Origin: Leucobacter sp. wl10
Lineage (GTDB): Bacteria; Actinomycetota; Actinomycetes; Actinomycetales; Microbacteriaceae
NCBI RefSeq assembly: GCF_003569785.1
Contig: NZ_KZ984001.1
Coordinates: 1 to 64,000 of the forward strand
Reading direction: 5' to 3'
DNA length: 64,000 nucleotides
Part shown: in pieces, positions 1 through 64,000 of the stretch
Position numbering within the stretch: the first letter of the stretch is position 1
Layout of the letters: every line of letters starts with the position of its first letter
Made by a program: the position numbers and the translations under genes
The notes under the pieces: model-generated
The model's input: the letters and a program-made list of their open reading frames with translations, nothing else
What the model was told of the DNA's origin: nothing
Database searches by the model: none

Positions 1-338
1 ACGACCCGGTGTTGCATCGACCGGTTGAACTCACCAACTACACCGCCATGGTCTACACCGACCGCATCCAAGAACTCGGCGCTGTCCCGTCAACTGGAAC
101 GGTTGGTGACAGCTTTGATAATGCGATGGCCGAGGCGGTCAACAATCTCTACAAGACCGAGCTGATTCGTCAGCAAGGCCCGTGGCGGACCGTTGAGCAG
201 GTCGAGCTCGCGACGCTCGAGTGGGTGTGGTGGTGGAACCACGAACGCCTCCACGGGGAACTCGACATGCGTACCCCGGCCGAGGTCGAACAGGCCTACT
301 ACGCTGGAACCGAGATGCTTCTGTCACCAACCGGCTGA
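1..338 (+). CDS. IS3-family transposase, C-terminal part (cut by window edge)
   Basis: The frame is open from the left edge to a TGA at 336-338, so the N-terminal part lies outside the window. It resembles the end of an IS3-group OrfB integrase core: GTVGDSFDNAMAEAVNNLYK holds the second catalytic Asp context, and a WWWNHERLHGEL-type motif supplies the final Glu region. The family performs copy-out/paste-in transposition with a DDE nuclease. Whether the element is intact cannot be judged because the left part is missing. The sequence just before the conserved block (HRPVELTNYTA) departs from the usual H-x-D-x-G-x-x-Y pattern, which may mean a local mutation. Confidence 0.85.
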   Translation, partial: DPVLHRPVELTNYTAMVYTDRIQELGAVPSTGTVGDSFDNAMAEAVNNLYKTELIRQQGPWRTVEQVELATLEWVWWWNHERLHGELDMRTPAEVEQAYYAGTEMLLSPTG

Positions 339-340
339 CA

Positions 341-372
341 GGAAAACCGGTCGGAACTCAAACCAGGCCAAT
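341..372 (+). mobile_element. Probable right end of the IS3-like element
   Basis: The transposase stop is followed within about 35 bases by sequence that looks like an IS3-type terminal repeat (TCGGAACTCAAACCAGGCCA region). Directly after it, similarity to an AraC gene begins in reverse orientation. This places the IS end at about 370 and suggests the element jumped into an AraC gene copy. The left terminal repeat is not in the window, so this rests on position alone. Confidence 0.45.
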
Positions 373-573
373 TCACGACACGGTGAGGTGCCCGACGTTC
401 TGGTCGATCTGCCGGACGGCCGTCACGACGAGATCCTTTCCATGCGAAGCCTTGGCATCTTGCATTGCAGCGAGCCGCCAGGAGTCCAGGGCTGTCGCTG
501 GATCATCTCTCAATGCCGAAGCGGACGGGCGATCCAGAGACAGCGAAGCGATGTGAACCGGTTCGGCGGGCAC
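373..573 (-). pseudogene. AraC regulator fragment
   Basis: The minus strand encodes a stretch almost identical to the middle of the intact AraC gene at 17965-18774: SLSLDRPSASALRDDPATAL, then a GKDLV-TAVR-IDQNVGHLTVS block. Neither the N-terminal half nor the DNA-binding helices are present. The fragment abuts the IS3 end, so it is likely the remnant of a second copy cut by insertion. DNA between about 574 and 767 shows no further gene. Confidence 0.8.
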
Positions 574-767
574 ACGATGAGGCCGGACAACACCGACCCG
601 TGCTACGCCTCAACCGCCAACACCTTCAGCTGTCCACATCTGGCGCGGCAAGAGATACCTATTCACCGATAACCTTCGTTATGTCAGTTTGAGGGTTTCG
701 GGCCTCGACCTGACCGCGCTTCCCTGGGACACTGAGAGCAGGATTTCTCTGGATGGGGGTGCGAATC

Positions 768-1403
768 ATGTGCGCGAGTTACGGCCTGGATCCACGGTTC
801 ACTGATCGCGACGAGATCCTCGCGCACGACCTCGAGCTGCTCGACGGACTCCGCGGCTGGGCCGAGCAGAATGAGGGCAAGACGCTCTATCCGACGGGCA
901 AGGATAAGCGGAATCTGAATCCGATCGTGCACGGCGTCGACGGCCGCCGCGAGCTCGAGCTCGCCTGGTGGGGCTACCTCGTCGACGGAGTGCCAGCGAA
1001 GTTTCCTTCGATCAACACGAAGTCCGAGCGACTGCTTACCCAGAATGGCCGGCCGGGTCGGGCGATCGTGCCTGCGACCGCGTGGTTCGAGATGCAGAAG
1101 CCGCAGCGTCAGTGGTTCCAGTTCACCGAGTCCGACGCGCAGCTGTTCGCGATGGCCGCGGTCACTCGCCCCGGCCGCACGACCGATGGGGCGACCTTCA
1201 CCTGCTACTCGCTGGTGATGCGGACGGCGCAGGATCGGCACGCGGGTATTCACGACCGCTCCCCGCTCGTGCTCCCAGCCGACTTCGTGGCCGATTGGCT
1301 CACGAGCCCGGCGCCGACGCGTGAACTGGTCGACGCGGCCTTGGGCGTATCCGAGGCCGTGCTGGGCGGCGTACTCGCCGAGCCGATCGCGGCGCGTCCG
1401 TGA
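768..1403 (+). CDS. SOS response-associated peptidase (SRAP/YedK/HMCES family)
   Basis: The family makes a covalent thiazolidine link through Cys2 to abasic sites in single-stranded DNA and so shields them. I chose the ATG at 768 rather than the in-frame one at 753, because it puts Cys directly after the initiator Met (MCASYGL), as the mechanism requires. Further family marks are LAWWGYLVD, the region around NTKSE, and the PATAWFE segment, with a His (RHAGIHDRSPLVL) near the C-terminus. The protein has 211 residues, a usual length. On a mobile element such a protein may protect incoming single-stranded DNA; that role is inference. Confidence 0.9.
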   Translation: MCASYGLDPRFTDRDEILAHDLELLDGLRGWAEQNEGKTLYPTGKDKRNLNPIVHGVDGRRELELAWWGYLVDGVPAKFPSINTKSERLLTQNGRPGRAIVPATAWFEMQKPQRQWFQFTESDAQLFAMAAVTRPGRTTDGATFTCYSLVMRTAQDRHAGIHDRSPLVLPADFVADWLTSPAPTRELVDAALGVSEAVLGGVLAEPIAARP

Positions 1404-1420
1404 GGAATACTTGCGAGTAC

Positions 1421-1448
1421 TTGTCCCATAATCAGTACCGTATATGAT
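1421..1448 (+). promoter_or_regulatory. Promoter of the HTH gene at 1461
   Basis: TTGTCC at 1421-1426 and TATGAT at 1443-1448 are separated by 16 bases. The ATG at 1461 follows the -10 by only 12 bases, so the transcript would have almost no leader. The region is visibly AT-rich compared with its surroundings. Confidence 0.5.
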
Positions 1449-1460
1449 AGAGTATTGGTT

Positions 1461-2168
1461 ATGGGACACCGATCATACGAACCGCGGCGGGAACTCGAGG
1501 CCCTCCTCAATGCGCTTGAGGGCATCCTGGTGCGTTCTGCGCTGTTCGAGGGCCTCTCGCAGCGTGAGATTGCCGCCGAGCTCGACACGAGCAAGTCGCG
1601 GGTGAATCGCCTCGCGAATGAGACCGAGCACCTCTTCCCGCTTCGGGATGCGGTGGGGTATGGGCTCGCGACGAGGATGCTCTCGTCGACGCCGATCGTG
1701 GAGATCGCGGCCGCGAGATGCTGGTCTGCCGGCCTGCGGGAGAGCGCCGCGGTGACGCTTGCGGAGCTTCGAGACGCCGTCGATCTCGATCTCAGCGGTG
1801 GCGCCCCGGAGCCACCCACGGAGCCCCGCAAGGCTGATGCATCAGATCCCGCCCCTGCCGGGGCTTCTGTGCGCTCGGTGTCGATGGCACTGCCGACGCC
1901 GGGAACCGAGGAGGCCGAGCTGCTCCTCGGCATGCTGTGGGACTGGTCGCGGCGTGCGTTCCTCGACGTCGCGCCGGGCGCCGAGGAACTGCGAGTCGGC
2001 GTGTATATCCCCCAGGGCGTGGAGGAGGCGTCCAGCTTGCTCCCCCGTGTCCCGGCGTCGACGGTCGCCGCGCTGCTCGGCGTACCGGTTGCAGACGTGC
2101 CGAGCGAGTGGCTGGACAACGGGCTTCGGACGGCCGGTATCGCCGCCACCAGCACGCCTACACAGTGA
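1461..2168 (+). CDS. HTH-domain protein of unknown function
   Basis: A 235-residue protein. Residues about 30-55 (EGLSQREIAAELDTSKSRVN) form a helix-turn-helix of the sigma-70 region 4/LuxR kind, so DNA binding is likely. The remainder is acidic and Pro/Ala-rich with no catalytic motif that I recognise. I prefer ATG 1461 over TTG 1455 because the promoter lies so close. It runs tail to tail into the next minus-strand gene with an 11-base overlap. It could be a regulator of the mobile element. Confidence 0.65.
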   Translation: MGHRSYEPRRELEALLNALEGILVRSALFEGLSQREIAAELDTSKSRVNRLANETEHLFPLRDAVGYGLATRMLSSTPIVEIAAARCWSAGLRESAAVTLAELRDAVDLDLSGGAPEPPTEPRKADASDPAPAGASVRSVSMALPTPGTEEAELLLGMLWDWSRRAFLDVAPGAEELRVGVYIPQGVEEASSLLPRVPASTVAALLGVPVADVPSEWLDNGLRTAGIAATSTPTQ

Positions 2169-2622
2169 CGAGCAGTTCCTCGCTGGTCGCCGTTTCATTC
2201 GCGGCGTCGTAGATGAGCCAGGTCGAGTCGTTGTGCTGGTTGCGGTAGGCGATGCCGCGATCGACGAAGCCGTGCCAGGTGGCACCGGCGTAGTAGCCGG
2301 CGATCATCTTCGCGAGCATCGTGTCGGCGCGTTCGCGCTTCGCGGCGGAGTCTTGCTCGATGGCGTCGCAGTGCTCGGCCCAGATGCTCTTGCCGACCAT
2401 GCTGAGGTATTCCTGCTCGCGCACCTGGTCGATCATGGCGGGGAGGCACTGGCATTCGTCGGTGGCGTCGTGGTGATGCCCGATGCATCGATCGTCGGAG
2501 CAACCGCAGGCGTCGCCGCCCCACGGCTGCGCGGGGTCGTGGCCGTGGAGCCGGCACCAGTCGGCTTCCGTCCAGCCCTGCAGCTCGAGTTCGTGCAGCG
2601 CGTGGGCGTTCAGGTTCCCCAT
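2158..2622 (-). CDS. Hypothetical Cys/His-rich protein
   Basis: A 154-residue protein starting MGNLNAHALHELELQGW, with GGAGGACACGCTC as ribosome binding site directly before the ATG. A cluster of Cys and His residues (CRLHGHD, ACGCSDDRCIGHHHD, ECQCL) at about residues 22-65 suggests metal binding, probably zinc. The C-terminal half (MLAKMIAGYYAGATWHGFVD) looks helical and soluble. I do not recognise the family. It sits with other small unknown minus-strand genes typical of actinobacterial plasmids. Confidence 0.65.
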   Translation of the reverse strand: MGNLNAHALHELELQGWTEADWCRLHGHDPAQPWGGDACGCSDDRCIGHHHDATDECQCLPAMIDQVREQEYLSMVGKSIWAEHCDAIEQDSAAKRERADTMLAKMIAGYYAGATWHGFVDRGIAYRNQHNDSTWLIYDAANETATSEELLVTV

Positions 2623-2713
2623 GAGCGTGTCCTCCTTCTGCAGTTGCCGCCGCGTCGACCGCTGCGAATGCTGCTCTTCGATAGTACGCGCGACCGCTGA
2701 CATTGAGAGGGGT

Positions 2714-2745
2714 GGGTGCCGACCGGGGAGCTCCGGTCGGCACCC
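2714..2745 (-). terminator. Hairpin terminator after the 2762-3130 gene
   Basis: A perfect 13-base stem (GGGTGCCGACCGG at 714-726 of this kilobase, complement at 733-745) with a 6-base loop. It starts 17 bases past the stop of the minus-strand gene. No T-run follows, which is common in GC-rich actinobacteria. Confidence 0.7.
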
Positions 2746-2761
2746 GTCTCGTGCCGTGCAG

Positions 2762-3130
2762 TCAGTCCTCGTTGACGTCGGTGTCGACCCACTGCTTGCT
2801 GCTGGATCGCAGCTTGCGGCCGGAGCGGTAGGTGGCCCGCTCCGCCCAGTGCCCGTCGTGGAATCCTTCTTCCTCGACGTCGACGTCGCAGCCGGGTAGG
2901 AGCCGGGAGAGAACGCGGGCGAGGGTGTCGAGGCCGTCGATCTGGTACTTGTGGTCGTAGTTCGCCAGGAATACATGCCCGAGGAACTGCTCGTTGCGGC
3001 ACTCGACGCCGATCTCTGGTTGGAAGAACTCGTATCGCTCGGCTAGCTCGTCGAGCCACCTCGCGATCCGGGCGGCTTCCTCCTGGTCGACGGGAACGTG
3101 GTTGACGGTGATCGTCGTGTCCATGCTCAT
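2762..3130 (-). CDS. Hypothetical acidic protein
   Basis: A 122-residue protein (MSMDTTITVNHVPVDQEEAA start). The start is supported by an AGGAGGGGG site 8 bases upstream and by an ATGA overlap with the preceding gene (3127-3130), so the two are translationally coupled. It contains an EFFQPEIGVECRNEQFLGHV stretch and a DVDVEEEGFHDGHWAE acidic block. No known domain is recognised and no signal peptide or membrane segment is visible, so it is probably cytoplasmic. Confidence 0.65.
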   Translation of the reverse strand: MSMDTTITVNHVPVDQEEAARIARWLDELAERYEFFQPEIGVECRNEQFLGHVFLANYDHKYQIDGLDTLARVLSRLLPGCDVDVEEEGFHDGHWAERATYRSGRKLRSSSKQWVDTDVNED

Positions 3131-3432
3131 CGTCCTGCCCCCTCCTGCTTGGCATCGTGTGCGGCTTGCAGCTCGGGCACGGTGGTCACCAGCGGGTTGA
3201 CCGATTCCCATTGCTGCGGTTCGGGGCGGAACTGGCCGAGTTCGATGCGGGGCGTTCCGTCGACGGTGTAGAAGAACAGAGAGCCGTACTCCTGGCCGTC
3301 GAGGTAGAGGTAGAGGTTGCCCCCATAGGCGGCGAGGTCGCCGTCGTCGAAGAAGCCGTGGCCCTCGGTGTCGCTCGGCTCCCCGAGGTCGATTTCGATC
3401 TGGCGGTGCCCGAGTTCGATGGTGAGTTGCAT
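3127..3432 (-). CDS. Hypothetical protein, first gene of a two-gene operon
   Basis: A 101-residue protein (MQLTIELGHRQIEIDLGEPS) predicted to be mostly beta-strand, with GNLYLYLDGQEYGSLFFYTV repeating aromatic and hydrophobic residues. GAAAGG lies upstream of the ATG. Its stop overlaps the start of the next gene. A foldable intergenic element (3500-3663) lies about 70 bases upstream, as for the other genes of this set. No function is recognised. Confidence 0.65.
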   Translation of the reverse strand: MQLTIELGHRQIEIDLGEPSDTEGHGFFDDGDLAAYGGNLYLYLDGQEYGSLFFYTVDGTPRIELGQFRPEPQQWESVNPLVTTVPELQAAHDAKQEGAGR

Positions 3433-3499
3433 GATCGGTGCCTTTCTCTGAGCGGGCGGTCGGGGAACACGCCGTATGCCTGCTCCTCCTCATCGCCCA

Positions 3500-3663
3500 T
3501 TGCCTTCCGGCACCTGCCGCTGGATGGGCGCGGGAGCGGCTGGTCAAGGCCGATAGAGCGCACAAGTTCTCGGCCGCAGCTGAGCGGCAGCGGGCGGTCG
3601 AGAAGTTTTCGCGTGCCTTGACGAGCTGCTCGCGCGTCCGCACAATCCAGACCCGGAAGGCAA
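3500..3663 (-). promoter_or_regulatory. Stem-closed promoter element, copy 1 (upstream of 3432)
   Basis: Arms TTGCCTTCCGG (3500-3510) and CCGGAAGGCAA (3653-3663) are perfectly complementary over 11 bases. Just inside the right arm, on the plus strand, TTGACG (3618-3623) and CACAAT (3641-3646) are 17 bases apart and would point away from the gene in duplex DNA. The overall design matches nine other copies in this window. The rest of 3433-3794 shows no convincing gene. Confidence 0.65.
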
Positions 3664-3782
3664 CGGCGTAGCCGGTGCCCCAGCTGCACGGGAGTGCGAG
3701 CTGCATTATCTGCGCGCACCCGGTGAGGGTGCGTTCTCCGCGATGCGACCTGTCCGTCGCGCTGGCGTGCTACGGAAAGTGC

Positions 3783-3788
3783 TACACT
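3783..3788 (+). promoter_or_regulatory. -10 of leaderless promoter for the antitoxin
   Basis: TACACT ends 6 bases before the ATG at 3795, so transcription should start at or next to the start codon. There is no Shine-Dalgarno sequence. The -35 is not clear. Confidence 0.5.
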
Positions 3789-3794
3789 TGGGGT

Positions 3795-4049
3795 ATGGCT
3801 ACGATCACGCATCGCGAACTCCGCAACAACTCCGCCGAGGTGCTGCGTCGCGTCGCCGACGGCGAGGCGATGGAAGTGACCAACCGCGGCGTGGTCGTCG
3901 CGCACCTCTCCCCCGCCGCGACTCCGGCGCTCCCGTTCCCAGTGTCTCGGGCCGCTCGACGGAGCGGCGGCTGGTCGACGCTTCCGAAGGTCACGCTCGA
4001 CCGTCCTGTAAACGAGATCATCGATCTCGAGCGGGAGGATCGCTGGTGA
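3795..4049 (+). CDS. Type II antitoxin, Phd/YefM-like (VapB role)
   Basis: An 84-residue protein. MATITHRELRNNSAEVLRRV, followed by a GEAMEVTNRGVVVAHLSP strand, is the classic Phd/YefM N-terminal DNA-binding fold. The C-terminal tail (about residues 50-84) would wrap the toxin. It is expected to neutralise the PIN-domain toxin encoded next and to repress its own promoter. Its stop overlaps the toxin start (GTGA at 4046-4049). The leaderless start is supported by the -10 hexamer 6 bases upstream. Confidence 0.88.
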   Translation: MATITHRELRNNSAEVLRRVADGEAMEVTNRGVVVAHLSPAATPALPFPVSRAARRSGGWSTLPKVTLDRPVNEIIDLEREDRW

Positions 4050-4459
4050 CGGCTCCGACTCCTGCACCTTCGGCCTCGCAGGTGATCTATCTCGACACTT
4101 CCGCAGCTGTGAAGCTCATCAGCGACGAACGGGAGTCGGACGAGCTGCGCAGGTATCTGGACGAGGGGCCGATGGTAGTCTCGAGCGACCTCCTCGAGAC
4201 CGAGCTGCGGAGGATCGGCGTGCGCCACGGCATCGACCAGGTGCTGATCACCGCCGTGCTGGACGGTGTGACGCTGACCCCGTTGACGAGGCACGAGTTT
4301 CGTGAGGCGGGAATGTACCCGCAGGCCGGCCTGCGTAGTCTCGACGCGTTGCACCTCGCCGGGGCGCTGAGCGTCGATGCTTCGGCCATGCTGACGTATG
4401 ACGTCAGGCTTGCCGAGGCTGCGCGCGCGCACGGACTCGAGGTCATCGCGCCGGTGTAG
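4046..4459 (+). CDS. vapC: PIN-domain ribonuclease toxin (VapC-like)
   Basis: A 137-residue PIN-fold protein. YLDTSAAVKL carries the first catalytic Asp, a Glu lies in SSDLLETELRR, and LRSLDALHLAGAL plus LTYDVRLAEAA supply the later acidic residues. VapC enzymes cut tRNA or rRNA with Mg2+. GTG 4046 is chosen because GGGAGGAT lies 6-8 bases upstream and the start overlaps the antitoxin stop. The pair should stabilise the element by post-segregational killing. Confidence 0.88.
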   Translation: MTAPTPAPSASQVIYLDTSAAVKLISDERESDELRRYLDEGPMVVSSDLLETELRRIGVRHGIDQVLITAVLDGVTLTPLTRHEFREAGMYPQAGLRSLDALHLAGALSVDASAMLTYDVRLAEAARAHGLEVIAPV

Positions 4460-4470
4460 CCGGGCGCTCC

Positions 4471-4719
4471 CTACTCGCTGGGCGGTGCCAGCTGTGCGGC
4501 GAACGCATCCCAGGCCGCCTGCAGCTCCTCGTCGGTGCCGGAGGCGAGCCAGTGCCGGCTGATGTTCAGGCCGGTGAGCTTGAGCTCGACGAGCAGTCGC
4601 GGCGGCTCATGGTGCCGGTCGACGATCGCAGTGGCGGTGACGACGTGCGCGGGGTTGATCCACATGCGTGCCGCGCCGACGCTGGCGTGCTCGTCGGGAA
4701 GCGGGATCAGGCCGGACAT
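4471..4719 (-). CDS. Hypothetical 82-residue protein, leaderless
   Basis: The sequence begins MSGLIPLPDEHASVGAARMW and contains a WINPAHVVTATAIV strand and ELQAAWDAFAAQLA helix. No family is recognised, although it resembles small regulatory or immunity proteins in size. A -10-like TAGGAT on the minus strand (4726-4731) ends 6 bases before the ATG, so the transcript is probably leaderless. It is divergent from the antitoxin-like gene at 4786, with which it shares a 66-base promoter region. Confidence 0.6.
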   Translation of the reverse strand: MSGLIPLPDEHASVGAARMWINPAHVVTATAIVDRHHEPPRLLVELKLTGLNISRHWLASGTDEELQAAWDAFAAQLAPPSE

Positions 4720-4725
4720 ATCCCG

Positions 4726-4779
4726 ATCCTAGCGAATGTGTCACGTTTGTGAGCACCTTTATGCTGCAACGCCTAGACT
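4726..4779. promoter_or_regulatory. Divergent leaderless promoters
   Basis: On the minus strand TAGGAT (4726-4731) lies 6 bases before ATG 4719. On the plus strand TAGACT (4774-4779) lies 6 bases before ATG 4786. Both genes would be transcribed without a 5' leader from a shared 66-base gap that is AT-rich for this DNA. Confidence 0.55.
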
Positions 4780-4785
4780 GGGCGT

Positions 4786-5040
4786 ATGTCGATCCCTCGT
4801 GTCTTTCCCAGCCGTGAGGCGCGCGCCGAGATCCCCCAGGCGCTGCAGCGCTTCCGCAGTGAGGGCGCATTGGCTGAGCCGGTGGTCTTCGGGGCTCATC
4901 GCCGACCGGAGGCGGTGGTGATCCCGTTCGAGCTGTACACGGCTCTACTGCCAGCGATCGAGGAACTCAGAATCGCCGCAGCCGAGCAAGAGCACCAGGG
5001 CGGGCTCGAGGTGCCCCCGAACGACGATACGGGTCGCTGA
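4786..5040 (+). CDS. Antitoxin-like protein (Phd/YefM type), no toxin partner seen
   Basis: An 84-residue protein. The middle (HRRPEAVVIPFELYTALLPA) matches the conserved strand-helix of Phd/YefM antitoxins, and the acidic C-terminus is typical of an unstructured toxin-binding tail. The next gene is a membrane protein, not a RelE or PIN toxin, so this may be an orphan antitoxin or a host-addiction decoy. It has a leaderless start. Confidence 0.65.
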   Translation: MSIPRVFPSREARAEIPQALQRFRSEGALAEPVVFGAHRRPEAVVIPFELYTALLPAIEELRIAAAEQEHQGGLEVPPNDDTGR

Positions 5041-5042
5041 AC

Positions 5043-5426
5043 ATGGTGCAGTACATCCTGTTGGGCGCCCTCATGCTCTCGATGCTCCCGCTCGTCGTCA
5101 CCCTCCTCCGTCGCCGCGAACCGTCGACGCGAGTGTTGATGGTGGCGTGGGTGGGCGCCTTCATCGGCGGAGCGGGAAGCACTTTCTACATCGGCTTCAC
5201 GAGCCAGCCGTGGGCGCTGCTCCCTGCAGTCGCCCTCACCGTCATGCTGGTGATCGTGCTGCGGCTGTGGCAGGGCAGGCTCGCGCTGAGCCGCACCGAG
5301 GATCCCGAGGAGATCGCTTTGCTGCAGCACCGGCACGGGCAGGATCTCCGCCTCTTCCTGGGGAGTCTCGTGGCCGTGTTCGTCTTCGGAGTGCTGGCCC
5401 TGGTGATGGGGTTCATCACCAGGTAG
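5043..5426 (+). CDS. Small membrane protein
   Basis: A 127-residue protein with hydrophobic segments at about 3-20, 33-50 and 55-72 and a fourth at about 103-122, separated by charged loops (LLRRREPS; RTEDPEEIALLQHRHGQD). It starts 2 bases after the antitoxin-like gene, so the two are probably co-transcribed. No transport or enzymatic motif is seen. A membrane-acting toxin partner for the upstream antitoxin cannot be excluded but is not supported by any motif. Confidence 0.6.
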   Translation: MVQYILLGALMLSMLPLVVTLLRRREPSTRVLMVAWVGAFIGGAGSTFYIGFTSQPWALLPAVALTVMLVIVLRLWQGRLALSRTEDPEEIALLQHRHGQDLRLFLGSLVAVFVFGVLALVMGFITR

Positions 5427-5458
5427 GCGACGTGCGGGGAGGGCCTGCACAAGCCCGA

Positions 5459-5494
5459 TATTAGCTAAATCGAAGAATCGCTGATTTACTAATA
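5459..5494 (+). promoter_or_regulatory. Candidate operator of the AbiE-like pair
   Basis: An AT-rich imperfect palindrome: TATTAGCTAAATC (5459-5471) faces GATTTACTAATA (5483-5494), one base short of exact symmetry. It lies about 20 bases before the GTG start of the antitoxin gene. Type IV AbiEi antitoxins are known to bind inverted repeats in their own promoter, so this is a natural autoregulatory site. Confidence 0.55.
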
Positions 5495-5514
5495 CCCAAG
5501 GGAGGTGCACCGCG

Positions 5515-6441
5515 GTGACGAGCACGATCGAAGTGGACGCGCTGACCCGCGCGGGCTTCACCGTGCGCGCACGCAGCGCCTCCGAGCTCGACCTGGTGTA
5601 CGGGCATGAGCGGCTCGTCGCGCACCTCGTGCGGCAGAAGACGAGCCCGACGCGCGCCCAGCTCGAGCAGACGCGCGAGCTGCCCGCCGGCGAGGTCGTC
5701 CTGTTCGTGACACCGCGGGCGACCCCGCGCGTGCGTCAACTGGTCGTCCAGGAGCCGCGCGCCTGGCTCGTCACGCACGACGGCACTGAGATCCTCGGGG
5801 AGGAGCCGAGCGCGGCCATTCCCGATCGTCGCACGGCGCGGGGACGTGTCCCGTGGGGGCGGTATGCGCTCATGCGGGTACTCGTGCGACAGCTCGAGCC
5901 GCGCACGCAGCTGCAGCTCGCCGCCGAGATCGGCCTGACGCAGGGCGCGGTCTCCGGCGCGCTCGCGAGACTCGGGGATGCCGTGCGCGCGAGCGATGCC
6001 GGCTGGACGGCCGGCGACCCGCAGCAGCTCTGGGACGCCTTCCTGACGGAGTATCCCGGTACCCAGGGGGTGCGCACGCACTGGTACTCGCGGCAGCCGT
6101 TCGTCAGGCAGGCCGAGTTGCTCCGGCCGCTCGCGCGCCTCTCGGCCGATGCCGGCGCCGAGAGCATCGCGCCGTGGCGCACGCCGATGCGCGCGGTCGC
6201 CTATGTCGCGGAGCCGATCGACATGGAGGCCCTCGGCTTCTCCCCCGCCACGACGGAGGAGGCGACCGTCGATGTGGTGATCCCCGCCGACCGCACGATC
6301 TTCGCAACGGCCGCCGCCTGGGGCCTCGACGTCGCCGACCCGCTCCTCGTCGCATGGGATCTCCGCGACATCGGCGGCAACGACGCCGACGAAGCGATCG
6401 CGCAGCTGCGGCGCGTGGTGCTCGAGAGCATCCCCGCATGA
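5515..6441 (+). CDS. AbiEi-like antitoxin with winged helix (type IV TA)
   Basis: A 308-residue protein. Residues about 115-160 (RYALMRVLVRQLEPRTQLQL, then GLTQGAVSGALARLG) form a winged HTH. The C-terminal half resembles the substrate/partner domain seen in proteins encoded next to AbiEii nucleotidyltransferases. The GTG start has GGGAGG 8 bases upstream. The stop overlaps the next ATG (ATGA, 6438-6441), typical of toxin-antitoxin operons. Expected role: repress the operon and counteract the transferase. It is assigned by architecture and neighbour, not by a unique motif. Confidence 0.65.
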   Translation: MTSTIEVDALTRAGFTVRARSASELDLVYGHERLVAHLVRQKTSPTRAQLEQTRELPAGEVVLFVTPRATPRVRQLVVQEPRAWLVTHDGTEILGEEPSAAIPDRRTARGRVPWGRYALMRVLVRQLEPRTQLQLAAEIGLTQGAVSGALARLGDAVRASDAGWTAGDPQQLWDAFLTEYPGTQGVRTHWYSRQPFVRQAELLRPLARLSADAGAESIAPWRTPMRAVAYVAEPIDMEALGFSPATTEEATVDVVIPADRTIFATAAAWGLDVADPLLVAWDLRDIGGNDADEAIAQLRRVVLESIPA

Positions 6442-7196
6442 TCGAGCGCAGCTACAGCACGTTCTCGGCCTCGCACGCCGACGACCGCGCGTTCCTCGCA
6501 CTCGAGGACGTCGCCCATGTCACCCGCGACTTCGACGACACACGGGTCGTCGGCGGCCTGATGGTCGCGCTGCTCACCGAGGCGTTCCCGGCCGAGGGGT
6601 TCGTCGTACGCCGCACCGCCGACGTCGATACGGCGATCTCGGTGGAGATCGCCCATTCGGGGGCGCTGCACGAGCGGCTGATCGCCGCCGGCTACACGGC
6701 CTCGGGCGGGAACCGCTACGTCTGCGATGGGCGGGTGGTCGACGTGCTCGTGCCGTCCTCAAACGGCCGCTTCGCCGCGGCGGTGCTGGGCGGGCGCGGC
6801 TTCGACTCCGCGCCGGGGCTCTCGCTCGCCCTGGCCGCCCCGCCGATCCTGCACCGCCTCGAGGTGGCACTCTCCGACGGAAGCTCCCGCCAGGTGGAGG
6901 TGCGCACGCCCACGGTCGAGCTCGCGGTCGTGGTGAAGGCGCTGGCGACCCGCAGCCGGCACGCGGCGAAGGATCTCGTCGACCTCTACAACCTGCTCCT
7001 CATCGCCGAGCAGCACCCGCGCGACGAGCTCGGCGGGTGGCGGCTCGACGATCCCGAACCGATCGGCGCGCGCCGGGATGCGGCGCGGCAACTTGAGCAT
7101 CTGCGTACGATGCCGGGGTTGCGTGCCGCGCTGTTCGGCACGGGGGTGACGGCTCCGGCGTTCGCGCAGCTTGTTCGCGCGCAGCTCGCTCGGTGA
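6438..7196 (+). CDS. Nucleotidyltransferase toxin, AbiEii-like
   Basis: A 252-residue protein. VVGGLMVALLTEAF, followed at about residue 54 by RRTADVDTAI, gives the GG...D-x-D pattern of minimal DNA-polymerase-beta-type nucleotidyltransferases. A helical C-terminal part contains KALATRSRHAAKDLVDLYNL, as in AbiEii/MenT proteins, which add nucleotides to tRNA or other acceptors and halt growth or block phage. Coupled to the antitoxin by an ATGA overlap. Confidence 0.75.
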   Translation: MIERSYSTFSASHADDRAFLALEDVAHVTRDFDDTRVVGGLMVALLTEAFPAEGFVVRRTADVDTAISVEIAHSGALHERLIAAGYTASGGNRYVCDGRVVDVLVPSSNGRFAAAVLGGRGFDSAPGLSLALAAPPILHRLEVALSDGSSRQVEVRTPTVELAVVVKALATRSRHAAKDLVDLYNLLLIAEQHPRDELGGWRLDDPEPIGARRDAARQLEHLRTMPGLRAALFGTGVTAPAFAQLVRAQLAR

Positions 7197-7197
7197 G

Positions 7198-7214
7198 CCC
7201 CGGCTCGGCCGGGG
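7198..7214. terminator. Hairpin between convergent genes
   Basis: CCCCGGC-TCG-GCCGGGG directly after the stop of the transferase gene. The next gene converges from the right, so the hairpin may serve both. Confidence 0.55.
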
Positions 7215-7229
7215 CCCGCCCGCAGCGGT

Positions 7230-7625
7230 TCAGGCGGTGGTGATCGGCCACGCCTGCGCGTCCCCGTAGCCGGGGATCTGGACGATCATGTGCATTCGCA
7301 GCTTCCGGCAGAACGCGGCGGCTTCGCTCTGCTCCCAGTCGGGCGTCTCGCAGGACTGGTACTCGTAGCAGGCGATCGCGAAGAGGATCTCGACTGGACT
7401 GCGCGGGCTCGAGGGGCCGTGCGTGTAGTGCTCCTCGAGCTTCTGCTCGTTGTAGCGGTAGTTGACGCTGCGCTGATTCTCGGCGAGCAGCATCGCTCCG
7501 ACCTTCTCCGCCGTCGAGGGCATCAGTACCCCCGCGGTCAGCCACGTCATCAGCCCGTACTCGATGTTGAGCCCGGCGTTGACCATCGCCCGGATGTGCT
7601 CGATCGGCACCATGAATGCGCTCAT
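7230..7625 (-). CDS. Hypothetical backbone protein
   Basis: A 131-residue protein (MSAFMVPIEHIRAMVNAGLN). AAGGAACGAGATC upstream of the ATG is a good ribosome binding site. LLAENQRSVNYRYNE, and a YEYQSCETPDWEQSEAAAFC block with two Cys, are distinctive, but I cannot name the family. A stem-closed element (7658-7788) lies immediately upstream, the same arrangement as the genes at 53-63 kb. That makes it a member of the same leading-region set and hence a candidate anti-defence or establishment factor. Confidence 0.65.
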   Translation of the reverse strand: MSAFMVPIEHIRAMVNAGLNIEYGLMTWLTAGVLMPSTAEKVGAMLLAENQRSVNYRYNEQKLEEHYTHGPSSPRSPVEILFAIACYEYQSCETPDWEQSEAAAFCRKLRMHMIVQIPGYGDAQAWPITTA

Positions 7626-7657
7626 GATCTCGTTCCTTCCTGCCGCGCCCGGAGTGG

Positions 7658-7788
7658 GTGTGTCGGCAGGGGCCGGCGATAACGGGGCGAGCGATGCCGG
7701 AGCACGCGACGCGCCGACCCACGAGTGGGGCGGGCGCGGGCGCCGTGCGCAGGTCGGGGAAGTCTCGTAGCCTGCTCCCCCGACACAC
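7658..7788 (-). promoter_or_regulatory. Stem-closed promoter element, copy 2 (upstream of 7625)
   Basis: Arms GTGTGTCGG (7658-7666) and CCGACACAC (7780-7788) pair over 9 bases. On the plus strand, GTGCGC (7745-7750) and TAGCCT (7768-7773) are 17 bases apart, and the -10 ends 6 bases before the right arm. The minus-strand core GCAGGCTACGAG is shared with the copy at 57115-57300. From 7789 to 7940 I see nothing else apart from a short GACCGCC-type tandem repeat near 7910. Confidence 0.65.
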
Positions 7789-7940
7789 TGCCGGGCTGCG
7801 TGCAGGGACGCGGTGCGCGATCTTAGCTGGCACCTGAAGGCGGCACTCTGACCAACGCATAGCCAGGCTCAGCGGCAGGCCTCCTCGCAGCGGGGGACAC
7901 TCATGCGACCGCCGACCGCCGACCGCCGAGGGGCGCATCC

Positions 7941-8999
7941 TCAGCCGTGGTGACCGTGGGGCTGTGCGGGGAGGAGGAAGTCTTGACGGATACCGAGGCT
8001 CTCGTCGGTGAGTCGGATGGAGGCGTGTGCGTCCGGCACGCGCGCGGTGAGGGCGCGGATCGCGTCGATGGTCTCGGGGACGACGATCGCTTCGTTGTAG
8101 ACCTGGTAGGTGAGGTACGCCTCGTCCCCGGTGACCGTGACGAGGTCCTCCCAGACGGCGACCTCCCACATGTCGCCGCGGGGCCGCCCGAGGTCGCGCA
8201 TCAGCTCGATCGTGGAGTTGAGGGCTACCAGCCCGTCGGACATGCGCACGAAGGCGATGCGGGGCGCGGCCCGCAGTGCTGCGAGCACGTCCTCCCGCGA
8301 TGCCTGGCGGGTGAGCTGCAGGGTCCAGAAGTGGGTGTGCGTCTGCGTGTGCGCACCCTTGGCGGCGATGGTGACAACGTCCAGATCGGGCAGCACCGTC
8401 TGCGCGTCGGGACCCTGGTGGGAGGGGATGGTCGGTTCGGGCACCATCGTGTTCATGATGCCGCCGAGGTGCGATTCCCACGGGTCGGTGGCGCGGCGGA
8501 TGAGCACGCCTCGCGCACGCCCCAGCAATCCGGCATCGTCGAGGGCGCCGAGGACGCGGACGATGCTCGTGGTGTTGCAGGAGACGACGCGCGTGCTGTC
8601 GCGGCCGACGGCTGACGCGTAGTTGGCTTGCGCGACGAACGAGTGCCCGGTGGTGGCGTGGGATTCACCGCCTTGCAGGACCACTTTCACGCCGGCGGCG
8701 CGGTAGCGCTCTATGTTGCCGGCGGCGATGTGCTTCGGCGTGGTGTCGACGATGACCTCGCAGTCGGCGAGCATCTCCTCGAGACTCCCGCGGACGTGCA
8801 CTCCGCCGTCCTGCATGGCCTGGCGGGCGGCGTCGGTGGCGGCAAAGACCGGCAGCCGGAGCGCGGCCGACTTGATGCGCCAGTCGGCGGCGATGTCGGC
8901 GATGCCGACGAGGTGCATATCGGGCTGCGCGAGCACGGCGTCGGCGACGCGCTTGCCGATGACGCCGTATCCGTTCACGCCGACGCGGATGGGGTGCAT
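7941..8999 (-). CDS. Type II glyceraldehyde-3-phosphate dehydrogenase
   Basis: Oxidises glyceraldehyde 3-phosphate with phosphate and NAD(P)+. IRVGVNGYGVIGKRVADAV is the archaeal-type (class II) Rossmann start. Catalytic Cys is at residue 141 in SCNTTSIVR, and RRATDP and KGAHTQTHTHFW are further class II marks. It has 352 residues, a usual length. This enzyme class is common in archaea and patchy in bacteria, so it was probably acquired. It is next to the UbiB-like kinase and the metal ATPase. A metal-tolerant second GAPDH on a copper island is reasonable, since Cu and Ag poison thiol enzymes of glycolysis, but this is inference. Confidence 0.9.
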   Translation of the reverse strand: MHPIRVGVNGYGVIGKRVADAVLAQPDMHLVGIADIAADWRIKSAALRLPVFAATDAARQAMQDGGVHVRGSLEEMLADCEVIVDTTPKHIAAGNIERYRAAGVKVVLQGGESHATTGHSFVAQANYASAVGRDSTRVVSCNTTSIVRVLGALDDAGLLGRARGVLIRRATDPWESHLGGIMNTMVPEPTIPSHQGPDAQTVLPDLDVVTIAAKGAHTQTHTHFWTLQLTRQASREDVLAALRAAPRIAFVRMSDGLVALNSTIELMRDLGRPRGDMWEVAVWEDLVTVTGDEAYLTYQVYNEAIVVPETIDAIRALTARVPDAHASIRLTDESLGIRQDFLLPAQPHGHHG

Positions 9000-9038
9000 G
9001 GTGTGCCTTTCTTCGAGGTGGGTAGAAGGTGTCGTCGT

Positions 9039-10706
9039 TCACCGTCGCCGGCGCGTCGTCCACAGCAGGTAGCCGCCGAGAGCACCGATGACGCTGGCCC
9101 CGGTGCCGATGAGCACGCGGGCCCGGCCGCGCCAACCAGTGTTGCCGCTCACGAGCTCGCCGATGCCGTTGATCAGTGCGGCGGCGATCAGTCCGGCGAC
9201 CATCCGGTTGCCGATGCGCTCCGCCCGGCTCACCAGCGGTTCCAGCTCCTGAGCGCGCAGGTGCACGGCGAAGCCGTTCGCGTCCAGCACGCGGCGCAGC
9301 TGTCTTAGCGTGCGGGGCAGCTCGAGCAGCAGCGCCCCGGCGTCGGAGGAGGCCTCTGCCCAGCGCTTCGCCAGTGCGTGGAGGGAGAACCGCTGGCGGA
9401 TGATCCGCTCGGAGAAGGGCGCGAGCGCCTGCATCATGTCGAACTCGGGGTCCAGGTGAGACGCCAGGCCCTCCCCCATCATGAGCACTTTGAACAGCAG
9501 GGCGGTCTGCTGCGGCAGCTGCAGGTGGTGGCGGCGCAGCAGACCGAGCACCTCGCCGAGGAGACGAGTGAGGTTGATCTCCGCGACCGGCCGGTCGCGG
9601 TACTGCGCCAGGAAGGAGGCAAATGCGGCCCGCAGCTCGTCGCGGTCGGCGAAATCCTTGGTCACCGACAGTGCCAGCACCGCGGTGGTGAGGGCATCGG
9701 CGTCGGCGCGGGTGAAGGCCAGGAGGATGTCGGCGAGCTGCTCAGCGACCTCCTCGTCGAGCTGCCCGACCATGCCGAAGTCGATCAGAGCGAGCGACCC
9801 CTCCAGATGGACGAACATGTTCCCCGGATGCGGGTCGGCGTGGAAGAAACGATGCTCGAACACCATCGTCAGGATGAGATGCGCACCGCGATGCGCGAGC
9901 TGGGGGCGGTCGATGGCGGCCGCGTCGAGCGCGGTCAGATCGTCGATGCGGATGCCGCGCATCCGTTGCAGGGTCAGCACCCGCGAGGTGGTCGTCTCCC
10001 AGAAGACACGCGGGATCGCGACGTCGGACGCGTCGGCGAAGTCGCGCGCGAAACGTTCGGCGTTGCGGCCCTCCTGCAGGTAGTCCAGTTCGGCGCGCAG
10101 GGTGCGGGAGAACTCGTCGACCAGGCCCGGCAGGTTGAACTGGCGGGCCTGGTCCCAGCGCTGCTCGGCGCGCTGGGCGAGGTTCTGCAGGATCTCGAGA
10201 TCCTGAGTCACTTGGGCGACCGCCCCGGGGCGGCGCACCTTGACGACGACCTCGGTGCCGTCGTGCCGGGTGGCGGCGTAGGCCTGCCCGATCGAGGCGG
10301 CCGCGAGGGGCTGCGGGTCGAAGGTCGCGAACACCTCGTCGGGGTCGGCGCCGAGCTCCTCACGGAGCACCTCCCTGATGGACTCCCAGTCGTCTGCCGG
10401 GGCCCCGTCCTGCAGCTTGGCGAGCTCGCGGACGTAGTCCGGCGGCAGCAGGTCGGGGCGGGTGGAGAGCAGTTGACCGAGCTTGATGAACGTCGGGCCC
10501 AGCTCCTCGAGCGCCAGCCGCACGTGATCGGGGCTCGTGTAGGGCTCGTCCCGTGCTGCGTGCCCGAGCACTCCCCGGTTGAACGGGATCCATCCGTCCA
10601 GCCCCAGCAGACCCGCGGCCAGCCCCAGGCCATGCCGCTGGAGGACGGCGGCGATGCGGCGGATACGCCGGCGGCGCGCGCCCGCGCCGCTGGGGCGCGC
10701 GGTCAT
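9039..10706 (-). CDS. UbiB/ABC1-family atypical kinase
   Basis: A 555-residue protein. LGPTFIKLGQLLSTRPDLLP is the KxGQ motif. AAASIGQAYAA replaces the Gly-rich loop with an Ala-rich one, VVVKVRRPG carries the ATP Lys, and FHADPHPGNMFV plus LIDFGMVG are the catalytic and metal loops. The C-terminus has two hydrophobic segments (about 500-550) that anchor it in the membrane. The family acts in quinone or lipid metabolism. ATG 10706 with GGGGGAG upstream is preferred; an in-frame GTG at 10757 would overlap the ATPase stop. Presence in a metal island is unusual. Confidence 0.85.
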   Translation of the reverse strand: MTARPSGAGARRRRIRRIAAVLQRHGLGLAAGLLGLDGWIPFNRGVLGHAARDEPYTSPDHVRLALEELGPTFIKLGQLLSTRPDLLPPDYVRELAKLQDGAPADDWESIREVLREELGADPDEVFATFDPQPLAAASIGQAYAATRHDGTEVVVKVRRPGAVAQVTQDLEILQNLAQRAEQRWDQARQFNLPGLVDEFSRTLRAELDYLQEGRNAERFARDFADASDVAIPRVFWETTTSRVLTLQRMRGIRIDDLTALDAAAIDRPQLAHRGAHLILTMVFEHRFFHADPHPGNMFVHLEGSLALIDFGMVGQLDEEVAEQLADILLAFTRADADALTTAVLALSVTKDFADRDELRAAFASFLAQYRDRPVAEINLTRLLGEVLGLLRRHHLQLPQQTALLFKVLMMGEGLASHLDPEFDMMQALAPFSERIIRQRFSLHALAKRWAEASSDAGALLLELPRTLRQLRRVLDANGFAVHLRAQELEPLVSRAERIGNRMVAGLIAAALINGIGELVSGNTGWRGRARVLIGTGASVIGALGGYLLWTTRRRR

Positions 10707-10746
10707 GACCCGCTCCCCCGGCGGCGTGTGCGGGCGGGGCGGTGGG

Positions 10747-13170
10747 TCATACCGCACCGCCGGCCGCTGGGGCGGGTGCGGTGGCGTGTTCCGGCTGCGG
10801 TTCGGGTTGCGCGGGCAGGCGGAGGCGTTTGAGGAGGAGCGCGTTGACGGCGACGATCACACTGGAGCCGGACATCGACAGGGCGGCGATCTCCGGGGAC
10901 AGCATGATCCCGAACGCGGGGTAGAACACGCCGGCGGCGATGGGGAGCGCCGCAGCGTTGTAGCCGATGGCCCAGCCCAGGTTCTGCCGCATCTTGCGCA
11001 GGGTGCCCTTCCCGATCTTCAGCGCGATCGCGACATCGAGCGGGTCGGAGCGCATCAGGACGACGTCGGCGGTCTCGATCGCGACATCGGTGCCGGCGCC
11101 GATCGCGATGCCGAGGTCGGCCTGAGCAAGGGCGGGGGCGTCGTTGACGCCGTCGCCGACCATCGCGACCTTCTTGCCGGACTGCTGCAGCTCGGCGATC
11201 TTCGCAGACTTGTCCTCGGGGAGCACGTCCGCGATCACGGTGTCGATGCCGAGCAGGGCGCCGATGCGGTCGGCGGTGGGCTGGTTGTCGCCGGTGAGCA
11301 TGACGACCTCCACGCCCTGCTCGTGCAAGGCCTCGATCGCGGTCTTCGCGCTGTCGCGCGGCGCGTCCGCGAGGGCGATGACCCCGGCGATCTGCCCGTC
11401 CACGGCGAACATGATGGCGGTGCGGCCGCCGGCCGCGAGAGCCTGCTGCTGGGCGGCGACCGGGCCGGTGTCGATGCCTTCGGCGGCCATCAGGCGGGCG
11501 TTGCCCAGCACGACCCGCCTGCCGTCGACGGTCGCGATCGCGCCCTGCCCGGTGACGTTGCGGAACGCGGTCGCGGCACGCCGGGGAACGTCGCGGGCGT
11601 CGGCGTAGCTCACGATCGCCTGGGCGAGCGGATGCTCGGACTCCCGCTCGAGCGCTGCGGCGAGGGACAGGAGCTCGACATCGCCGCCGCCGACGGCGAC
11701 GTAGTCGGTGACTTCGGGCTCCCCCTTGGTGAGAGTGCCGGTCTTGTCGAACACGATCGTGTCGATATGGGCGGCGGTCTCGATGCCGGCGGCGTTCTTG
11801 AACAAGACGCCCCGCTTCGCACCGAGCCCGGTGCCGACCATGATCGCCGTCGGGGTCGCCAATCCCAGGGCGTCGGGGCAGGTGATGACGACCACGGTGA
11901 TCGCGAACAGGATCGCCATCGGCACCGCGGCCCCCGCCAGCAGCCACACCAGGAAGGTGAGCGTGCCGCCGATCAGAGCGACCAGCACCAGCCAGAACGC
12001 GGCCCGGTCCGCGAGCCGCTGCCCGGGCGCCTTGGAGTTCTGCGCCTCCTGCACGAGCTTCACGATCTGCGCGAGCGCCGTGTCCGACCCGACCTTGGTG
12101 GCGGTCACCCGCAGGGCGCCGACGGAATTCACGGTGGCCCCGATCACCTCCGACCCGGGACTCTTGGTCACCGGCATGGACTCGCCGGTGACCATCGACT
12201 CGTCCACCTCGGACTCGCCGGAATCCACGACCCCGTCGGTGGGGATCTTCGCGCCCGGGCGGACCAGCATCAGATCCCCCGGGACGACCTCGCTCGTGGG
12301 GATCTCGACCTCTTCCCCGTCGCGGATGACGACGGCCCGGGACGGGGCGAGCTCGAGCAGAGTGCGGATGGCATCGTTCGCGCCGCCGCGGGCGCGCATC
12401 TCCACCCAGTGCCCCAGCAGCACGAACGTGGCCAGCACGGTCGCGGCCTCGTAGAACACCTCACCCCCACCGGTGAGAGTGACCGCGAGAGAGTACACCC
12501 AACCGGCGCCGACCCCGACGGCGACGAGCACCATCATGTCGAGCGTCCTCGCACGCAGCGCCCGGTAGGCGCCATCGAAGAAGATCCACGCGGAATAGAA
12601 GATCACCGGCAACGACAAGATCAGCATGAACACGTCATCCCGCAACCCGAACGGCGCCGCCACTTCGAAGCCGATCACCTCCCGCCCGATCGGCGACCAC
12701 AACGTGATCGGGATCGACAAGACCAAAGCGACCAGGAACCGGTTGCGCATATCACGGACCATCGACTCCATCGATCCGCCACCGTGATGCCCGCCGTGCC
12801 CCATCAACTCCTGCGCGCTATGCGAGGCCGCACCATGACCATCACCCGCGGGAGCAGCCCCGGCGTGCCCGGCATGCGCGTCGTGCCCGGCATGCGCGTC
12901 GTGCCCGGCATGCGGATCGTGGTCGGGATCGCAGATATGGTCCGGGACGGACTGGCCGGCGCAATGGTACCCGCAGTCGGTCACCCACTGCTGCAGCTGC
13001 GCCACCGAGGTCGCCTCGGGGTCGTAGGTCACGGTCGCGGTCTGCGAGACCGGATTCGCATCCACACTGACCACCCCGGGCTGCCGGCCCAGATGAGCCT
13101 CGGTGATGTGCTTCGAAGTCGCGCGGATCATGCCGCTGACCTCAAGGGTCACGGTCTCGGTATCGGTCAT
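10747..13170 (-). CDS. Heavy-metal P-type ATPase with CPD motif and His-rich linker
   Basis: An 807-residue P1B-type exporter. The N-terminal HMA-like domain (1-70) has lost the CxxC (GMIRATS). A His/Asp/Gly linker (84-131) repeats HAGHDA. TGES is at 328-331, the metal-site motif is CPD at 431-433 instead of CPC or CPH, DKTGT is at 475-479 and GDGVNDAP follows. The C-terminal membrane part has an [15 protein letters not shown] helix, as in copper pumps. A CopB-like or non-canonical copper/silver substrate is likely but not proved. ATG 13170 is chosen for the GGAAGG site 6 bases upstream. Ordered after csoR on the same strand. Confidence 0.88.
12865..12915 (+). repeat. 18-bp tandem repeat encoding the His linker
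   Basis: GTGCCCGGCATGCGCGTC occurs at 12865-12882 and 12883-12900, with a partial third copy after it. On the coding (minus) strand each unit gives DAHAGH. Slippage could change the number of His pairs in the linker. Confidence 0.8.
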
Positions 13171-13289
13171 CGCGGTGCCTTCCCAGTGTTGGTGCCGTGT
13201 GAGGTGGTGTCGGAACGGGGCCGACGGGTCGGTTCGGTGGTCATGATGATCTGCTGCTGGTCCACGGTTCGCCTCGGATCCGGGCGGCG

Positions 13290-13574
13290 TCAGGAGCGCA
13301 CCAGGCGGGTGATCGCGGCGTGGGCTTCGCTCAGCTTCTCCTGCGCGACCGGTCCGCCCTCGGCGGTGGCCTGTGCGACGCACCGGCCGAGATGGTCTTC
13401 CAAGAGGCTCAGCGCGACCGATTCCAGTGCCTTGGTCACCGCTGACACCTGGGTGAGGATGTCGATGCAGTAGACCTCCTCATCGATCATCCGCGCGACG
13501 CCGCGCACTTGTCCCTCGGCACGGCGCAGCCGTGTCAGCAGCGCCTGCTTGTGGTCGATATAGCCGTGCGGCAT
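13290..13574 (-). CDS. csoR: Copper-sensing repressor CsoR
   Basis: A 94-residue four-helix DUF156/CsoR protein. The Cys-His-Cys copper site is visible: Cys in VYCIDILTQ, His and Cys in LEDHLGRC. Cu(I) binding releases DNA. ATG 13574 is preferred over upstream in-frame codons because GGGAGG lies 8 bases before it. A matching operator lies 24 bases upstream (13598-13616), between this gene and the divergent DUF6153-like gene. It should control the ATPase operon downstream. Confidence 0.93.
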
Positions 13575-13597
13575 GCCCTCACCTCCCCTCTCGATCA

Positions 13598-13616
13598 TAT
13601 ACCTACTAGGGGTATA
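13598..13616. promoter_or_regulatory. CsoR box 1
   Basis: TATACCTACTAGGGGTATA, a 19-base palindrome of the CsoR type, in the gap between csoR (minus) and the DUF6153-like gene (plus). Flanking bases (GATCA before, AGGTA after) are also shared with box 2 at 17050. Confidence 0.8.
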
Positions 13617-13706
13617 AGGTATAGACCGTGGGGAGTATTCCCGGTCGCCGACGAGCGGGGAGAGCACTCTAGGCCTTCACACGAGAAGCCGACGGTATTC
13701 TGGGCG

Positions 13707-14153
13707 ATGGGAGAGGTGGTGCAGGTGGACCAGGTGACCGTGCTGGATCGGCCGCAGCGGCGACTGCGGCTCGGATCGTTGCGCTTCCTCACCGCGGTCA
13801 TCATGATCATCGCGGGGCTGCTCGCGATGCACTCCTTCAATCTTGAGGATGACGTCACCGGCACCGTCATCCCCGCGATCGCGGCGGAGACGGCTGCCGC
13901 GGGGACGGATACTGCCAGCACGGCAGCCCCCGCCGCCTGCGAGGAACTGGTCTGCGGATCGACGCACGTCGCCGGTATCGTCACCTGCCTGCTGGCGTTG
14001 CTGACGCTCTTCCTGCTGATTCTGCCGGCACGGTCCGGTTGGGCCACTCTGCTGGCGCGGACGCGACACCTGCGCACGGCCCTGCCCCGCCGGGGGTCCG
14101 TGTCGCCCTGGGCCGGTCCTTCGTTGATCCGCTTGTCGATCAGCCGCACCTGA
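13707..14153 (+). CDS. DUF6153-like small membrane protein
   Basis: A protein of up to 148 residues with an N-terminal helix (RFLTAVIMIIAGLLAMHSF), a short Ala/Thr-rich exported loop holding two Cys (CEELVCGSTH), and a second helix (VTCLLALLTLFLLIL). It ends LIRLSISRT, a tail shared with two other proteins in this window. GTG 13725 fits the GGGAGAGG site better than ATG 13707, so the true start may be a few codons later. Under CsoR box 1. The function of the family is unknown; a copper-related envelope role is inferred from context. Confidence 0.75.
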   Translation: MGEVVQVDQVTVLDRPQRRLRLGSLRFLTAVIMIIAGLLAMHSFNLEDDVTGTVIPAIAAETAAAGTDTASTAAPAACEELVCGSTHVAGIVTCLLALLTLFLLILPARSGWATLLARTRHLRTALPRRGSVSPWAGPSLIRLSISRT

Positions 14154-14556
14154 GCTGCGGTCGGGCGCGCCGTTCGCGGCCCGCGTCCGTTGCCGAGTGC
14201 GCCCCAGCGTGGGGCGACTCGTGAGCGAGCCGACGGCCCGCTCTCCCGCGTGCTCGTGCGTACACCGAGCGCTCTCGCAGTTCCTGCTCGACCCCGAAAG
14301 ACCACTATGAAGCCTCAGCAGCCCCGGTATCTCCGTGATACCCCGCGGAGCATCCGCACCAGCGCACCCCTGGCCGCCCGCAGCGCGGATGGGAGCCACT
14401 CATGAGCGCCGCGACCCGCACGGCGCCGCGCCCAGCCACCTTGGCCACCGCTCGCGATCCGCGCGACCGACACGATCGCCTCCCCCGCCGGGCACTCCGG
14501 CCGGAAGGGATACCACTGCACGGGTCGTCATCGCCTCGGACGGAAGGAGCGTGCTG
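14154..14556 (+). other. 403-base gap before lgt, possible micropeptides
   Basis: No convincing gene. Two short open frames (ATG 14307 to a TGA ending at 14405, then ATG 14402 onwards) overlap by ATGA, which could be a coupled leader or chance. GGAAGGAGC at 14542-14550 is the ribosome binding site of lgt. Confidence 0.25.
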
Positions 14557-15438
14557 ATGCGCCTCGGGACGCTTCCAGCGCTGATCCCGAGCCCGGAGAT
14601 CAGCTTCGTGCAGGTGGGGCCGGTCCAGATCCGATTCTATGCGCTGTGCATTCTGGTCGGGATCGTGCTGGCCGCGATCATCACGTCCCGCCGGCTGCGC
14701 GCCGCCGGGCAGCCGCCGGGAACGGTGCTGGACGTCGTGATGTGGGCGGTGCTGCTGGGGATCGTCGGCGCCCGTCTCTACCATGTGCTCACCCACCCCG
14801 GCGACTACTTCTTCGCCGGCGCCGATCTGTGGCGGGTGTTCTACATCTGGGAGGGCGGGATCGCGATCTTCGGGGCCGTCCTGGGCGGCCTGGTCGGGAT
14901 CGTCATCGGCACCCGTCGCGCCGGTATTCCGACGCTGCTGTTTCTGGACGCGCTCGCACCGGGCATGCTGGTGGCACAGGCAGTGGGACGACTGGGGAAC
15001 TACTTCAACCAGGAGCTGTTCGGGCCGCCCACGACGCTGCCCTGGGGGTTGCAGATCGATGCCGGCAATCCCGCCATCCCGCTCGGGACGCCCGCGGGCA
15101 CCCTGTTCCACCCCTTGTTCCTCTACGAGCTGCTGTGGAATCTGGCCGGTGCCGCCATCATCGTGCTCGTCGAACGCCGTCGGCGCAGCCGGCCGGCGCT
15201 CGGGACCGGCCGCACCCTGGGGCTGTACCTGGTGTGGTACGGGATCGGGCGGACCGTGCTCGAATGGATCCGGCTGGATCCCACCGAGCTGCTCATCGCC
15301 GGCGTCAAAGCGAACAGTGTCACCGCACTCGTCCTGGCCGCCGCCGGCGTCGCGCTGCTGGTCGCCTCGGCACGGCGCGAGCGGCGCCCGGCACCGCCGC
15401 CCGCAGCACCGCCGGGTGCCGACGTCGCGTCGGGGTGA
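14557..15438 (+). CDS. lgt: Prolipoprotein diacylglyceryl transferase
   Basis: A 293-residue polytopic membrane enzyme that moves diacylglycerol from phosphatidylglycerol to the lipobox Cys. IRFYALCILVGI is the family start, GARLYHVLTHP contains the conserved Arg and His region, and AQAVGRLGNYFNQELFGPPT is the Lgt signature with essential Arg and Asn. HPLFLYELLWNL supplies the later Glu. It starts at ATG 14557 after GGAAGGAGC. Together with lspA and lnt at 42-44 kb this makes a full lipoprotein maturation set on the island. Confidence 0.95.
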   Translation: MRLGTLPALIPSPEISFVQVGPVQIRFYALCILVGIVLAAIITSRRLRAAGQPPGTVLDVVMWAVLLGIVGARLYHVLTHPGDYFFAGADLWRVFYIWEGGIAIFGAVLGGLVGIVIGTRRAGIPTLLFLDALAPGMLVAQAVGRLGNYFNQELFGPPTTLPWGLQIDAGNPAIPLGTPAGTLFHPLFLYELLWNLAGAAIIVLVERRRRSRPALGTGRTLGLYLVWYGIGRTVLEWIRLDPTELLIAGVKANSVTALVLAAAGVALLVASARRERRPAPPPAAPPGADVASG

Positions 15439-15451
15439 CCGGAGGCGGGGA

Positions 15452-16327
15452 CTACGGCCCGTCCGTGCGCAGGAGGCGCCGGATCTCGTCGGCGATGAGC
15501 TCGGGCTGTGTGAGGGGGATGTCGTGGCCCGAGCGGTCTGCCACGACGTGCCGGCCGCGGGGTGACTGCGCGGCACGGTATCTGCCGGCGGCGGTCATGG
15601 CGTCGCGGATCCGCTGCGGCATGCCGAGGAACCCGCCCGCGCGTCCGCCGGAGATCACGGTGACCGGCACATCGGGCAGGATCGGGGGTGTGCGCTGCCA
15701 GCCGCGCAGCTCGCGGAGGAAGGTGCGCGCCTGACGCGCCTGGGTGGCGACCACGGAGGGCCGGAATGCCTCACGATGCAGGTCCGCGCGCACGTCAGCG
15801 GGGGCTCCCTCGCTCATGAACCGGAAGAGCCGCTCGAGCAGACCCAGGCGGGCCAGCGCCATCTCCGCAGCGATCACGACTCTCTCGCCGATCCGGAACA
15901 GCGGGCTGAACAGGAGCTCGGTAGCCTCGTCGGTCGGATCCACGAGCACCAGCCCGGCCACGCGTTCGGGACGCCGGGCGGCGGCCAGCCGCACGATCGG
16001 GCCGCCCGCGGAGTGCCCGACGAGCAGGAACCTGCCGGATCCGAGACCGTCGAGGAGATCGTTCAGGTCGTCGGCCATGCGATCCAGGCTGCGCCCCACC
16101 GGGTCGGGCGCGGAACGCCCGAGCCCCGCCCGGTCGTAGACGGCGGCGCGGGCGAAGGCCGCGGTCCGGGTCTGCACGCGCGCCCATGAGGAGCGCGTGG
16201 CGGCCGATCCCGCCTCGAACACCACGGTCGGCGCCCCGGTCTGCCCGGCGGGGCCGGGCAGCAGCATCGCGAAGAGTGTCCGCCCGTCTCGGGTGCGCAC
16301 GCGCACCGGTTCGCCCTGCGTGTGCAC
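15452..16327 (-). CDS. Alpha/beta hydrolase
   Basis: A 291-residue protein. The nucleophile elbow is GHSAGG at about residue 95, the oxyanion region lies before it (VVFEAGSAATRSSW), and the catalytic His is in DRSGHDIPLTQPELI near the C-terminus. The substrate is unknown. The start at GTG 16327 is supported by GGGAGGCGG 6 bases upstream and by its position just past the stop of the preceding gene (16344), so the two form an operon downstream of CsoR box 2. Confidence 0.82.
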   Translation of the reverse strand: MHTQGEPVRVRTRDGRTLFAMLLPGPAGQTGAPTVVFEAGSAATRSSWARVQTRTAAFARAAVYDRAGLGRSAPDPVGRSLDRMADDLNDLLDGLGSGRFLLVGHSAGGPIVRLAAARRPERVAGLVLVDPTDEATELLFSPLFRIGERVVIAAEMALARLGLLERLFRFMSEGAPADVRADLHREAFRPSVVATQARQARTFLRELRGWQRTPPILPDVPVTVISGGRAGGFLGMPQRIRDAMTAAGRYRAAQSPRGRHVVADRSGHDIPLTQPELIADEIRRLLRTDGP

Positions 16328-16343
16328 GAGCCGCCTCCCGCGC

Positions 16344-16973
16344 TCAGTCGGGGCGTCCGTGCGCCGACCGCGGCGCGGCGCGGCGGCGGCCGCTGCGGTG
16401 CGCTTTCTCGCGCAGCGCCAGCAGGCCCAGCGCGTCGTCCTTGATCTGGGTGCGGCCGAGTATTCGCCAGTGCGTGGACAGGTGGTCTTCGAGGAAGCGC
16501 AGCACCTGCGCGAACGGCACCGTGTGCCACGCCCCTCCCGCGGGGGCCGCAGACCGGGGGTTGCCGAACACGACCATGCGGATGGTGTGCCCCTCGGGCG
16601 CCACCGTCCGCCCGGTGTCCAGCAGTTCGGCGACCAATCGCGGCGCATCTGCGGGCTGGCAGCAGCCGAACCGGGTGAAGGCGGCCTCGAGGACGGCGGG
16701 GTCGCGCATGGCGGGATTCGGGTGCGGGCGGCCCTCCTTGACCTCGCCGACGATCATGTCGGCCGCGGATCCCGCACCCAGCGCCGGATCCAGAGGAGCA
16801 TCGACCAACCCCGAGGATGCTGCGGTGCGGTGCAGACGCACGGCGAGGATGTCGAGGTCGGTGACGGTGCGCGGCCCGTCGGGGCCGCTCGCGTCCAGCA
16901 CCGGATACTCGGCGACGGTGAAGTACCCGTTGACCCGCAGGTAGGCCTGCACCACACCGACTGCCGTATCCAT
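16344..16973 (-). CDS. Unknown protein with nuclease-like D...ExK pattern
   Basis: A 209-residue protein. The segment TDLDILAVRL, followed by DMIVGEVKEG, gives the D-(x)n-E-x-K spacing of PD-(D/E)xK nuclease-like folds, so a restriction-endonuclease-like core at about residues 35-85 is possible. The C-terminal tail is basic (RRRAAPRSAHGR). It is the first gene of an operon with the hydrolase and lies downstream of CsoR box 2. I do not know its role in metal response; the nuclease reading needs a profile search. Confidence 0.55.
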   Translation of the reverse strand: MDTAVGVVQAYLRVNGYFTVAEYPVLDASGPDGPRTVTDLDILAVRLHRTAASSGLVDAPLDPALGAGSAADMIVGEVKEGRPHPNPAMRDPAVLEAAFTRFGCCQPADAPRLVAELLDTGRTVAPEGHTIRMVVFGNPRSAAPAGGAWHTVPFAQVLRFLEDHLSTHWRILGRTQIKDDALGLLALREKAHRSGRRRAAPRSAHGRPD

Positions 16974-17049
16974 TGCGCCCCCATCCGGTTGCGGTCGCGG
17001 GTGGTGGAACGCCTCGGCGGGCCGCGCGATCCCGGCCTCCCTCAGATCA

Positions 17050-17068
17050 TATACCGGCTAGGGGTATA
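17050..17068. promoter_or_regulatory. CsoR box 2
   Basis: TATACCGGCTAGGGGTATA, with the same ends and flanks as box 1. It lies between the minus-strand operon starting at 16973 and the plus-strand AAA gene at 17119, so it may control both. Confidence 0.78.
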
Positions 17069-17118
17069 AGGTACTGGGAAAGGCGGGTGTCCGCACCACA
17101 GCGACGGAAAGGCCGAAT

Positions 17119-17640
17119 GTGAGCAACTGGTACGTCATTACCGGCGGGCCCAGCTCGGGCAAGACCACCACCGTGAATCTGCTGCGCGAACGCGGCTTCA
17201 CCACCACGATCGAGCACGCGCGCCACTATCTCGATCTGCAACGCATCGCCGGCCGCACGGTCGAGGAGGTGCGCGCCAAGCGGCGCGACTTCCAGCGCGG
17301 TGTGCTCGACATGCAGCTCGCCGAAGAAGCCGCCCTCGACCCGGAGGCCACCGTCTTCCTCGACCGGGCCCTCCCCGATGCCCTCGCGTATTACCGCTTC
17401 CTCGACCTCCCCCCGGACCCGCGTTTGCGCGCCGCGCTCGATCGGGTGCAGTATCGCAAGACGTTCATCCTCGATCTGCTGCCGCTAGCCCCCGACTATG
17501 CCCGCACCGAGGATACGGCCGCCCAGCGGCAGATCCACGAGCTGCTGACCGAGGTCTACCGCGCGCTGCCGTTCCCGGTGGTGACGGTCCCCGTGCTGAG
17601 TCCCGAGGAGCGCACCCAGTTCATCCTCGACCGCCTCTGA
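17119..17640 (+). CDS. AAA/NadR-like ATPase
   Basis: A 173-residue P-loop protein. WYVITGGPSSGKTT is the Walker A motif at the very N-terminus, and TVFLDRALPDALAYYRF contains the Walker B Asp. The overall pattern (GGPSSGKTTTVNLL; YAR-EDTAAQRQIHELL) matches a family of small kinase-like ATPases annotated as AAA or NadR/Ttd14-like. Its substrate is unknown. The GTG start has GGAAAGG somewhat far upstream. Divergent from the nuclease-like operon across CsoR box 2. Confidence 0.72.
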   Translation: MSNWYVITGGPSSGKTTTVNLLRERGFTTTIEHARHYLDLQRIAGRTVEEVRAKRRDFQRGVLDMQLAEEAALDPEATVFLDRALPDALAYYRFLDLPPDPRLRAALDRVQYRKTFILDLLPLAPDYARTEDTAAQRQIHELLTEVYRALPFPVVTVPVLSPEERTQFILDRL

Positions 17641-17964
17641 CCGCGTGGCCGACGAAGGATCGATGCGAGTTGAGCACCTCATGACGAATCTCATGCGCTC
17701 GGCCACGATAACTCCATGCGGGTTCCCGTCGATGGAACTACTCCCTCGGAGAGGGTTGCTATAGGAGTTCGGCGATGGTTCGCAGGATCACGCTCAAGTG
17801 ATCAAGGCCCATTCAAGACCGCATTACTTTTACAGGCTCATGGGGTTGCGCGCTCCATGTAGTGGTGTCGTTCCTATCTGCGAACGCTGGTGAGCAGAGA
17901 CCTGGCCGACATTCCGAGACCTCATCGCGCTCAACTCGATCAATGAACTCTCCTTGCTGGAAGG
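17641..17964. other. Gap without a gene; holds one copy of a direct repeat
   Basis: No coding region is supported. The stretch is less GC-rich than its neighbours. It contains the left copy (17823-17843) of the 21-base repeat found again at 19180-19200. Confidence 0.4.
17823..17843 (+). repeat. Direct repeat, left copy (pair at 19180-19200)
   Basis: The core TTACAGGCTCA is exact, and 18 of 21 bases match the copy at 19180-19200. The two copies flank the AraC and VOC genes, as if this 1.36-kb segment had been inserted or duplicated as a unit. Confidence 0.55.
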
Positions 17965-18774
17965 ATGGCTGCTGTGCAGTATCGACGATTTTCTCCCGAC
18001 CAGCGTCTGGTCGAGACAGTGGAGCACTACTGGGCGGTCGTCGCACCGGCGCAGGCAGAGCAGGTTCGTGCGGTGCTGATCCCCAACGGCCGTGCCACCG
18101 TGCAGTTCTGCCTGGATCAGCCCGGCTATCGGCTTTGTCTCGGATCCTCGGTGCCGGAGGTGAATGCCGATGTGTTTCTCCCGGTGACCGCGGAACCGTA
18201 TGTGCTCGTGCAGGACGGCCCCTCTCACTACGTCGGGGTGCAGTTCACGCCGTGGGGTGCAGCAGAGGTCTGGCCGGGAGTGCCCGCCGCACCGGTTCCC
18301 ATCGATTCGCTGTCTCTGGATCGCCCGTCTGCTTCGGCATTGAGAGATGATCCAGCGACAGCCTTGGACTCGTGGCTGCTCGCCGCAATGCAAGGCGCTC
18401 AGGCGCCGCATGGAAAGGATCTCGTCATGACGGCCGTCCGGCTGATCGATCAGAACGTCGGGCACCTCACCGTCTCGAGCGTGGCCGCTCAGCTCGCGGT
18501 GTCGCGACCGACACTGTACCGCGCGTTCAACCGATGGATCGGCATCAGCCCCAAGGAGTATCTGTCGGTGCGCCGCTACGCCTCGTTCACGTCAGCGCTG
18601 CAGGAGCGCAAGCCCGGCGACAGTGCGGCGATGTTGGCCGCGGCCACGGGCTACGCCGATCAAGCTCACGCTGCGCGGGAGTTTCGACGGCACACGGGCA
18701 TGACTGCAACGGCTTTCCGCGACCGCTTGGACGGAATCGCTGAGCTGATGTTTCGCGACCTCTCCGGAGCGTGA
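17965..18774 (+). CDS. AraC-family transcriptional regulator
   Basis: A 269-residue protein with an N-terminal sensing half (AAPAQAEQVRAVLIPNGRAT region, DUF6597-like) and a C-terminal AraC domain with two HTHs: SVAAQLAVSRPTLYRAFNRW, then DSAAMLAAATGYADQAHAAR with REFRRHTGMTATAFR. GTG 17974 has the better-placed GGAAGG site, so the true start may be three codons in. It probably regulates the adjacent VOC gene. Fragments of the same gene occur at 373-573 and 21293-21373. Confidence 0.88.
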   Translation: MAAVQYRRFSPDQRLVETVEHYWAVVAPAQAEQVRAVLIPNGRATVQFCLDQPGYRLCLGSSVPEVNADVFLPVTAEPYVLVQDGPSHYVGVQFTPWGAAEVWPGVPAAPVPIDSLSLDRPSASALRDDPATALDSWLLAAMQGAQAPHGKDLVMTAVRLIDQNVGHLTVSSVAAQLAVSRPTLYRAFNRWIGISPKEYLSVRRYASFTSALQERKPGDSAAMLAAATGYADQAHAAREFRRHTGMTATAFRDRLDGIAELMFRDLSGA

Positions 18775-18821
18775 ACGATTCGTTCAAGTCACGATGGTGC
18801 TGCCCTCCTACACTCGTTCGC

Positions 18822-19175
18822 ATGGGACGCATTATCCACTTTGAAATCACCGCTGATTCACCCGAGGCTGTGACGCAGTTCTACGCAGATGCGTTCGGAT
18901 GGAACAACACGGCATCGCCCTCCCTGCCCGGCTACTACCTGGCGGGCACCGGCGACGGGGACGGGATCGACGGCGCGGTGATGAGCCGAGAGTACCGACA
19001 GCAGCCGGTGATCATCTGGCTCGAAGTCGAAGACCTCCGCGCCAGCATCGCTGCGGTCGAGGCCGCAGGCGGAACGCACTCCGATGACATCAACGAGATT
19101 CCCGGCCAAGGACTCGTCACCTACGTCACCGACCCCGGCGGCACCCTGCTCGGACTCCGACAGCCAGCCGGATGA
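18822..19175 (+). CDS. VOC/glyoxalase-family protein
   Basis: A 117-residue protein. MGRIIHFEITADSPEAVTQF and FYADAFGW are the typical beta-alpha-beta start of the vicinal oxygen chelate fold, and GLVTYVTDPGGTLLGLRQ is the typical end. Such proteins act as glyoxalases, dioxygenases or antibiotic-binding proteins; the substrate cannot be told. ATG 18822 is chosen because the fold starts directly there. Close behind the AraC regulator on the same strand. Confidence 0.85.
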   Translation: MGRIIHFEITADSPEAVTQFYADAFGWNNTASPSLPGYYLAGTGDGDGIDGAVMSREYRQQPVIIWLEVEDLRASIAAVEAAGGTHSDDINEIPGQGLVTYVTDPGGTLLGLRQPAG

Positions 19176-19179
19176 CCCC

Positions 19180-19200
19180 ATTGCTCTTACAGGCTCACGG
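19180..19200 (+). repeat. Direct repeat, right copy (pair at 17823-17843)
   Basis: Matches the left copy at 18 of 21 positions and lies 4 bases after the VOC stop. The sequence that follows is a truncated GlxA-type regulator, so the repeat also marks a break in that gene. Confidence 0.55.
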
Positions 19201-19204
19201 GTCG

Positions 19205-19827
19205 CATCAGACGAGATCGTCTGCCGTGGGAACGACGACGGCGTAGAGGTCTGCGATGGCGGCGCAGCTCGCCGCCGAGCACCCGACGGCGACCGTGGAC
19301 GCCGACCCGATCTTCATCCGCGAAGGGAAGATCTGGACCGGCGCCGGCCTCACCGCCTGCCTCGACCTCGCCCTCGCCCTGGTCGCCGACGACTTCGGGC
19401 AGGACTACGCGCTGCGAGTCGCCCGGCAGCTCGTGATGTACCTGCAGCGCCCGAGCGGGCAGAGCCAGTTCAGCGTCTCCCTCGACCCGGTCTCGCCCAC
19501 GCGCCGCGTGGAAGAGCTCCGCCGCCACATCGCCCAGAGCCTCCACCGACCCCTCCCGGTGACCGATCTCGCCGCCCACGCGCACGTCGGCGAGCGCCAG
19601 CTCACCCGCATCTTCAAGAGCGAACTCGGCATCACTCCCGCCGCCTACGTCGAGGCCGCCAGGGTCGAGGCCGCCCGGAACCGGCTCGAGACCACCGACG
19701 ACACCCTCGCCCGCATCGCCGCAGACTGCGGGTTCGGCACCGTCGACACCCTCGCCCGGCCTTCGGCCGCTCCCTTGGGATCGCACCCACCGAATACCGC
19801 AAACGATTCCGCGTCCGCCCGGAATGA
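19205..19827 (+). pseudogene. Truncated, frameshifted GlxA-type AraC regulator
   Basis: From 19256 the frame reads QLAAEHPTATVDADPIFIRE, then TAGLTACLDLALAL-like text, the late part of a DJ-1/PfpI domain, and then a complete first HTH (VTDLAAHAHVGERQLTRIFK). The first two thirds of the DJ-1 domain are missing, with an in-frame TAG just upstream (19244-19246). Near 19755 the frame shifts: the expected end (SLGIAPTEYRKRFR) continues in another frame to 19827. It is therefore dead as a full-length regulator. Confidence 0.8.
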
Positions 19828-20011
19828 TCCGGCTCGGAGAGCAGCTACTCAGGACCGTGCTCATGACTCTGCACGTCGGATACCGCCGCACGCTCCTTGA
19901 TCTCAACTCGACTTGAGGTTCTAGCGTAGTCGGGGCGGGGAGTTCCTTGGCATGGTGCGAATCATGTCGGCGAGCAGCGGCTCTCCCCTGGTCCCGATCG
20001 AAAGGTTTCGC

Positions 20012-21250
20012 ATGAGTTCTGCACCGCACACGCCGACCGCCGCCGCACCGGTGACCGCCTCGCGGGGTCTGCCGCCGGTGGTCTATCTCCTCGGGGCCGT
20101 CACCTTCCTGATCGGCACCAGCGAGCTCATCGTCGCCGGCCTGCTCCCGGACATCGCGGCAGCGCTGCACACGACCGTCTCCCGAGCCGGCCTGATGATC
20201 ACCCTGTTCGCTGCGGGCATGATCATCGGCGCACCCGTGATGGCGCTCGCGACCATGCGGCTGCCGCGACGCGCGACCCTGATCCTCGCCCTGGTCGTGT
20301 TCGGGATCGCACACGTCCTGAGCGCGGTGAGCACCGATCTCACGGTGGTGCTGGTCGCCCGGTTCGTCGCGGGCATCGCGACCGGCACCTTCTGGGCGGT
20401 CGGTTTCGTGGTCGCCGTCGCCGCGTCCGGGCAGGCGGCCGCCGCCCGCGCGACCGGTATCCTCGTGCTCGGCATCACGCTCGCGAACATCGTCGGTGTG
20501 CCGCTGGGCACCGCGCTCGGGCAGGCGCTGACCTGGCAGGGACCGTTCTGGATCCTCGCCGGGCTGTCCCTGGCGACCGCGCTCCTGCTCACCTGGGTGC
20601 TGCCCCCGGACGTGCGGGGACACCGGGCGACACTGCGGGAGGAGGTCGCCTCGATACGGCGGCCGAGGCTCTGGGCCGTGTACCTGGCGACGGCGCTGAT
20701 CCAGGCGGCGTTCCTCGCGCCCTACAGTTACGTCGCCCCGCTCTTGACCGATCAGGCCGGCCTGCCCGCCGCCCTGGTACCGCTGGCTATGCTCGGCTAC
20801 GGCATCGGCGGCGTGGTGGGCAATATCCTCGGTGGTCGTCTCGGTGACCGGCGCCCCTACGGCACAGTGAACATCGCCGTCGGTCTGCTCGCGGTGGTCC
20901 TCGCAGCGATCGTGTGGTGGGCGACCAGCAGCGTGGTCGCGGTGATCCTGATCGCGCTGGTCGGCGTATTCGGGTTCGTCGGGAACCCGATCATGATGTC
21001 GCTGATCGCCCGCGCCTCCGGCCCCGCGAACACTCTCGCCATCGCCCTGGGCACCAGCGCCATCCAGATCGGCGTCGCCGCAGGCTCCGCCCTCGGCGGA
21101 ACAGCCTTCGACAGCGGGCTCGGGGTGCGCGGCCCCACCGTCGTCGGGTTCACCGCCGCAGTCCTCGCGCTGTTCACCCTCCTCGCCCTCACCGCCACCC
21201 GCGCCAGGGCCGCGTCAGCCGACGCGCACCGCGTTCAGGCGCCCGAATAG
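20012..21250 (+). CDS. MFS drug efflux transporter (12 TM, DHA1 type)
   Basis: A 412-residue protein with twelve hydrophobic segments. VVYLLGAVTFLIGTSELIVA is TM1, and the loop after TM2 (ATMRLPRRATLI) and motif C region (GITLANIVGVPLGTALGQ) are of the AraJ/Cmx/chloramphenicol-efflux kind. It exports small drugs or sugars with protons. GAAAGG lies 7 bases before ATG 20012. The decayed GlxA regulator just upstream may once have controlled it. Confidence 0.85.
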   Translation: MSSAPHTPTAAAPVTASRGLPPVVYLLGAVTFLIGTSELIVAGLLPDIAAALHTTVSRAGLMITLFAAGMIIGAPVMALATMRLPRRATLILALVVFGIAHVLSAVSTDLTVVLVARFVAGIATGTFWAVGFVVAVAASGQAAAARATGILVLGITLANIVGVPLGTALGQALTWQGPFWILAGLSLATALLLTWVLPPDVRGHRATLREEVASIRRPRLWAVYLATALIQAAFLAPYSYVAPLLTDQAGLPAALVPLAMLGYGIGGVVGNILGGRLGDRRPYGTVNIAVGLLAVVLAAIVWWATSSVVAVILIALVGVFGFVGNPIMMSLIARASGPANTLAIALGTSAIQIGVAAGSALGGTAFDSGLGVRGPTVVGFTAAVLALFTLLALTATRARAASADAHRVQAPE

Positions 21251-21292
21251 GCCTCCCCCTGGGTGTCGCCCTCCCGCCGATGGAGACGCCCC

Positions 21293-21373
21293 CGGACCGG
21301 TCCCCATCGGTTCACTGTCTCTGGATCGCGCGTTCAACCGATGGGTCGGCATCAGCCCGAAGGAATACCTGCC
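21293..21373 (+). pseudogene. Internally deleted AraC gene scrap
   Basis: About 36 bases match AraC codons around residue 112-124 (CCCATCGGTTCACTGTCTCT). The match then jumps directly to codons around 187-203 (GCGTTCAACCGATGG, then GGCATCAGCCCGAAGGA). The junction lies at a short shared GATCGC/CGCG. It is a third copy of the 17965 gene, reduced to about 80 bases. Confidence 0.7.
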
Positions 21374-21378
21374 CCAGT

Positions 21379-21384
21379 TAAGAT
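21379..21384 (+). promoter_or_regulatory. -10 of leaderless promoter for the CPBP gene
   Basis: TAAGAT ends 6 bases before ATG 21391, and no Shine-Dalgarno sequence is present. It lies just past the AraC scrap. Confidence 0.5.
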
Positions 21385-21390
21385 TCGTCT

Positions 21391-22227
21391 ATGGCTTCCC
21401 GGCGGGCACCGATGCGCGAGCCGATTGCGGCCGTGGCGGTCTGGCTGGCGGTCCTCGCGGCGCTGACCATCGGTGGCGCGGTCTGGGTCGCCGCCAGCGG
21501 CGCGAGCTATCAGGATTTCTCCGTCGCGATCCTGGTCATCGGCTATGCGCCGGCGCTGGCCGCGCTCGTCGCGGTGAGTGTGCAGCGCGGGATCGGCGGG
21601 CTCCGCACGCTGCTCGGGCAGTTCTCGCGTTGGCGTGTGAAGCCCGGTTGGTACGCCGTCGCCGTGCTGGCTCCGTTGGTCTTCGTGCTCGCCGCGACGG
21701 CCGGGGTCGCCCTGCTCTCCGGGAGCCCGCCGCGGGCGTGGATCGTGGCGCCCTCGGCCGATCAGCTGCCCGCGCTGCTGGGCCCGATCATCGCGGGGTC
21801 GCTGGGGGAGGAGCTCGGCTGGCGGGGGTTCGCCCAACCGCGCCTGCAGCTGCGTCAGACAGCGCTCGCAGCCGCCGTCGCGGTGGGCGCGATCTGGGCG
21901 CTCTGGCATATGTGGCCGGCGCTCACCCCCGATGGGCTCGCGCAGCTGACTCCGGCCGACACCGCGCAGACCTTCGTGCGGCTGATGGGCACCGCGGTGC
22001 TGTACGCCTGGCTCTACAACGGCACGCGCGGGGCGCTCCCCGTGGTCCTCGTCGCCCACGCGGCGCACAACATCGCCATCGATCTCACGGCGCCGGAGGT
22101 GCTCGACAGCGCGGGCGGGTGGATCATCGCGGGATTGTACGCCGCCGCCGCGGTCCTCGTCGTCGTGCTGACCGATCCGGGCACCCTCACCCGTCGTGGG
22201 CGTGGGCCCGCCCCGGCACGGAGCTGA
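21391..22227 (+). CDS. CPBP/CAAX-like membrane metalloprotease
   Basis: A 278-residue protein with about eight membrane segments. The ABI/CPBP motifs are visible: motif 1 GEELGWRGF with its Glu pair and Arg, motif 2 ALWHMWPAL with His, and motif 3 VAHAAHNIAID with His and Asn. These residues bind the catalytic metal within the membrane. The family includes prenyl-protein and bacteriocin-immunity proteases; the local target is unknown. Leaderless start. Confidence 0.88.
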   Translation: MASRRAPMREPIAAVAVWLAVLAALTIGGAVWVAASGASYQDFSVAILVIGYAPALAALVAVSVQRGIGGLRTLLGQFSRWRVKPGWYAVAVLAPLVFVLAATAGVALLSGSPPRAWIVAPSADQLPALLGPIIAGSLGEELGWRGFAQPRLQLRQTALAAAVAVGAIWALWHMWPALTPDGLAQLTPADTAQTFVRLMGTAVLYAWLYNGTRGALPVVLVAHAAHNIAIDLTAPEVLDSAGGWIIAGLYAAAAVLVVVLTDPGTLTRRGRGPAPARS

Positions 22228-22326
22228 TGTTCATGACGCTCCACTCCGAACTGAGGGTCGTGCGAGTCATCGAGCCCTCACCTGCCCGGCTCGTCCGCCG
22301 AGGGCGCCGGGGATCGGCGGCACCTC

Positions 22327-24252
22327 CTATTCGGTGACGTTGATGATCATGGTCAGGCCGCCGGCGCCGTCGGTTTCGACGTTGTTGTTGGTGGTGTGGT
22401 GGTTGATGTGGCAGTGGATGAGCCACTGGCCGGGCTCGAGCGCGTTCCAGAGCACGTCGTAGCGTTGTCCCGGCCCGACGTTGATCGTGTCGGCCTGGAA
22501 CTGCTGCTCCGTGGTGAGGGCCGCGCCGTCGCGGGCGACGACGGTGAACGGACCGCCGTGGATGTGCATCGGGTGGATGTCGATGGTGTTCGAGCCGATG
22601 AACCGCACCCGGAGGGTCTCCCCCACCTTCATGTCGATGGTCTCGGTGGCCGGGTACGCCTTGCCGTTGATGGTGAAGTAGTTCGGCATGCCCCCTTCCA
22701 TCGGCATCGCCGGATACGTCAGCCCCTCCCGGGACAGCCACTCCTGCAACTGGATCGTGTACTCGTGATCGGCGGGCGGCTGCGCGGCCGCATCGGCGGG
22801 GTCGATGATCAGCGCCCCGTACAAGCCGAGCGCCTGCTGCCGGTCGGCGTGGTCGTGGGAGTGGTAGAAGAACGTGCCCCACTGCTTCACCGTGTACTCG
22901 TACCGGTAGGTGTCGCCGGGTTGGATGGGATCCTGGGTGATCCCGGCGGGCCCGTCCATCTCGTTGGGCACGTCCAGGCCGTGCCAGTGCACGGTCGTGG
23001 ACTCGTCGAGCTCGTTGGTGACGTCGATGCGGATCCGGTCGCCCTGGGTGAACTGCAGCCGAGGCCCGGGGATCTGCCCGTTGTATGCGTACGCGTCGAC
23101 GGTGACGCCGGGGAGGATCTCCCAGCGGATCTGCGACACGGTCAGCTCGAACACCTTCACCCCGCCCTCGATGCGGGCGGGTTCCAGCACCTCATCACCG
23201 CGGGTGTCCACGTCGTAGGCGGCGGTCGCAGCTCGCGGGTCGACGGCGGCCATGTCCCGCATCGCCTCGGCGGGGGTGTCACGGGTCATGATCATGCCGG
23301 GCGGCATGATCAGCCCGCCGACGTCGTGCGCGCTGAGAGTCATGTTGACGGCGTTCGCGGGGGCGACCATCCCGACCACGAGCGCGATCGCGGAGAACGC
23401 GCCGACCACGGTCAGCTGCGGCACGGTCACCCGGCCGGCGCCGGAGGGCTGGTGCGCCTCGTGCCCCGACCCCGGAGACGACGCCCCGCCCCCGGTCTCG
23501 TCGTGGCCGGCGTGCGCGTCGTGGCCAGCGTGCGCCTCCGGCGGCTGCGGGCTGTGCTCGGCGTGCGCTTCCGGGCGGGTGGCGGGCTGGGGGCGGACGG
23601 TCATCAGGCCGTGCTTGAGTCCCTTCTTCACCATCCACACGTTCACGGGGTAAGCGAGCACGAACCCGACCGCGATCCCGAAGCTCATCACCGCCCAGAA
23701 CAGCAGCTCGGTGGGCAGCATGGCGCGCATGTCGCGGCCCATCATTAGCAGCGACATCACCGGCGCCATGCCCGCCATCATCAGGTTCATGCTGATGAAC
23801 TCGGGCAGGAACGAGCGGCGCACGTTCTGCCAGTAGCTGCCGCCCATCATGTTCTTCATGAACAGGGCCTGGAACACGAACAGCCCGAACGCGAACCCGG
23901 CGACGTACTCGATGATCAGATCCAGCCACATGGGCAGGCCCAGCGACGCGACGACGACGGCGGCGACGATGATGCCGGTGGCATCGCCAGCGACGCAGTG
24001 GATGGTCGAGCCGATGCCCTGCTTCCACAGCGGCCGGGTGAACTCCTCATGCTCTCCGGGCCGTGGCTCCTTGTCCGCGAGCACGTACAGCAGCGCCCCG
24101 ATCGGGCCCAGGTAGAGGGTGACCAGGATGAAGCCCCACTTCATCACCGCCGGTTCCGGGTTGTGGCGGAACTGGTCCACCCCGACCCAGATCGTGCTGA
24201 TCGCGACCAGCACGAACCAGCCGGCCAGGAAGTAGTCGATCGGTTGGATCAT
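22327..24252 (-). CDS. DUF4396-multicopper oxidase fusion
   Basis: A 641-residue protein. Residues 1-215 are a membrane domain with six or so helices of the DUF4396 type (KQGIGSTIHCVAGDATGII, MNLMMAGMAPVMSLLMMGRD). Residues 225-268 are a His-rich linker with [12 protein letters not shown] further helix leads to a two-domain multicopper oxidase (365-641) with HWHG at 422, HSHDH at 464, HPMHIHG at 560 and HCHINHH at 613. The usual axial Met of the type 1 site is replaced by Asn-rich text. Likely an envelope Cu(I) oxidase. GGAGCTGAGG precedes the ATG. Confidence 0.88.
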   Translation of the reverse strand: MIQPIDYFLAGWFVLVAISTIWVGVDQFRHNPEPAVMKWGFILVTLYLGPIGALLYVLADKEPRPGEHEEFTRPLWKQGIGSTIHCVAGDATGIIVAAVVVASLGLPMWLDLIIEYVAGFAFGLFVFQALFMKNMMGGSYWQNVRRSFLPEFISMNLMMAGMAPVMSLLMMGRDMRAMLPTELLFWAVMSFGIAVGFVLAYPVNVWMVKKGLKHGLMTVRPQPATRPEAHAEHSPQPPEAHAGHDAHAGHDETGGGASSPGSGHEAHQPSGAGRVTVPQLTVVGAFSAIALVVGMVAPANAVNMTLSAHDVGGLIMPPGMIMTRDTPAEAMRDMAAVDPRAATAAYDVDTRGDEVLEPARIEGGVKVFELTVSQIRWEILPGVTVDAYAYNGQIPGPRLQFTQGDRIRIDVTNELDESTTVHWHGLDVPNEMDGPAGITQDPIQPGDTYRYEYTVKQWGTFFYHSHDHADRQQALGLYGALIIDPADAAAQPPADHEYTIQLQEWLSREGLTYPAMPMEGGMPNYFTINGKAYPATETIDMKVGETLRVRFIGSNTIDIHPMHIHGGPFTVVARDGAALTTEQQFQADTINVGPGQRYDVLWNALEPGQWLIHCHINHHTTNNNVETDGAGGLTMIINVTE

Positions 24253-24285
24253 GTACCTCAGCTCCTTATTCCTGCACGGTCACTC

Positions 24286-24316
24286 GTACCCTATGCCCCC
24301 TCCGGGTACCGTTCAA
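24286..24316 (-). promoter_or_regulatory. Promoter with operator-like palindrome for the oxidase gene
   Basis: On the minus strand TTGAAC (24311-24316) and TAGGGT (24288-24293) are 17 bases apart. A palindrome GTACCC (24286-24291)...GGGTAC (24304-24309) covers the -10 and spacer. The half-sites resemble CsoR half-sites but the spacing is wider, so the regulator is uncertain. Confidence 0.55.
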
Positions 24317-25872
24317 TGGGTGGCGGTCTCGTATTCCGTCTGCGTATGCCCGGTGGGTCGGATGTGGCGCAGCCGAGTTGCGGCGACGAGAGCGGCGATC
24401 GCAGCGATGACGGCGGAGACGATCGCGGCGGCGTTCAGCCCGCTCGTGAACGCCTGCTGCGCCGCCGTCACCAGCTGCCCGCCGAGGGTGCCGGGAAGCT
24501 CGGCCGCCGTGGTGAGGGCGCCGTCGATGCTGCGAGACGCGGCCGCCGTGGCGTCGGCGGGCAGACCGCCCGGCAGCAGCTGGGTGATCTGGCTGCGGTA
24601 GGTGGCGATGCCGATGCTGCCGATCACCGCGATACCCAGCGAGATGCCCAGGTCGTTCGCCGTGGTCGCCAGCCCCGAGGCGCCGCCGGCTTTCTCCGGG
24701 GGGACGGAGCCGACTACGAGGTCGGTGGTCAGCGCCATCGCCGGCGCGACGCCAGGGTAGGTGAGCACGAAGCTGCCGATCACCAGGGCCAGGCCGGTGC
24801 CCGGGTCGAGCTGGGTGAACAGGATGTAGCCGATCACCTGGGTGAGCAGCCCGATCGCGATCACGTTGCCGGGTCGGAACCGGCGGGCGAACACCGGGGA
24901 GAGGGTGGAGACCACGATCAGCACCGCCGCGGCGGGCAGGATCGCGAACCCGGCCTCCAGCGGGGACAGGCCCTGCACCTGCTGCAGGTACTGGGTGAAC
25001 AGCGAGTAGATCCCGCCCAGGGCGGCCGCGGCGAGCAGGAACACCGCCAGCGCGCCGGAGACGGTGCGGTTAGCGAACAGCCGCACATCCAGCAGCGGCC
25101 GTTCCGCGCGCAACTGGCGGATCACGAACCACAGCCCGATCAGCACACCCGCCGCGATCAGCCCGATCGACGGGCCGGCCGGCTCCTGAGCGGCGAACCG
25201 CTTGATCGCGTAGATGATCGCCAGCAGTCCGCCCACCAGCAGCAGGGCGCTGAACAGGTCGATCCGTGCCGTCGTGTCCTTGTGTTCGGGCAGCAGCAGC
25301 GGAGCGCCGATCGCGACCAGCGCCATGATCGGCACCGCGACCAGGAACGTGGCCTGCCAGCCGAACACCTCCAGCAGCAGACCGCTCAGCAGCGGGCCGA
25401 GCGCGACACCGGCGGAGATGCCGCCGGCCCACACCCCGATCGCGACACCGCGCTGCTTCGCGTCGGTGAACAGCACGAAGATCAGCCCCAGGGTGGAGGG
25501 AACCATCATGGCCGCGCCCAGACCGAGCAGGGCGCGCCAGGCGATCATGAGCGCCGGGTCGCTGGTGAGCGAGGCCACCACGGAGATCGCGGCGAACACG
25601 ATCGCGCCGATGACCATGAGCAGCCGCTTGCCCACGCGGTCGCCGAGAACGCCCATCGCGACGAGGAAGCCCGCCATGACGAACCCGTAGATGTCGAGGA
25701 TCCACAGCAGCTGCGTGCCCGTCGGCCGCAGGTCTTGCGCCAGACTCGGTGCGGCCACGAAGAGAATCGTGAGCATCATGAACAGCAGCGTCGAGGGGGT
25801 GACCAGGACGGCGAGCCCCCACCACTGCTTGGCGCCCGCCCGTGCTGGGGCGGGGCTGTGCAGCTCAGCCAT
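24313..25872 (-). CDS. MFS multidrug efflux transporter (14 TM, EmrB/QacA type)
   Basis: A 519-residue protein with 14 hydrophobic segments. TILFVAAPSLAQDL and LLWILDIYGFVMAGFLVAMG cover TM1-2 with the conserved Asp of the DHA2 family, GDRVGKRLLMVIG is motif A, and GGISAGVALGPLLSGLLLE is motif C. It exports quaternary ammonium compounds or other drugs by proton antiport. Divergent from a TetR gene, with two operator copies between them. The -35 of the oxidase promoter overlaps its stop codon. Confidence 0.92.
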   Translation of the reverse strand: MAELHSPAPARAGAKQWWGLAVLVTPSTLLFMMLTILFVAAPSLAQDLRPTGTQLLWILDIYGFVMAGFLVAMGVLGDRVGKRLLMVIGAIVFAAISVVASLTSDPALMIAWRALLGLGAAMMVPSTLGLIFVLFTDAKQRGVAIGVWAGGISAGVALGPLLSGLLLEVFGWQATFLVAVPIMALVAIGAPLLLPEHKDTTARIDLFSALLLVGGLLAIIYAIKRFAAQEPAGPSIGLIAAGVLIGLWFVIRQLRAERPLLDVRLFANRTVSGALAVFLLAAAALGGIYSLFTQYLQQVQGLSPLEAGFAILPAAAVLIVVSTLSPVFARRFRPGNVIAIGLLTQVIGYILFTQLDPGTGLALVIGSFVLTYPGVAPAMALTTDLVVGSVPPEKAGGASGLATTANDLGISLGIAVIGSIGIATYRSQITQLLPGGLPADATAAASRSIDGALTTAAELPGTLGGQLVTAAQQAFTSGLNAAAIVSAVIAAIAALVAATRLRHIRPTGHTQTEYETATH

Positions 25873-25957
25873 GGCGCACCTCCGACGGTCGTATATGTCG
25901 CATCGCTGGGCTCCTTCCGTGTTCGCCGCGGGCGCCGGAGTATCCCCGCGCCTTCAC

Positions 25958-26019
25958 AACTCAAGCAGTCATGTACGAGTTGTAACCACTATACTAACTC
26001 GTATATTCCCGTACAAGTT
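25958..26019. promoter_or_regulatory. Twin TetR operators and divergent promoter
   Basis: Two 24-base palindromes with AACTyGTA and TACrAGTT halves and 8-base centres lie at 25958-25981 (left half weaker) and 25996-26019. The efflux promoter on the minus strand is TTGTAC (26011-26016), 17 bases, TATAGT (25988-25993), so operator 2 covers the -35. TATACT (25990-25995) may serve tetR. Confidence 0.7.
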
Positions 26020-26030
26020 TTGAGGTGGAA

Positions 26031-26648
26031 ATGTCGGCACAGACCCCGGGGAGACGCACAGGCCAGGCCGGGCGCGCGGCAGGCGCACCAGCGAACCTGC
26101 GGGCGGATGCCATCCGGAACCGAGCGAAGATCCTCGCCGCGACCCCGTCCGCGCTGCGGCGGAACCCGGAGGCGTCGGTGGCGGAGATCGCAGCCGCTGC
26201 GGGGGTCGGACGGATGACGCTCTACGGGCACTTCAAGACGCGCGGGGAGCTGCTCGAATCCGCGCTCGTCGATAGTCTTGAGCGTGCGGAGGAGACCCTC
26301 TCGGGCGTGCCGCTGGATGGCGACCCCGCGCAGGCGCTGGGCCGGCTCATCGCGTCGAGCTGGACGTTCCTGAACGAGGCGCGCGCGGTGCTCGCGGCCG
26401 CGCAGAAAGAGCTCTCCCCCGTCCGCATCCGCGAGCTGCATGAGGCATCGGAGGCGCGCATGCGCGCCCTGCTCGAGCGCGGACGAGACGAGGGGGCGTT
26501 CCGACGGGACCTGCCGGTCGGGTGGCTGCTCACCACCGCGCATGTGGTGATGAACGGCGCCGCCGAGGAAGTCACCGCCGGACGGCTCGATCCGGACGAG
26601 GCCAGCCGGTACATCGACGCCATCCTGCAGCCGGCCTTCGCCGCCTGA
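26031..26648 (+). CDS. TetR-family repressor
   Basis: A 205-residue protein with N-terminal HTH at about residues 28-75 (ASVAEIAAAAGVGRMTLYGH, then FKTRGELL) and a helical ligand domain. The start at ATG 26031 has GAGGTGG just upstream. It is expected to repress the divergent efflux gene and itself through the two palindromes, and to be released by a pump substrate. Confidence 0.9.
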   Translation: MSAQTPGRRTGQAGRAAGAPANLRADAIRNRAKILAATPSALRRNPEASVAEIAAAAGVGRMTLYGHFKTRGELLESALVDSLERAEETLSGVPLDGDPAQALGRLIASSWTFLNEARAVLAAAQKELSPVRIRELHEASEARMRALLERGRDEGAFRRDLPVGWLLTTAHVVMNGAAEEVTAGRLDPDEASRYIDAILQPAFAA

Positions 26649-26678
26649 CCTGCCCGTCAGCGCACCGCGCGGGCAGGG

Positions 26679-26927
26679 TCAGGCGGCCTTGCGCCCGGCG
26701 AGGATGCCGCCGCCGATGAGGAACAGGGCGCCCATCGGATAGCCGGCGACAAGGTCGACCCACCCCTCAGGCTGAGCAGGGCCGAAGGCTTCGAGGTGGG
26801 CGAGCCAGTGCACGATGAGGATCACCGCGCCGAGCACCATGAGCAGTTGGCCCAGGCGCACGAGACGGCGATGGCGGCGGTAGGCGGGATCGGGGCCAGG
26901 CATGCCGGCCGGCTGCTGAGATTTCAT
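26679..26927 (-). CDS. Small two-helix membrane protein
   Basis: An 82-residue protein with hydrophobic segments at about 27-44 (LGQLLMVLGAVILIVHWL) and 57-78 (DLVAGYPMGALFLIGGGILA). No known motif. It is the last gene of the multicopper oxidase operon (31 bases after its stop), so an accessory role in copper handling is possible. Confidence 0.65.
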   Translation of the reverse strand: MKSQQPAGMPGPDPAYRRHRRLVRLGQLLMVLGAVILIVHWLAHLEAFGPAQPEGWVDLVAGYPMGALFLIGGGILAGRKAA

Positions 26928-26958
26928 GAGGATGCGTGCTTTCGTGGTGCGGGCGGGG

Positions 26959-28464
26959 CTACTGCCGGTAGGCGATGGTCGCCATCATCCCGGCTTCGCC
27001 GTGGTAGAGGTTGTGACAGTGGGTGAGCCACCGTCCGGGATTGTCCGCGTCGAACTCGAGGCGGAGGGCCTGGCCGGGGAGCACGATCGAGGTGTCCTTG
27101 CGGGGGCCGCCGTCAGGGTGCTGGTAGGTGTGTCCGTGCAGATGCATGGGGTGCCACATCGTGGTCGAGTTCGTGATGGTGAGCGCGACCCGTTCTCCCT
27201 CGCTGATCGCGAGGACGTCGCGGAGGGGGTCATCCAGGTCCAGGCGGGTGCCGTTGATGGCCCAGTCGTACTTCTCCATGCTGCCGTTGAGCTCCAGGGC
27301 GATCGTGCGGTCGGCGCGCTTCGCGGGGAGCCGCACCGCGGCCGCGGCCTGCAGCTCGGCGGCGCTCGTGGGGGTGCGGGTCTGCGGCAGCGCGGTGCCG
27401 GGAGGCGGCGGGGAGCCGGCGCCGGTGGAAAGGATCGCGAGGGCCTGGTCGACTTTGCCGAGCGCCTCGGCGATGACGGCGAACACGCCGTCGCCGGCGG
27501 TGATGACCGCGTCGTAGCGCTCCCCCATCCCGATCACGACGCTCTCGGCCTCGCGCGGTTCCACGGGGTACCCGTCGGTGTGGGTGATCGTGAGCTGGTG
27601 CCCGGTGACCCCGAAGCGGAAGGCGGTGTCGCCGCCGGCGTTGATGATCCTGAGCCGGATCCGCTCGCCGGGTTTCGCGGTGAACGTTTCGGGGTCGAGC
27701 TTGGGCCGCCCGTTGATGAGGTAGAGCGGATAGTAGACGTCGCCCGCGTCGCCGCCGAGGAGGTCGGAGGTGGCGCCCATGAGGGTGTTGCCCATCCGCA
27801 TCGGCATATCGCCACCATCCATCCCGCCCATGCCGCCCATGCCGCGGCTGAGTTCCGCGAACACGTCGTCGGGGGTGGCCGTGACGCCGTCGAGCCAGTC
27901 GTCGAGCACGATCACCCATTCCCGGTCGTAGTCGGCCCGCTCGCCCGGGTCGTCAATGATGAGCGGCGCGTACAGGCCCCGGTCGAGCTGCGTGCCGACA
28001 TGCGGGTGGAACCAGTAGGTGCCCGCGTGCGGCAGCGCGAACTCGTAGGTGAAGGTGTCGCCGGCCGCGATGGCGGGCTGTGTGAGGCCCGGCACACCGT
28101 CCATGTCGTTGCGCAGGGCGAGGCCATGCCAGTGCACAGTCGTCGGATCGGGGAGGTCATTGGTGAGGGTGACGCGGAGGAGGTCGCCGACGTTGCCGCG
28201 GATCGGCTCCGCTGCGGAGGCGCCCCGGTACCCCCAGGTCTTCACCGTCTGCCCGGCGAGATCCAGGGTAACCGGCTCCGCGGTGAGGGCCCGTTCGAGC
28301 GTCTGACCCGTGGTCAGGCGGCTCGCCTCTGCCGCGTCGACCGCGTCCGCCGTGGGCGAGAGGAACGCTGAGCCCTGCCTCGGCGTGCAGGCGGCCAGGC
28401 CCACCGCGGCGAGCGTCAGCGTTCCGGCGGCGAGGAACTGGCGGCGATTCAGGGAAACGGTCAT
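26959..28464 (-). CDS. Tat-exported multicopper oxidase lipoprotein
   Basis: A 501-residue protein. LNRRQFLAAGTLTLAAVGLAAC joins a twin-arginine motif to a lipobox Cys (about residue 27), so it is exported folded and lipid-anchored. It has three cupredoxin domains. Copper ligands are visible as HWHG, WFHPHVG, HPMHLHGH and HCHNLYHGEAGMM, the last with the axial Met. A Met-rich patch (GMGGMGGMDGGDMPMRMG) is typical of CueO-type cuprous oxidases. ATG 28464 is chosen for the GAAAGG site; a 9-bp tandem repeat lies upstream. Confidence 0.93.
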   Translation of the reverse strand: MTVSLNRRQFLAAGTLTLAAVGLAACTPRQGSAFLSPTADAVDAAEASRLTTGQTLERALTAEPVTLDLAGQTVKTWGYRGASAAEPIRGNVGDLLRVTLTNDLPDPTTVHWHGLALRNDMDGVPGLTQPAIAAGDTFTYEFALPHAGTYWFHPHVGTQLDRGLYAPLIIDDPGERADYDREWVIVLDDWLDGVTATPDDVFAELSRGMGGMGGMDGGDMPMRMGNTLMGATSDLLGGDAGDVYYPLYLINGRPKLDPETFTAKPGERIRLRIINAGGDTAFRFGVTGHQLTITHTDGYPVEPREAESVVIGMGERYDAVITAGDGVFAVIAEALGKVDQALAILSTGAGSPPPPGTALPQTRTPTSAAELQAAAAVRLPAKRADRTIALELNGSMEKYDWAINGTRLDLDDPLRDVLAISEGERVALTITNSTTMWHPMHLHGHTYQHPDGGPRKDTSIVLPGQALRLEFDADNPGRWLTHCHNLYHGEAGMMATIAYRQ

Positions 28465-28477
28465 GCGCCGCCTTTCT

Positions 28478-28509
28478 GAGGTCGGCGAGGTCGGCGAGGT
28501 CGGCGAGGT
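28478..28509. repeat. 9-bp tandem repeat, about 3.5 copies
   Basis: GAGGTCGGC repeats three times in full and once in part, between the M23 peptidase stop and the oxidase start (in the leader on the minus strand). It may vary in number and affect translation. Confidence 0.8.
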
Positions 28510-28529
28510 GCCAGGATACGGGGCGGGGG

Positions 28530-29297
28530 TCATTGCGCGTTCGCTTCGATGAAGGGAAGCGGGTCGATCGGCTCACCGTTCAGGCGCAGCGCGAGATGCA
28601 GATGCGAGCCGAAGGACATGCCGGTGTTGCCCACGCGCCCCGCCTCGTCGCCGCTGCTCACCCGGTCGCCGACCTGGTAGGTGTGCGACCCATCCTCCAT
28701 GTGGCAATAGCGGCTGGTGACATTTTGCCCATCGACGAGATGCTGCACCTTGAGCGAGAACCCGCAGCCGTCGTTCGCCCAGCCCGCCTCCACGACCACC
28801 CCGTCGCCGATAATACGAATCGGGGTGCCGTTGGCGGCAGCGATGTCCTGGGCATCGTGGAACTGCGCCACGGGAGCAGTGCGATATCCGAAACCGTCGG
28901 TGAGGGGCATGGTCTGATCGAAGGGGTAGCGCAGCTTCGTATCGCTCAGCTGCGCCGGATCGACGAGGCCCTGCTCGAGGCTCACCTGTTGCGGGGCGAC
29001 CGGCGCCGCCTGCACCTCGACCGCGCCAATCGCGTCCTCCGCTACGGCCTCGAGTGCGGCGCGCGCGCCGACGAGGAACTGCTGCGCGGGGAGCTCGGCG
29101 GCCGCGGCCGCGGGCACCGGGGCGAAAGGGGTGGGGAAGACGACGGGACTCATCAGGCCGGCGACGCTGAGCACCGTGGTAGCGGTGGCGATGAGGCTGC
29201 GCCGCGCCGGCCGGCGGTGCACGGCGGCGGCACCGGTTCCGTCCGCGAGGAAGTCGAAGGACGGCATGGGGGTGAGGTAGACCTGCGGGGCGTTCAC
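28530..29297 (-). CDS. M23-family peptidase (LytM-like), membrane-anchored
   Basis: A 255-residue protein. A basic N-terminus (HRRPARRS) is followed by a signal/anchor helix at about 34-52. The peptidase domain has FHDAQD (zinc His147 and Asp151) and GSHLHLALR (catalytic/zinc His pair). It may trim peptidoglycan cross-bridges. The GTG start overlaps the stop of the 29294 small gene (GTGA). It lies between a metal importer and the oxidase, so it may open the wall for envelope proteins; that is inference. Confidence 0.85.
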   Translation of the reverse strand: MNAPQVYLTPMPSFDFLADGTGAAAVHRRPARRSLIATATTVLSVAGLMSPVVFPTPFAPVPAAAAAELPAQQFLVGARAALEAVAEDAIGAVEVQAAPVAPQQVSLEQGLVDPAQLSDTKLRYPFDQTMPLTDGFGYRTAPVAQFHDAQDIAAANGTPIRIIGDGVVVEAGWANDGCGFSLKVQHLVDGQNVTSRYCHMEDGSHTYQVGDRVSSGDEAGRVGNTGMSFGSHLHLALRLNGEPIDPLPFIEANAQ

Positions 29298-29419
29298 GCG
29301 AAGATTCCCCCGATGACCTGGTAGTTGGCGATCGCGACGGCGACGCTCAGCACGAGGGTGCTGGGGATGAAGACGACGGGGTTCTTGAGCGGGTTTCGAC
29401 GAGGGGACATGCTGTTCAT
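29294..29419 (-). CDS. Single-helix micropeptide upstream of the M23 gene
   Basis: A protein of 38-41 residues (MNSMSPRRNPLKNP start) with one membrane helix (FIPSTLVLSVAVAIANYQVI). It overlaps the M23 gene by GTGA, which supports translation. ATG 29410 is an alternative start. It may be a small partner of the peptidase. Confidence 0.55.
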   Translation of the reverse strand: MNSMSPRRNPLKNPVVFIPSTLVLSVAVAIANYQVIGGIFA

Positions 29420-29769
29420 TCCGTTGATCGGCGGGGTGATGGTGATGTCGGTTCCGAGATCGGAGCAGTGGGCCGCACGGCTGAGGGCCGGCAGACGGAG
29501 AGCTGCGGGGATCGTGGATGGCACGAGCGTCGCGGATGGGCGCGCAGCCACTGCACGGGATCGACATGCCCCCGCTCACGGGACGGGGCTCGGCCTCCGC
29601 TGTCCCCGGGGTGAGGGGGCGTCAGGCGGGCTCGGCGTCCGGCGGGCGTGGCGGATCGGCGGATACCGAGCCGCACGGCGTCGACCTGTTGCGCGGCTCC
29701 GGCCGGGTGGAGGCGAGGCTCACCACGGCAGGAATACGGGCTCAGGCAGGATCGTGCCGGTCCAGCGGT
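29420..29769. other. 350-base gap without a supported gene
   Basis: Only short shadow frames are seen. No clear hairpin terminator or repeat is visible. Confidence 0.35.
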
Positions 29770-30228
29770 TCAGGTGCGACTGATCGACAGCGCCCGCAGC
29801 GACGGCGGACGGGCCGCCGGGGAGGCGGGCATGGCGAGAGCCGGCGCATACAGGGATTGCGCTGCAGCCCGTGAGAGCCGGAACAGGGCTGGCCGGAGCA
29901 GGAAGAGCAACCCGGTCAACAGCGCCAGCAGGCACAGCATGAGCATGCCCAGGTGCCCCGGGTCGGTGGCCATACTGTGGGCGCAGCTGGAGTCGCAGCC
30001 GTCGGCCGCCGCGTTCGCCGGGCCCGCGAGGGGACCCGCCTGCGCCGGGTGGCCGGTATCGTCGGCGCTGACCGTGCTCGCGGGCACGAGGGCGTCGTGC
30101 GCGGACGCGCTGCCGGATAGCGAGTGCATCGCGACCAAGCCGAGGATGAGCATCAGCACGATTGCGAAGACCGTCCCGGCCCTCCGGGAAAGGGGAGGCG
30201 CGGCTGCACGGCTCAGCGCATCTCGCAC
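29770..30228 (-). CDS. DUF6153-like membrane protein
   Basis: A 152-residue protein with an N-terminal helix (VFAIVLMLILGLVAMHSL), an exported loop with His and Cys (GCDSSCAHSMATDPGH), a second helix (LMLCLLALLTGLLFLL) and a C-terminal LRALSISRT tail shared with the proteins at 13707 and 33243. An 18-base palindrome lies 17 bases upstream. Function unknown; it follows the metal importer genes. Confidence 0.75.
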   Translation of the reverse strand: MRDALSRAAAPPLSRRAGTVFAIVLMLILGLVAMHSLSGSASAHDALVPASTVSADDTGHPAQAGPLAGPANAAADGCDSSCAHSMATDPGHLGMLMLCLLALLTGLLFLLRPALFRLSRAAAQSLYAPALAMPASPAARPPSLRALSISRT

Positions 30229-30244
30229 ACCAGTCCCCTTTCGT

Positions 30245-30262
30245 TATGGTTTCGTTACCATA
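30245..30262 (-). promoter_or_regulatory. Palindrome before the DUF6153-like gene
   Basis: TATGGT-TTCGTT-ACCATA, a perfect 6-base inverted repeat in an AT-rich patch between the importer permease and the DUF6153-like gene. Likely a metalloregulator or other repressor site; the regulator is not identified. Confidence 0.45.
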
Positions 30263-30336
30263 CCATGTGCGCCTGGGCGAAGGCCAGGATCTTCTTCTTC
30301 CCCTGCTCGGGCCGCCGCTTCATGCACCCTGCGCGG

Positions 30337-31212
30337 CTACCGCGATGCGGCTTGCACGGCCGCGGCGCGGCGGGGGCGCTTGAGGAGGCGGCAGACGAGG
30401 TAGATGAGGAACGAGATCGTGGTGATGTAGGGGCTGATCGGGATCGCGCTGCCCAGGGCGAGGAGGATGCCGCCCACGCTCGCGGTGACCGCGAAGGCGA
30501 TGCTGAGCAGGGGCACGAGAACCGGTGAGGCGGAGACGCGCAGCGCCGCCGCCGCCGGAGTGACGAGGAGGGAGAGCACGAGCAGGGCGCCGACGATCTG
30601 GATGGCGACGGCGACGGCGAGGCCGAGCAGCAGCATGAAGGCGATCGACAGGGCGCGGGTGGGCACCCCGCGGCCGGCGGCGACGGCCGGGTCGACGCTG
30701 GCGAACAGCAGCGGCCGCCAGATCAGCAGCAGTCCGACGCACACGAGGGCGCAGATCAGGATGAGCGAGCCGATCTGCGGGTTGTCGATGGCGACGATCT
30801 GCCCGGTGAGCAGCCCGAACTTGTTCGCGGACCGGCCGGAGTACAGGGCAAGGCAGAGGATGCCCAAGCCGAGGCCGAAGGGCATCAGCACGGCGGTGAT
30901 GGAGTTGCGCTCGCGGGCGCGGGAGCCGAGCAGCCCGATGAGGAGGGCCGCGGTGATAGAGCCGAGCAACGAACCGGCGACGACGCCGATGCCGAGGAGG
31001 AGGCCAGCGGCGGCGCCAGCGAAGGAGAGCTCGCTAATACCGTGCACGGCGAAGGGCATGTCGCGGGCCATCACGAAGACGCCGATCATGCCGCCGGTGA
31101 TGCCGAGCACAAGGCCAGCGATGATGCTGTTCTGGAGGAGGGCGAGGAGCTCGCCGTAGTTGGTGAAGTTGAAGATCTGGCCCCACCAGTCAGCTGCATT
31201 GGGCAGGAGCAT
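30337..31212 (-). CDS. Metal ABC transporter permease (ZnuB/MntB type)
   Basis: A 291-residue protein with eight or nine helices. MPFAVHGISELSFAGAAAGL and RALSIAFMLLLGLAVAVAIQ, followed by VGALLVLSLLVTPAAAALRV, are the ABC-3 permease signatures. It forms the membrane channel of the Zn/Mn importer. ATG 31212 follows the ATPase stop (31215) almost directly, with GGAGGCC inside the upstream gene. Confidence 0.9.
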   Translation of the reverse strand: MLLPNAADWWGQIFNFTNYGELLALLQNSIIAGLVLGITGGMIGVFVMARDMPFAVHGISELSFAGAAAGLLLGIGVVAGSLLGSITAALLIGLLGSRARERNSITAVLMPFGLGLGILCLALYSGRSANKFGLLTGQIVAIDNPQIGSLILICALVCVGLLLIWRPLLFASVDPAVAAGRGVPTRALSIAFMLLLGLAVAVAIQIVGALLVLSLLVTPAAAALRVSASPVLVPLLSIAFAVTASVGGILLALGSAIPISPYITTISFLIYLVCRLLKRPRRAAAVQAASR

Positions 31213-31214
31213 GC

Positions 31215-32063
31215 TCAGGCCTCCGGTTCGGTCGGGTGGTGGGGGTGATCGGGGACGCCTGCGACGAGGATGCGGTCCCGGCTGCGGATGACCTCCACCG
31301 GGGCGCCATACAGCTCGGAGAGCACCTCCGAGCGCAGCACTTCGTCGGGGGTGCCGATGCGGAACCGGGCGCCGGCGAGATAGAGGACCCGGTCGACCGC
31401 GCCCAGGACGGGATTGATGTCGTGGGTCACGAACAACACGCCGCGGCGCGCCTGCCGGCGGGCCTGGTCGACGAGATCGCAGATCAGGCGCTGGTGGGCG
31501 AGATCGAGGGACAGCAGCGGTTCGTCGCACAGCAGCAGGGCCGGATCACCGGCGAGGGCCTGGGCGATGCGGAGGCGCTGCTGCTCCCCGCCGGAGAGCC
31601 GGCTGACCGGGGCGCGCGCCGCGCGCTCTCCGCGCACCGAACCGACCAGCTCGGCGACCGCGGCGCGCCGGGTGCGGCTTGGCCACGGAATGCCGAAGCG
31701 GTGCCCGTCCACGCCGAGCCCGATGAGATCTTGCCCGCGCAGCGGGACGGCGTCATCGAACAGCTGCTGCTGCGGCACATAGCCGATACGCCGGTTGCCG
31801 CCCCGCACCGGCTCCCCCAGGAACCGGATCGTGCCTGAGCTGAGTGGCTGCTGCCCGAGGATCGCCTTCAAGAGGCTCGACTTGCCGGAACCGTTCGCGC
31901 CGAGCACCGCGACGAACTCCCCCGCCGCCACGTCGAGGTCGAGGCCGCTCCACAGTGTGCGCTCCCCAAACCCGAGGCTCGCGTCCCGCAAGCTCAGCAC
32001 AACCTCGCCCGCGGTACGGGCGGGGCGGGGCGCGGCGCCGGGATCGGCGTCGGCTCCGGTCAC
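31215..32063 (-). CDS. Metal ABC transporter ATP-binding protein
   Basis: A 282-residue protein with Walker A GANGSGKSS, Q-loop YVPQQQ, signature LSGGEQQRL, Walker B LLLCDEP and H-loop THD. Compact manganese/zinc type. The GTG start overlaps the stop of the binding protein (GTGA, 32060-32063). A His/Pro tail (PDHPHHPTEPEA) may touch metal. Confidence 0.92.
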   Translation of the reverse strand: MTGADADPGAAPRPARTAGEVVLSLRDASLGFGERTLWSGLDLDVAAGEFVAVLGANGSGKSSLLKAILGQQPLSSGTIRFLGEPVRGGNRRIGYVPQQQLFDDAVPLRGQDLIGLGVDGHRFGIPWPSRTRRAAVAELVGSVRGERAARAPVSRLSGGEQQRLRIAQALAGDPALLLCDEPLLSLDLAHQRLICDLVDQARRQARRGVLFVTHDINPVLGAVDRVLYLAGARFRIGTPDEVLRSEVLSELYGAPVEVIRSRDRILVAGVPDHPHHPTEPEA

Positions 32064-32983
32064 GACGCGAGCGCGTCGGCGAGGGCGTCGAGGTTGCCCG
32101 ACATCCAGGACACATAGGTGTCCCCGTCGGGCAGGGTCTCGGTGACGGGCACCACGGCCACCCCATTCTGCTCGGCGGCGTCGAGCACCTGCTCGGTCTG
32201 CGGGCCGGCGGTCTGCTCGTTGTACGCGAGCAGTTGCACCTGGGCTCCGCTGAACAGCTCGAGCGTCCCGAGGAGCACGCTCGCCGGCACGTCGGTGCCT
32301 TCCTCGATGGCCTCGGCGAACGCTTCGGGGGTCTGGTTGTCGAGCCCGATGGCCTCGAGCAGGTACAGCGGCACCGGTTCGGTGATCGCGACCGGCGTGC
32401 CCGCGTATTGGCCCTGCAGTTCCTCCTCACGTTGCACGAGTGCGTCCAGTTCGGCCGTGAGCTCGTCGGCGTTCTTCCGGAAGGTGTCGGCCTGATCGGG
32501 GTCGATCTGGGCGAAGGTGGTCGCGAGCTCCTCGATCACCTTCTGCACGGACGGGAAGTCGTACCAGACGTGCTCGTTGAGTTCCTCCCCCGCCTCGGCG
32601 GTCTTGCCGGAGATCTCGACCGCGTCCAGCACTGTGGCCGTGTCGTTGCCGGCCGCGTCGAGCATGGTGTCGACGAAGTCGTCGTAGCCGCCGCCGTTCT
32701 TGACGATCACCTGTGCTTTGGAGAGGGCGAGCTGGTTCTGGGCGCTGGCCTCGTACTCGTGCGGGTCCTTGTTCGGGTCGTCGATGATTGAGGTGACTTC
32801 GACCGCGTCTCCGCCGACCGTGGCCGCCAGATCCCCGTAGACCGTCGTCGAAGCCACCACGGTGATGGCCTCTGAGGTGGACCCGGCGGACGCGGGCGCC
32901 GGGTCTGGGGAACTCGTACATCCCGCGAGTGCGACTCCGGCGACGAGCGCGAGCAGGGGGACGAGCACAGCAGCACGTTTCAT
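32060..32983 (-). CDS. Zn/Mn-binding lipoprotein of the ABC importer
   Basis: A 307-residue cluster A-I binding protein with signal and lipobox (VAGVALAGC). Metal ligands can be placed: His in KDPHEYEAS, His in NEHVWYDFP, a Glu in ITEPVPLYLLEA where zinc-type proteins have His, and an acidic residue in ETLPDGDTY. The HHE(D) set is closer to manganese-type proteins, but zinc cannot be excluded. First gene of the importer operon; an operator-like palindrome lies 50 bases upstream. Confidence 0.9.
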   Translation of the reverse strand: MKRAAVLVPLLALVAGVALAGCTSSPDPAPASAGSTSEAITVVASTTVYGDLAATVGGDAVEVTSIIDDPNKDPHEYEASAQNQLALSKAQVIVKNGGGYDDFVDTMLDAAGNDTATVLDAVEISGKTAEAGEELNEHVWYDFPSVQKVIEELATTFAQIDPDQADTFRKNADELTAELDALVQREEELQGQYAGTPVAITEPVPLYLLEAIGLDNQTPEAFAEAIEEGTDVPASVLLGTLELFSGAQVQLLAYNEQTAGPQTEQVLDAAEQNGVAVVPVTETLPDGDTYVSWMSGNLDALADALAS

Positions 32984-33031
32984 CAGGTATCTTCTTTCCA
33001 CCATGAGGTCGCTCACACGACCATACAGATG

Positions 33032-33049
33032 ATAATCGTTCTCGATTAT
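33032..33049 (-). promoter_or_regulatory. Operator-like palindrome of the metal importer
   Basis: ATAATCG (33032-33038)-TTCT-CGATTAT (33043-33049), a perfect 7-base inverted repeat in an AT-rich island. A TATAAT on the minus strand overlaps its right part. It is of the kind bound by Zur/Fur-type metal repressors. Confidence 0.55.
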
Positions 33050-33242
33050 AGGGGGTAGGGGTACCCGGCATCGTGCGGCCGGCTGGGTCTCGGCTGCGAA
33101 TCCGTCGACGCGACGACATCGCGCGGTTCGACTGGGCGCCGCGATTCCCAGCGCGGAGCGCCTGGGATGCTTTAGCGTAGAACTCAGAACATGCCAACGA
33201 GCTGCGCGCAGCGCAGGGCGGTAAGGCGGAGAGGAGGCCGTG

Positions 33243-33737
33243 ATGCAGAGCGATCCCGGAGTACGGCGCGGCGACGCGCGACGCCGCCTGCTCGCGTTCG
33301 GCCTGCTCACCCTGGTGCTGGTGGGGCTCTTCGGCATGCATGTGCTGAGCGGCTCGGCCGGGCACGGCGGCCACGACACGAGATCCCCGGCCGCGCTCAT
33401 CGCGACCGATCACGAAGCCGCGGGCGCCGACATGGGCGGCAGCGTGGTCACGGCGGCGGGGGTGCACGCATCCGGCACGATGGCCGCACCGGACCCCGCA
33501 CCCGGGGATGCCCACTGTCCTGGCCCGTGCGGGGATCCGGACCCCGGTCACGTCATGCTGATGGTCGGGTGCGTGCTCGCGCTGCTGGTGGCCGTCGTGC
33601 TGCTGTTCGCGCCGCTCATGCTGGGGTACTCCTGGCGCTCCCTCGTCCTCGCGATCCGCTCCCTGCCGCCCGCGGGCACCGTCTTACCGCGCCCGCGGCC
33701 GCCGTCTCTTCTCGTTCTGTCGATCAGTCGCACCTGA
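33243..33737 (+). CDS. DUF6153-like membrane protein
   Basis: A 164-residue protein. An N-terminal helix (LLAFGLLTLVLVGLFGMHVL) is followed by a His- and Cys-bearing loop (GHGGHDTRS; DAHCPGPCGDPDPGH), a second helix (VMLMVGCVLALLVAVVLLF) and the tail LLVLSISRT. AGGAGG lies 5 bases before ATG 33243. First gene of a plus-strand run with the DUF305 and sensor-like lipoproteins. Likely a metal-responsive envelope protein. Confidence 0.75.
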   Translation: MQSDPGVRRGDARRRLLAFGLLTLVLVGLFGMHVLSGSAGHGGHDTRSPAALIATDHEAAGADMGGSVVTAAGVHASGTMAAPDPAPGDAHCPGPCGDPDPGHVMLMVGCVLALLVAVVLLFAPLMLGYSWRSLVLAIRSLPPAGTVLPRPRPPSLLVLSISRT

Positions 33738-33831
33738 TTCGCGCCCGCTCCGGCCACGGCTGGAGCACGGCTGCGCCCTGCCCGGGGCGCGAATCTCTGA
33801 CTTTGTTGACTGAATGAAAGGACGCATACTG

Positions 33832-34440
33832 ATGCGTATTCGCACGCTTGCGCTGGCTTCGGCCGCGCTGTCCACCGCCCTGCTGCTGGTCGGCTGCTCC
33901 CCGAGCGGGACGTCGGACGGGATGGCCGGCATGGATCGCGGATCCAGCTCCTCCACGGCACCTGCCGAGACCTCCGCGCAGTTCAATGCGGCCGACCAGA
34001 TGTTCGTGACGATGATGATCCCGCACCACGAGCAGGCGATCGAGATGGCCGACATGCTGCTTGCCAAGGACGGCATCGACGAGCGGGTGATCGAGCTCGC
34101 CCAGCAGATCAAGGACGCCCAGGGCCCTGAGATCGAGACCATGCAGGCCTGGCTCGAGGACTGGGGCGTGTCCGCGGACGACTCGTCGATGGGTGGCATG
34201 GATCATGGCGGCGGCATGATGTCGGAAGACAGCATGACCGCCCTGGAATCGGCCACCGGCGCTGAGGCAACGCGCCTGTTCCTCGAGGGCATGATCGAGC
34301 ATCACACCGGCGCGATCGAGATGGCCCAGGCCGCCCTCGACGGCGGGGAGAACCCGGACGTACTCGAGCTCGCGCAGCAGGTCATCGACGGCCAGAGCGC
34401 GGAGATCACCACGATGCAGGAGATCCTGGACAGCCTCTAA
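33832..34440 (+). CDS. DUF305 lipoprotein
   Basis: A 202-residue ferritin-like DUF305 protein. The signal peptide ends in LLLVGC (lipobox). Two repeat halves carry MIPHHEQAIEMADML and MIEHHTGAIEMAQAAL, the paired His motifs of the family, and a Met-rich linker (SMGGMDHGGGMM) lies between them. DUF305 proteins are often encoded in copper and silver islands and probably bind metal at the cell surface. ATG 33832 is chosen for the GAAAGGA site. Confidence 0.92.
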   Translation: MRIRTLALASAALSTALLLVGCSPSGTSDGMAGMDRGSSSSTAPAETSAQFNAADQMFVTMMIPHHEQAIEMADMLLAKDGIDERVIELAQQIKDAQGPEIETMQAWLEDWGVSADDSSMGGMDHGGGMMSEDSMTALESATGAEATRLFLEGMIEHHTGAIEMAQAALDGGENPDVLELAQQVIDGQSAEITTMQEILDSL

Positions 34441-34454
34441 CCCCGGCCCCGGCA

Positions 34455-34488
34455 CGGGATCCCCGCCTAGGCCCGGGCGGGGATCCCG
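34455..34488 (+). terminator. Hairpin after the DUF305 gene
   Basis: A 13-base perfect stem (CGGGATCCCCGCC and its complement) with an 8-base loop starts 15 bases after the stop codon. No T-run. Confidence 0.7.
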
Positions 34489-34581
34489 CCCGCATCCCCG
34501 CAGTTCGCACCGCTCCCCGGTGCCACCTGCATCCCTCCGTTGACCGGGCTGCCTGCTCGCATCCCGCTGAAAGGTGTTCAC

Positions 34582-35466
34582 ATGCCCGCATCCCTCTTCC
34601 CCCGTACGCCCCGTCTGCGCGGACGGCTGCTGCTCGCCGCGGCGACGGCCGCCGTCGCCGCCGTCCTGACCGGGTGCGCGGCCACCGCTCCCACGGCGCC
34701 GGCCTCCTCGCCGCCTCCGACGTTCGGCCACATTCACACGGTGATCCCCGAGGATGCGGGCACCCTCCTCGTCGGCACGCACACCGGCCTCTACCGCGTC
34801 GAGGAGGACGGTACCGTGGACGGTCCCCTGGGAGGCTACGACTTCGACCTGATGGGGCTCGCTGCCAGCGGAGACGCCCTGATCGCCTCCGGGCATCCCG
34901 GCCTTGATACCCCGGCGGAGCTGGGCTCCCCGAATCTCGGCATCATCCGCAGCGAGGATGCCGGGGAGAGCTGGCAGCCGGTCGCGTTCACGAACACCGA
35001 GGACTTCCACGTTCTCACTGCCGGACCGGACGGTCGGCTCTACGGCATCGGATCGACCAGCCCCGCGCTACGGGTCAGCGACGACCGGGGCGACACCTGG
35101 GAGGCCCGCGGCGAGGTCGCCGCCGTCGATCTCGCCGTCACCACGGACGGGACGATCACCGCCGCCACCCCCGAGGGCCTGCGCACCAGCACCGACGATG
35201 GGGCGTCGTTCACGTCCGCAGCTGATGCGCCGCTGCTGTATCTGCTCGAGGCCGCAGGCGACACGGTCATCGGGGTCGGCACCGACGGGCAGATCTGGCA
35301 GCGCGCCGGCGACACCAGCTGGGAGACGATCGGGTCGGCGACGGGCACCGTCGAGGCCGTGGGGCTCTCCCCCACCGGCATGGTCATCCTCGTCGACGAG
35401 CGCGGCATCGTCGCCCTCGACGGCGACGAGTCCACCATCATTCTGCCCGCGCTGTCGGGCCCCTGA
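34582..35466 (+). CDS. F510_1955-type lipoprotein (beta-propeller)
   Basis: A 294-residue lipoprotein (lipobox AAVLTGC). FGHIHTVIPEDAGTLLVGTH is the family start, and Asp-box-like units (SEDAGESWQPV, SDDRGDTWEAR, STDDGASFTS) indicate a sialidase-type beta-propeller. It is probably a surface binding or sensing protein rather than an active glycosidase. GAAAGG lies 8 bases before ATG 34582. Often seen next to DUF305 and copper genes. Confidence 0.85.
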   Translation: MPASLFPRTPRLRGRLLLAAATAAVAAVLTGCAATAPTAPASSPPPTFGHIHTVIPEDAGTLLVGTHTGLYRVEEDGTVDGPLGGYDFDLMGLAASGDALIASGHPGLDTPAELGSPNLGIIRSEDAGESWQPVAFTNTEDFHVLTAGPDGRLYGIGSTSPALRVSDDRGDTWEARGEVAAVDLAVTTDGTITAATPEGLRTSTDDGASFTSAADAPLLYLLEAAGDTVIGVGTDGQIWQRAGDTSWETIGSATGTVEAVGLSPTGMVILVDERGIVALDGDESTIILPALSGP

Positions 35467-35486
35467 CCGATATCGAAGGAGGCGTC

Positions 35487-36005
35487 ATGCCCCGCTTTCC
35501 CAAACGCACCCCTTCATCCGCGGTCGGCGCCTCTCGTGAACTGCTCGGCGACCTGATGACCCGGCACGGCCGCCTCGGGGACATGGTGTCGACGATGGCG
35601 CACTCCCCCGCGCTGCTCGACTGGTATCTGCAGTTGAACCGGGCGATGCGCCGCACGAAGCTCGACCGCAAAATCGTCGAGCTCATCTCGATCGCGGTGC
35701 AGGCACGACAGGGGTGCGACCGGTGCCTGAGATCCCACATCGCCGCGGCGCAAGCTCTGGGCGTGTACGAGTCCACGATCGAGGCCGCCCGGCAGGGCAC
35801 CTCCCCGATCCCGGCGATCGCGGCGATCATCCAGTTCGGACTCCAGGTCTCCCAGGAGCCGGCTGCGATCACCGACGCCCAGATCGCCGAGCTGCGCAGC
35901 TTCGGGTACAGCACTCGGGAGATCGCCGACGTCGTCGGGGTAGTCTCCCTGAATGTCCTCACGGGCGCCTTCACCCTCGTCGCCGGGCTCACCCGCGAGG
36001 ATTGA
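35487..36005 (+). CDS. Carboxymuconolactone decarboxylase/AhpD-like protein
   Basis: A 172-residue protein. The redox motif QARQGCDRCLRSHIAAAQAL has the CxxC and His of AhpD-like peroxidases. Unlike in AhpD, an extra C-terminal helix-turn-helix-like stretch follows (AELRSFGYSTREIADVVGVV). Likely removes peroxides produced by copper. GGAGG precedes the ATG. Last gene of the plus-strand run. Confidence 0.85.
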   Translation: MPRFPKRTPSSAVGASRELLGDLMTRHGRLGDMVSTMAHSPALLDWYLQLNRAMRRTKLDRKIVELISIAVQARQGCDRCLRSHIAAAQALGVYESTIEAARQGTSPIPAIAAIIQFGLQVSQEPAAITDAQIAELRSFGYSTREIADVVGVVSLNVLTGAFTLVAGLTRED

Positions 36006-36068
36006 GGTCGCCTCGATACCGGGGCTGGAAGAGGCGACGCCAGCGGCCGATCGGTGCCGGGCGATCGC

Positions 36069-36380
36069 TCAGGAGCGAACGAGTCGATGGATCGCGTCGC
36101 TGGCTTCCCGGATCTTCGCGTGGGCGGCGTCGTCGCCGAGCTTCGCGGCGTCGAGCACGCAGTGCTTGAGGTGATCGTCGAGCAGGCCCGTGGCGACCCC
36201 TTGGAGGGCGCGGGTCAGCGCGGACACCTGGGTGAGGATGTCGATGCAGTACTGCTCCTCGTCGATCATCTTCGCGATGCCGCGCGCCTGCCCCTCGATG
36301 CGCTTCATGCGCTGCCGGTACTGCTCCTTGTCGTCGATATAGCCGTGGTGCCCTGCGGCAGTGTCGTTCTCGCTGACCAT
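36069..36380 (-). CDS. csoR: CsoR-family repressor, second copy
   Basis: A 103-residue protein with the CsoR fold: Cys in QYCIDILTQ, His and Cys in LDDHLKHC. The N-terminus is longer than in the 13290 copy. It ends DAIHRLVRS, like the other two CsoR proteins. A CsoR-type box lies about 210 bases upstream (36593-36610). It is convergent with the AhpD-like gene. Confidence 0.9.
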   Translation of the reverse strand: MVSENDTAAGHHGYIDDKEQYRQRMKRIEGQARGIAKMIDEEQYCIDILTQVSALTRALQGVATGLLDDHLKHCVLDAAKLGDDAAHAKIREASDAIHRLVRS

Positions 36381-36592
36381 GCGCGTGTCCTTTCCTTCTA
36401 CTGCTCACGTTCCTGAGCGAAACGAATGCTGGGTTCGGGGTGAACTCGATGCGCCAGAGGACCCGCGCACAAGCATCGCAGTGTGCATCGCCGGCACGAT
36501 CCGCGCCGGAGTCAGGATACCGTTGGTGTGCGAGAGTGATGGCGCGACCGTCAGGATCGCTGACTCCCTGGGCCGATCGACTCCCTCACAAT

Positions 36593-36610
36593 TATACCCC
36601 ACAGGGGTAC
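36593..36610. promoter_or_regulatory. CsoR box 3
   Basis: TACCCC-ACA-GGGGTA (36595-36609) with flanking TA. Located between the FAD oxidoreductase stop and csoR at 36380, so it probably controls that csoR from a long leader. Confidence 0.7.
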
Positions 36611-36625
36611 TGGCAGTGTGGGGGA

Positions 36626-37819
36626 TCATCCGCCCCCGCCGCCGAGGAGCGGCGCTTGCGCAATGTCGCAGGTGACCGTTCCTGCGTGGAGGCGTGGCCC
36701 CCACTGGGCGACCGTGCCGACGGCGTCGATGCCGGTGACGCCGATGACGCTGTCGCCGCGTTCGTGCCGCACGACGAACTCGTCCCCCGTTTCGAGGAGG
36801 GAGGTCGCCCCGACGGTGGCACCGACCCCGGTGATCGCGTGCCCGTAGACCAGCGCCAGGAAGGGGCTGCGCGGCAGGTAGGGGCCGGGGTCGTCGCCGA
36901 GATCGAGATCGTGCAGGGCAACCCGTGCGGCATGTGTGCCCTGGGCGACGGCATCCTCCCAGTGGTCGATGCGCCAGGCGCCGAGTGCCTCGTCATGGTG
37001 CAGGGCGACGCCGCCGGCCGCGTAGTGGCGCGGCAGGCCGGTGCGGAGATGCTCGTCGACGTCGACCCCGCCCGCCCACGGTGCGGGAGCGGCGGGGAGG
37101 GTGCCGAGCGCGAGCAGCAGGAGGTCCGCGATCAGGGGGCGGTCATCGTCGAGGGTGACCACGACGCCGGGATCGGCGGCGTCGACCCGGCTCACGGTGT
37201 GCCCGAAGTAGGTGTGCACGCGAGACTGGTGAGCGGCGACGAGGCGCTCGGCGACCGGGGCGCCGAATGCGGCCGCGCCGGGAACGGTGCTGCGCGCGAT
37301 GAGCAGCACCGTGTGCCCGGCATCGTGCAGCGTCGACGCGGTCTCTGCCGCGATGATCCCGCCGCCGTAGATGGCGACCCTGGCCGGACGGCCGAGCCAG
37401 GCCAGACGCGCACGGATGCGCAGCGCATCCGGAAGGGAGTGCAGCGGGCTCACCCGCCCGTGCTCCATCGCGGTCTGTGCGCCGGGGAGGGTATCCGGTA
37501 GCAGGCGGGGTCGGCTGCCGGTAGCGATGACGAGGGCGTCGTAGCCGAGCCTCGCCCCCGACGCCAGGTGCGCCTCCCGATCGACCGGATCGATGCGGGT
37601 CACGCTATCGGCGAGGCGGTCCACCTCGGGCAGAGGGAGCGCGATGAGTTCGGGCGGGGTCGACCCGAATGCGATGCCCTTGATGAGCATCCGCGTGTAC
37701 GGGGTGACCTCGGTATCGCCCACGAGCGTGACCCGCACCTCGCGCTCGGTGGCAAGGCGGCGGGCGGCTGCGGCGCCGGCCGCGCCCGTGCCGACGATGA
37801 GGACGTGGGGGGTGGTCAT
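36626..37819 (-). CDS. FAD-dependent NAD(P)H oxidoreductase
   Basis: A 397-residue two-dinucleotide-fold flavoprotein. VLIVGTGAAGAAAARRL binds FAD, VAIYGGGIIAAETASTLH binds NAD(P)H, and LLLALGTLPAAP is the central motif. It resembles ferredoxin or rubredoxin reductases. The electron acceptor is not evident; it may keep thiols or copper reduced. Last gene of the copZ-copA operon, with GGGAG before the ATG. Confidence 0.85.
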   Translation of the reverse strand: MTTPHVLIVGTGAAGAAAARRLATEREVRVTLVGDTEVTPYTRMLIKGIAFGSTPPELIALPLPEVDRLADSVTRIDPVDREAHLASGARLGYDALVIATGSRPRLLPDTLPGAQTAMEHGRVSPLHSLPDALRIRARLAWLGRPARVAIYGGGIIAAETASTLHDAGHTVLLIARSTVPGAAAFGAPVAERLVAAHQSRVHTYFGHTVSRVDAADPGVVVTLDDDRPLIADLLLLALGTLPAAPAPWAGGVDVDEHLRTGLPRHYAAGGVALHHDEALGAWRIDHWEDAVAQGTHAARVALHDLDLGDDPGPYLPRSPFLALVYGHAITGVGATVGATSLLETGDEFVVRHERGDSVIGVTGIDAVGTVAQWGPRLHAGTVTCDIAQAPLLGGGGG

Positions 37820-37844
37820 ACGGGGAGCTCCCGGGAGTCGGACG

Positions 37845-38177
37845 CTACGAGCGCACGAGGCGTGCGATGGCATCGGTGGCTTCGGTGATCTTCTCCTCCG
37901 CGCCGGAAACGCCGGTGCCGGCGGCGTCGAGGACGCAGTGGCGCAGGTGGTCGTGCAGGAGTCCGAGCGCGACGTTCTCGAGGGCCTTGGTGACGGCGGA
38001 GATCTGGGTGAGGATGTCGATGCAGTAGCGATCCTCGTCGACCATGCGGTCGATGCCGCGCACCTGTCCTTCCAGGCGTCGCAGCCGGTTGCGGTACTGC
38101 GTCTTGTCGCTGATGTAGCCGTGCCCGGCGCCCGCTTCATGGGACTCGGATGCGTAAGCAGGGGCGGTGGTGCTCAT
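37845..38177 (-). CDS. csoR: CsoR-family repressor, third copy
   Basis: A 110-residue protein. Cys in [11 protein letters not shown], His and Cys in LHDHLRHCVLDAA; ends AIARLVRS. ATG 38177 has GGAG 8 bases upstream, better than ATG 38186. It lies inside the copZ-copA operon, so it is likely the autoregulating sensor of the two CsoR boxes before copZ. Confidence 0.92.
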   Translation of the reverse strand: MSTTAPAYASESHEAGAGHGYISDKTQYRNRLRRLEGQVRGIDRMVDEDRYCIDILTQISAVTKALENVALGLLHDHLRHCVLDAAGTGVSGAEEKITEATDAIARLVRS

Positions 38178-38239
38178 CTCGATCACTCCGATCTGCGGCC
38201 TGGGGTGCCGCCGGCCGGCGGCACCCCAGGCCGCGCAGG

Positions 38240-38509
38240 TTAAGCCATGTTCGCGGCGTACTTGCCTGGATCGGCGTCGAACAGGGGGCCACAGCCCGCG
38301 CAGCAGAGCCAGTAGCGCTGGCCGTCGTAGTCGCGGACCAGGCCGGCGGCCTCGGCCGCCTGCTTGCTGACGGGGTTGCCGACCATGACCGGGCAGGTGG
38401 TCATGTCGTCGGCGTCCGTGACGGCGACGGAGTGGTGGCGCCCCGTCGTGGCGGGGGCGGGTTCGGCGTGGCCGCAGCAGCTGGCGGGGGCGTCATCGTG
38501 GTGGCTCAT
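38240..38509 (-). CDS. YHS-domain metal-binding protein
   Basis: An 89-residue protein. His/Cys-rich N-terminus (SHHDDAPASCCGH), then a YHS-like domain: TTCPVMVGNPVS, followed by YWLCCAGCGPLFDADPGKYA. Such domains bind copper or other soft metals and often accompany CopA. AAAGG lies 6 bases before ATG 38509. Between copA and csoR. Confidence 0.85.
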   Translation of the reverse strand: MSHHDDAPASCCGHAEPAPATTGRHHSVAVTDADDMTTCPVMVGNPVSKQAAEAAGLVRDYDGQRYWLCCAGCGPLFDADPGKYAANMA

Positions 38510-38557
38510 CAGGGTGCCTTTCGTGTACATCGGATCGGTGGGGTGAGTTCCGTGGCG

Positions 38558-40834
38558 TCACTGGGTGGTGACGCTGCGGAACCCGCGCAGGCGGAGGCTG
38601 TTGCCCACGACGAAGACGCTCGAGAACGCCATCGCCGCGCCTGCGAGCATGGGGTTGAGCATGCCCAGGGCCGCGACCGGGATCGCCGCGGTGTTGTAGG
38701 CGAAGGCCCAGAACAGGTTGGTCTTGATCGTGGACAGGGTCTTGCGCGACAGGCGGATCGCGTCGACGGCGGCCCGGAGGTCGCCGCGCACGAGGGTGAT
38801 GTCGGAGGCCTCGATCGCGACGTCGGTGCCGGTGCCCATCGCCAATCCCAGGTCGGCTTGGGCGAGCGCGGGGGCGTCGTTGACACCGTCCCCGACCATC
38901 GCGACGATCTTGCCTTCGCCCTGCAGTCGGGCGACGACATCGACCTTGTCCTGCGGCAGCACTTCGGCGATGACCTCGGCGATGCCGACTTCGGCGGCGA
39001 TCTGGCGGGCGACGGCCTCGTTGTCTCCGGTGAGCAGTACCGGGGTCAGGCCGATCGCCTTGAGCCCCCGGATCGCCTCCGCGCTCGTCGGCTTGACGGT
39101 GTCGGCCACGACGAGGATGCCGCGGGCCTGACCGTCCCAGCCGATCGCGACGACGGTCTTGCCCTCCCCCTCCGCGCGCGCCTTGGCTGCGGCGACATCG
39201 GCGGAGAGGTGCTGCGACCAGTCGGCCAGCAGCGACTCGCGCCCCACGACGACCGCGGTGCCGTCCACGATCCCCTGCACGCCTTTGCCTTCCACGTTCG
39301 CGAAGTCCTCCGGGGTGGGGAGCGGCCCGACTTCCTGGGTCGCGCCCTTCGCGATCGCCTGCGCGATCGGGTGCTCGGAGGCGTCCTCGAGGGCGCCTGC
39401 ATAGCGCAGCAGTGCGGCGCGGTCGACCCCGGGCTCGGTGATGACGTCGGTGAGGGTCATCTTGCCGCTGGTGACGGTGCCAGTCTTGTCGAGCACGACG
39501 GTGTCGACCCGGCGGGTGGACTCGAGCACCTCGGGGCCCTTGATGAGAATCCCCATCTGCGCGCCTCTGCCGGTGCCCACCAGCAGCGCCGTCGGGGTGG
39601 CGAGGCCCAGCGCGCACGGGCAGGCGATCACCAGCACCGCGACGGCGGCCGTGAACGCGGCCGCCACGGGGAACCCGGCGCCGAGCCACCCGCCCAGGGC
39701 CACGAATGCGATCACGATGACGATCGGGACGAACACCCCAGAGATGCGGTCGGCCAGGCGCTGCACCTCGGCCTTGCCGGTCTGCGCGTCCTCGACGAGC
39801 TGCGCCATCTGCGCGAGCTGCGTGTCCGAGCCGACACGGGTCGCCCGCACGACAAGGCGGCCGCCGGCGTTCACGGTCGCACCGGTGACGGTGTCGCCTT
39901 CCCCGACCTCGACCGGAACGGATTCCCCGGTGAGCATCGACGCGTCCACCGCGGAGGTGCCGGAGACCACGACGCCATCGGTGGCGATCTTCTCACCGGG
40001 GCGCACGATGAACTCGTCCCCGACCTGCAGCTGGTCGGTGGGGATCTTCACCTCGGCGCCGTCCCGGATCACCGAGACTTCTTTCGCCCCGAGCTCGAGC
40101 AGGGCGCGCAGCGCGGCCCCAGCCTGACGCTTGGAGCGCTTCTCGAAGTAGCGGCCGGCGAGGATGAACATCGTCACCCCGGCGCCGACCTCGAGGTAGA
40201 TGTTCGCCGCCCCATCGGAGGGGGCGATGGTGAACTCGAAGGGGTGCGTCATACCGGGGTTGCCGGCCGTACCGAAGAACAGGGCGTAGATCGACCACAG
40301 CAGTGCGACCGAGGTGCCCATCGAGATGAGCGTGTCCATCGTCGCCGTGCCGTGCTTGAGGTTGGTCCAGGCGGCCTTGTGGAACGGCCACGCCCCCCAC
40401 ACGATCACCGGCGCGGCCAGTGCCAGCGACGCCCACTGCCAGTAGGTGAACTGCAGGGCAGGGATCATCGCCATCGCGATCACCGGCACGGTGAGCACGA
40501 TCGCGCCGATGAGCCGGTGTCGGAGGGAGATGAGTTCGAGGTCGGCGGCCGTCTCCCCGCTATCCGCAGCCCCGGTCTGCGCGTTCTGCGCACGCAGGGG
40601 CTGCGGCAGGGCGGCCGTGTAGCCGGTCTTCTCGACCTCGGCGATCAGCAGCGCAGGGTCGTACCCGTCGGGCACGGTTACCTTCGCCTTCTCGGTGGCG
40701 TAGTTGACGGTCGCCGCCACCCCGTCGAGCTTGTTCAGCTTCTTCTCGATCCGGTTCGCGCAGGAGGCGCAGGTCATCCCCCCGATCTCCAACTCGATGC
40801 CCGTCCCACCCGTAGGTGGCGCTGCTGTGCTCAT
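38558..40834 (-). CDS. copA: Cu(I)-exporting P-type ATPase CopA
   Basis: A 758-residue P1B-1 ATPase. One HMA domain with GMTCASC (CxxC 22-25), TGES at about 304, CPC at 407-409, DKTGT at 451-455, HP locus in SEHPIAQAI and GDGVNDAP. The last helices carry YN in [10 protein letters not shown] and [15 protein letters not shown] (Met and Ser), the Cu(I) site. Pumps Cu(I) out of the cytoplasm with copZ as donor. AGAAGGAACAGG precedes the ATG. Confidence 0.95.
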
Positions 40835-40886
40835 CCTGTTCCTTCTCTCTCAGCTCTGTCCATCGGAAACCACTGACCCGTACGGG

Positions 40887-41828
40887 TCAGTGGCCTCCGG
40901 AATGCGCGTCCTCGTCGCCGGCACCGTCCCCGGCTACCGCGTCGATGACGAATGAGGCCGTGCGCACCTCGCCGTCGACCTGGAAGTCCAGGTACAGCAG
41001 ATAGCGGCCCGCCGTCGGCGCCTCCGCGGTGAACCCGATCTCCGGTCCACCCGTCTCACCCGCCTCCGGCTCACTGCCCTCGGGGTGGACGTGCAGGTAG
41101 GCGAGATCGCCCTCGCGCAGCGCGACCAGGTGCCCGAAGGCACCCAGGTAGGCTTCGAGCGCGGTGACCGGCATCCCGCCGCGCTCGACCGACAGCGTGA
41201 GGGTGCCCGGTTCCCCCGCGGTGAGCTCCCCCGCCAGGGTGACGGTGAAGCCGTCGACCTCCGCGGTGCGCTGCACCTCGGTGGTGACTGGGGTGACGTC
41301 GCCGGCGACCTCGACGGTGCGGGTGAGCGTGAGGCCCTCGGCGTCCCCAGCCGAGGGGGTGAAGTCGGCGTAGACGCGGTAGCTGCCGGCCGCCTCCCAC
41401 GTCCACGGCACCGACCAGGTGCCGGTGCTCGCGTCGAGCTCCGGATGGACGTGCCGGAATCCCGTCCCGTCGCTGCGCACCACGATGAGGTGGAGATCCT
41501 TCTCATGGGCCTCGGTGAACTCCGTCACCGGCTCACCCGCCGCCGTCTGGACCTGGAAGCTGAGCTCCCCCGCCTCACCGATCGTCGTCGGCGCGTCGAC
41601 CGGTGAGAGCAGGAAACCATCGGTATCGAGCGAGAGCCCGCTCCGGGCGTCCGTCGCGGGTTCCGGTGCGGTGACGCTCTGGCCGTCATTGTGACCGTCC
41701 GTCTCACTCCCGGCGGCCCATGCCGCCACGAAGTTGTCGGGGATGAGCACGCCGGCCACAGCGAACGCGCCACCGAAAGCGACCACGAGCCCCGCCCCGT
41801 ACAGTGCGAGTCGTGCCCCGGCCTGCAT
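40887..41828 (-). CDS. Membrane-anchored copper-island protein with two Ig-like domains
   Basis: A 313-residue protein. One N-terminal helix (LALYGAGLVVAFGGAFAVAG) is followed by an exported part with two beta-rich domains, each with His pairs (DLHLIVVRSDGTGFRHVHPE; LREGDLAYLHVHPEG), and a His-rich end (DEDAHSGGH). Probably binds copper outside the membrane and passes it on. The start overlaps the copZ stop (ATGA, 41828-41830). Confidence 0.75.
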   Translation of the reverse strand: MQAGARLALYGAGLVVAFGGAFAVAGVLIPDNFVAAWAAGSETDGHNDGQSVTAPEPATDARSGLSLDTDGFLLSPVDAPTTIGEAGELSFQVQTAAGEPVTEFTEAHEKDLHLIVVRSDGTGFRHVHPELDASTGTWSVPWTWEAAGSYRVYADFTPSAGDAEGLTLTRTVEVAGDVTPVTTEVQRTAEVDGFTVTLAGELTAGEPGTLTLSVERGGMPVTALEAYLGAFGHLVALREGDLAYLHVHPEGSEPEAGETGGPEIGFTAEAPTAGRYLLYLDFQVDGEVRTASFVIDAVAGDGAGDEDAHSGGH

Positions 41829-42037
41829 CAGATGCGCACCGCCGAGTACCCGGCCTCCTCGACCGCGGCGAGCACCCGTGCGTCGTCGAGCTCGACCGCG
41901 GCGGTCACGATGAGTTTGCCCGTCTGCGCGCTGACCTGGACGTCCTCCACGCCGTCGATCTCGCTGACCTCCTCACGGATCGACATCTCGCAGTGCCCGC
42001 AGGTCATGCCCGTCACCTGATACTCGTTCGCAGTCAT
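41828..42037 (-). CDS. copZ: Copper chaperone CopZ
   Basis: A 69-residue HMA protein. VTGMTCGHCEMSI supplies the CxxC Cu(I) site and EEAGYSAV the conserved Tyr. First gene of the copZ-membrane protein-copA-YHS-csoR-FAD operon, under two CsoR boxes. Confidence 0.93.
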   Translation of the reverse strand: MTANEYQVTGMTCGHCEMSIREEVSEIDGVEDVQVSAQTGKLIVTAAVELDDARVLAAVEEAGYSAVRI

Positions 42038-42063
42038 CAGAGATCCTCCTCAGTATCGCGTAT

Positions 42064-42115
42064 GTACCCCTACGGGGTACCTGTACAACGTCAACCGTAT
42101 ACCCCGCAGAGGTAT
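42064..42115 (-). promoter_or_regulatory. CsoR boxes 4 and 5 of the copZ-copA operon
   Basis: Box 4: GTACCCCTACGGGGTAC (42064-42080). Box 5: TATACCCC-GCA-GAGGTAT (42098-42115). On the minus strand TTGACG lies between them and TTGTAC/TACATA give a plausible promoter, so the boxes cover the -35/-10 region. The 42116-42223 stretch has no clear gene. Confidence 0.75.
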
Positions 42116-42223
42116 TCCCGCAAGCAACACGATCGGACCAGAGCCGTCAGAGACAAGGTCGCGAACATCACCAGCATCAAAGGCGTCGGCGCCGTCGATA
42201 CCCGCGCCCAAGGAGCCCTGCGC

Positions 42224-42820
42224 TCAGGCCTCCGCGTCTGCGCGGAGCCGGGGCGCTGTCGCCTGGCCCGCTCTCAGGCGTCTGGGGCCGTGCGCCCAGC
42301 AGGTGGACCGAACGTGATTCCGCCAGGCGGCAAGCAGGTAGAACAGTGCGCCTGAACCGATCGCAACATCCGCGATATTGCTGATGAAGAAGTGCCCGTA
42401 CATAAGGAAATCGATCACTGCGCCGCGGCCGAATCCCTGTGGGGAGATGACTCGATCGAGGAGGTTACCGATGGCGACCGCTTCAACGATATGCCGGGGC
42501 CGCGTGGCGGCCCAGGTGAGGAGCACAGCGGATGCGAGGCCGAGCACAGTGATCATCGGTGCGAGTTCGGAACCGAGCGAGAAGATGGCGCCGATGTTGA
42601 AGGCGAGCTGCAGGCCGAGCAGGTCGCCGAGCACAGGGACCCGGTCGTCAGTGGCGAGGAAGCGCAGGGCGAGCTGCTTGCTCGACAAATCCAGGCTGAG
42701 GGTGAGCGCAGCCACGATGCAGCTCACGGCGAACCCCAGTTCTGTGGATCGGCATCCCAACCAGACAGTCGGGACCGTACGCAGATCGTCGACGTGCTCG
42801 TGCGGGTCCTTCTGGGTCAT
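42224..42820 (-). CDS. lspA: Lipoprotein signal peptidase II
   Basis: A 198-residue protein with four helices. LDLSSKQLA, FNIGAIFSL, IGNLLDR and AVIDFLMY...SNIADVAI are the LspA motifs; the last two hold the catalytic Asp pair. The C-terminus is basic and longer than usual. It cuts diacylated prolipoproteins before the lipobox Cys. Ordered directly after lnt and the cytochrome c assembly genes. Confidence 0.92.
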   Translation of the reverse strand: MTQKDPHEHVDDLRTVPTVWLGCRSTELGFAVSCIVAALTLSLDLSSKQLALRFLATDDRVPVLGDLLGLQLAFNIGAIFSLGSELAPMITVLGLASAVLLTWAATRPRHIVEAVAIGNLLDRVISPQGFGRGAVIDFLMYGHFFISNIADVAIGSGALFYLLAAWRNHVRSTCWAHGPRRLRAGQATAPRLRADAEA

Positions 42821-42844
42821 GGCGTCACCGACTCGTGTGACTTC

Positions 42845-44431
42845 CTAGTCCCGCCGGTGCTGCAGTCCGAATGCGAGGAGCCCTCCGGACGCGGCGAGCG
42901 GGAGCAATATATTGATGAGGGGGCCGATTCGCACGGCTGGTGTGATTCCGGTGCGCAGCGGCACGGTCGTGACCGCCGCAGCGGGCGCATCGGCGGCGGC
43001 CCCGGCGATGACGCTGCCGTCGGGTGCGATGACCTGGCTGGTGCCCACGGTCGAGACGTTGACCACCGCACGTCCGGTCTCGATGGCGCGCATGCGGGCG
43101 ATCTCGAGCTGCTGCAGGTTCTCATCGGTGCCTCGGAAGTCGGCGTTGTTGGTCTGGAAGGCGAAGAACTGGGCTCCGTCTCTGACGCCGTCCCAGATCA
43201 CGGCGTCGTAGATGACGTCGAAGCAGATCGCGAGTCCGACACCGATCCCGTCGAGGATGACCGTCGGCGGATCGGTCCCCGGAGTGTACTCGCGCTGGAT
43301 GAGACCCACGAGGTTGGGAACGATGCGCTCGTAGAACCAGCGGTCGGGCACATACTCGCCGAACGGGACCGGGTTGATCTTGTCGTAGCGTTGTTCCGCG
43401 CCGCCAGGCTCCCAGAGCAGTGAGGTGTTGAACGTGTTCTGCCCCCGCGTCGTTGCCGCGTTCATGAGGAGCGGAGCGTCGTAGCGCTGCACGAGCTCGT
43501 CGAGTGTGGTCGCGGTAGCCGGGTTCGCAAGCGGATCCGAGTCGACGCCGCCTTCCGGCCAGACCAGGAGATCCATGGTCTGTCCGGACACCCGCTCCGT
43601 CGCTCGTATTTGCGCGGCGAGGACGTCGCCGGCGCGGCGCGGGTCGAAGTACCCGGCCGGTCCGTTCCCTTGCACCCAACCGACGCGGAGGGTGCCGGCC
43701 GTCTCGGTGGGGAATGCGGGAATGGATAGGAGGGCGATGATCGCCACCGCGGGAATCAGCCCCGCCCAGTTCCGGGGAGCCGGCCGGGTGACCCACTGCA
43801 CGATTCCGGCGCAGAGGCAGACGATGAGGAAGGTGAGCCCGGTCACTCCGACCCAGGAGGCGGCGTCGGCGAACGGGCCGTTTGCCTGTGACATGCCGAC
43901 CCGACCCCACGGGAACCCGCCGTAAGGCCAGGCCCCCAGGAGGAGTTCACGGGTGGCCCAGATCGTGGCGACAAGCAACGGAAGCAGCGCACGGCGTGCA
44001 CTGCGGCGCGGCGGAGCTCCTGCCCATCGGAAGGCGAATGCGAGGGGGATCGCCCCGGCGGCGAAGAGGAGGGACTCGAAGCCGGCCAGCGCGATCCAGG
44101 GGATCGGGCCGAGGAACTGCACCACCCACATCAGGTGGGTGAAATAGAAGGCGGCACCGTAGGCCAAACCGACAGCGAACGCTCCCCCGGCGCTCCGCCC
44201 TACCAGCGTGACGAGCCCACCGGCGACGCTGAGGAAAGCGAGGGGCCACCAGCCCACGCTCGCGAAGGCGAGATCCAGCAGCACCCCCGAGATCACGGCG
44301 ATCGGGAGCACGACGTACCAGGGCAGCCTGCCCCGCTCCGCACCGGCCGCGCGTAGGGGGAGCGCGGCAGTCCGCGCGCTCACCTCGCGCCGGGGTATAC
44401 GGCCAACGCCGGTCATAGCGTTCTCGTTCAT
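42845..44431 (-). CDS. lnt: Apolipoprotein N-acyltransferase
   Basis: A 528-residue protein with six to eight N-terminal helices, then a nitrilase-like domain. The catalytic triad is Glu in VWPEGG, Lys in YDKINPVPFGE and Cys in AICFDVIY. Adds the third acyl chain to lipoproteins. I chose ATG 44431; a GTG at 44470 right after the ccsB stop is possible. It is joined with lspA in one operon. Confidence 0.92.
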   Translation of the reverse strand: MNENAMTGVGRIPRREVSARTAALPLRAAGAERGRLPWYVVLPIAVISGVLLDLAFASVGWWPLAFLSVAGGLVTLVGRSAGGAFAVGLAYGAAFYFTHLMWVVQFLGPIPWIALAGFESLLFAAGAIPLAFAFRWAGAPPRRSARRALLPLLVATIWATRELLLGAWPYGGFPWGRVGMSQANGPFADAASWVGVTGLTFLIVCLCAGIVQWVTRPAPRNWAGLIPAVAIIALLSIPAFPTETAGTLRVGWVQGNGPAGYFDPRRAGDVLAAQIRATERVSGQTMDLLVWPEGGVDSDPLANPATATTLDELVQRYDAPLLMNAATTRGQNTFNTSLLWEPGGAEQRYDKINPVPFGEYVPDRWFYERIVPNLVGLIQREYTPGTDPPTVILDGIGVGLAICFDVIYDAVIWDGVRDGAQFFAFQTNNADFRGTDENLQQLEIARMRAIETGRAVVNVSTVGTSQVIAPDGSVIAGAAADAPAAAVTTVPLRTGITPAVRIGPLINILLPLAASGGLLAFGLQHRRD

Positions 44432-44470
44432 GGATAGTGGTGGGTGGTCCTCAGGCGTCGCGGCTTGCAC

Positions 44471-45478
44471 TCAGCTCAGGCCGGAGTACGCGTGGAGGCC
44501 TTTGAAGAAGAGATTGACGATCGTGAAGTTGAAGATCACCGCGGCGAACCCGATCAGGGACAACCACGCGGACTTCGTTCCCCGCCAGCCGCGCGTGGCA
44601 CGGGCGTGGATGTACCCGGCATAGAGCACCCAGATGATGAACGTCCACACCTCTTTGACGTCGAAGCCCCAGTATCGGCCCCACGACTCGTTCGCCCAGA
44701 TCGCTCCGGCGATGAGGGTGAATGTCCAGAAGATGAACCCGAGGATCGCGAAGCGGTAGGCGAGCGTCTCGAGCGCCTCCGCATCCGGGAGCCCCCGGAG
44801 GTAGCCGCGGCCCGGCCTCAGCGGGCCGGTGCGCTCGGCGGATCGATGTTCCTGCCTGGACTGCCGGAGCTGCGTGGTGGAGAGGCCAGCGGCGATCGCG
44901 AACAGCGCGGTCGCGAGTGATGCGACGAAGACGTGGATGATGAGCCAGATGCTCTTGAGCGGATCCATCAGGGGGGTGACCTCGACGTAGAAGGAGAGCG
45001 TCGCACCGCCGAGGAAGAACACGACCATACCCACGATGAACACGCCGAGGAACCGCAGATCGTACCAGCGCAGTGCGGCGAGGTACACGGCGACGATCAG
45101 CAGGGTGCCGATGAGGGCGAACTCGTACATGTTCGCCCACGGCACCCGCTCCGCCGCGATGCCACGCGCGAGCGTGGCGGTAAGATGCAGGCCGAAGCCG
45201 AGGCCACTGAGCGCGAGGGCCAGGCGCGCCCAGAGCCGCCGCGATCGCTCCGCTCGTGGAATCCGGAGGCTGGGCGCTTCGCGCCCAGCCGGTGGCGCGG
45301 CCAGGGTGCTGGGCCTCGCCCCCACGAGCGCCGCCTCGCGCTCCCTCGCCGGCGCAGGAGCGGCGCGTTGTGAGAGGTCGTAGGCGAAGGCGAGAAACGC
45401 GAGGACGTAAATCGTGATCGCCGACCAGACGGCGAGCACCGAATACGCGTCGAGCGCAGTCTGCAGTTCGAGATCCAT
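44471..45478 (-). CDS. ccsB: Cytochrome c biogenesis protein CcsB/ResC
   Basis: A 335-residue polytopic protein. ANESWGRYWGFDVKEVWTFI is the WWD-type haem-handling motif (the central W-x-W-D reads WGFD here), with conserved His in SIWLIIHVF and AGYIHARAT. With ResB it moves haem and joins it to apocytochrome c. GAGGAG precedes ATG 45478. No cytochrome c gene is in the window. Confidence 0.92.
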   Translation of the reverse strand: MDLELQTALDAYSVLAVWSAITIYVLAFLAFAYDLSQRAAPAPAREREAALVGARPSTLAAPPAGREAPSLRIPRAERSRRLWARLALALSGLGFGLHLTATLARGIAAERVPWANMYEFALIGTLLIVAVYLAALRWYDLRFLGVFIVGMVVFFLGGATLSFYVEVTPLMDPLKSIWLIIHVFVASLATALFAIAAGLSTTQLRQSRQEHRSAERTGPLRPGRGYLRGLPDAEALETLAYRFAILGFIFWTFTLIAGAIWANESWGRYWGFDVKEVWTFIIWVLYAGYIHARATRGWRGTKSAWLSLIGFAAVIFNFTIVNLFFKGLHAYSGLS

Positions 45479-45548
45479 CGTTACTCCTCTGCCGCAATCG
45501 CGGTCCTCGTGATGCTGGTGCGGTGGGCGATCGGGGCGCCGTACTCGG

Positions 45549-47264
45549 TCACGGTGCTCCCTTCGTGAACCGTGGCGTCTGCGCCGCCTCGGCGACGACC
45601 GAGAGATGCCGGTCACTGAACTCGGCGACGACGCGGGCGAGGCTCGGATCCTCGCCGCGCGCCAGGCCGGCGTATTCGAGTCTGACCCTGCGTTCTCCGA
45701 CGATCGGGTCGGTGAGGGTGGCCTTGACCCAGAGCCGGCGGCGCGGCACGAGCAGCCCGGTGATGAGCCCCGCAGTGGCGAGAATGGCGAAGACGAGCAC
45801 CCAGGTGGCGCCGGTGTCGCGCTGGATCTGCAGTGAGACGAACCGTTTCACCGGCTCCTTGGCGCCCTCGGTCACGGTGAGATCCTCGAAGGTGATGGTA
45901 CCCATTCCGTTCGGGAGATCGGCGGTATCGCCGGGGGCGAGGTCGATCGAGTCGACCCCGGTATCCCCGCCGGTGATCTGCGTCATCGCATCGGTGTCGA
46001 GCTGGTAGACCGAGCGCGGGGTGCCGTCGTCGATGCCGAGGTCGCCCGTGAACACGTTGAAGGTGAGCCGTGGGTTGATGAGATCGGGGAATACCGAGTA
46101 GGAGGCGCCGGTGTCGAGCGTGCTCTGGGTGGGGTAGAAGAAGCCGACGAGTCCGATCTGCTCGGGCAGTCCGTCGGGGACCTTCACAATGCCCAGAGAC
46201 GTCATCGCGGAGTCTTGCGGGAGGAACGGTTGGGGTTCCTGGTAGACGATGCCGCCGTCGGCGTTGCGGATGGTGATCATCGGCGCATACCCGTTATCGA
46301 GCAAGTAGATCCGGTCGCCGTCCACCTCGATCGGGGCGTTGACGCGGACCGTCGCTGCGCGCGTCTGCGGGGTGTCAGGCTCTCGGATCGTGAGTCGGGC
46401 GGCGAAGTTCCCCGCCTGACCCGCGCCCGGTCGGCCGGGTTCGACGTACTCGACGTCGAACCCGTCGAGGCTTATCGCGTACGGGGCGAGCGAGTTCGGG
46501 TCGAAGAATCGCCCCGGTGAGAACGAGGAGTAGGCGCTCTGGGCATTCACGAAGGTGGTACCGGCAACGATGACGCGATCACCGGTGTAGTTGAGTCCGC
46601 TGCTGAACAGCACGCTCACGAGGACCCCCACCAGTGCGGAGTGGAAGACGAGGTTGCCGGTTTCGCGCAGGTAGCCGCGTTCGGCGGACACCGACCAGCT
46701 CTGCTCGCTGTCGTATCGAGCGATGCGGTATCCGCGGCGGCGGAGCTCCGACGCGGCGATCTCGATCGCTCGATCGATGTCCGCCACGGAACGTTCTCCG
46801 TCGAACTGTAGCTCGCGCGACACATGGGCGGCCATGCGCTGCAGACGTGACGGCGTCTTCGGCGCGGGGGCCCTCAGCGCCTTCGCATGGTGGGCGATCC
46901 TCGGGATGATGCAGCCGATCAGGGAGACGAACAGCAGCAGGTAGATGGCGGAGAACCATGCCGAGCTGTAGACGTCGAACAGCTGGAACCGGTCGAGTAT
47001 GGGGGCGAGCTGGGGATTGGTGTCGTAGTACTGGACGACACCATTCGGGTCGGCCTGTCGCTGCGGGACGAGGGATCCCGGGATCGCCGAGACCGCCAGC
47101 AGTAGGAGCAGCAGCAGCGCGGTGCGCATGCTGGTGAGCTGCCGCCAGGCCCACCGCAGCCAGCCGCGCCAGCCGAGCCCGCCGACGCGGTCCCGTTCGA
47201 TCGAGTCGATATGGTCACTCGGTCGGGCCGGCAGCGTGTCCGGTTCAGAGTGGGAGCTGGACAC
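45549..47264 (-). CDS. resB: Cytochrome c biogenesis protein ResB
   Basis: A 571-residue protein. RQLTSMRTALLLLLLLAVSA is TM1 with the ResB start, and PGSLVPQ, the YDTNPQLAPI loop and TM2-3 follow. A large external beta-rich domain lies at about 230-500, and a last TM (VLVFAILATAGLITGLLVPR) ends at RRRLWV. The GTG start overlaps the end of ccdA. Partner of ccsB. Confidence 0.93.
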   Translation of the reverse strand: MSSSHSEPDTLPARPSDHIDSIERDRVGGLGWRGWLRWAWRQLTSMRTALLLLLLLAVSAIPGSLVPQRQADPNGVVQYYDTNPQLAPILDRFQLFDVYSSAWFSAIYLLLFVSLIGCIIPRIAHHAKALRAPAPKTPSRLQRMAAHVSRELQFDGERSVADIDRAIEIAASELRRRGYRIARYDSEQSWSVSAERGYLRETGNLVFHSALVGVLVSVLFSSGLNYTGDRVIVAGTTFVNAQSAYSSFSPGRFFDPNSLAPYAISLDGFDVEYVEPGRPGAGQAGNFAARLTIREPDTPQTRAATVRVNAPIEVDGDRIYLLDNGYAPMITIRNADGGIVYQEPQPFLPQDSAMTSLGIVKVPDGLPEQIGLVGFFYPTQSTLDTGASYSVFPDLINPRLTFNVFTGDLGIDDGTPRSVYQLDTDAMTQITGGDTGVDSIDLAPGDTADLPNGMGTITFEDLTVTEGAKEPVKRFVSLQIQRDTGATWVLVFAILATAGLITGLLVPRRRLWVKATLTDPIVGERRVRLEYAGLARGEDPSLARVVAEFSDRHLSVVAEAAQTPRFTKGAP

Positions 47265-48009
47265 TCGCCATCACCCCCTGCAGGGCAGACATGAGCCGGG
47301 TCCACAACCCGGTCACCATGAGCACGCCGAGGAGTACCAGCACAACGCCGCCGGCGATGTTGATGCTCCGGATGTGGCGGCGCAGGAACGACATTGACCG
47401 GCTCGCCCACCCCAGTCCGAGCGCGAGAAGAACAAAGGGGATGCCGAGGCCCAGCGAGTAGGCGATGCCGAGAAGCGCGGCACGGGCGGGATCGCCGAAG
47501 TTCCAGGACACGGACAGAATCGCTGCAAGCGTCGGCCCGATGCACGGCGTCCAGCCTACGCCGAGGGCGAGTCCGAGCAGCGGTGCCCCAGCCAGCCCCA
47601 ATCGCGAGCGGAAACGTGGACGGATGGTGCGCTGCATCCCCCGGAAGGCGCCCACGAACGCAAGCCCCATGAGGATGACCACGGCTCCCAGGATGCGGGT
47701 GGTGAGGTCCGCGTAAGCGATGAAGACCCGACCAATGAGCCCGCCGAGTACGGTGACGGAGACGAACACGACGGAGAACCCGGCGATGAACAACAGCACA
47801 CCCCACAACAGGCGTCGTCGCTGCACCCCGCTGCTCCCGCTAGGAGACCCCCCGTCCTCGGCACCGCTCACGGTGGAGCCGAGGTAACCGAAGTAGCCGG
47901 GGACAAGAGGGAGCACACAGGGAGAGGCGAATGAGACGAAACCAGCGAGCACCGCCACCAGGACTCCCACCCAGAGCGCTCCATCGAACACGAGATCGCT
48001 GGGATTCAT
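47245..48009 (-). CDS. ccdA: Thiol-disulfide interchange protein CcdA
   Basis: A 254-residue protein with six TMs. Redox Cys lie in FVSFASPCVLPLVPGY and GVGWTPCIGPTLAAIL. It carries electrons from cytoplasmic thioredoxin to the exported thioredoxin-like partner. The start overlaps the stop of that partner (ATGA, 48006-48009). Confidence 0.95.
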   Translation of the reverse strand: MNPSDLVFDGALWVGVLVAVLAGFVSFASPCVLPLVPGYFGYLGSTVSGAEDGGSPSGSSGVQRRRLLWGVLLFIAGFSVVFVSVTVLGGLIGRVFIAYADLTTRILGAVVILMGLAFVGAFRGMQRTIRPRFRSRLGLAGAPLLGLALGVGWTPCIGPTLAAILSVSWNFGDPARAALLGIAYSLGLGIPFVLLALGLGWASRSMSFLRRHIRSINIAGGVVLVLLGVLMVTGLWTRLMSALQGVMASVQLPL

Positions 48010-48617
48010 GTCGACTCCGCCAGCGTGTCGGTGATGAGCGTGTCGAGGATGGAGGCCGATTCGAGCTGGCCGATGATGCGGGCCGCGACGCGACCCTCAC
48101 GGTCGAGCACGAGCGTGGTGGGGGTCGCTTGGATCGGCGTCACCCCGGCGAAGGCCTGCTTGACGCGGCCGTCGGTCACGTCGATCACGCTGGGGTAGGT
48201 GATGCCATGATCCTCGGCGAAAGCCCGCGCCGTCGCCGGCTGGTCGTAGATGTTCACCCCCAGGAATCCGACCTCGTCGCCCTGGTGCTTCTGCCAGCTC
48301 TCTTCGAGCATCGGCGCTTCGACAATGCAGGGTCCGCACGCGGCGTACCAGAAGTTCACGACATACACGCTCTCGGCGTAGTCGTCGCTGGCGACCGGTT
48401 CGCCGTACTCGGTGGTGCCGGCGAAGGTCACCGGAGCGCCGCGCTCATCGACGGGGATCTCGACGATCCGGCCGTCGGCGGCGCCAGTGCGCTCGTTCTC
48501 CTGCTGGTACCGCTCAGACAGTGGTGCGGCGGCGGCGCATCCGATCAGGCCGATACTGATCGCGGATGTCGCCACAAGTGCGGTTACCAGCAGGATCGTC
48601 CCTCTAGACGTCCTCAA
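48006..48617 (-). CDS. Exported thioredoxin-like lipoprotein (ResA/CcmG type)
   Basis: A 203-residue protein. The signal ends ISIGLIGC (lipobox). The redox site is WYAACGPCIVEAPML, and GVNIYDQPATARAFAEDHGI and IQATPTTLVLD (cis-Pro) follow the AhpC/TSA-thioredoxin pattern. Keeps apocytochrome Cys or copper-protein thiols reduced. A TTG start at 48617 with AGGAG upstream is the best available. First gene of the assembly operon. Confidence 0.88.
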   Translation of the reverse strand: MRTSRGTILLVTALVATSAISIGLIGCAAAAPLSERYQQENERTGAADGRIVEIPVDERGAPVTFAGTTEYGEPVASDDYAESVYVVNFWYAACGPCIVEAPMLEESWQKHQGDEVGFLGVNIYDQPATARAFAEDHGITYPSVIDVTDGRVKQAFAGVTPIQATPTTLVLDREGRVAARIIGQLESASILDTLITDTLAEST

Positions 48618-48710
48618 TTTCTCGGTTCTCCTTGTTCCTCAACGCGTAAGTCGCGGGCCGCGATGGACAGACCGGCCCGTTCCTGCCCGTGCGGGCAGCG
48701 TGAGGAGGAG

Positions 48711-49112
48711 TCAGATTCGCAGAAGATTCAGTTCGAGCAGCCCGAATCGTTGTCGGCCGCAATGGCCGAACGCAGGCGAGCACCGGATCGGGGCGGGCAC
48801 GGGTCGCTGCCGCTGGAATCGCACCAGACGGAAGCGCAGCGCGAGGGAGAGCAGAACGGCCAATGCCATCCCGCAGAGGATCCCGAGAATGCAGGTGACG
48901 ACCCCGATCACCATGTCTTCGTCCATCGCGGTCACCGCCGCCGTAGTGACGAAATGTTCACCGACAGTCTGAGCGGAAGCCGGGGCCGACTCCGCTGCAG
49001 AGGCGGTGATCCCGAGCTCCTCGCTATGGGTGGCTCCCCAGAGCCCGACGAGCGTGACAACAGCCACGAGGAGAAGCGTCGCCGCACGCAGCACCTGGCT
49101 CCGCCGCGTCAT
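48711..49112 (-). CDS. DUF6153-family membrane protein
   Basis: A 133-residue protein. An N-terminal helix (AATLLLVAVVTLVGLWGATH), an Ala/Glu/Ser-rich exported loop, and a second helix (VIGVVTCILGILCGMALAVL) followed by basic residues; it ends FGLLELNLLRI, the usual DUF6153 tail. Upstream of the assembly operon on the same strand. It marks the right edge of the metal island. Confidence 0.75.
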   Translation of the reverse strand: MTRRSQVLRAATLLLVAVVTLVGLWGATHSEELGITASAAESAPASAQTVGEHFVTTAAVTAMDEDMVIGVVTCILGILCGMALAVLLSLALRFRLVRFQRQRPVPAPIRCSPAFGHCGRQRFGLLELNLLRI

Positions 49113-49240
49113 GCGGCCAGGACGGAAGGCGTGGAGCAGACCCCGATTGTACCGAGCGAGTCCTAGGCGCGTCTGAGCAACCTGACTTGTGGGTTTGGTT
49201 CGGCCCCGGATACCCGGCAGCTCAGTAAAGCTCGGGGCCC

Positions 49241-49312
49241 TCACCGCCCGCCGTGTTCAATCGCCCGGTCCGGCCGGGTCTTCATCTTGGAGCGCAGCGA
49301 CTTCTTCCCGAC
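49241..49312 (-). pseudogene. C-terminal remnant of the 49994 gene
   Basis: On the minus strand the 72 bases read KSLRSKMKTRPDRAIEHGGR then stop, closely matching the last residues of the protein at 49994-50794 (QSLRPKTKTRPNRAIERGGR). It shows that a second copy of this backbone gene was cut away here, so the island border lies at about 49.2 kb. Confidence 0.75.
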
Positions 49313-49590
49313 ACCCCTGCAGCACGGTCGAGGGAATCGATGTGACCAATGTCAGAGGACGCCCCGAGGATAGGCGCGAGAGGCTCACGGTTCGCATCCG
49401 GGCCGGCCTTCGCGGATAATGATGTATCGAAAGTTTGTTCGATAGATGGGGAGATTGCATGATGCGTGCGCTGCTGCCGCGAATCGTCTCGCCCGAGCTG
49501 ATGCCAGTGCAGCCAGGCGCTCCCGCCGTCCCAGCACCCGCTGAGGGCGCCGGTGCAGTCCTCGCAGAGCACGCGCACTCGGTATCGCAT
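49282..49590 (-). CDS. Possible small protein, perhaps truncated
   Basis: From ATG 49590 the frame reads MRYRVRVLCEDCTGALSGCW, then a LHWHQLGRDD stretch, which looks protein-like (CxxC, aromatic-rich). The later part becomes low-quality and overlaps the remnant above. It follows the 49616 gene by 25 bases without a good ribosome binding site. The first 50 residues may be real and the rest fused by rearrangement. Confidence 0.3.
   Translation of the reverse strand: MRYRVRVLCEDCTGALSGCWDGGSAWLHWHQLGRDDSRQQRTHHAISPSIEQTFDTSLSAKAGPDANREPLAPILGASSDIGHIDSLDRAAGVSGRSRCAPR
49425..49444. promoter_or_regulatory. LexA-like palindrome
   Basis: TATCGAA-AGTTTG-TTCGATA is a perfect 7-base inverted repeat. 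Its core TCGAAAGTTTGTTCGA differs from the actinobacterial SOS box TCGAAC-N4-GTTCGA at one base. GGGGAG and an ATG (49459) follow on the plus strand, but no convincing gene does. Confidence 0.4.
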
Positions 49591-49615
49591 GAGCGGTGTC
49601 TGGACTGCGCGCTGA

Positions 49616-49921
49616 CTACTCGCGCTCGGCCGCAGCCATTTCGTATTCGATCCAGGCGCGACGCGCAGCGCGCACCCGCTCATCCTCCGGCCCCATCCCT
49701 CCCGCGCGATCGGCGGTGACGAGCATCATCCGAAAGACGGCATCGACGTTCTCAGGTCGCAGGCCGTGGAGCGTGGAGAGCAGTCGGCCGAGGTCGTAGG
49801 CGCTGAGATCCTTGGTGTGCGGGTTGCTGTCCTCGAACGTCGTGATGGCGCGTGCGCCGGTCGGGTCGCCCTTCGAGCAGATCGCGGCGCCCACTCGTGC
49901 GATGAGGTCGATGATCTCCAT
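49616..49921 (-). CDS. Hypothetical backbone protein
   Basis: A 101-residue protein (MEIIDLIARVGAAICSKGDP) with a short helical fold containing KDLSAYDLGRLLSTLHGLRP and AVFRMMLVTADRAGG. GAAGGG lies 8 bases before the ATG. No family recognised; it sits behind the mobilization genes on the same strand. Confidence 0.65.
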   Translation of the reverse strand: MEIIDLIARVGAAICSKGDPTGARAITTFEDSNPHTKDLSAYDLGRLLSTLHGLRPENVDAVFRMMLVTADRAGGMGPEDERVRAARRAWIEYEMAAAERE

Positions 49922-49993
49922 CGTTCTGCCCTTCTCTGGTGACGTCGGCGTCCCTGCCGACTCCACGATCATTCTCTCGATCCCCGCTGGGAG

Positions 49994-50794
49994 TCATCTG
50001 CCGCCGCGTTCGATCGCGCGGTTCGGGCGGGTCTTCGTTTTGGGTCGGAGGGATTGCTTCGGCCGGGTGCTCCTGACAGCCTCACTGGGGCTGCGCGCCT
50101 GGTCGACGTCGGCCTGCTTCCAGGCGGCCGCGGCCTCGGGCTCCCCTGCCTGGCTGATCCGCTCCGCGTGCTCTTCGCGACGCGCGGCCGAGTCCCAGAT
50201 GCGGTTGGCGTCCTCCTCGAGGGCGAGCGCCTCGTCGAATCGCTCGGCCTGTCCCCGCTCGTCTTCTCGATCGATCTCGTACTCGAGGATCTCGGACTCG
50301 GCGACGAGCCCGAGGGTGGCGTCGCGGTCGCGGCGGGCGTTCTCGCGTTCGCCGGCCGCCTCCTGCCCCGGCGCCCTGTTCCGGGCGAGGGCGTCGCGCA
50401 CGGTGGCGGGATCCGCGCCCGTCTCGTTGACCTCGATTTGGTAGCGCTCGCGCAGCTCGTGCCGGATGCGGCCCTCAGCTGCGCGGGCCGCCTCGTCCTC
50501 GTCGCGCCAGGTGACCGCCGTCTCGTAGGCGCGGGCGACGTCACGGGTCTCGGCCTGCTCCCACCAGGACGCCTCGTGCACCGGCGCGAGCTCGGCGCGG
50601 GCGGTCATACGGTCGACGTCGAGGCGGGCCTGGATCTGTCGGGCCTCGTCGAGATCCCGGCGGGTGGCCTGCTCGAGGGTGCTGCGGCGACGCAGGCTCG
50701 CGCTGCGGGCCAGCTGCGCGGCGGTCATTAGCCCCATGCGGAGATTGCCCTGCGCCTCGTCGGTGACGCCGTCGGATTCTTGCTGCTCGGCCAT
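49994..50794 (-). CDS. Coiled-coil protein of the mobilization module
   Basis: A 266-residue highly charged protein, Glu/Arg/Ala-rich throughout (RRDLDEARQIQARLDVDRMT, EGRIRHELRERYQIEVNETG), predicted to be long helices or coiled coil. Basic C-terminal tail (KQSLRPKTKTRPNRAIERGG). It starts 10 bases after the relaxase stop. It may help relaxosome assembly or DNA handling; no motif proves it. A remnant of its tail lies at 49241. Confidence 0.65.
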   Translation of the reverse strand: MAEQQESDGVTDEAQGNLRMGLMTAAQLARSASLRRRSTLEQATRRDLDEARQIQARLDVDRMTARAELAPVHEASWWEQAETRDVARAYETAVTWRDEDEAARAAEGRIRHELRERYQIEVNETGADPATVRDALARNRAPGQEAAGERENARRDRDATLGLVAESEILEYEIDREDERGQAERFDEALALEEDANRIWDSAARREEHAERISQAGEPEAAAAWKQADVDQARSPSEAVRSTRPKQSLRPKTKTRPNRAIERGGR

Positions 50795-50803
50795 CTCAAT
50801 CCC

Positions 50804-52378
50804 CTATCGTTCGGAGCCTCGCTCGGGTTGCGCCGGCCGCGCGGTCGGCGTCGTGGGTCGGTGCGGCTGCAGCGGGGTCGGCAGCGGACTGCCCGGCCGG
50901 GCCAGTGCCGACCCGGAGGTCGCCCGCTGCACGGCCTCCGTCTCGGGGCCGACCGGTGCCGCGGGCACCAGCTCCGGCAGTCGCTCGCGCACGGCGTCGA
51001 GCCGGACGCCGAGCGCATTGCGGATCTGCGCGGCCTGCCTCGACTCCTCGACCGCGCGGTGCATGTCGTGGATCGCCTGCGCGGTGCGCATGAGCTGACG
51101 GAACAGCATCGCCTCCGCCATCGTGCCCCGACCGCCGGTGGAGGCCATCGCCATGAGCGAGGCGACGCCGGCGATCGAGCGCAGCGCGTGCGTGCCCCTC
51201 GGCGCCGTGTCGCGGGCGCGGATCTGCGCCGTGCGTGCGAGAGTGCGGGCGGCGTCGGCGAGCGGCCCGGGCTCCGTCTCGAGCCGCTGCGACCAGGCCG
51301 CGAACGCCCCGGAGGTCTCGCGCGCGGCCTGTGCCCACGTCGCCCGGTCGCGGGGGTCGACGCCGCGCAGCTGCTCCCGCAGCGCGGCGACGTCGTCGGT
51401 GTACTCGCGCCAGAGATCCGGGCCGGGCTCGTGCTGCTCGCGGCCGGGCGCGACCGGGGTGTAGCGCAGCGGGTTGCGCCACGTCGCCCGCCACTCGTCG
51501 ACGGCGGCCTGCGCCGACGCCGGCGTGTCCGGCCAGCCCTGCCGCAGCCGGGGCAGAGTGAGGTCGCGGGCGAGCCGGCCGCCGCCGTACCAGACGATCG
51601 GTTCGCCGGGCTTCGGGCGCAACGCGACCGAGTAGCCGGCGACCACATCGTCGCGGTCGGCCGCGAAGCGGGGGCGCGCGATCGCCCCGGACTGGTGCAG
51701 CCGGCGCACGAACTCCGCCTCATCGGTGCTCGCGGCTGCGGCCGCGCGCACGGTGCGCTCGAGCCGCACCGACGCGACCGTCTGCTCGCCGCGCCGTTCG
51801 GCGCTGGCCCGCTCCCCTGGCCGTTCGCCCCGCAGCGCCATGTCGGAGCCGCGCGACTCGAGCACCTGCAAGCCGTGCTCCTGCTCGAGCTCACGGGCGA
51901 CCTTCTGCGCCCGTGAGTAGTCGTGGTGGATCGACGCCTTCGTACCGTCCTCCCGGATCAGGTTCACCGCGACGTGGATGTGATCGTTGCCGCGCGCGGA
52001 GAGCCCGTGCCGCACGGCAACCCAGCGGCACTGAGCCTTCCCGGAGGCCTCGGTAAAGCCCATCCGGTCGACGAACTGCTGCGCGATCGCCGACCACTGC
52101 TCGTCGCTGAGCTGCCCCTCCACGGCGCGCAGGCTCAGCGAGCAGTGCCAGACGTGACCGCCGGCCACCTCGACGCCGAACGCGGTGCGCGGCTCGTCGA
52201 GGTCACGCGCGATCGCGAGCGCCGTCGCCCGGTCAAGCTCCGCGTCGCCGTAGAACGTGTAGGTGGCGCTGTCGCCGTTCACCAGGTGCGGCTCGGTGTG
52301 CTCGTTGCGCCGCCCCTCCCCCGCGAGGTAACTGAGCAGCCCGCCCATCCGGTCACCGCGGGTCACGTTCGGCATCAT
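50804..52378 (-). CDS. Relaxase/mobilization nuclease
   Basis: A 524-residue protein. The N-terminal relaxase domain has LSYLAGEGRRNEHTEPHLV near the catalytic Tyr region, HVWHCSLSL, and the three-His metal motif in GNDHIHVAVNLI. It nicks oriT and stays bound to the 5' end of the transferred strand. The C-terminal half is helical and Pro-rich at the end. The start overlaps the mobC stop (ATGA). Transcribed away from the candidate oriT. Confidence 0.92.
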   Translation of the reverse strand: MMPNVTRGDRMGGLLSYLAGEGRRNEHTEPHLVNGDSATYTFYGDAELDRATALAIARDLDEPRTAFGVEVAGGHVWHCSLSLRAVEGQLSDEQWSAIAQQFVDRMGFTEASGKAQCRWVAVRHGLSARGNDHIHVAVNLIREDGTKASIHHDYSRAQKVARELEQEHGLQVLESRGSDMALRGERPGERASAERRGEQTVASVRLERTVRAAAAASTDEAEFVRRLHQSGAIARPRFAADRDDVVAGYSVALRPKPGEPIVWYGGGRLARDLTLPRLRQGWPDTPASAQAAVDEWRATWRNPLRYTPVAPGREQHEPGPDLWREYTDDVAALREQLRGVDPRDRATWAQAARETSGAFAAWSQRLETEPGPLADAARTLARTAQIRARDTAPRGTHALRSIAGVASLMAMASTGGRGTMAEAMLFRQLMRTAQAIHDMHRAVEESRQAAQIRNALGVRLDAVRERLPELVPAAPVGPETEAVQRATSGSALARPGSPLPTPLQPHRPTTPTARPAQPERGSER

Positions 52379-52773
52379 GGCTCGGCCAGCCGTTCCACCG
52401 CCGCGCTCAGCCTCGGGTAGAGCGCGCGGAACTCCGCGATGACGGCCTCCGCCTCTTTCGGGAAGCGGCTCTCGGTGTTCGCATACTTCGCCAGCTGGTT
52501 CGCGTTGTTCGCGATCGACCCCACCTCGCGCCGTAGCGCGAACAGCTCCGCGATCGCCTGCTTGCGCTCCGCGCTCGTCTCCACATCGGACGCGAGCGCC
52601 GCCTCGAACATGAGCCGCGGCACGTCAACCCCGGCGGCTCGCGCGCGGGCCTCGAGCTCGGCCTGCTCGCGCGCCGAGGCCTTCACGGTGTAGCGCTTCG
52701 CGCGCTTCTCCCCCGCCGGCGCGTTCGCGCGACGACGGCGGCCGAGGATCCCTCCGTGTTCCTGATCAGGCAT
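52375..52773 (-). CDS. mobC: MobC-like relaxosome protein
   Basis: A 132-residue protein with basic N-terminus (RRRRANAPAGEKRAKRYTVK) and ribbon-helix-helix-like segment, then EVGSIANNANQLAKYANTES, the MobC signature (N-x-N-Q). It binds and opens oriT for the relaxase. Coupled to the relaxase by overlap. Confidence 0.9.
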   Translation of the reverse strand: MPDQEHGGILGRRRRANAPAGEKRAKRYTVKASAREQAELEARARAAGVDVPRLMFEAALASDVETSAERKQAIAELFALRREVGSIANNANQLAKYANTESRFPKEAEAVIAEFRALYPRLSAAVERLAEP

Positions 52774-52861
52774 CCCAGCACCTCCTCCGCCAGCGCAGCG
52801 ACCCCGCCTCCGTGCGGGGCGTCTGAGGCCAGTATGCGCCTCGGCTCCCGAAAGGGCAAGC

Positions 52862-52880
52862 GACTTAGTGCAACTAAGTC
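52862..52880. other. Candidate oriT hairpin
   Basis: GACTTAGT-GCA-ACTAAGTC, a perfect 8-base inverted repeat in an AT-rich patch just upstream of mobC, the usual place of oriT. The nic site itself cannot be read off; it probably lies within about 40 bases on the side of TATAGCTTGCTCC. Confidence 0.55.
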
Positions 52881-53004
52881 TATAGCTTGCTCCGTCAGAG
52901 ACTCCGCTAGAAGCCGCGTCAGCGGCCCTCCGCTCGCAGAGCGGTGAGAGCGGGAGCCTGCGGCTCCGCGATCTGTTGGCCGGCTGCGCCGGCGGGCAAC
53001 TCCG

Positions 53005-53152
53005 TTGCCTTTCGACTGCGTGATGGTACGCGCAGTTCCCCGACCGTCAAGGGCTTTCGCGGCATATCCTCCCTCGCTGCGCTCAGTCCGGTATTCCACG
53101 TTCCCTTGACGGCCGTCTCCCTGCGTGAAGTTCGGCAGGTGCCGAAAGGCAA
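53005..53152 (+). promoter_or_regulatory. Stem-closed promoter element, copy 3 (upstream of 53178)
   Basis: Arms TTGCCTTTCG (53005-53014) and CGAAAGGCAA (53143-53152), extendable to 13 pairs. On the minus strand TTGACG (53045-53050) and TACCAT (53023-53028) are 16 bases apart, near the arm distal to the gene, as in the other copies but in mirror orientation. The inner text GGCATATCC and CCGGTATTCCACG is shared with copies 5 and 9. GAGGAG and the ATG follow 15-25 bases later. Confidence 0.65.
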
Positions 53153-53177
53153 TGGAGATCTGAGAGAGGAGAGCGCC

Positions 53178-53516
53178 ATGTACGCGAATATCGCTGAGCG
53201 AATCGAGGTCGTCGCCGAGGGGTGCGCGGCTCCGGCGGAAGCAGTCGAGGTGGTGGTCTACAGCAAGCCGAGCTGCATGCAGTGCCAGATGACCTATCGG
53301 GCGCTCGACGGTAAGGGCGTCCCCTACCGGGTCGTCGACCTCACCGAGGATACCGAGGCCCTGGCCTACGTCACCGAGGAGCTCGGGTATGCGGCGGCGC
53401 CGGTCGTCGTCGTCGGCGGCCGCGATCACTGGGCCGGGTTCCGGCCCGATGAGATCGACCGGGCGGCCGCCGGACTGCTCGAGCAGGGGGTACTGGCTGA
53501 GGAGGTGCGGTCGTGA
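53178..53516 (+). CDS. NrdH-like glutaredoxin
   Basis: A 112-residue protein with a 26-residue extension before the fold. EVVVYSKPSCMQCQMTYRAL has the CxxC of NrdH redoxins, and LGYAAAPVVVVGGRDHWAGF carries the cis-Pro and the substrate-binding end. It donates electrons to ribonucleotide reductase or other thiol enzymes. ATG 53178 follows GAGAGGAG. A copy from the same family lies at 59767. Confidence 0.88.
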   Translation: MYANIAERIEVVAEGCAAPAEAVEVVVYSKPSCMQCQMTYRALDGKGVPYRVVDLTEDTEALAYVTEELGYAAAPVVVVGGRDHWAGFRPDEIDRAAAGLLEQGVLAEEVRS

Positions 53517-53737
53517 ACGGCGAGGCTCCTGAGCCGCTCGAGCTGTTCCTTGTCCCAACGGAGGCGGCGGCGCAGCTGGGGGTCTCTGTGCGCAAGTTGC
53601 GCCGCTTGCGGCAGGCCGAGGTCGGGCCGGCCTACTTCACGATCGGCTCACGCATCCGCTACCTCGCCGCCGACGTCGCGCAGTGGCGCAGCGACCACCC
53701 CGATGGGGTGCAGATCCCCCGTCGACGAGCGGCGTGA
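53513..53737 (+). CDS. Excisionase/MerR-like HTH protein
   Basis: A 74-residue protein. VPTEAAAQLGVSVRKLRRLR, followed by GPAYFTIGSRIRYLAADVAQW, is a typical winged helix of the AlpA/Xis kind. The GTG start overlaps the redoxin stop (GTGA). May regulate excision or transfer genes. Confidence 0.82.
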   Translation: MNGEAPEPLELFLVPTEAAAQLGVSVRKLRRLRQAEVGPAYFTIGSRIRYLAADVAQWRSDHPDGVQIPRRRAA

Positions 53738-53801
53738 CAGCTGATGCGAGAGGTTCCTCTCTGGGGAGCGCGAGGGGCGGCGGGTTGCAGCGGCTGCCGG
53801 G

Positions 53802-54212
53802 TCAGTTCCAGTAGCGCGGGTTGAGGACGGTGTCGCCGTCGTAGTCGAGAGCGAGCACGGCGTGTCCGAGGCGGTCGATCGTGATCTCGTCGATCTTCGC
53901 GTGCACGCTCCCGGTGCGGAGCACGCGCACCTCGACGTCGATGAGGTCGAGGGCGGTAAGACTGATCATGACGGCCATGCGCCGGGCGGCCTGGCCGCGT
54001 CCGCGCTGTGTCATCGGCAGGATCGACGCGATGAACATCAGGCCGCCCATCTGGTCGGTGCCGGGGACGGCGCGCAGCTCGCGCGCGCCGAGGGAGAACA
54101 GGATGCCGGGGCCGAGCGCCTGGCGGAAGTAGTTGCCGATGTGAGCGGCCCGCTCACGCACCTCCGGGTCATCGGTGAACAGTTCTGCGGCGGTGAATGG
54201 GATCTGGATCAT
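53802..54212 (-). CDS. Hypothetical protein behind a stem-closed element
   Basis: A 136-residue protein (MIQIPFTAAELFTDDPEVRE) of alpha/beta type, with VMISLTALDLIDVEVRVLRT and HAVLALDYDGDTVLNPRYW at the end. No known family. AGGAGGGAAGAGCCC directly before ATG 54212 is a strong ribosome binding site. Element copy 4 lies 24 bases upstream. A candidate leading-region establishment or anti-defence factor by position only. Confidence 0.65.
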   Translation of the reverse strand: MIQIPFTAAELFTDDPEVRERAAHIGNYFRQALGPGILFSLGARELRAVPGTDQMGGLMFIASILPMTQRGRGQAARRMAVMISLTALDLIDVEVRVLRTGSVHAKIDEITIDRLGHAVLALDYDGDTVLNPRYWN

Positions 54213-54235
54213 GGGCTCTTCCCTCCTAGTTGTTG

Positions 54236-54420
54236 TGCCGTTGATGGCACCTGGTGCCAGCGCGGGCACGACGGCGGAGTGCCACTGCAGCGGGGATCCC
54301 GCGAGGCCGACCGTCGGGAGAGACGCGGGAGGGCACTGCGTGGAGGGAGCGCGTGCAGCGCGCGACCGGGCGGTGGCGTGGAGCGGAGGGGCCGCTATGC
54401 TGCCGCAGGCATCAACGGCA
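54236..54420 (-). promoter_or_regulatory. Stem-closed promoter element, copy 4 (upstream of 54212)
   Basis: Arms TGCCGTTGAT (54236-54245) and ATCAACGGCA (54411-54420). Plus strand: GTGGCG (54373-54378), 17 bases, TATGCT (54396-54401), then 9 bases to the right arm. A small hairpin GGCACCTGGTGCC follows the left arm and GCCGCAGGC precedes the right arm. Confidence 0.7.
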
Positions 54421-54524
54421 AACACTCGTGCGTAGCACAGGGAGGCGTCGCCCGGTTCGGGCGTCGACGCGGCCGCCCTCCGTCGGCGGCCGCCGCAGCT
54501 CGGCGAGCTGCCGTCGTGGGGAGC

Positions 54525-54544
54525 GCGAGGGGTGCGCCCCTCGC
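54525..54544 (-). terminator. Conserved GCGAGGGG hairpin after the DUF3560 gene
   Basis: GCGAGGGG-TGCG-CCCCTCGC. The same hairpin follows other genes of this region (55822, 56703, 57401, 62271). A second hairpin CAGCTCG-G-CGAGCTG lies at about 54496-54510. Confidence 0.6.
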
Positions 54545-54578
54545 CCGCCGCCCGTGCGGGGCGGCGGGCTGCAGGCGG

Positions 54579-55538
54579 CTATTCGCTCGACTCGGGCGGC
54601 GGGTCGCCTGCGGGTCGGTGTTCCTGCACCTCGACCCACGGGCTGCGATCCGTCCAGGAATAGGCGGTCTCGACGCTCACGGTCTTCGTGTTGACGCGGG
54701 CGACCGTCCACCAGTTGCCGCGGATCTTCACGGCGTCGCCCTTCGTGACGTTGTGCGGGCCGTAGTTGGTGGCGCGGCCGCTCGCGATCTGCTCGGCGCG
54801 CACCTGCTCCCAGTAGGCGAGCTGGTCGCGGAGCCGCTCGAGTAGTGGGGCGGCGAGCTCCGCCCGCCGTGCGACCTGTTCCTCGGTCGGACACACATAG
54901 CCCTGCTCGCGGTCGTACCAGTCCTCCACGATCCGCCGTTCGGCGCGGCGAATATCGGCAGAGAGCTTCTCGATGCGGTTCGCGACGGTGACGGGGGCGT
55001 AGCGGGCTCCGGTGGTGTGCGTGGCGGTCTCGGCGCGCCGTGCGGCTTCGGCTGCCTCGGCGTCGGCGGCGACCGCCTGCCCCATCCTGCGGTGCGCCCG
55101 GTCGAGGGCGTTGCGGTGCCGGTTCTCGCTGTGGTGGCCGATCTTGATCGGCTCCCCCATCGGCGGGAGCGCGTCCCCGGCGGCCTCGGCGCGCGCCCAG
55201 GCCTGCGCTGCGGCGTCGTCCTTGCGCTCGGCCTTCGCCTCGAGCGCGACGATGCGCTCGAGCTGTCGGGCGGCCTTGTCCGCCTCGACTTCGGCGGTGC
55301 CGCGCGGGGTGCGGTCGAGCTGCGTCGTCACCTCGTAGCCGGCGGCCTCAAGCGCGGCGACGGTGCGGGTGATGACGTGATCCTTCGGCAGCCGGTCGCG
55401 GCTGTGCGGGACGTACCAGGCTCCGATGCTGCGGCCCCAGCGCCAGCCGTGCGCCTTGAGGATCGGCGCGGTGCCGTCGCCTCTGGTGGTGCCGTCGATG
55501 AGGGTTCCGGCTTCGTCGGTGTGTGTGATGGTGAGCAT
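54579..55538 (-). CDS. DUF3560-domain protein
   Basis: A 319-residue protein. The N-terminal half (GWRWGRSIGAWYVPHSRDRL) and the signature PIKIGHHSENRHRNALDRAH at about 134-155 match DUF3560 proteins, common on actinobacterial plasmids and phages. The long charged helix (TPRGTAEVEADKAARQLERI) suggests a coiled coil. Molecular role unknown. AAAGGGAG precedes the ATG; element copy 5 lies upstream. Confidence 0.82.
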   Translation of the reverse strand: MLTITHTDEAGTLIDGTTRGDGTAPILKAHGWRWGRSIGAWYVPHSRDRLPKDHVITRTVAALEAAGYEVTTQLDRTPRGTAEVEADKAARQLERIVALEAKAERKDDAAAQAWARAEAAGDALPPMGEPIKIGHHSENRHRNALDRAHRRMGQAVAADAEAAEAARRAETATHTTGARYAPVTVANRIEKLSADIRRAERRIVEDWYDREQGYVCPTEEQVARRAELAAPLLERLRDQLAYWEQVRAEQIASGRATNYGPHNVTKGDAVKIRGNWWTVARVNTKTVSVETAYSWTDRSPWVEVQEHRPAGDPPPESSE

Positions 55539-55562
55539 GGCTCTCTCCCTTTCGTTTTTTGC

Positions 55563-55716
55563 CCGTGAAGGCACGCAGTGCCGCGCAGGGAGCGGAGCCG
55601 GAGCGCCGGCAACCGTGGAATACCGGAGCGGCGGAGCGCAGCGCGGGACGCGAGGATATGCCGCGAAAGTGCTGGCGTGCAGGATCGGCGACCGTAGACT
55701 GCCGCAGGCTTCACGG
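55563..55716 (-). promoter_or_regulatory. Stem-closed promoter element, copy 5 (upstream of 55538)
   Basis: Arms CCGTGAAG (55563-55570) and CTTCACGG (55709-55716). Plus strand: CTGGCG (55672-55677), 17 bases, TAGACT (55695-55700), then 8 bases to the right arm. The centre holds GTGGAATACCGGAG and GAGGATATGCCGCGAAAG, shared with copies 3 and 9. Confidence 0.7.
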
Positions 55717-55821
55717 TCAAACAACGTCCTCGATCGGGGCGCGGCCGGGGATCCGGCCGACCGTCGGCCGCCCTCTGTCGGCGGCCGCTGTGCAGCTCGT
55801 CGAGCTGCCATGCCGGGGAGC

Positions 55822-55841
55822 GCGAGGGGCACGCCCCTCGC
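55822..55841 (-). terminator. Conserved GCGAGGGG hairpin after the 55880 gene
   Basis: GCGAGGGG-CACG-CCCCTCGC, 38 bases past the stop, with CAGCTCG-T-CGAGCTG beyond it. Confidence 0.6.
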
Positions 55842-55879
55842 CCGCCGCCCGGACTGGGCGACGGACTGGGTGTCGCGCG

Positions 55880-56395
55880 TCAGGGCCGGATCTCGCCGCC
55901 GATCTGCAGCGCGGCCATGAGTGTTTCGGCGAGATCCCAGAGGGGTTCGATCTCCGCATCGTTGCTGTTACCGCTCGCGGCGGCGCAGGCGGCGCGGTGG
56001 GCCTCGGCGATCGCTTCCTCGGTCTGCGGGAGCAGCACGGCGAGCTGGCTGTGGCTTTCCTTGGTCGGGAACACGAGCGATTCCGCGAGCACGCGCATGC
56101 GGTAGGCGGGCTGCTGGAATGGGCCGACGAGCACGGCCTCGATGAACGCGGCGATGCCGTTGCGGGCGAGGGTGTGGGCAAGGCCGGAGTGCTCGCTCCA
56201 ATCCTTGACGAACACCTCGCCGGGGCGGGCGACGAAGCCGGAGGCGAGCAGGTCGACGGTGAGCACCTCTTTCTCGCCGGTGTCGGGGTGCACGATCGCC
56301 AGGGCGTGCTGGCTGGGGTCGTACTCGATCCGCCCCTCGAGCACGACGTCGTTGAACGTGAGATAGGCGTTCTCGCGCAGGGTCTTCCAGGTCAT
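55880..56395 (-). CDS. Hypothetical protein behind a stem-closed element
   Basis: A 171-residue acidic protein (MTWKTLRENAYLTFNDVVLE). VLEGRIEYDPSQHALAIVHP suggests a beta-rich first half; the second half is helical (LLPQTEEAIAEAHRAACAAA). No family recognised. Of three adjacent ATG codons (56401, 56398, 56395) the third fits the AAGGAG site best. Element copy 6 lies 16 bases upstream. Confidence 0.65.
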   Translation of the reverse strand: MTWKTLRENAYLTFNDVVLEGRIEYDPSQHALAIVHPDTGEKEVLTVDLLASGFVARPGEVFVKDWSEHSGLAHTLARNGIAAFIEAVLVGPFQQPAYRMRVLAESLVFPTKESHSQLAVLLPQTEEAIAEAHRAACAAASGNSNDAEIEPLWDLAETLMAALQIGGEIRP

Positions 56396-56410
56396 CATCA
56401 TCTCCTTGTT

Positions 56411-56603
56411 TTCTTGCCGTTGATGGCACCTGGTGCCAGCGCGGGCGCGATCGCGGAGCGCCGCCGCAGCGCCGGGCCCCGCGCGGCCGAGCGGAGCGAG
56501 AGACGCGCGAGGGCGGCGCGTGGAGGGAGGCTGCGGCGCAGCTGACCGGCGGTGGCGCGCAGCGGAGTGGCCGCTATGCTGCCGCAGGCGTCAACGGCAA
56601 GAA
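56411..56603 (-). promoter_or_regulatory. Stem-closed promoter element, copy 6 (upstream of 56395)
   Basis: Arms TTCTTGCCGTTGA (56411-56423) and TCAACGGCAAGAA (56591-56603), 13 perfect pairs. Plus strand: GTGGCG (56552-56557), 17 bases, TATGCT (56575-56580), then 10 bases to the right arm. Pairing continues inside the stem except for a bulge at the -10. Confidence 0.72.
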
Positions 56604-56702
56604 CACGGGCATCGCCCGTGAGGGGTCGGCGACCCGCACGGGTCGTCCGCTCGCCGGCCTCCGTCGTCGGCGTGCAGCTCGTCGAGCTGCACTGTGGGGA
56701 GC

Positions 56703-56722
56703 GCGAGGGGTGCGCCCCTCGC
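56703..56722 (-). terminator. Conserved GCGAGGGG hairpin after the 56756 gene
   Basis: GCGAGGGG-TGCG-CCCCTCGC, 33 bases past the stop, with CAGCTCG-T-CGAGCTG at about 56674-56688. Confidence 0.6.
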
Positions 56723-56755
56723 CCGCCCGCCGCTCGGGTCGGCGGGCGGTGCGGC

Positions 56756-57079
56756 TCATCCGAAGACGAGTTCCCCGTAGAGGGCGCGTTGCAGGATCTG
56801 GTCGGCGTCCTCGGCGCAGAAGTTGTCGGGGTCGGGGCAGCACAGCGCCCGCGTTCCTCGCGCTTGGGTGAACACCGCGCGGAGGCGCGTGGCGGTGAGG
56901 ATGGTCGCGTGCTTCGCCCGGTAGCAGGGGCAGACTCCGGCGGGGTCGTCGCAGTCCGGGGTGCAGTGCCGCACGCGCAGCGCGCCGCGGCCGAGGCACT
57001 CGATCCCCCAGACCCAGGGCGCGTACTGGACGTCGTGGCTGCCGTCGATGGCTTCGGCGAGACTGGTGCGGTTCGACAT
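56756..57079 (-). CDS. Cys-rich small protein behind a stem-closed element
   Basis: A 107-residue protein. RHCTPDCDDPAGVCPCYRAK and RALCCPDPDNFCAEDADQIL give seven Cys and a nearby His in two clusters, so one or two zinc sites are likely. No family recognised. ATG 57079 has AAGGGA upstream; element copy 7 lies 36 bases upstream. Confidence 0.65.
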   Translation of the reverse strand: MSNRTSLAEAIDGSHDVQYAPWVWGIECLGRGALRVRHCTPDCDDPAGVCPCYRAKHATILTATRLRAVFTQARGTRALCCPDPDNFCAEDADQILQRALYGELVFG

Positions 57080-57114
57080 GAGGGGGTTTCCCTTCTCTCC
57101 ACTCCACGAGTCCG

Positions 57115-57300
57115 TCCCGTGAAGGCACGAGAGTGCCGGTCGGAGGGCGCGCTGCAGAGCGCCACCGCAGCGGCGCACCCCGCGCGACCGAACCGGGTTC
57201 GAGGCGCGCGAGGGGGCCGCGTCGAGCCCGGCCGCGCAGCGGGCGGGCGTGCGGTGGCGCGGCGCGGGGCGCCTCGTAGCCTGCCGCAGGCTTCACGGGA
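57115..57300 (-). promoter_or_regulatory. Stem-closed promoter element, copy 7 (upstream of 57079)
   Basis: Arms TCCCGTGAAG (57115-57124) and CTTCACGGGA (57291-57300). Plus strand: GTGGCG (57254-57259), 17 bases, TAGCCT (57277-57282), then 8 bases to the right arm. The -35 region GCGGTGGCGC is exactly complementary to GCGCCACCGC in the left half, so it would be double-stranded in the folded form. Confidence 0.72.
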
Positions 57301-57400
57301 AGGGCTCGGGCACCGCCCGCGTGGGGAGGTCGACCCGGCGGGTCGTCCTTGGGCCGGCCTCCGTCGCCGGCGCCGCAGCTCGACGAGCTGCTCGGGGAGC

Positions 57401-57420
57401 GCGAGGGGCACGCCCCTCGC
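57401..57420 (-). terminator. Conserved GCGAGGGG hairpin after the 57457 gene
   Basis: GCGAGGGG-CACG-CCCCTCGC, 36 bases past the stop, with CAGCTCG-A-CGAGCTG at about 57375-57390. Confidence 0.6.
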
Positions 57421-57456
57421 CCGCCGCGCGGTGCAGCGGGCGAGGGTGCCGTGGAT

Positions 57457-57954
57457 CTAGCAGATCTCGAATCCGCCGCAGCCGCGGAGGAAGGCGGCGA
57501 ACCCCTTGACGTTCTCGGCGTCGAAGGGGTAGTGCGTCTCCCAGGCGGGGGTGCGGCCGGTGCCGCTGCAGCCGTTGCAGCCGCCCTTGCCAGTGTCGGG
57601 GTCGCGCGGCTGATCGTAACCGTACTCCTGTCCGATCGCGTCGGTGCGGATGCCTGCGCCGCGGCAGATGGTGCACTCCTCATCGGGGAGCGCGCCCACT
57701 TCCGCCTCGTACCGCCGGGCGTACTCGGCGACCTTGCCGGAGGCCAGATCGCGTTCGATCGCCTCGGCCAGTGCGAGCGAGGTCGCCGCGTCGAGCCCGT
57801 CGCCGTCGTTGCTGTGCCAGTAGGTGCACGCCTCGGTGAGGTCGGGGTAGGTCGTGAGGAGGAAATCTGCGAGCGGGTGCCACCACCAGACGTTGTTGCG
57901 GAAGTACTCCCCCGCGTCGGTGGTCGGCGCCTTGCCGTATACGTCCATGCCCAT
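57457..57954 (-). CDS. DnaJ-type zinc-finger protein
   Basis: A 165-residue protein. MGMDVYGKAPTTDAGEYFRN and NNVWWWHPLADFLL form the N-terminal domain. CTICRGAGIRTD and GCNGCSGTGRTP are two CxxCxGxG-type zinc knuckles as in DnaJ. The C-terminal end (FAAFLRGCGGFEIC) is typical of a plasmid/phage family of unknown role. AAGGAG is 8 bases before ATG 57954. Element copy 8 lies upstream. Confidence 0.75.
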   Translation of the reverse strand: MGMDVYGKAPTTDAGEYFRNNVWWWHPLADFLLTTYPDLTEACTYWHSNDGDGLDAATSLALAEAIERDLASGKVAEYARRYEAEVGALPDEECTICRGAGIRTDAIGQEYGYDQPRDPDTGKGGCNGCSGTGRTPAWETHYPFDAENVKGFAAFLRGCGGFEIC

Positions 57955-58008
57955 TGCTTCGTCTCCTTACTGCTGACTGCCAGCTACTTGGTCGCCCTCA
58001 CGTTTTCC

Positions 58009-58197
58009 TTCCGTGAAGGCACGAAGTGCCGGTGCGGTCACGCAGCGAAGCGCCACCGGGAGCGGCGGGCCGCGCGCGGCCGAGCTGCAGGCGAGTGACG
58101 TGCGAGCACGCGGCGGCAGGCGGGGCCCGAGTATCGGGGTTCGCCGGCCGGTGGCGCGCAGCAGCGGGGCCGGTATCCTGCCTCCGGCTTCACGGAA
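58009..58197 (-). promoter_or_regulatory. Stem-closed promoter element, copy 8 (upstream of 57954)
   Basis: Arms TTCCGTGAAG (58009-58018) and CTTCACGGAA (58188-58197), extendable by five pairs after one mismatch. Plus strand: GTGGCG (58151-58156), 17 bases, TATCCT (58174-58179), then 8 bases to the right arm. CCGGTGGCGC in the right half is exactly complementary to GCGCCACCGG in the left half. Confidence 0.72.
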
Positions 58198-58273
58198 TGA
58201 AAATCGGGGCACAGCCCCGAGGAGTCGAGTGCGCGCGGTGCGCGCTCCTCCGTGCCGGCCCGGAGGAGGCCGG

Positions 58274-59069
58274 CTACCGGCCGAGACCGGCGTCGGGCCC
58301 GTGTCGCCCGCCGCTGCGGGGGCTCGGGCTGCCGTAGGTGTTCGGTGTCTGCGGTGCCGGTGGTACCGCGCGCGGAGCCGCCGGGGTGTCCATGCCGGCG
58401 ATCCGGGCGGCGGTCATCGGGTCGATCCCCGGCGGGCGGATGCCGAGGCGTTCGACGTCGCCCTGGCCGCGATCATCGCGGCGGGTCACGATGCCCGTGA
58501 ACATGTCGCACAGCGGGCCGAGGTCGCGCTGTTCGGTAGCGATGCGTGACGCCTCGTTGTTCACCTCGCCGTGGACGCTGCGCCAGTCGAGGTTCCATCC
58601 GGCGTCGGCGGCGATGCGGTTCCAGAGCAGCCGCTGCGCACGTCCGTTGCCCTCGCGGAACGGGTGAATATAGTTCCACTGGTCGTAGTGATAGCTCAGC
58701 CGCTCGATGAACTGCGGCCGGTCGAGGCCGCGCAGCATCTGATCCTCGCGCAGCTCACCGGCGGCGAAGCTCGCGGCCCGGTCGATCATGTGGAAGGGGA
58801 GGAAGAACTCGGCGCCCTCGTGCTGCTTGCGCATGTCGATGGCGCAGCTGGCCCGCCCAGTCGTAGACGTCCTGGAACAGGTGCCGGTGGATGGCTCGGA
58901 GCTCGTCGAGATCCCCGGTCGCTCGGACGGGGGTGTCGACGAGTTCGACGGCTCGGGCGAAGGTCAAGGCGCCTTCGGCCGAGGCGAGGTCGGCGCGCGT
59001 GAACGCGCCGACCTCGTTGCGGAGGATCCCGGCGGCCGGGTCGAGGTAGGGGTCGACGATTTCAGGCAA
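58274..59069 (-). pseudogene. Frameshifted Fic-domain toxin
   Basis: From TTG 59069 the frame gives YLDPAAGILRNEVGAFTRAD and RHLFQDVYDWAGQLR. It then loses frame near 58845. The correct text resumes one base out of phase at MRKQHEGAEFFLPFHMIDRA and contains the full Fic motif HPFREGNGRAQR. Fic enzymes AMPylate target proteins. A one-base gain or two-base loss breaks it, unless the reading is a sequencing error. Confidence 0.82.
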
Positions 59070-59257
59070 GGCCGTAGCGTGCTCGAGCGCGCGCTACCAG
59101 CTCGTGCGAGTCGATCCGTCCGGCAACGTAGTCGTCGGCGTCGGCGCGGGTGTCGACGTCGACGTGCAGGCCTTCCATTTCGCCGCTGTGCATGGCGTCC
59201 TCGACGATGCGCGCGCTCCTCGGATACGGCGGCTGCGGTGTGCCGGGTGTCGGTCAT
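59062..59257 (-). pseudogene. Frameshifted VbhA-like antitoxin of the Fic toxin
   Basis: It starts MTDTRHTAAAVSEE at ATG 59257 (GGAGG upstream) and shifts frame near 59210. It then reads RIVEDAMHSGEMEGLHVDVD with the S-x-x-x-E-G inhibitory motif of class I Fic antitoxins, and RIDSHELVARARARYGLA before TGA 59062-59064. It overlaps the Fic start. Both partners are broken, as expected once the toxin is lost. Confidence 0.75.
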
Positions 59258-59291
59258 GGTCGCCTCCTTCACGCGCGGGGTTTCTGCTCCT

Positions 59292-59323
59292 ATTCTACCG
59301 TGCGCCCCTGTCATTGACAGGGG
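59292..59323 (-). promoter_or_regulatory. Promoter/operator of the VbhA-Fic pair
   Basis: TAGAAT on the minus strand (59292-59297), with a 19-base palindrome CCCCTGTC-ATT-GACAGGGG (59305-59323) just upstream over the -35 region. Probably the binding site of the antitoxin or antitoxin-toxin complex. Confidence 0.5.
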
Positions 59324-59387
59324 CTCACGGGCGCTGCGTCGCGGGTTCGAGGGGCCGGCGGGTGCCGGCGCCCTCTCCCGCTGCTCA

Positions 59388-59747
59388 CTACTCGTCGCGG
59401 GGCTTCCGCGTGATGACGGCGGTGGCGTGGGTGAGCGAGACGGCGACGTCGTCGGCGTCGATTACCCGCCCGTATTGCTTCTGGCCGTTCGCGTCGTCCC
59501 ATGAACTCGAGTACTCGTTGCCGGTGACGACGACCTTGTCACCGCGGTGAGCCGTCGCCATCACGTTCTCGCCGAGCTCGAACTTAGCCTCGACGAAGTG
59601 CGTGGTGGGGGTGTCGTGTTCGATGAACTTCCCGCCCCGGTACTCGCCGGTGTTCTCGATGACGCGGAACTTGACGATGGTGATCTGTCCGGCCTGCACC
59701 TCTTCGGGGTCGGCGGCCAGACGGCCCTTGATGGTTCGGTAACCCAT
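59388..59747 (-). CDS. ssb: Single-stranded DNA-binding protein
   Basis: A 119-residue OB-fold protein. MGYRTIKGRLAADPEEVQAG, HFVEAKFELGENVMATAHRG and GDKVVVTGNEYSSSWDDANG match the SSB core without the usual acidic tip. ATG 59747 has GGAG 7 bases upstream, better than 59753. It coats incoming or replicating single-stranded DNA. Behind the redoxin gene under element copy 9. Confidence 0.85.
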   Translation of the reverse strand: MGYRTIKGRLAADPEEVQAGQITIVKFRVIENTGEYRGGKFIEHDTPTTHFVEAKFELGENVMATAHRGDKVVVTGNEYSSSWDDANGQKQYGRVIDADDVAVSLTHATAVITRKPRDE

Positions 59748-59766
59748 GATCATTCTCCTTCTGGTG

Positions 59767-60009
59767 TTAGTGATTGGTGGCGATGCGGTCGATGTGGTCA
59801 GGGCGGAAGCCCACCCAGTGGTCGCAGTCGCTGACGACGACGACCGGAGCGCTCGAGTAGCCGAGTTCCTCGGTGACGTAGGCCAGGGCCTCTTCGCTCT
59901 CGCTGAGGTCGACAGCCTGGTAGGGGATGCCGTGCTCGTCGAGTGCGCGGTAGGTGAGTTGGCACTGCATGCACCTCGGGGTGCTGTACACGATGACTGG
60001 CTTGTCCAT
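59767..60009 (-). CDS. NrdH-like glutaredoxin, second copy
   Basis: An 80-residue protein. MDKPVIVYSTPRCMQCQLTY has CMQC as in the 53178 protein, and ELGYSSAPVVVVSDCDHWVG the cis-Pro. ATG 60009 follows GGGAGG. The core is clearly related to the first copy, without its N-terminal extension. Heads an operon with ssb. Confidence 0.88.
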   Translation of the reverse strand: MDKPVIVYSTPRCMQCQLTYRALDEHGIPYQAVDLSESEEALAYVTEELGYSSAPVVVVSDCDHWVGFRPDHIDRIATNH

Positions 60010-60036
60010 CTGTCTCACACCTCCCGATCAACCATT

Positions 60037-60197
60037 TTTCTTTGCCTTCCGGCATGAGAGATCGAGTGTGAGCGGGAGCGGCGGAGTGCCTGGTCGTGGA
60101 ATACCGGAGCCGTGCAGCGGCGGAGGATATGCCGCGAAAGCCCGGAACGGCAGTCGCGGAGCGAGCTACGATCGGCTTGCCGGGAAGGTCAAAGAAA
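60037..60197 (-). promoter_or_regulatory. Stem-closed promoter element, copy 9 (upstream of 60009)
   Basis: Arms TTTCTTTGCCTTCCGGCA (60037-60054) and TGCCGGGAAGGTCAAAGAAA (60178-60197) pair over 18 bases with two single-base bulges. Plus strand: GGAACG (60144-60149), 17 bases, TACGAT (60167-60172), then 5 bases to the right arm. The rest of 60010-60374 shows no gene. Confidence 0.68.
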
Positions 60198-60374
60198 TCA
60201 GGGGAATGCAGCGCCGCGTAGCGGCTCCTCTGGCGCGCCTCCGTGCGCGCTCGGCTGTGCATCCTGCTCCCCCGCTCTGTTCTGCGGGCCGAGACGTCTT
60301 CGGCTCAGTTCGTGCGGCCTATCATACCTTTTGAGGGGAAAATCGCACTTATTCGAGTGGAGCAAGGGCGGAGG

Positions 60375-60752
60375 CTATGGCTCTTCGGTCGTCTCCGGCT
60401 CGTCAAACCAGCGGATGACGCTGTTAGCGTTGAGGGCGCCGCGCAGCTCGTCCGCTGCGGTGCGGAAGGCGGCTGAGGCGCGGTCGAGCCCGGCAGCGGT
60501 CTGTGCGGCGCCGGTGCCGTCGCCGCGATTGTCCTCGCCGTCGTAGTGCACGCCGTCCTGCGTCCGGCGATGCCAGGCAGCGAGTTGCTCGGACACTTGG
60601 GCGAGGTGGTCGCTCGTGTCGCGGACGTCTCCGATCATCCGGTAGGAGTCGATCGGGCTCGCCACGGTGCGGGTGGAGTGGGCGAGGGTGCGTGCCGTCT
60701 CCTCAAGCTCGGCGGCGATCGCTGCTTGAGACTGCTCCTCGTTGATAGCCAT
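60375..60752 (-). CDS. Hypothetical helical protein downstream of parAB
   Basis: A 125-residue, mostly helical protein (MAINEEQSQAAIAAELEETA; SDHLAQVSEQLAAWHRRTQD). GAGGAGC lies before the ATG, and the gene starts 2 bases after the parB-like stop, so it is part of the partition operon. No family recognised. Confidence 0.65.
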   Translation of the reverse strand: MAINEEQSQAAIAAELEETARTLAHSTRTVASPIDSYRMIGDVRDTSDHLAQVSEQLAAWHRRTQDGVHYDGEDNRGDGTGAAQTAAGLDRASAAFRTAADELRGALNANSVIRWFDEPETTEEP

Positions 60753-60754
60753 GA

Positions 60755-61258
60755 TCAGCTCCTCTCCCCCAGCGTCAGCCCGAGGGAGCGCCGGAGCGCG
60801 GCCTCGTCACCGCCGTCGAGTTCGTCGGCGCGCGCGAGCAGCAGGTCGACGGCGACGCGGATGAGCGTGTTGTCGGTGATGCGATCCGCGTCGGGGGCCT
60901 TCATCCGGTTGAGACGCCGCGCGCGGAAGGTGAGCTCGGTGAGTTGATCGTCGCGCAGCCGGGTTTCCTTCCGCGCGAAGCGCAGGTAGGGCGGCAGTAC
61001 GGTGTCGCTGACGCTCGGTGTTGCCGCGGCGCGGGCCTTAGGCGCGCGTCGCGGCCGCGCAGAGCGTACGGCCTTCTTCGGTGCGAGCGTCTCCTCGACC
61101 GGCACGGCGGCCGCGGCCGCCGTGGTCTCCGGGGTCGGCTCCGGCGGCAGCTCGGGAACCGGCGCGAGTGGTGCTGCCGCCGCGTCGGGAACGATGCGGA
61201 GTCTGGCCTCGTCGCCTCCCGGCCCGGTGAGCATGTCCGTGAGCTTGGTGCGTGCCAT
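60755..61258 (-). CDS. ParB-like centromere-binding protein
   Basis: A 167-residue protein with a long Pro/Ala linker (LAPVPELPPEPTPETTAAAA), a basic stretch ([20 protein letters not shown]), then a C-terminal domain LRDDQLTELTFRARRLNRMK and ITDNTLIRVAVDLLLARADE that looks like a ribbon-helix-helix. It lies directly after parA (5 bases), the usual place of small type Ib ParB/ParG partners. It likely binds the iterons at 61.9-62.1 kb. Confidence 0.75.
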   Translation of the reverse strand: MARTKLTDMLTGPGGDEARLRIVPDAAAAPLAPVPELPPEPTPETTAAAAAVPVEETLAPKKAVRSARPRRAPKARAAATPSVSDTVLPPYLRFARKETRLRDDQLTELTFRARRLNRMKAPDADRITDNTLIRVAVDLLLARADELDGGDEAALRRSLGLTLGERS

Positions 61259-61263
61259 GAGAG

Positions 61264-61923
61264 TTATGCTCCGATCTGGCTCTTGGTGTTCGCCCAGAGG
61301 CTCATGAGCTCGAGCGCGACGCGGCGGAAGTCTTCGAGCGCCCTGGGCGAGCTGCGGGAGTCCGAGAGGGTGAACTGCGTGACGACCTTGCCGTGCACCG
61401 ATCCCATCTTGTTCACCTTGTAGTCCCGGATCGAGGAGGCGAATCTGGCGACGTTCGCGCTGTCGAGCAACGCTTCGGCGTCATCGAGCTCGGCCGGGAC
61501 GCGGGTGTCCACCTTGTTGATCACGACGCGGTACGGCACCCCCGAGGGCAGCACGATCTTGGTGATCGTCTCGACGAGCGGGCCGAACGACAGCGGCGCG
61601 GGTTCGGTGGGGAGAATCACGAAGTCGGAGGCGGTGAGGACGGTTGCCAGTACATCGTGGCCGACGAGTGATCCGGGGGTATCGACCAGGACGACGTCGT
61701 AGGGTGTCTCGCGGAGTCGGGCGAGGTTCGCGGGGTCGGTGTCGTCGGCGACGTCGAACGGCAGCGACTCCCCTGCTCGGTCGGCCCACCATGCCGAGGA
61801 CTTCTGCTGGTCGACGTCGACCACGAGCACGCGCGAGTGCTCGGAGAGGACGGCGGCGAGATTCATGGTGAGGGTGGTTTTGCCGGCGCCGCCCTTCTGG
61901 TTGGCGATCGTGACGATGTACAT
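61264..61923 (-). CDS. parA: ParA partition ATPase
   Basis: A 219-residue deviant Walker A ATPase. TIANQKGGAGKTTLTMNLAA, VDVDQQKSSAWWADR and VVLVDTPGSLV are the ParA/MinD motifs. The lack of an N-terminal HTH makes it type Ib. ATG 61923 is used; the site upstream is weak (GAGAGCC). It moves the replicon to daughter cells with the ParB-like protein. The iteron array lies directly upstream. Confidence 0.92.
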   Translation of the reverse strand: MYIVTIANQKGGAGKTTLTMNLAAVLSEHSRVLVVDVDQQKSSAWWADRAGESLPFDVADDTDPANLARLRETPYDVVLVDTPGSLVGHDVLATVLTASDFVILPTEPAPLSFGPLVETITKIVLPSGVPYRVVINKVDTRVPAELDDAEALLDSANVARFASSIRDYKVNKMGSVHGKVVTQFTLSDSRSSPRALEDFRRVALELMSLWANTKSQIGA

Positions 61924-61937
61924 GGCTCTCATTCAAT

Positions 61938-62143
61938 CTGTAAGTCTGTAAGTTCCGAAGTCTGTAAGTCGGCGTGTTGTGAAATGACTTACAGAGTCTG
62001 TCAGTCTGTAAGTTACAGAGTTACCGAGTTACAGAGTCTGTCAGTTCGGAAGTACCGGAGTTACAGAGTAACAGACTTCCGAACTCTGTAAGTTCCAAGT
62101 CAGAATCTGTAACTCTGTAAGTTCCGAAGTCTGTAACTTACAG
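61938..62143. repeat. Iteron array, probable parS centromere and par promoter
   Basis: CTGTAAGT occurs forward at 61938, 61946, 61962, 62006, 62086 and 62115. ACTTACAG or near forms occur reversed at 61987, 62011, 62027, 62059, 62067 and 62136, and CTGTAACT at 62107 and 62131. At least 14 copies of an 8-base unit lie in about 205 AT-rich bases right before parA. Confidence 0.8.
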
Positions 62144-62270
62144 AGTCGTTTTCGCACGTCGCGCTCTCCGTTGCGCGGCACTCGTTCCGGTAGGGTGAGT
62201 TGACTCAAGGGCTAAAAGTCGCTCAGATGGGCGACCAGGGGCGTTTCCGGTAGGATTCTGTCGGGGGAGC

Positions 62271-62290
62271 GCGAGGGGATCACCCCTCGC
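62271..62290 (-). terminator. GCGAGGGG hairpin, copy near ardC
   Basis: GCGAGGGG-ATCA-CCCCTCGC. It lies past a second, longer hairpin (62317-62362) behind the ArdC-like gene. Confidence 0.55.
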
Positions 62291-62316
62291 CGGCCGCTGC
62301 GCGGCTGAACGCACCG

Positions 62317-62362
62317 GAACGGGGTGCCCGACGTATCTGGTCGAAACTGTGGCACCCCGTTC
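62317..62362 (-). terminator. Long hairpin behind the ArdC-like gene
   Basis: GAACGGGGTGCC (62317-62328) pairs perfectly with GGCACCCCGTTC (62351-62362) around a 22-base loop, 14 bases past the stop at 62376. Confidence 0.55.
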
Positions 62363-62375
62363 TCGCCTGCGACGA

Positions 62376-63239
62376 TCAGTCGGCGTCAGTGTCCGGGTCT
62401 GTGACCTCGGTGATGGCGGCGAGGATGCGGTGCGCGGTGTCGATGACGCGCACGCCCGAGGCGCGGAGCACGTCGCGGTCGCCGCGCGTCCAGGTGGCGA
62501 TGTAGCCGATGCTGTTCGCGCTGGTGTCCTGCCCGAGCGTTCCGGCGACAACGTAGGCGATGGATTCCGCTTCGGCTTCGTAGAGGCCCTGGTGCTGGTG
62601 GTACTCGTTCATCTCGACGGGGAGGAGGCCGTGCGCGGCTTCGTGCAGGATCGTGAGCGAGGCGTGCGCGGGTTCGAGGGATTCCTCGATGCGCATGATC
62701 CGGCTGCGGGGGTCGGTGTGCCCGTCTTCGCCGGAGAGGGGCGACCGTTCGACCGTCCAACCGTCCTCGGTCAGCCAGGCATAGGCTGCCTCGTAGATCC
62801 CGGCGTTGTCTCCGCCGCGCAGTCGGGGTGCCGGGTCGGGGATCTGATCGGCGCCGGGGATGGGGTCAGTCTGGCTGATGTCGAACACGCGGCGTTGCGG
62901 CCAGTACACCTGCACCTTGTCCTCGCCGCTGTCTTCGGCATGCTCGATCGTCTTGACCTGTCGGCCGATGATCTTGATGTGCTTCTCGCCTGCGCGTACC
63001 TGGCGCCCGAGCTTCTGCCAGGTGCGATAGCCGGCGACGCGGGTCGCGTGCGGGCACTGCGCGCGGATGAGCAGCAGATTGTTCAGGCTGTAGCGGCGGA
63101 ACAGCGTTGCCATCCGCAGCACGTTGGCCCACGTCTCGCTGTCGGTGAGCGCGTCGACCTGCTCGGCAATCATGGCGTGCAGCTGCTCGAGTTCGGCGCG
63201 ACGCTCGGCGGGGCTCTTGCGGGTCTTGATCTTGGTCAT
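62376..63239 (-). CDS. ArdC-like antirestriction protein
   Basis: A 287-residue protein. The N-terminal DNA-binding part has RMATLFRRYSLNNLLLIRAQ and GYRTWQKLGRQVRAGEKHIK, the ArdC N-terminal pattern. The C-terminal zincin has LTILHEAAHGLLP (HExxH) and a downstream YEAEAESIAYVVAG Glu motif. ArdC-type proteins protect single-stranded incoming DNA from host restriction. ATG 63239 fits the GAGGGAG site better than 63242. Element copy 10 lies upstream. Confidence 0.88.
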   Translation of the reverse strand: MTKIKTRKSPAERRAELEQLHAMIAEQVDALTDSETWANVLRMATLFRRYSLNNLLLIRAQCPHATRVAGYRTWQKLGRQVRAGEKHIKIIGRQVKTIEHAEDSGEDKVQVYWPQRRVFDISQTDPIPGADQIPDPAPRLRGGDNAGIYEAAYAWLTEDGWTVERSPLSGEDGHTDPRSRIMRIEESLEPAHASLTILHEAAHGLLPVEMNEYHQHQGLYEAEAESIAYVVAGTLGQDTSANSIGYIATWTRGDRDVLRASGVRVIDTAHRILAAITEVTDPDTDAD

Positions 63240-63265
63240 CATGTCTCCCTCGTCGTTGTTCCGGG

Positions 63266-63419
63266 CTGTCCGGCAGGGAGATTCGTGCGTGAGCGGGAGC
63301 CGCGGGAGTGCCTGGCGGGGGAGCGGTTGCTAAGCGCAGGGCCGCAGGCCCGGAGTCTGCAAATAGCGAGCGCCGGGAACGGCGAGCGGCGGAGCGAACG
63401 AGGATCGGTCGCCGGACAG
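63266..63419 (-). promoter_or_regulatory. Stem-closed promoter element, copy 10 (upstream of 63239)
   Basis: Arms CTGTCCGGC (63266-63274) and GCCGGACAG (63411-63419). The text between is clearly related to copy 9 (GAGCGGGAGC; GGAACGGCGAGC; GAGGATCGG). The promoter-like pair is weaker here: GGAACG (63376-63381), 18 bases, GAGGAT (63400-63405). Confidence 0.6.
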
Positions 63420-63474
63420 TCAGGAGCAGAGAAGGGTTGGGCCGGCCGAGAGGCCGGCTCCGTTCAGCGGGGGG

Positions 63475-63499
63475 AGCGCGAGGGGGATCACCCCCACGC
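63475..63499 (-). terminator. Degenerate GCGAGGGG-type hairpin before the last gene's 3' end
   Basis: GCG-AGGGGG-ATCA-CCCCC-ACGC, following GGGGA as in the other copies. It lies about 130 bases past the stop of the minus-strand gene at 63625. Confidence 0.45.
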
Positions 63500-63624
63500 T
63501 CCGCGCCGGCCCTCCGTCGGTCGGCGCTGCGCGGGGGGAGTGCCAGCTCTGGCTGGCTCCGCTGGGCCGCACGATGTGCGGGGGTGGCCCCGGTCTCGAC
63601 GATGGAGACCGGGGCCACAGCCGG

Positions 63625-64000
63625 CTATGCCTCGCCCGCGGCGGTGTCGGCCTCTTCCTCGGAGGCGGTCTCGGCGGGGGTCGGGTCGGCCTCCGCTTCT
63701 GTGGTGCTGTCGACGCCGATCACGATCTGCTCGACCTCGGAGAGCGGGTAGCCCCAGGTGTCGAGCTGCGTGAAGTAGCACTCCGCTGCCTGGTCGGGGT
63801 GTCGCCACGTCGCCTTGCCCGTGGTGGACTCGATGCTGGCGAGCACGACCGCGAGAGCCGCGTGCCCGGCCTTGCCCGGCTGCTGCTGCACGAGGGCGTC
63901 GAGCGGGCTGGCCTCCCAGTAGTTCTCCGGCTCGGCCAGGCCGAGGAAGGTCGAGGCCATGCGGTTCGCATCCCCGAGCGCGCCTGCGATCCTGCGGCGG
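63625..64000 (-). CDS. C-terminal part of a backbone protein (cut by window edge)
   Basis: Open from the right edge to the stop at 63625. The visible text includes IAGALGDANRMASTFLGLAE, GHAALAVVLASIESTTGKAT, a QAAECYFTQLDTWGYPLSEV block and an acidic Glu/Ala/Thr tail. I recall similar tails on plasmid proteins with ParB-like N-termini, but the N-terminus is outside the window, so this is a weak suggestion. Confidence 0.55.
   Translation of the reverse strand, partial: RRRIAGALGDANRMASTFLGLAEPENYWEASPLDALVQQQPGKAGHAALAVVLASIESTTGKATWRHPDQAAECYFTQLDTWGYPLSEVEQIVIGVDSTTEAEADPTPAETASEEEADTAAGEA

What the first reader, a model, noticed from the sequence alone, without database searches (positions are those of the whole stretch)
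53005..63419. Ten stem-closed promoter elements: candidate single-strand DNA promoters of a leading region
Seen in the sequence: ten intergenic elements of about 130-195 bp (3500, 7658, 53005, 54236, 55563, 56411, 57115, 58009, 60037, 63266), each 15-75 bases upstream of a backbone gene. Each is closed by 8-18 complementary bases that differ between copies but keep pairing. Just inside the gene-distal arm nine have a -35/-10-like pair: GTGGCG-17-TATGCT (two copies), GTGGCG-17-TAGCCT, GTGGCG-17-TATCCT, CTGGCG-17-TAGACT, GTGCGC-17-TAGCCT, GGAACG-17-TACGAT, TTGACG-17-CACAAT, TTGACG-16-TACCAT. The -10 ends 5-10 bases from the arm and points away from the gene. The tenth is weaker. Known: in Frpo-type promoters the transferred single strand folds so that RNA polymerase reads the gene on the 5' side. 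Inferred: folding here would turn these promoters towards the genes. The downstream genes (SSB, ArdC-like, redoxins, unknowns) mostly point towards oriT, as leading-region genes do.
Basis: partly seen in the sequence, partly recalled or inferred. Interest (0 to 1): 0.96.

Follow-up and report, generated by a model that had tools for sequence, protein, structure and literature searches.

The report
Pan-bacterial single-stranded DNA promoter family
Eleven stem-forming DNA elements on this probably actinobacterial plasmid, four of which share a core found on mobile DNA of several bacterial phyla and on the E. coli F plasmid, are predicted to act as promoters only while the DNA is single-stranded, which would let an incoming plasmid switch on its protective genes before its second strand is made.

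Summary
In detail: stem-closed elements with promoter-like hexamers sit upstream of leading-region genes. Four of eleven elements (53040-, 55600+, 60081+, and contig position 65118+, outside the window) carry a conserved core, CGTGGAATACCGGA-[hairpin]-GAGGATATGCCGCGAAAG, inside a covarying stem. The core occurs on plasmids, phages and IS elements of several phyla; the F-plasmid copy matches 3,402 of 5,426 complete E. coli genomes, nearly always on plasmids. Covariation is strong; flanked G.T versus C.A pairs (53:6) show which strand folds. A -10-like box sits at a fixed distance in 90 of 148 copies, and the closing stem tends to begin at the predicted start site. All 72 identifiable 5' neighbours are read from the folding strand as template. 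In rolling-circle elements the core lies on the Rep-coding strand, 15 of 15 loci (about nine lineages). Classical Frpo1/2 of F lack the core. Best reading: single-stranded-DNA promoters and priming sites that work like Frpo but are not sequence homologues. One sub-class next to oriT (53005) lies on the inferred retained strand, an unexplained exception. No transcription data exist here.

The parts
53003..53156 (-). Core-bearing element, upstream of nrdH-like gene (53178, +) on one side and oriT/mobC on the other; R1 core match 53040-53114, 83 bits
   Evidence: class A model only E 0.18
54234..54424 (+). Class A element upstream of gene 53802-54212(-)
55562..55720 (+). Core-bearing element upstream of DUF3560 gene 54579-55538(-); core 55600-55683, 67 bits; class A model also matches it end to end (E 7e-7)
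56415..56604 (+). Class A element upstream of gene 55880-56395(-)
57116..57302 (+). Class A element upstream of gene 56756-57079(-)
58010..58199 (+). Class A element upstream of gene 57457-57954(-)
60037..60190 (+). Core-bearing element upstream of NrdH-like (59767-60009,-) and SSB (59388-59747,-) genes; core 60081-60154, 61 bits
   Evidence: closing arm not significant in the ungapped test; not listed by the class A model
63264..63421 (+). Stem-closed element without either core, upstream of ArdC-like gene 62376-63242(-)
3499..3664 (+). Stem-closed element with TTGACG-17-CACAAT, no core; upstream of gene 3127-3432(-)
7657..7790 (+). Stem-closed element, no core; upstream of gene 7230-7625(-); closing arm not significant
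52859..52894 (+). Putative oriT: inverted repeat GACTTAGT/ACTAAGTC followed by CTATAGCTTGCTC; motif found once in the window and in 12 of 13 related loci (window included)
   Evidence: nick site and polarity by analogy with R388 (recalled), not shown
52375..52773 (-). MobC / NikA-like relaxosome protein
   Evidence: PF21983, PF05713
50804..52378 (-). Relaxase
   Evidence: PF03432
53178..53516 (+). Glutaredoxin/NrdH-like gene that points away from oriT
   Evidence: PF00462
59388..59747 (-). Single-strand DNA-binding protein
   Evidence: PF00436
62376..63242 (-). ArdC-like anti-restriction protein
   Evidence: PF08401

Best explanation
These elements are predicted to be promoters that form only when their DNA strand is single: the strand would fold on itself, host RNA polymerase would bind the folded hairpin, and the RNA would run out of the hairpin along the 5' flank, reading the neighbouring gene and possibly priming second-strand synthesis. 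Shown by sequence: a conserved core, a covarying inner stem P2, a closing stem P1, a -10-like TANNNT at a fixed place in most copies, and every identified 5' neighbour read from this strand as template. Inferred: that this strand is the one that becomes single (transferred strand in conjugation, Rep-coding strand in rolling-circle elements). Inferred geometry: with the start site at the first base of P1, TANNNT falls at -12 to -7 (partly unpaired), the -35 position lies inside paired P2, and the conserved A/T internal loop of the core falls near -51 to -47, where the UP element and the alpha-subunit C-terminal domain act in ordinary promoters (recalled). Inferred function of the core: an RNA-polymerase contact common to bacteria, which would explain why it hardly varies across phyla. 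In the window the set would switch on SSB, ArdC, NrdH, DUF3560, ParB-like and unknown genes soon after entry and fall silent once the DNA is duplex.
For: Covariation on 42 sequences: score 0.366 vs 0.134 shuffled (0/500) and at most 0.171 when slid; 15 of 21 pairs change on both sides, a weaker measure that 13 of 500 shuffles reach. The core pair 24/66 is C-G in 40 rows, T-A in ColIb-P9 and G-C in P. monteilii. Folding strand: G.T flanked by Watson-Crick pairs 53 vs C.A 6 in P2 of 167 copies. -10: TANNNT at offsets 25-29 in 90 of 148 copies, about 5 expected from mononucleotide shuffles. P1: score >=8 in 84 of 129 copies vs 21.8 expected with shuffled partners; in 57 of the 84 the 3' arm starts at offset 38-43. 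DNA-parameter folds of the 90: -35 region paired, -10 mixed, P1 paired from 12 nt after the -10 start. Core positions outside the exact search pattern are also conserved: CGTG before it in 134 of 135, AG after it in 133 of 135. Gene side: 72 of 72 identified 5' neighbours read from the element strand; of 29 identified 3' neighbours 20 face the wrong way for an ordinary promoter and 8 of the other 9 are mob genes. Strand rule: 15 of 15 on the strand of an HUH or Rep_trans gene (six pairs are close relatives, so about nine lineages); 20 of 34 relaxase/element pairs opposite to the relaxase, 13 of the 14 others being the oriT-adjacent sub-class (several pairs come from one plasmid). Copies in F and ColIb-P9 lie directly upstream of a DNA methylase gene, which I take for the M.EcoGIX homologue (not compared); M.EcoGIX and M.BceJIII are reported silent in their original hosts, and inverting oriT cut transfer into a restricting recipient (PMC7736820, passages; its authors note that other anti-defence genes may share in that). 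Genome: 4 of 4 copies on one mobile contig; E. coli 4,966 of 5,020 places on plasmids.
Against: No transcript or binding data. 58 of 148 copies lack TANNNT at offsets 25-29. The 53005 sub-class is on the inferred retained strand. In several tailed-phage-like contigs (L127, L133, L135, L138) an ORF lies 3' of the element on its own strand, and in L131 rep does, so a conventional duplex promoter would also serve there. In Geobacillus the copy is part of an IS256 and in Lachnospiraceae it follows a transposase-like gene, where no single-strand phase is established. One small MOBV plasmid (L141) breaks the relaxase rule. -35 hexamers are poor in many GC-rich copies. The species-genome loci were collected with an exact core pattern, so invariance inside that pattern is partly by construction. 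Class A and the three unclassified elements rest on few sequences; the class A model finds only 6 of 13 core-bearing elements tested significantly. An 11-base piece of the core (GAATACCGGAG) occurs in both F Frpo regions, but on the other strand, unexplained. Strong folding in GC-rich DNA is cheap; the case rests on covariation and fixed geometry, not on energy.
Confidence: 0.77

Rival explanations
1. Single-strand origins only: the folded element makes RNA primers for second-strand synthesis, and the nearby genes have their own expression.
For: Present in rolling-circle phages and an inovirus-like contig on the Rep-coding strand, in tiny MOBV plasmids with no annotated gene directly 5' of it, and inside IS256 copies.
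Against: A pure primer site would not need one copy before each of many genes (eight between 53 and 64 kb) nor 72 of 72 identified neighbours in one orientation at a median of about 85 nt. Frpo of F is said to do both jobs (PMC7736820, passages), so the two are not exclusive.
Confidence: 0.12
2. Ordinary duplex promoters pointing away from the 5' gene (for example for mobC-relaxase in the 53005 sub-class, for phage genes, or outward from IS elements).
For: In 13 loci the mob operon begins 3' of the element in the promoter's direct reading direction; several phage contigs have a same-strand ORF 3' of it; Geobacillus IS copies have TTGACA-17-CATGAT reading outward.
Against: Mob genes apart, 20 of 21 identified 3' neighbours within 350 nt are in the wrong orientation; does not explain stem covariation, strand-specific G.T pairs or the 5' gene rule.
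Confidence: 0.07
3. A structured RNA (leader, antisense or guide RNA) transcribed from the element strand.
For: Covariation alone cannot tell RNA from DNA; weak match to Bacillus-plasmid RNA RF01691 (22.5 bits, cut-off 31).
Against: The RNA would be antisense to the gene in plasmids but sense to rep in phages; only 'the strand that becomes single' unifies both. At least 48 of 147 hairpin loops are C-G-closed GNA triloops, stable in DNA (recalled). No Rfam family at threshold in the window, and none at the element in eight related loci.
Confidence: 0.04

Closest known systems
Frpo1/Frpo2 of F and ssi elements of ColIb-P9
   Same: Hairpins on the transferred strand upstream of leading-region genes, predicted -35 and -10 rebuilt in folded DNA, gene read from the same strand
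   Different: Local BLAST of the F Frpo2 region and the core region gave no cross-match at E 1e-3; the full core is absent from Frpo1/2 (only GAATACCGGAG, on the other strand); this core spans phyla
RNA-polymerase-dependent single-strand origins (ssoA/ssoU of rolling-circle plasmids, minus origin of M13; also sso1 of ICEBs1)
   Same: Active only as folded single strand, on the displaced or virion strand; RNA polymerase in several
   Different: I saw no mention of this core in the passages read (PMC4595007; M13 recalled); here many copies precede establishment genes
EGeRS1 regulatory sequences of pLS20
   Same: Repeated, structured sequences upstream of establishment operons including ardC
   Different: 420-750 bp, and by the authors' account the transferred strand there is not the template strand (PMC8708921, passages); model R1 lists nothing in pLS20 50000-65774, the rest of pLS20 not searched
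Bacillus-plasmid RNA, RF01691
   Same: Weak overlap with the 53005 element, shared GAGGGAGGATA-like stretch
   Different: Below the family threshold (22.5 vs 31 bits)

Membership tests
Frpo/ssi single-stranded-DNA promoters | Lies in the leading region on the transferred strand, upstream of genes that point to oriT | tested here: met
   Window (apart from 53005), F, ColIb-P9, pTZC1, Gulosibacter, Curtobacterium, B. cenocepacia, P. monteilii by annotation and relaxase or tra strand; not met for the 53005 sub-class
Frpo/ssi single-stranded-DNA promoters | Folded strand rebuilds -35 and -10 in a stem-loop | tested here: met
   Prediction only, and for 90 of 148 copies:
Frpo/ssi single-stranded-DNA promoters | Sequence homology to known Frpo/ssi | tested here: not met
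   (F Frpo2 region against F, ColIb-P9 and Serratia stretches); the other published candidate sequences are in a supplement that I could not read
Frpo/ssi single-stranded-DNA promoters | Transcribed from single but not duplex DNA | not testable with these tools
   needs bench work
Single-strand origin (sso / minus origin) | Lies on the strand displaced by rolling-circle replication | tested here: met
   15 of 15 on the Rep-coding strand, about nine lineages; that this strand is the displaced one is recalled
Single-strand origin (sso / minus origin) | Supports complementary-strand synthesis | not testable with these tools
   needs bench work
Bacillus-plasmid RNA RF01691 | Covariance-model score above the gathering cut-off | tested here: not met
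   22.5 vs 31 bits

The most novel reading that the evidence does not exclude
One pan-bacterial DNA module, not RNA and not protein, that host RNA polymerase reads as a promoter whenever any mobile element is single-stranded: on the transferred strand of conjugative plasmids from Actinobacteria to E. coli F, on the virion strand of filamentous phages, on the displaced strand of rolling-circle phages, and inside IS elements. Its core would be an UP-element-like handle folded from single-stranded DNA. The retained-strand copy next to oriT would be a donor-side version: exposed when the relaxosome unwinds oriT, it would make NrdH in the donor for replacement synthesis, while the transferred-strand copies make NrdH in the recipient.
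Probability: 0.4. Interest if true: 0.97.

Novelty: new variant of a known kind. Interest (0 to 1): 0.92.

Why it matters
Single-strand promoters have been catalogued mainly by similarity to a handful of proteobacterial sequences. A core conserved across phyla turns them into something that one covariance model can find, predicts which genes a plasmid would express first on entry, and links conjugation, filamentous phage replication and some IS elements through one likely RNA-polymerase signal. It also places an uncharacterised copy in the F plasmid itself, so the idea can be tested in standard E. coli K-12.

Tried and rejected
Rfam: no family at threshold in the window; in eight related loci only known F-plasmid RNAs. 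BLAST of the window element and of an inovirus copy against phage records: none. Class A model R2 over whole genomes failed twice for technical reasons; it was run on six held loci instead: of the 13 core-bearing elements there, 6 match at E 0.0016 or better, 4 at the right place but E 0.18-0.98, 3 are not listed. A naive longest-ORF context analysis was dropped: it gave left-neighbour strands of 70 minus to 67 plus because of spurious ORFs (105 of 146 elements 'overlapped' an ORF); the homology-based version replaced it and sees only neighbours related to 53 query genes (72 of 174 elements have one within 350 nt on the 5' side). The copies are not independent: most come from Microbacteriaceae and some from one plasmid. 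A first P2 register with a fixed two-base loop gave G.T 59 vs C.A 55; per-copy registers (loops of 1-3, G.T and C.A scored alike) gave 68 vs 13 overall and 53 vs 6 when flanked by Watson-Crick pairs. Phylum-wide sample: 1 of 296 genomes, our own, matches R1, so the family is patchy. Transposable-element (MITE) reading rejected: arms differ between copies and the gene side is fixed. pLS20-type regulation rejected (PMC8708921 passages).
Full report
WHAT IS THERE. The window is part of an 81-kb contig (C15) with a relaxase, MobC, a VirD4-type coupling protein, ParA and a ParB-like gene. I take it for a plasmid; an integrated element is not excluded. Between 53 and 65 kb genes run toward oriT: an NrdH/glutaredoxin (a second, 53178, points the other way), DUF3560, Fic, SSB, ArdC, ParA, ParB-like and unknowns.

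TWO KINDS IN THE WINDOW. Four copies (54236, 56411, 57115, 58009) form class A. Aligned, they keep P1 by two-sided changes and P2 (CGCCACC/GGTGGCG) mostly by one-sided changes that give G.T, not C.A, on the element strand. Three listed copies and the new one carry another apical part, the core. A model trained on class A alone (R2) matches core-bearing elements end to end: window 55562-55720 (E 7e-7), the four of Gulosibacter pARLON1 (5e-6 to 1.6e-3) and that of C. acnes pTZC1 (7e-5), 6 of the 13 core-bearing elements in the six sources; 4 more come up at the right place with E 0.18-0.98 and 3 not at all. So at least part of both kinds shares one outer shell.

THE CORE. BLAST of the 53005 element found 306 plasmid records, 204 typed conjugative, from Actinobacteria to Burkholderia, Pseudomonas, Serratia and Vibrio. 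Invariance inside the pattern is by construction in these, but the nine bases outside it that I checked are conserved too: CGTG before it 134 of 135, AG after it 133 of 135, the A after CCGG 135 of 135, GA before GGATATG 134 of 135. A 42-sequence alignment (A1; 42 of 167 copies kept after removing similar ones) gives the structure P2 / CGTGG-CCGCG / AATA-ATATG internal loop / CC-GG / P3. Its covariation score exceeds both controls. The core's own variable pair is C-G in 40 rows, T-A in the ColIb-P9 row (F is the same) and G-C in the P. monteilii row. Model R1 finds four copies in the own genome, all on C15, hits in 30 of 199 genomes of the family (own included) and, in an even sample of the phylum, only the own genome among 296.

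WHICH STRAND FOLDS. With P2 registered per copy, G.T pairs flanked by Watson-Crick pairs outnumber C.A 53 to 6 in 167 copies, and the T.G in CGTGG/CCGCG, found in every row of A1, would be A.C on the other strand; one copy has C-G there. The element strand, not its complement, appears to be under selection to fold.

PROMOTER GEOMETRY. TANNNT lies 25-29 bases after the core in 90 of 148 copies against about five expected; commonest are TACGAT (27), TATCCT (17) and TATGCT (9). P1, tested on 129 copies with dissimilar flanks, scores 8 or more in 84 against 21.8 with partners shuffled, and in 57 of the 84 its 3' arm starts at offset 38-43, the place of +1 for such a -10. DNA-parameter folding of the 90 copies shows the -35 position paired, the -10 partly open and P1 paired. 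Counting +1 at offset 39, the core's ATATG falls near -51 to -47. Hexamers at -35 are weak in GC-rich copies (GGCACG, CTTGCG, GGAACG), TTGAC-like in others.

WHICH GENE. Using 53 query proteins from the window and annotated plasmids, 72 of 174 copies have an identifiable gene within 350 nt on the 5' side; all 72 are on the opposite strand with the start facing the element, mostly 75-113 nt away: NrdH 25, ParB 16, methylase 8, ArdC 7, others 16. On the 3' side 29 are identifiable; 20 face the element head-on, 9 lie in its direct reading direction, 8 of these being mobC or relaxase. The queries favour plasmids; in phage contigs L127, L133, L135 and L138 an ORF lies 3' on the element's strand (a methyltransferase in L138).

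WHICH STRAND BECOMES SINGLE. Relaxase and element are on opposite strands in 20 of 34 pairs (not independent, four from pARLON1), which is the transferred strand if, as in F, ColIb-P9 and R388 (recalled), the relaxase gene lies on the lagging side. The oriT-like motif beside the mob genes in 12 of 13 loci agrees. In rolling-circle loci the element is on the Rep-coding strand 15 of 15 times (12 of the 14 viral contigs, in the other two no Rep was found, and 3 genome contigs; six pairs are close relatives). One, L140, is inovirus-like with pII-, Zot-like and secretin (pIV) genes; the element lies about 1 kb beyond pIV on the strand of these genes, with one small ORF between and predicted ORFs of the other strand around it; M13 has its RNA-polymerase-primed minus origin beyond gene IV (recalled). 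So the relation to coding flips between plasmids and phages while the relation to the presumed single strand stays.

THE F PLASMID. F and ColIb-P9 each have one copy in the stretches examined, 71.6 bits, about 106 nt upstream of the DNA methylase gene and on the strand opposite to the tra/nik genes. F's Frpo1 and Frpo2 do not match it by BLAST; they hold GAATACCGGAG on the other strand, which I cannot explain. [quoted passage not shown] I saw no sequence of it there. Passages of PMC10104558 name ssi3-1 as promoters of three operons within about 12 kb of oriT, with ssb, psiBA and ardA among their products; the methylase is not named there, and the ColIb-P9 copy lies about 16 kb from nikA.

EXCEPTIONS. 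(i) The 53005 sub-class: in 13 loci the element lies 5' of the mob operon on the same strand, which I infer to be the strand retained in the donor; in 7 its 5' neighbour is NrdH, in the other 6 none was identified within 350 nt. It may be a mob-operon promoter, a donor-side single-strand promoter, or both. (ii) IS context: in Geobacillus pGeo12b three IS256 copies carry it between stop codon and right end; in Lachnospiraceae it follows a gene that weakly matches DDE transposases; in a Desulfovibrio bin an IS3-type one. (iii) 58 of 148 copies lack TANNNT at the main offset. (iv) L141.

LITERATURE. Seen as passages only: PMC11541004 (Frpo homologues by BLAST from five known sequences plus candidates; its supplement was not readable here, so overlap with some copies is possible), PMC9849209, PMC8708921, PMC7736820, PMC10104558, PMC8744291, PMC12826799, PMC4595007. 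Searches for a published description and for the core's letters (one unrelated hit) turned up none in this library, which lacks most subscription journals. Masai and Arai 1997, Nomura's ssi survey, the M13 minus origin, R388 nicking and GNA triloops are recalled or known from citations.

VERDICT. Works like Frpo: likely. Is Frpo by descent: tested by BLAST, not met. A widely conserved structural class of single-stranded-DNA promoter/priming element, not described in what I could search, is the most economical account.

Noticed in passing
L144:2691-4200, 30711-32200, 39914-41400: IS256-family copies in Geobacillus pGeo12b carry the core between the transposase stop codon and the right inverted repeat; a DDE-transposase-like gene of Lachnospiraceae is also followed by it.
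   Followed up: partly
L140:980-1057: Inovirus-like contig (pII, Zot-like, secretin pIV) with the core on the strand of these genes about 1 kb beyond pIV, broadly where M13 has its minus origin (recalled).
   Followed up: partly
L138:3221-3297 and relatives L127, L129, L130, L133-L135, L137: Contigs with an HUH replication initiator (terminase and portal checked in L138), core just downstream of rep; in L138 a DNA methyltransferase gene follows on the same strand.
   Followed up: partly
L141, L142: MOBV plasmids of 2.6-3.1 kb carry one copy each, good minimal systems to test priming.
   Followed up: partly
61937-62140: Dense short repeats of CTGTAAGT / CTGTCAGT type upstream of the ParA gene, perhaps a partition site or iterons.
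   Followed up: no
54520, 55815, 56697, 57396, 62265, 63470: Recurrent GGGGAGCGCGAGGGG-type stems between genes, probably terminators shared by the leading-region cassettes.
   Followed up: no
window 53040-53114: Sub-threshold similarity to Bacillus-plasmid RNA RF01691 (22.5 bits); that orphan family may itself be a single-strand DNA element.
   Followed up: partly
L154:13533-13547 and 18923-18937: Both Frpo regions of F contain GAATACCGGAG, a piece of the core, on the strand opposite to the transferred one.
   Followed up: no
E. coli records H151-H156 and plasmid hits: The F-type core lies under a 'hypothetical protein' annotation in the six E. coli records listed and in nearly all of the 40 plasmid records listed, probably a spurious reading frame.
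   Followed up: no
window 1-672; L003:15431-17069: IS3-like transposase pieces by eye at both ends of the contig, so the element is probably broken at an IS in the assembly.
   Followed up: no
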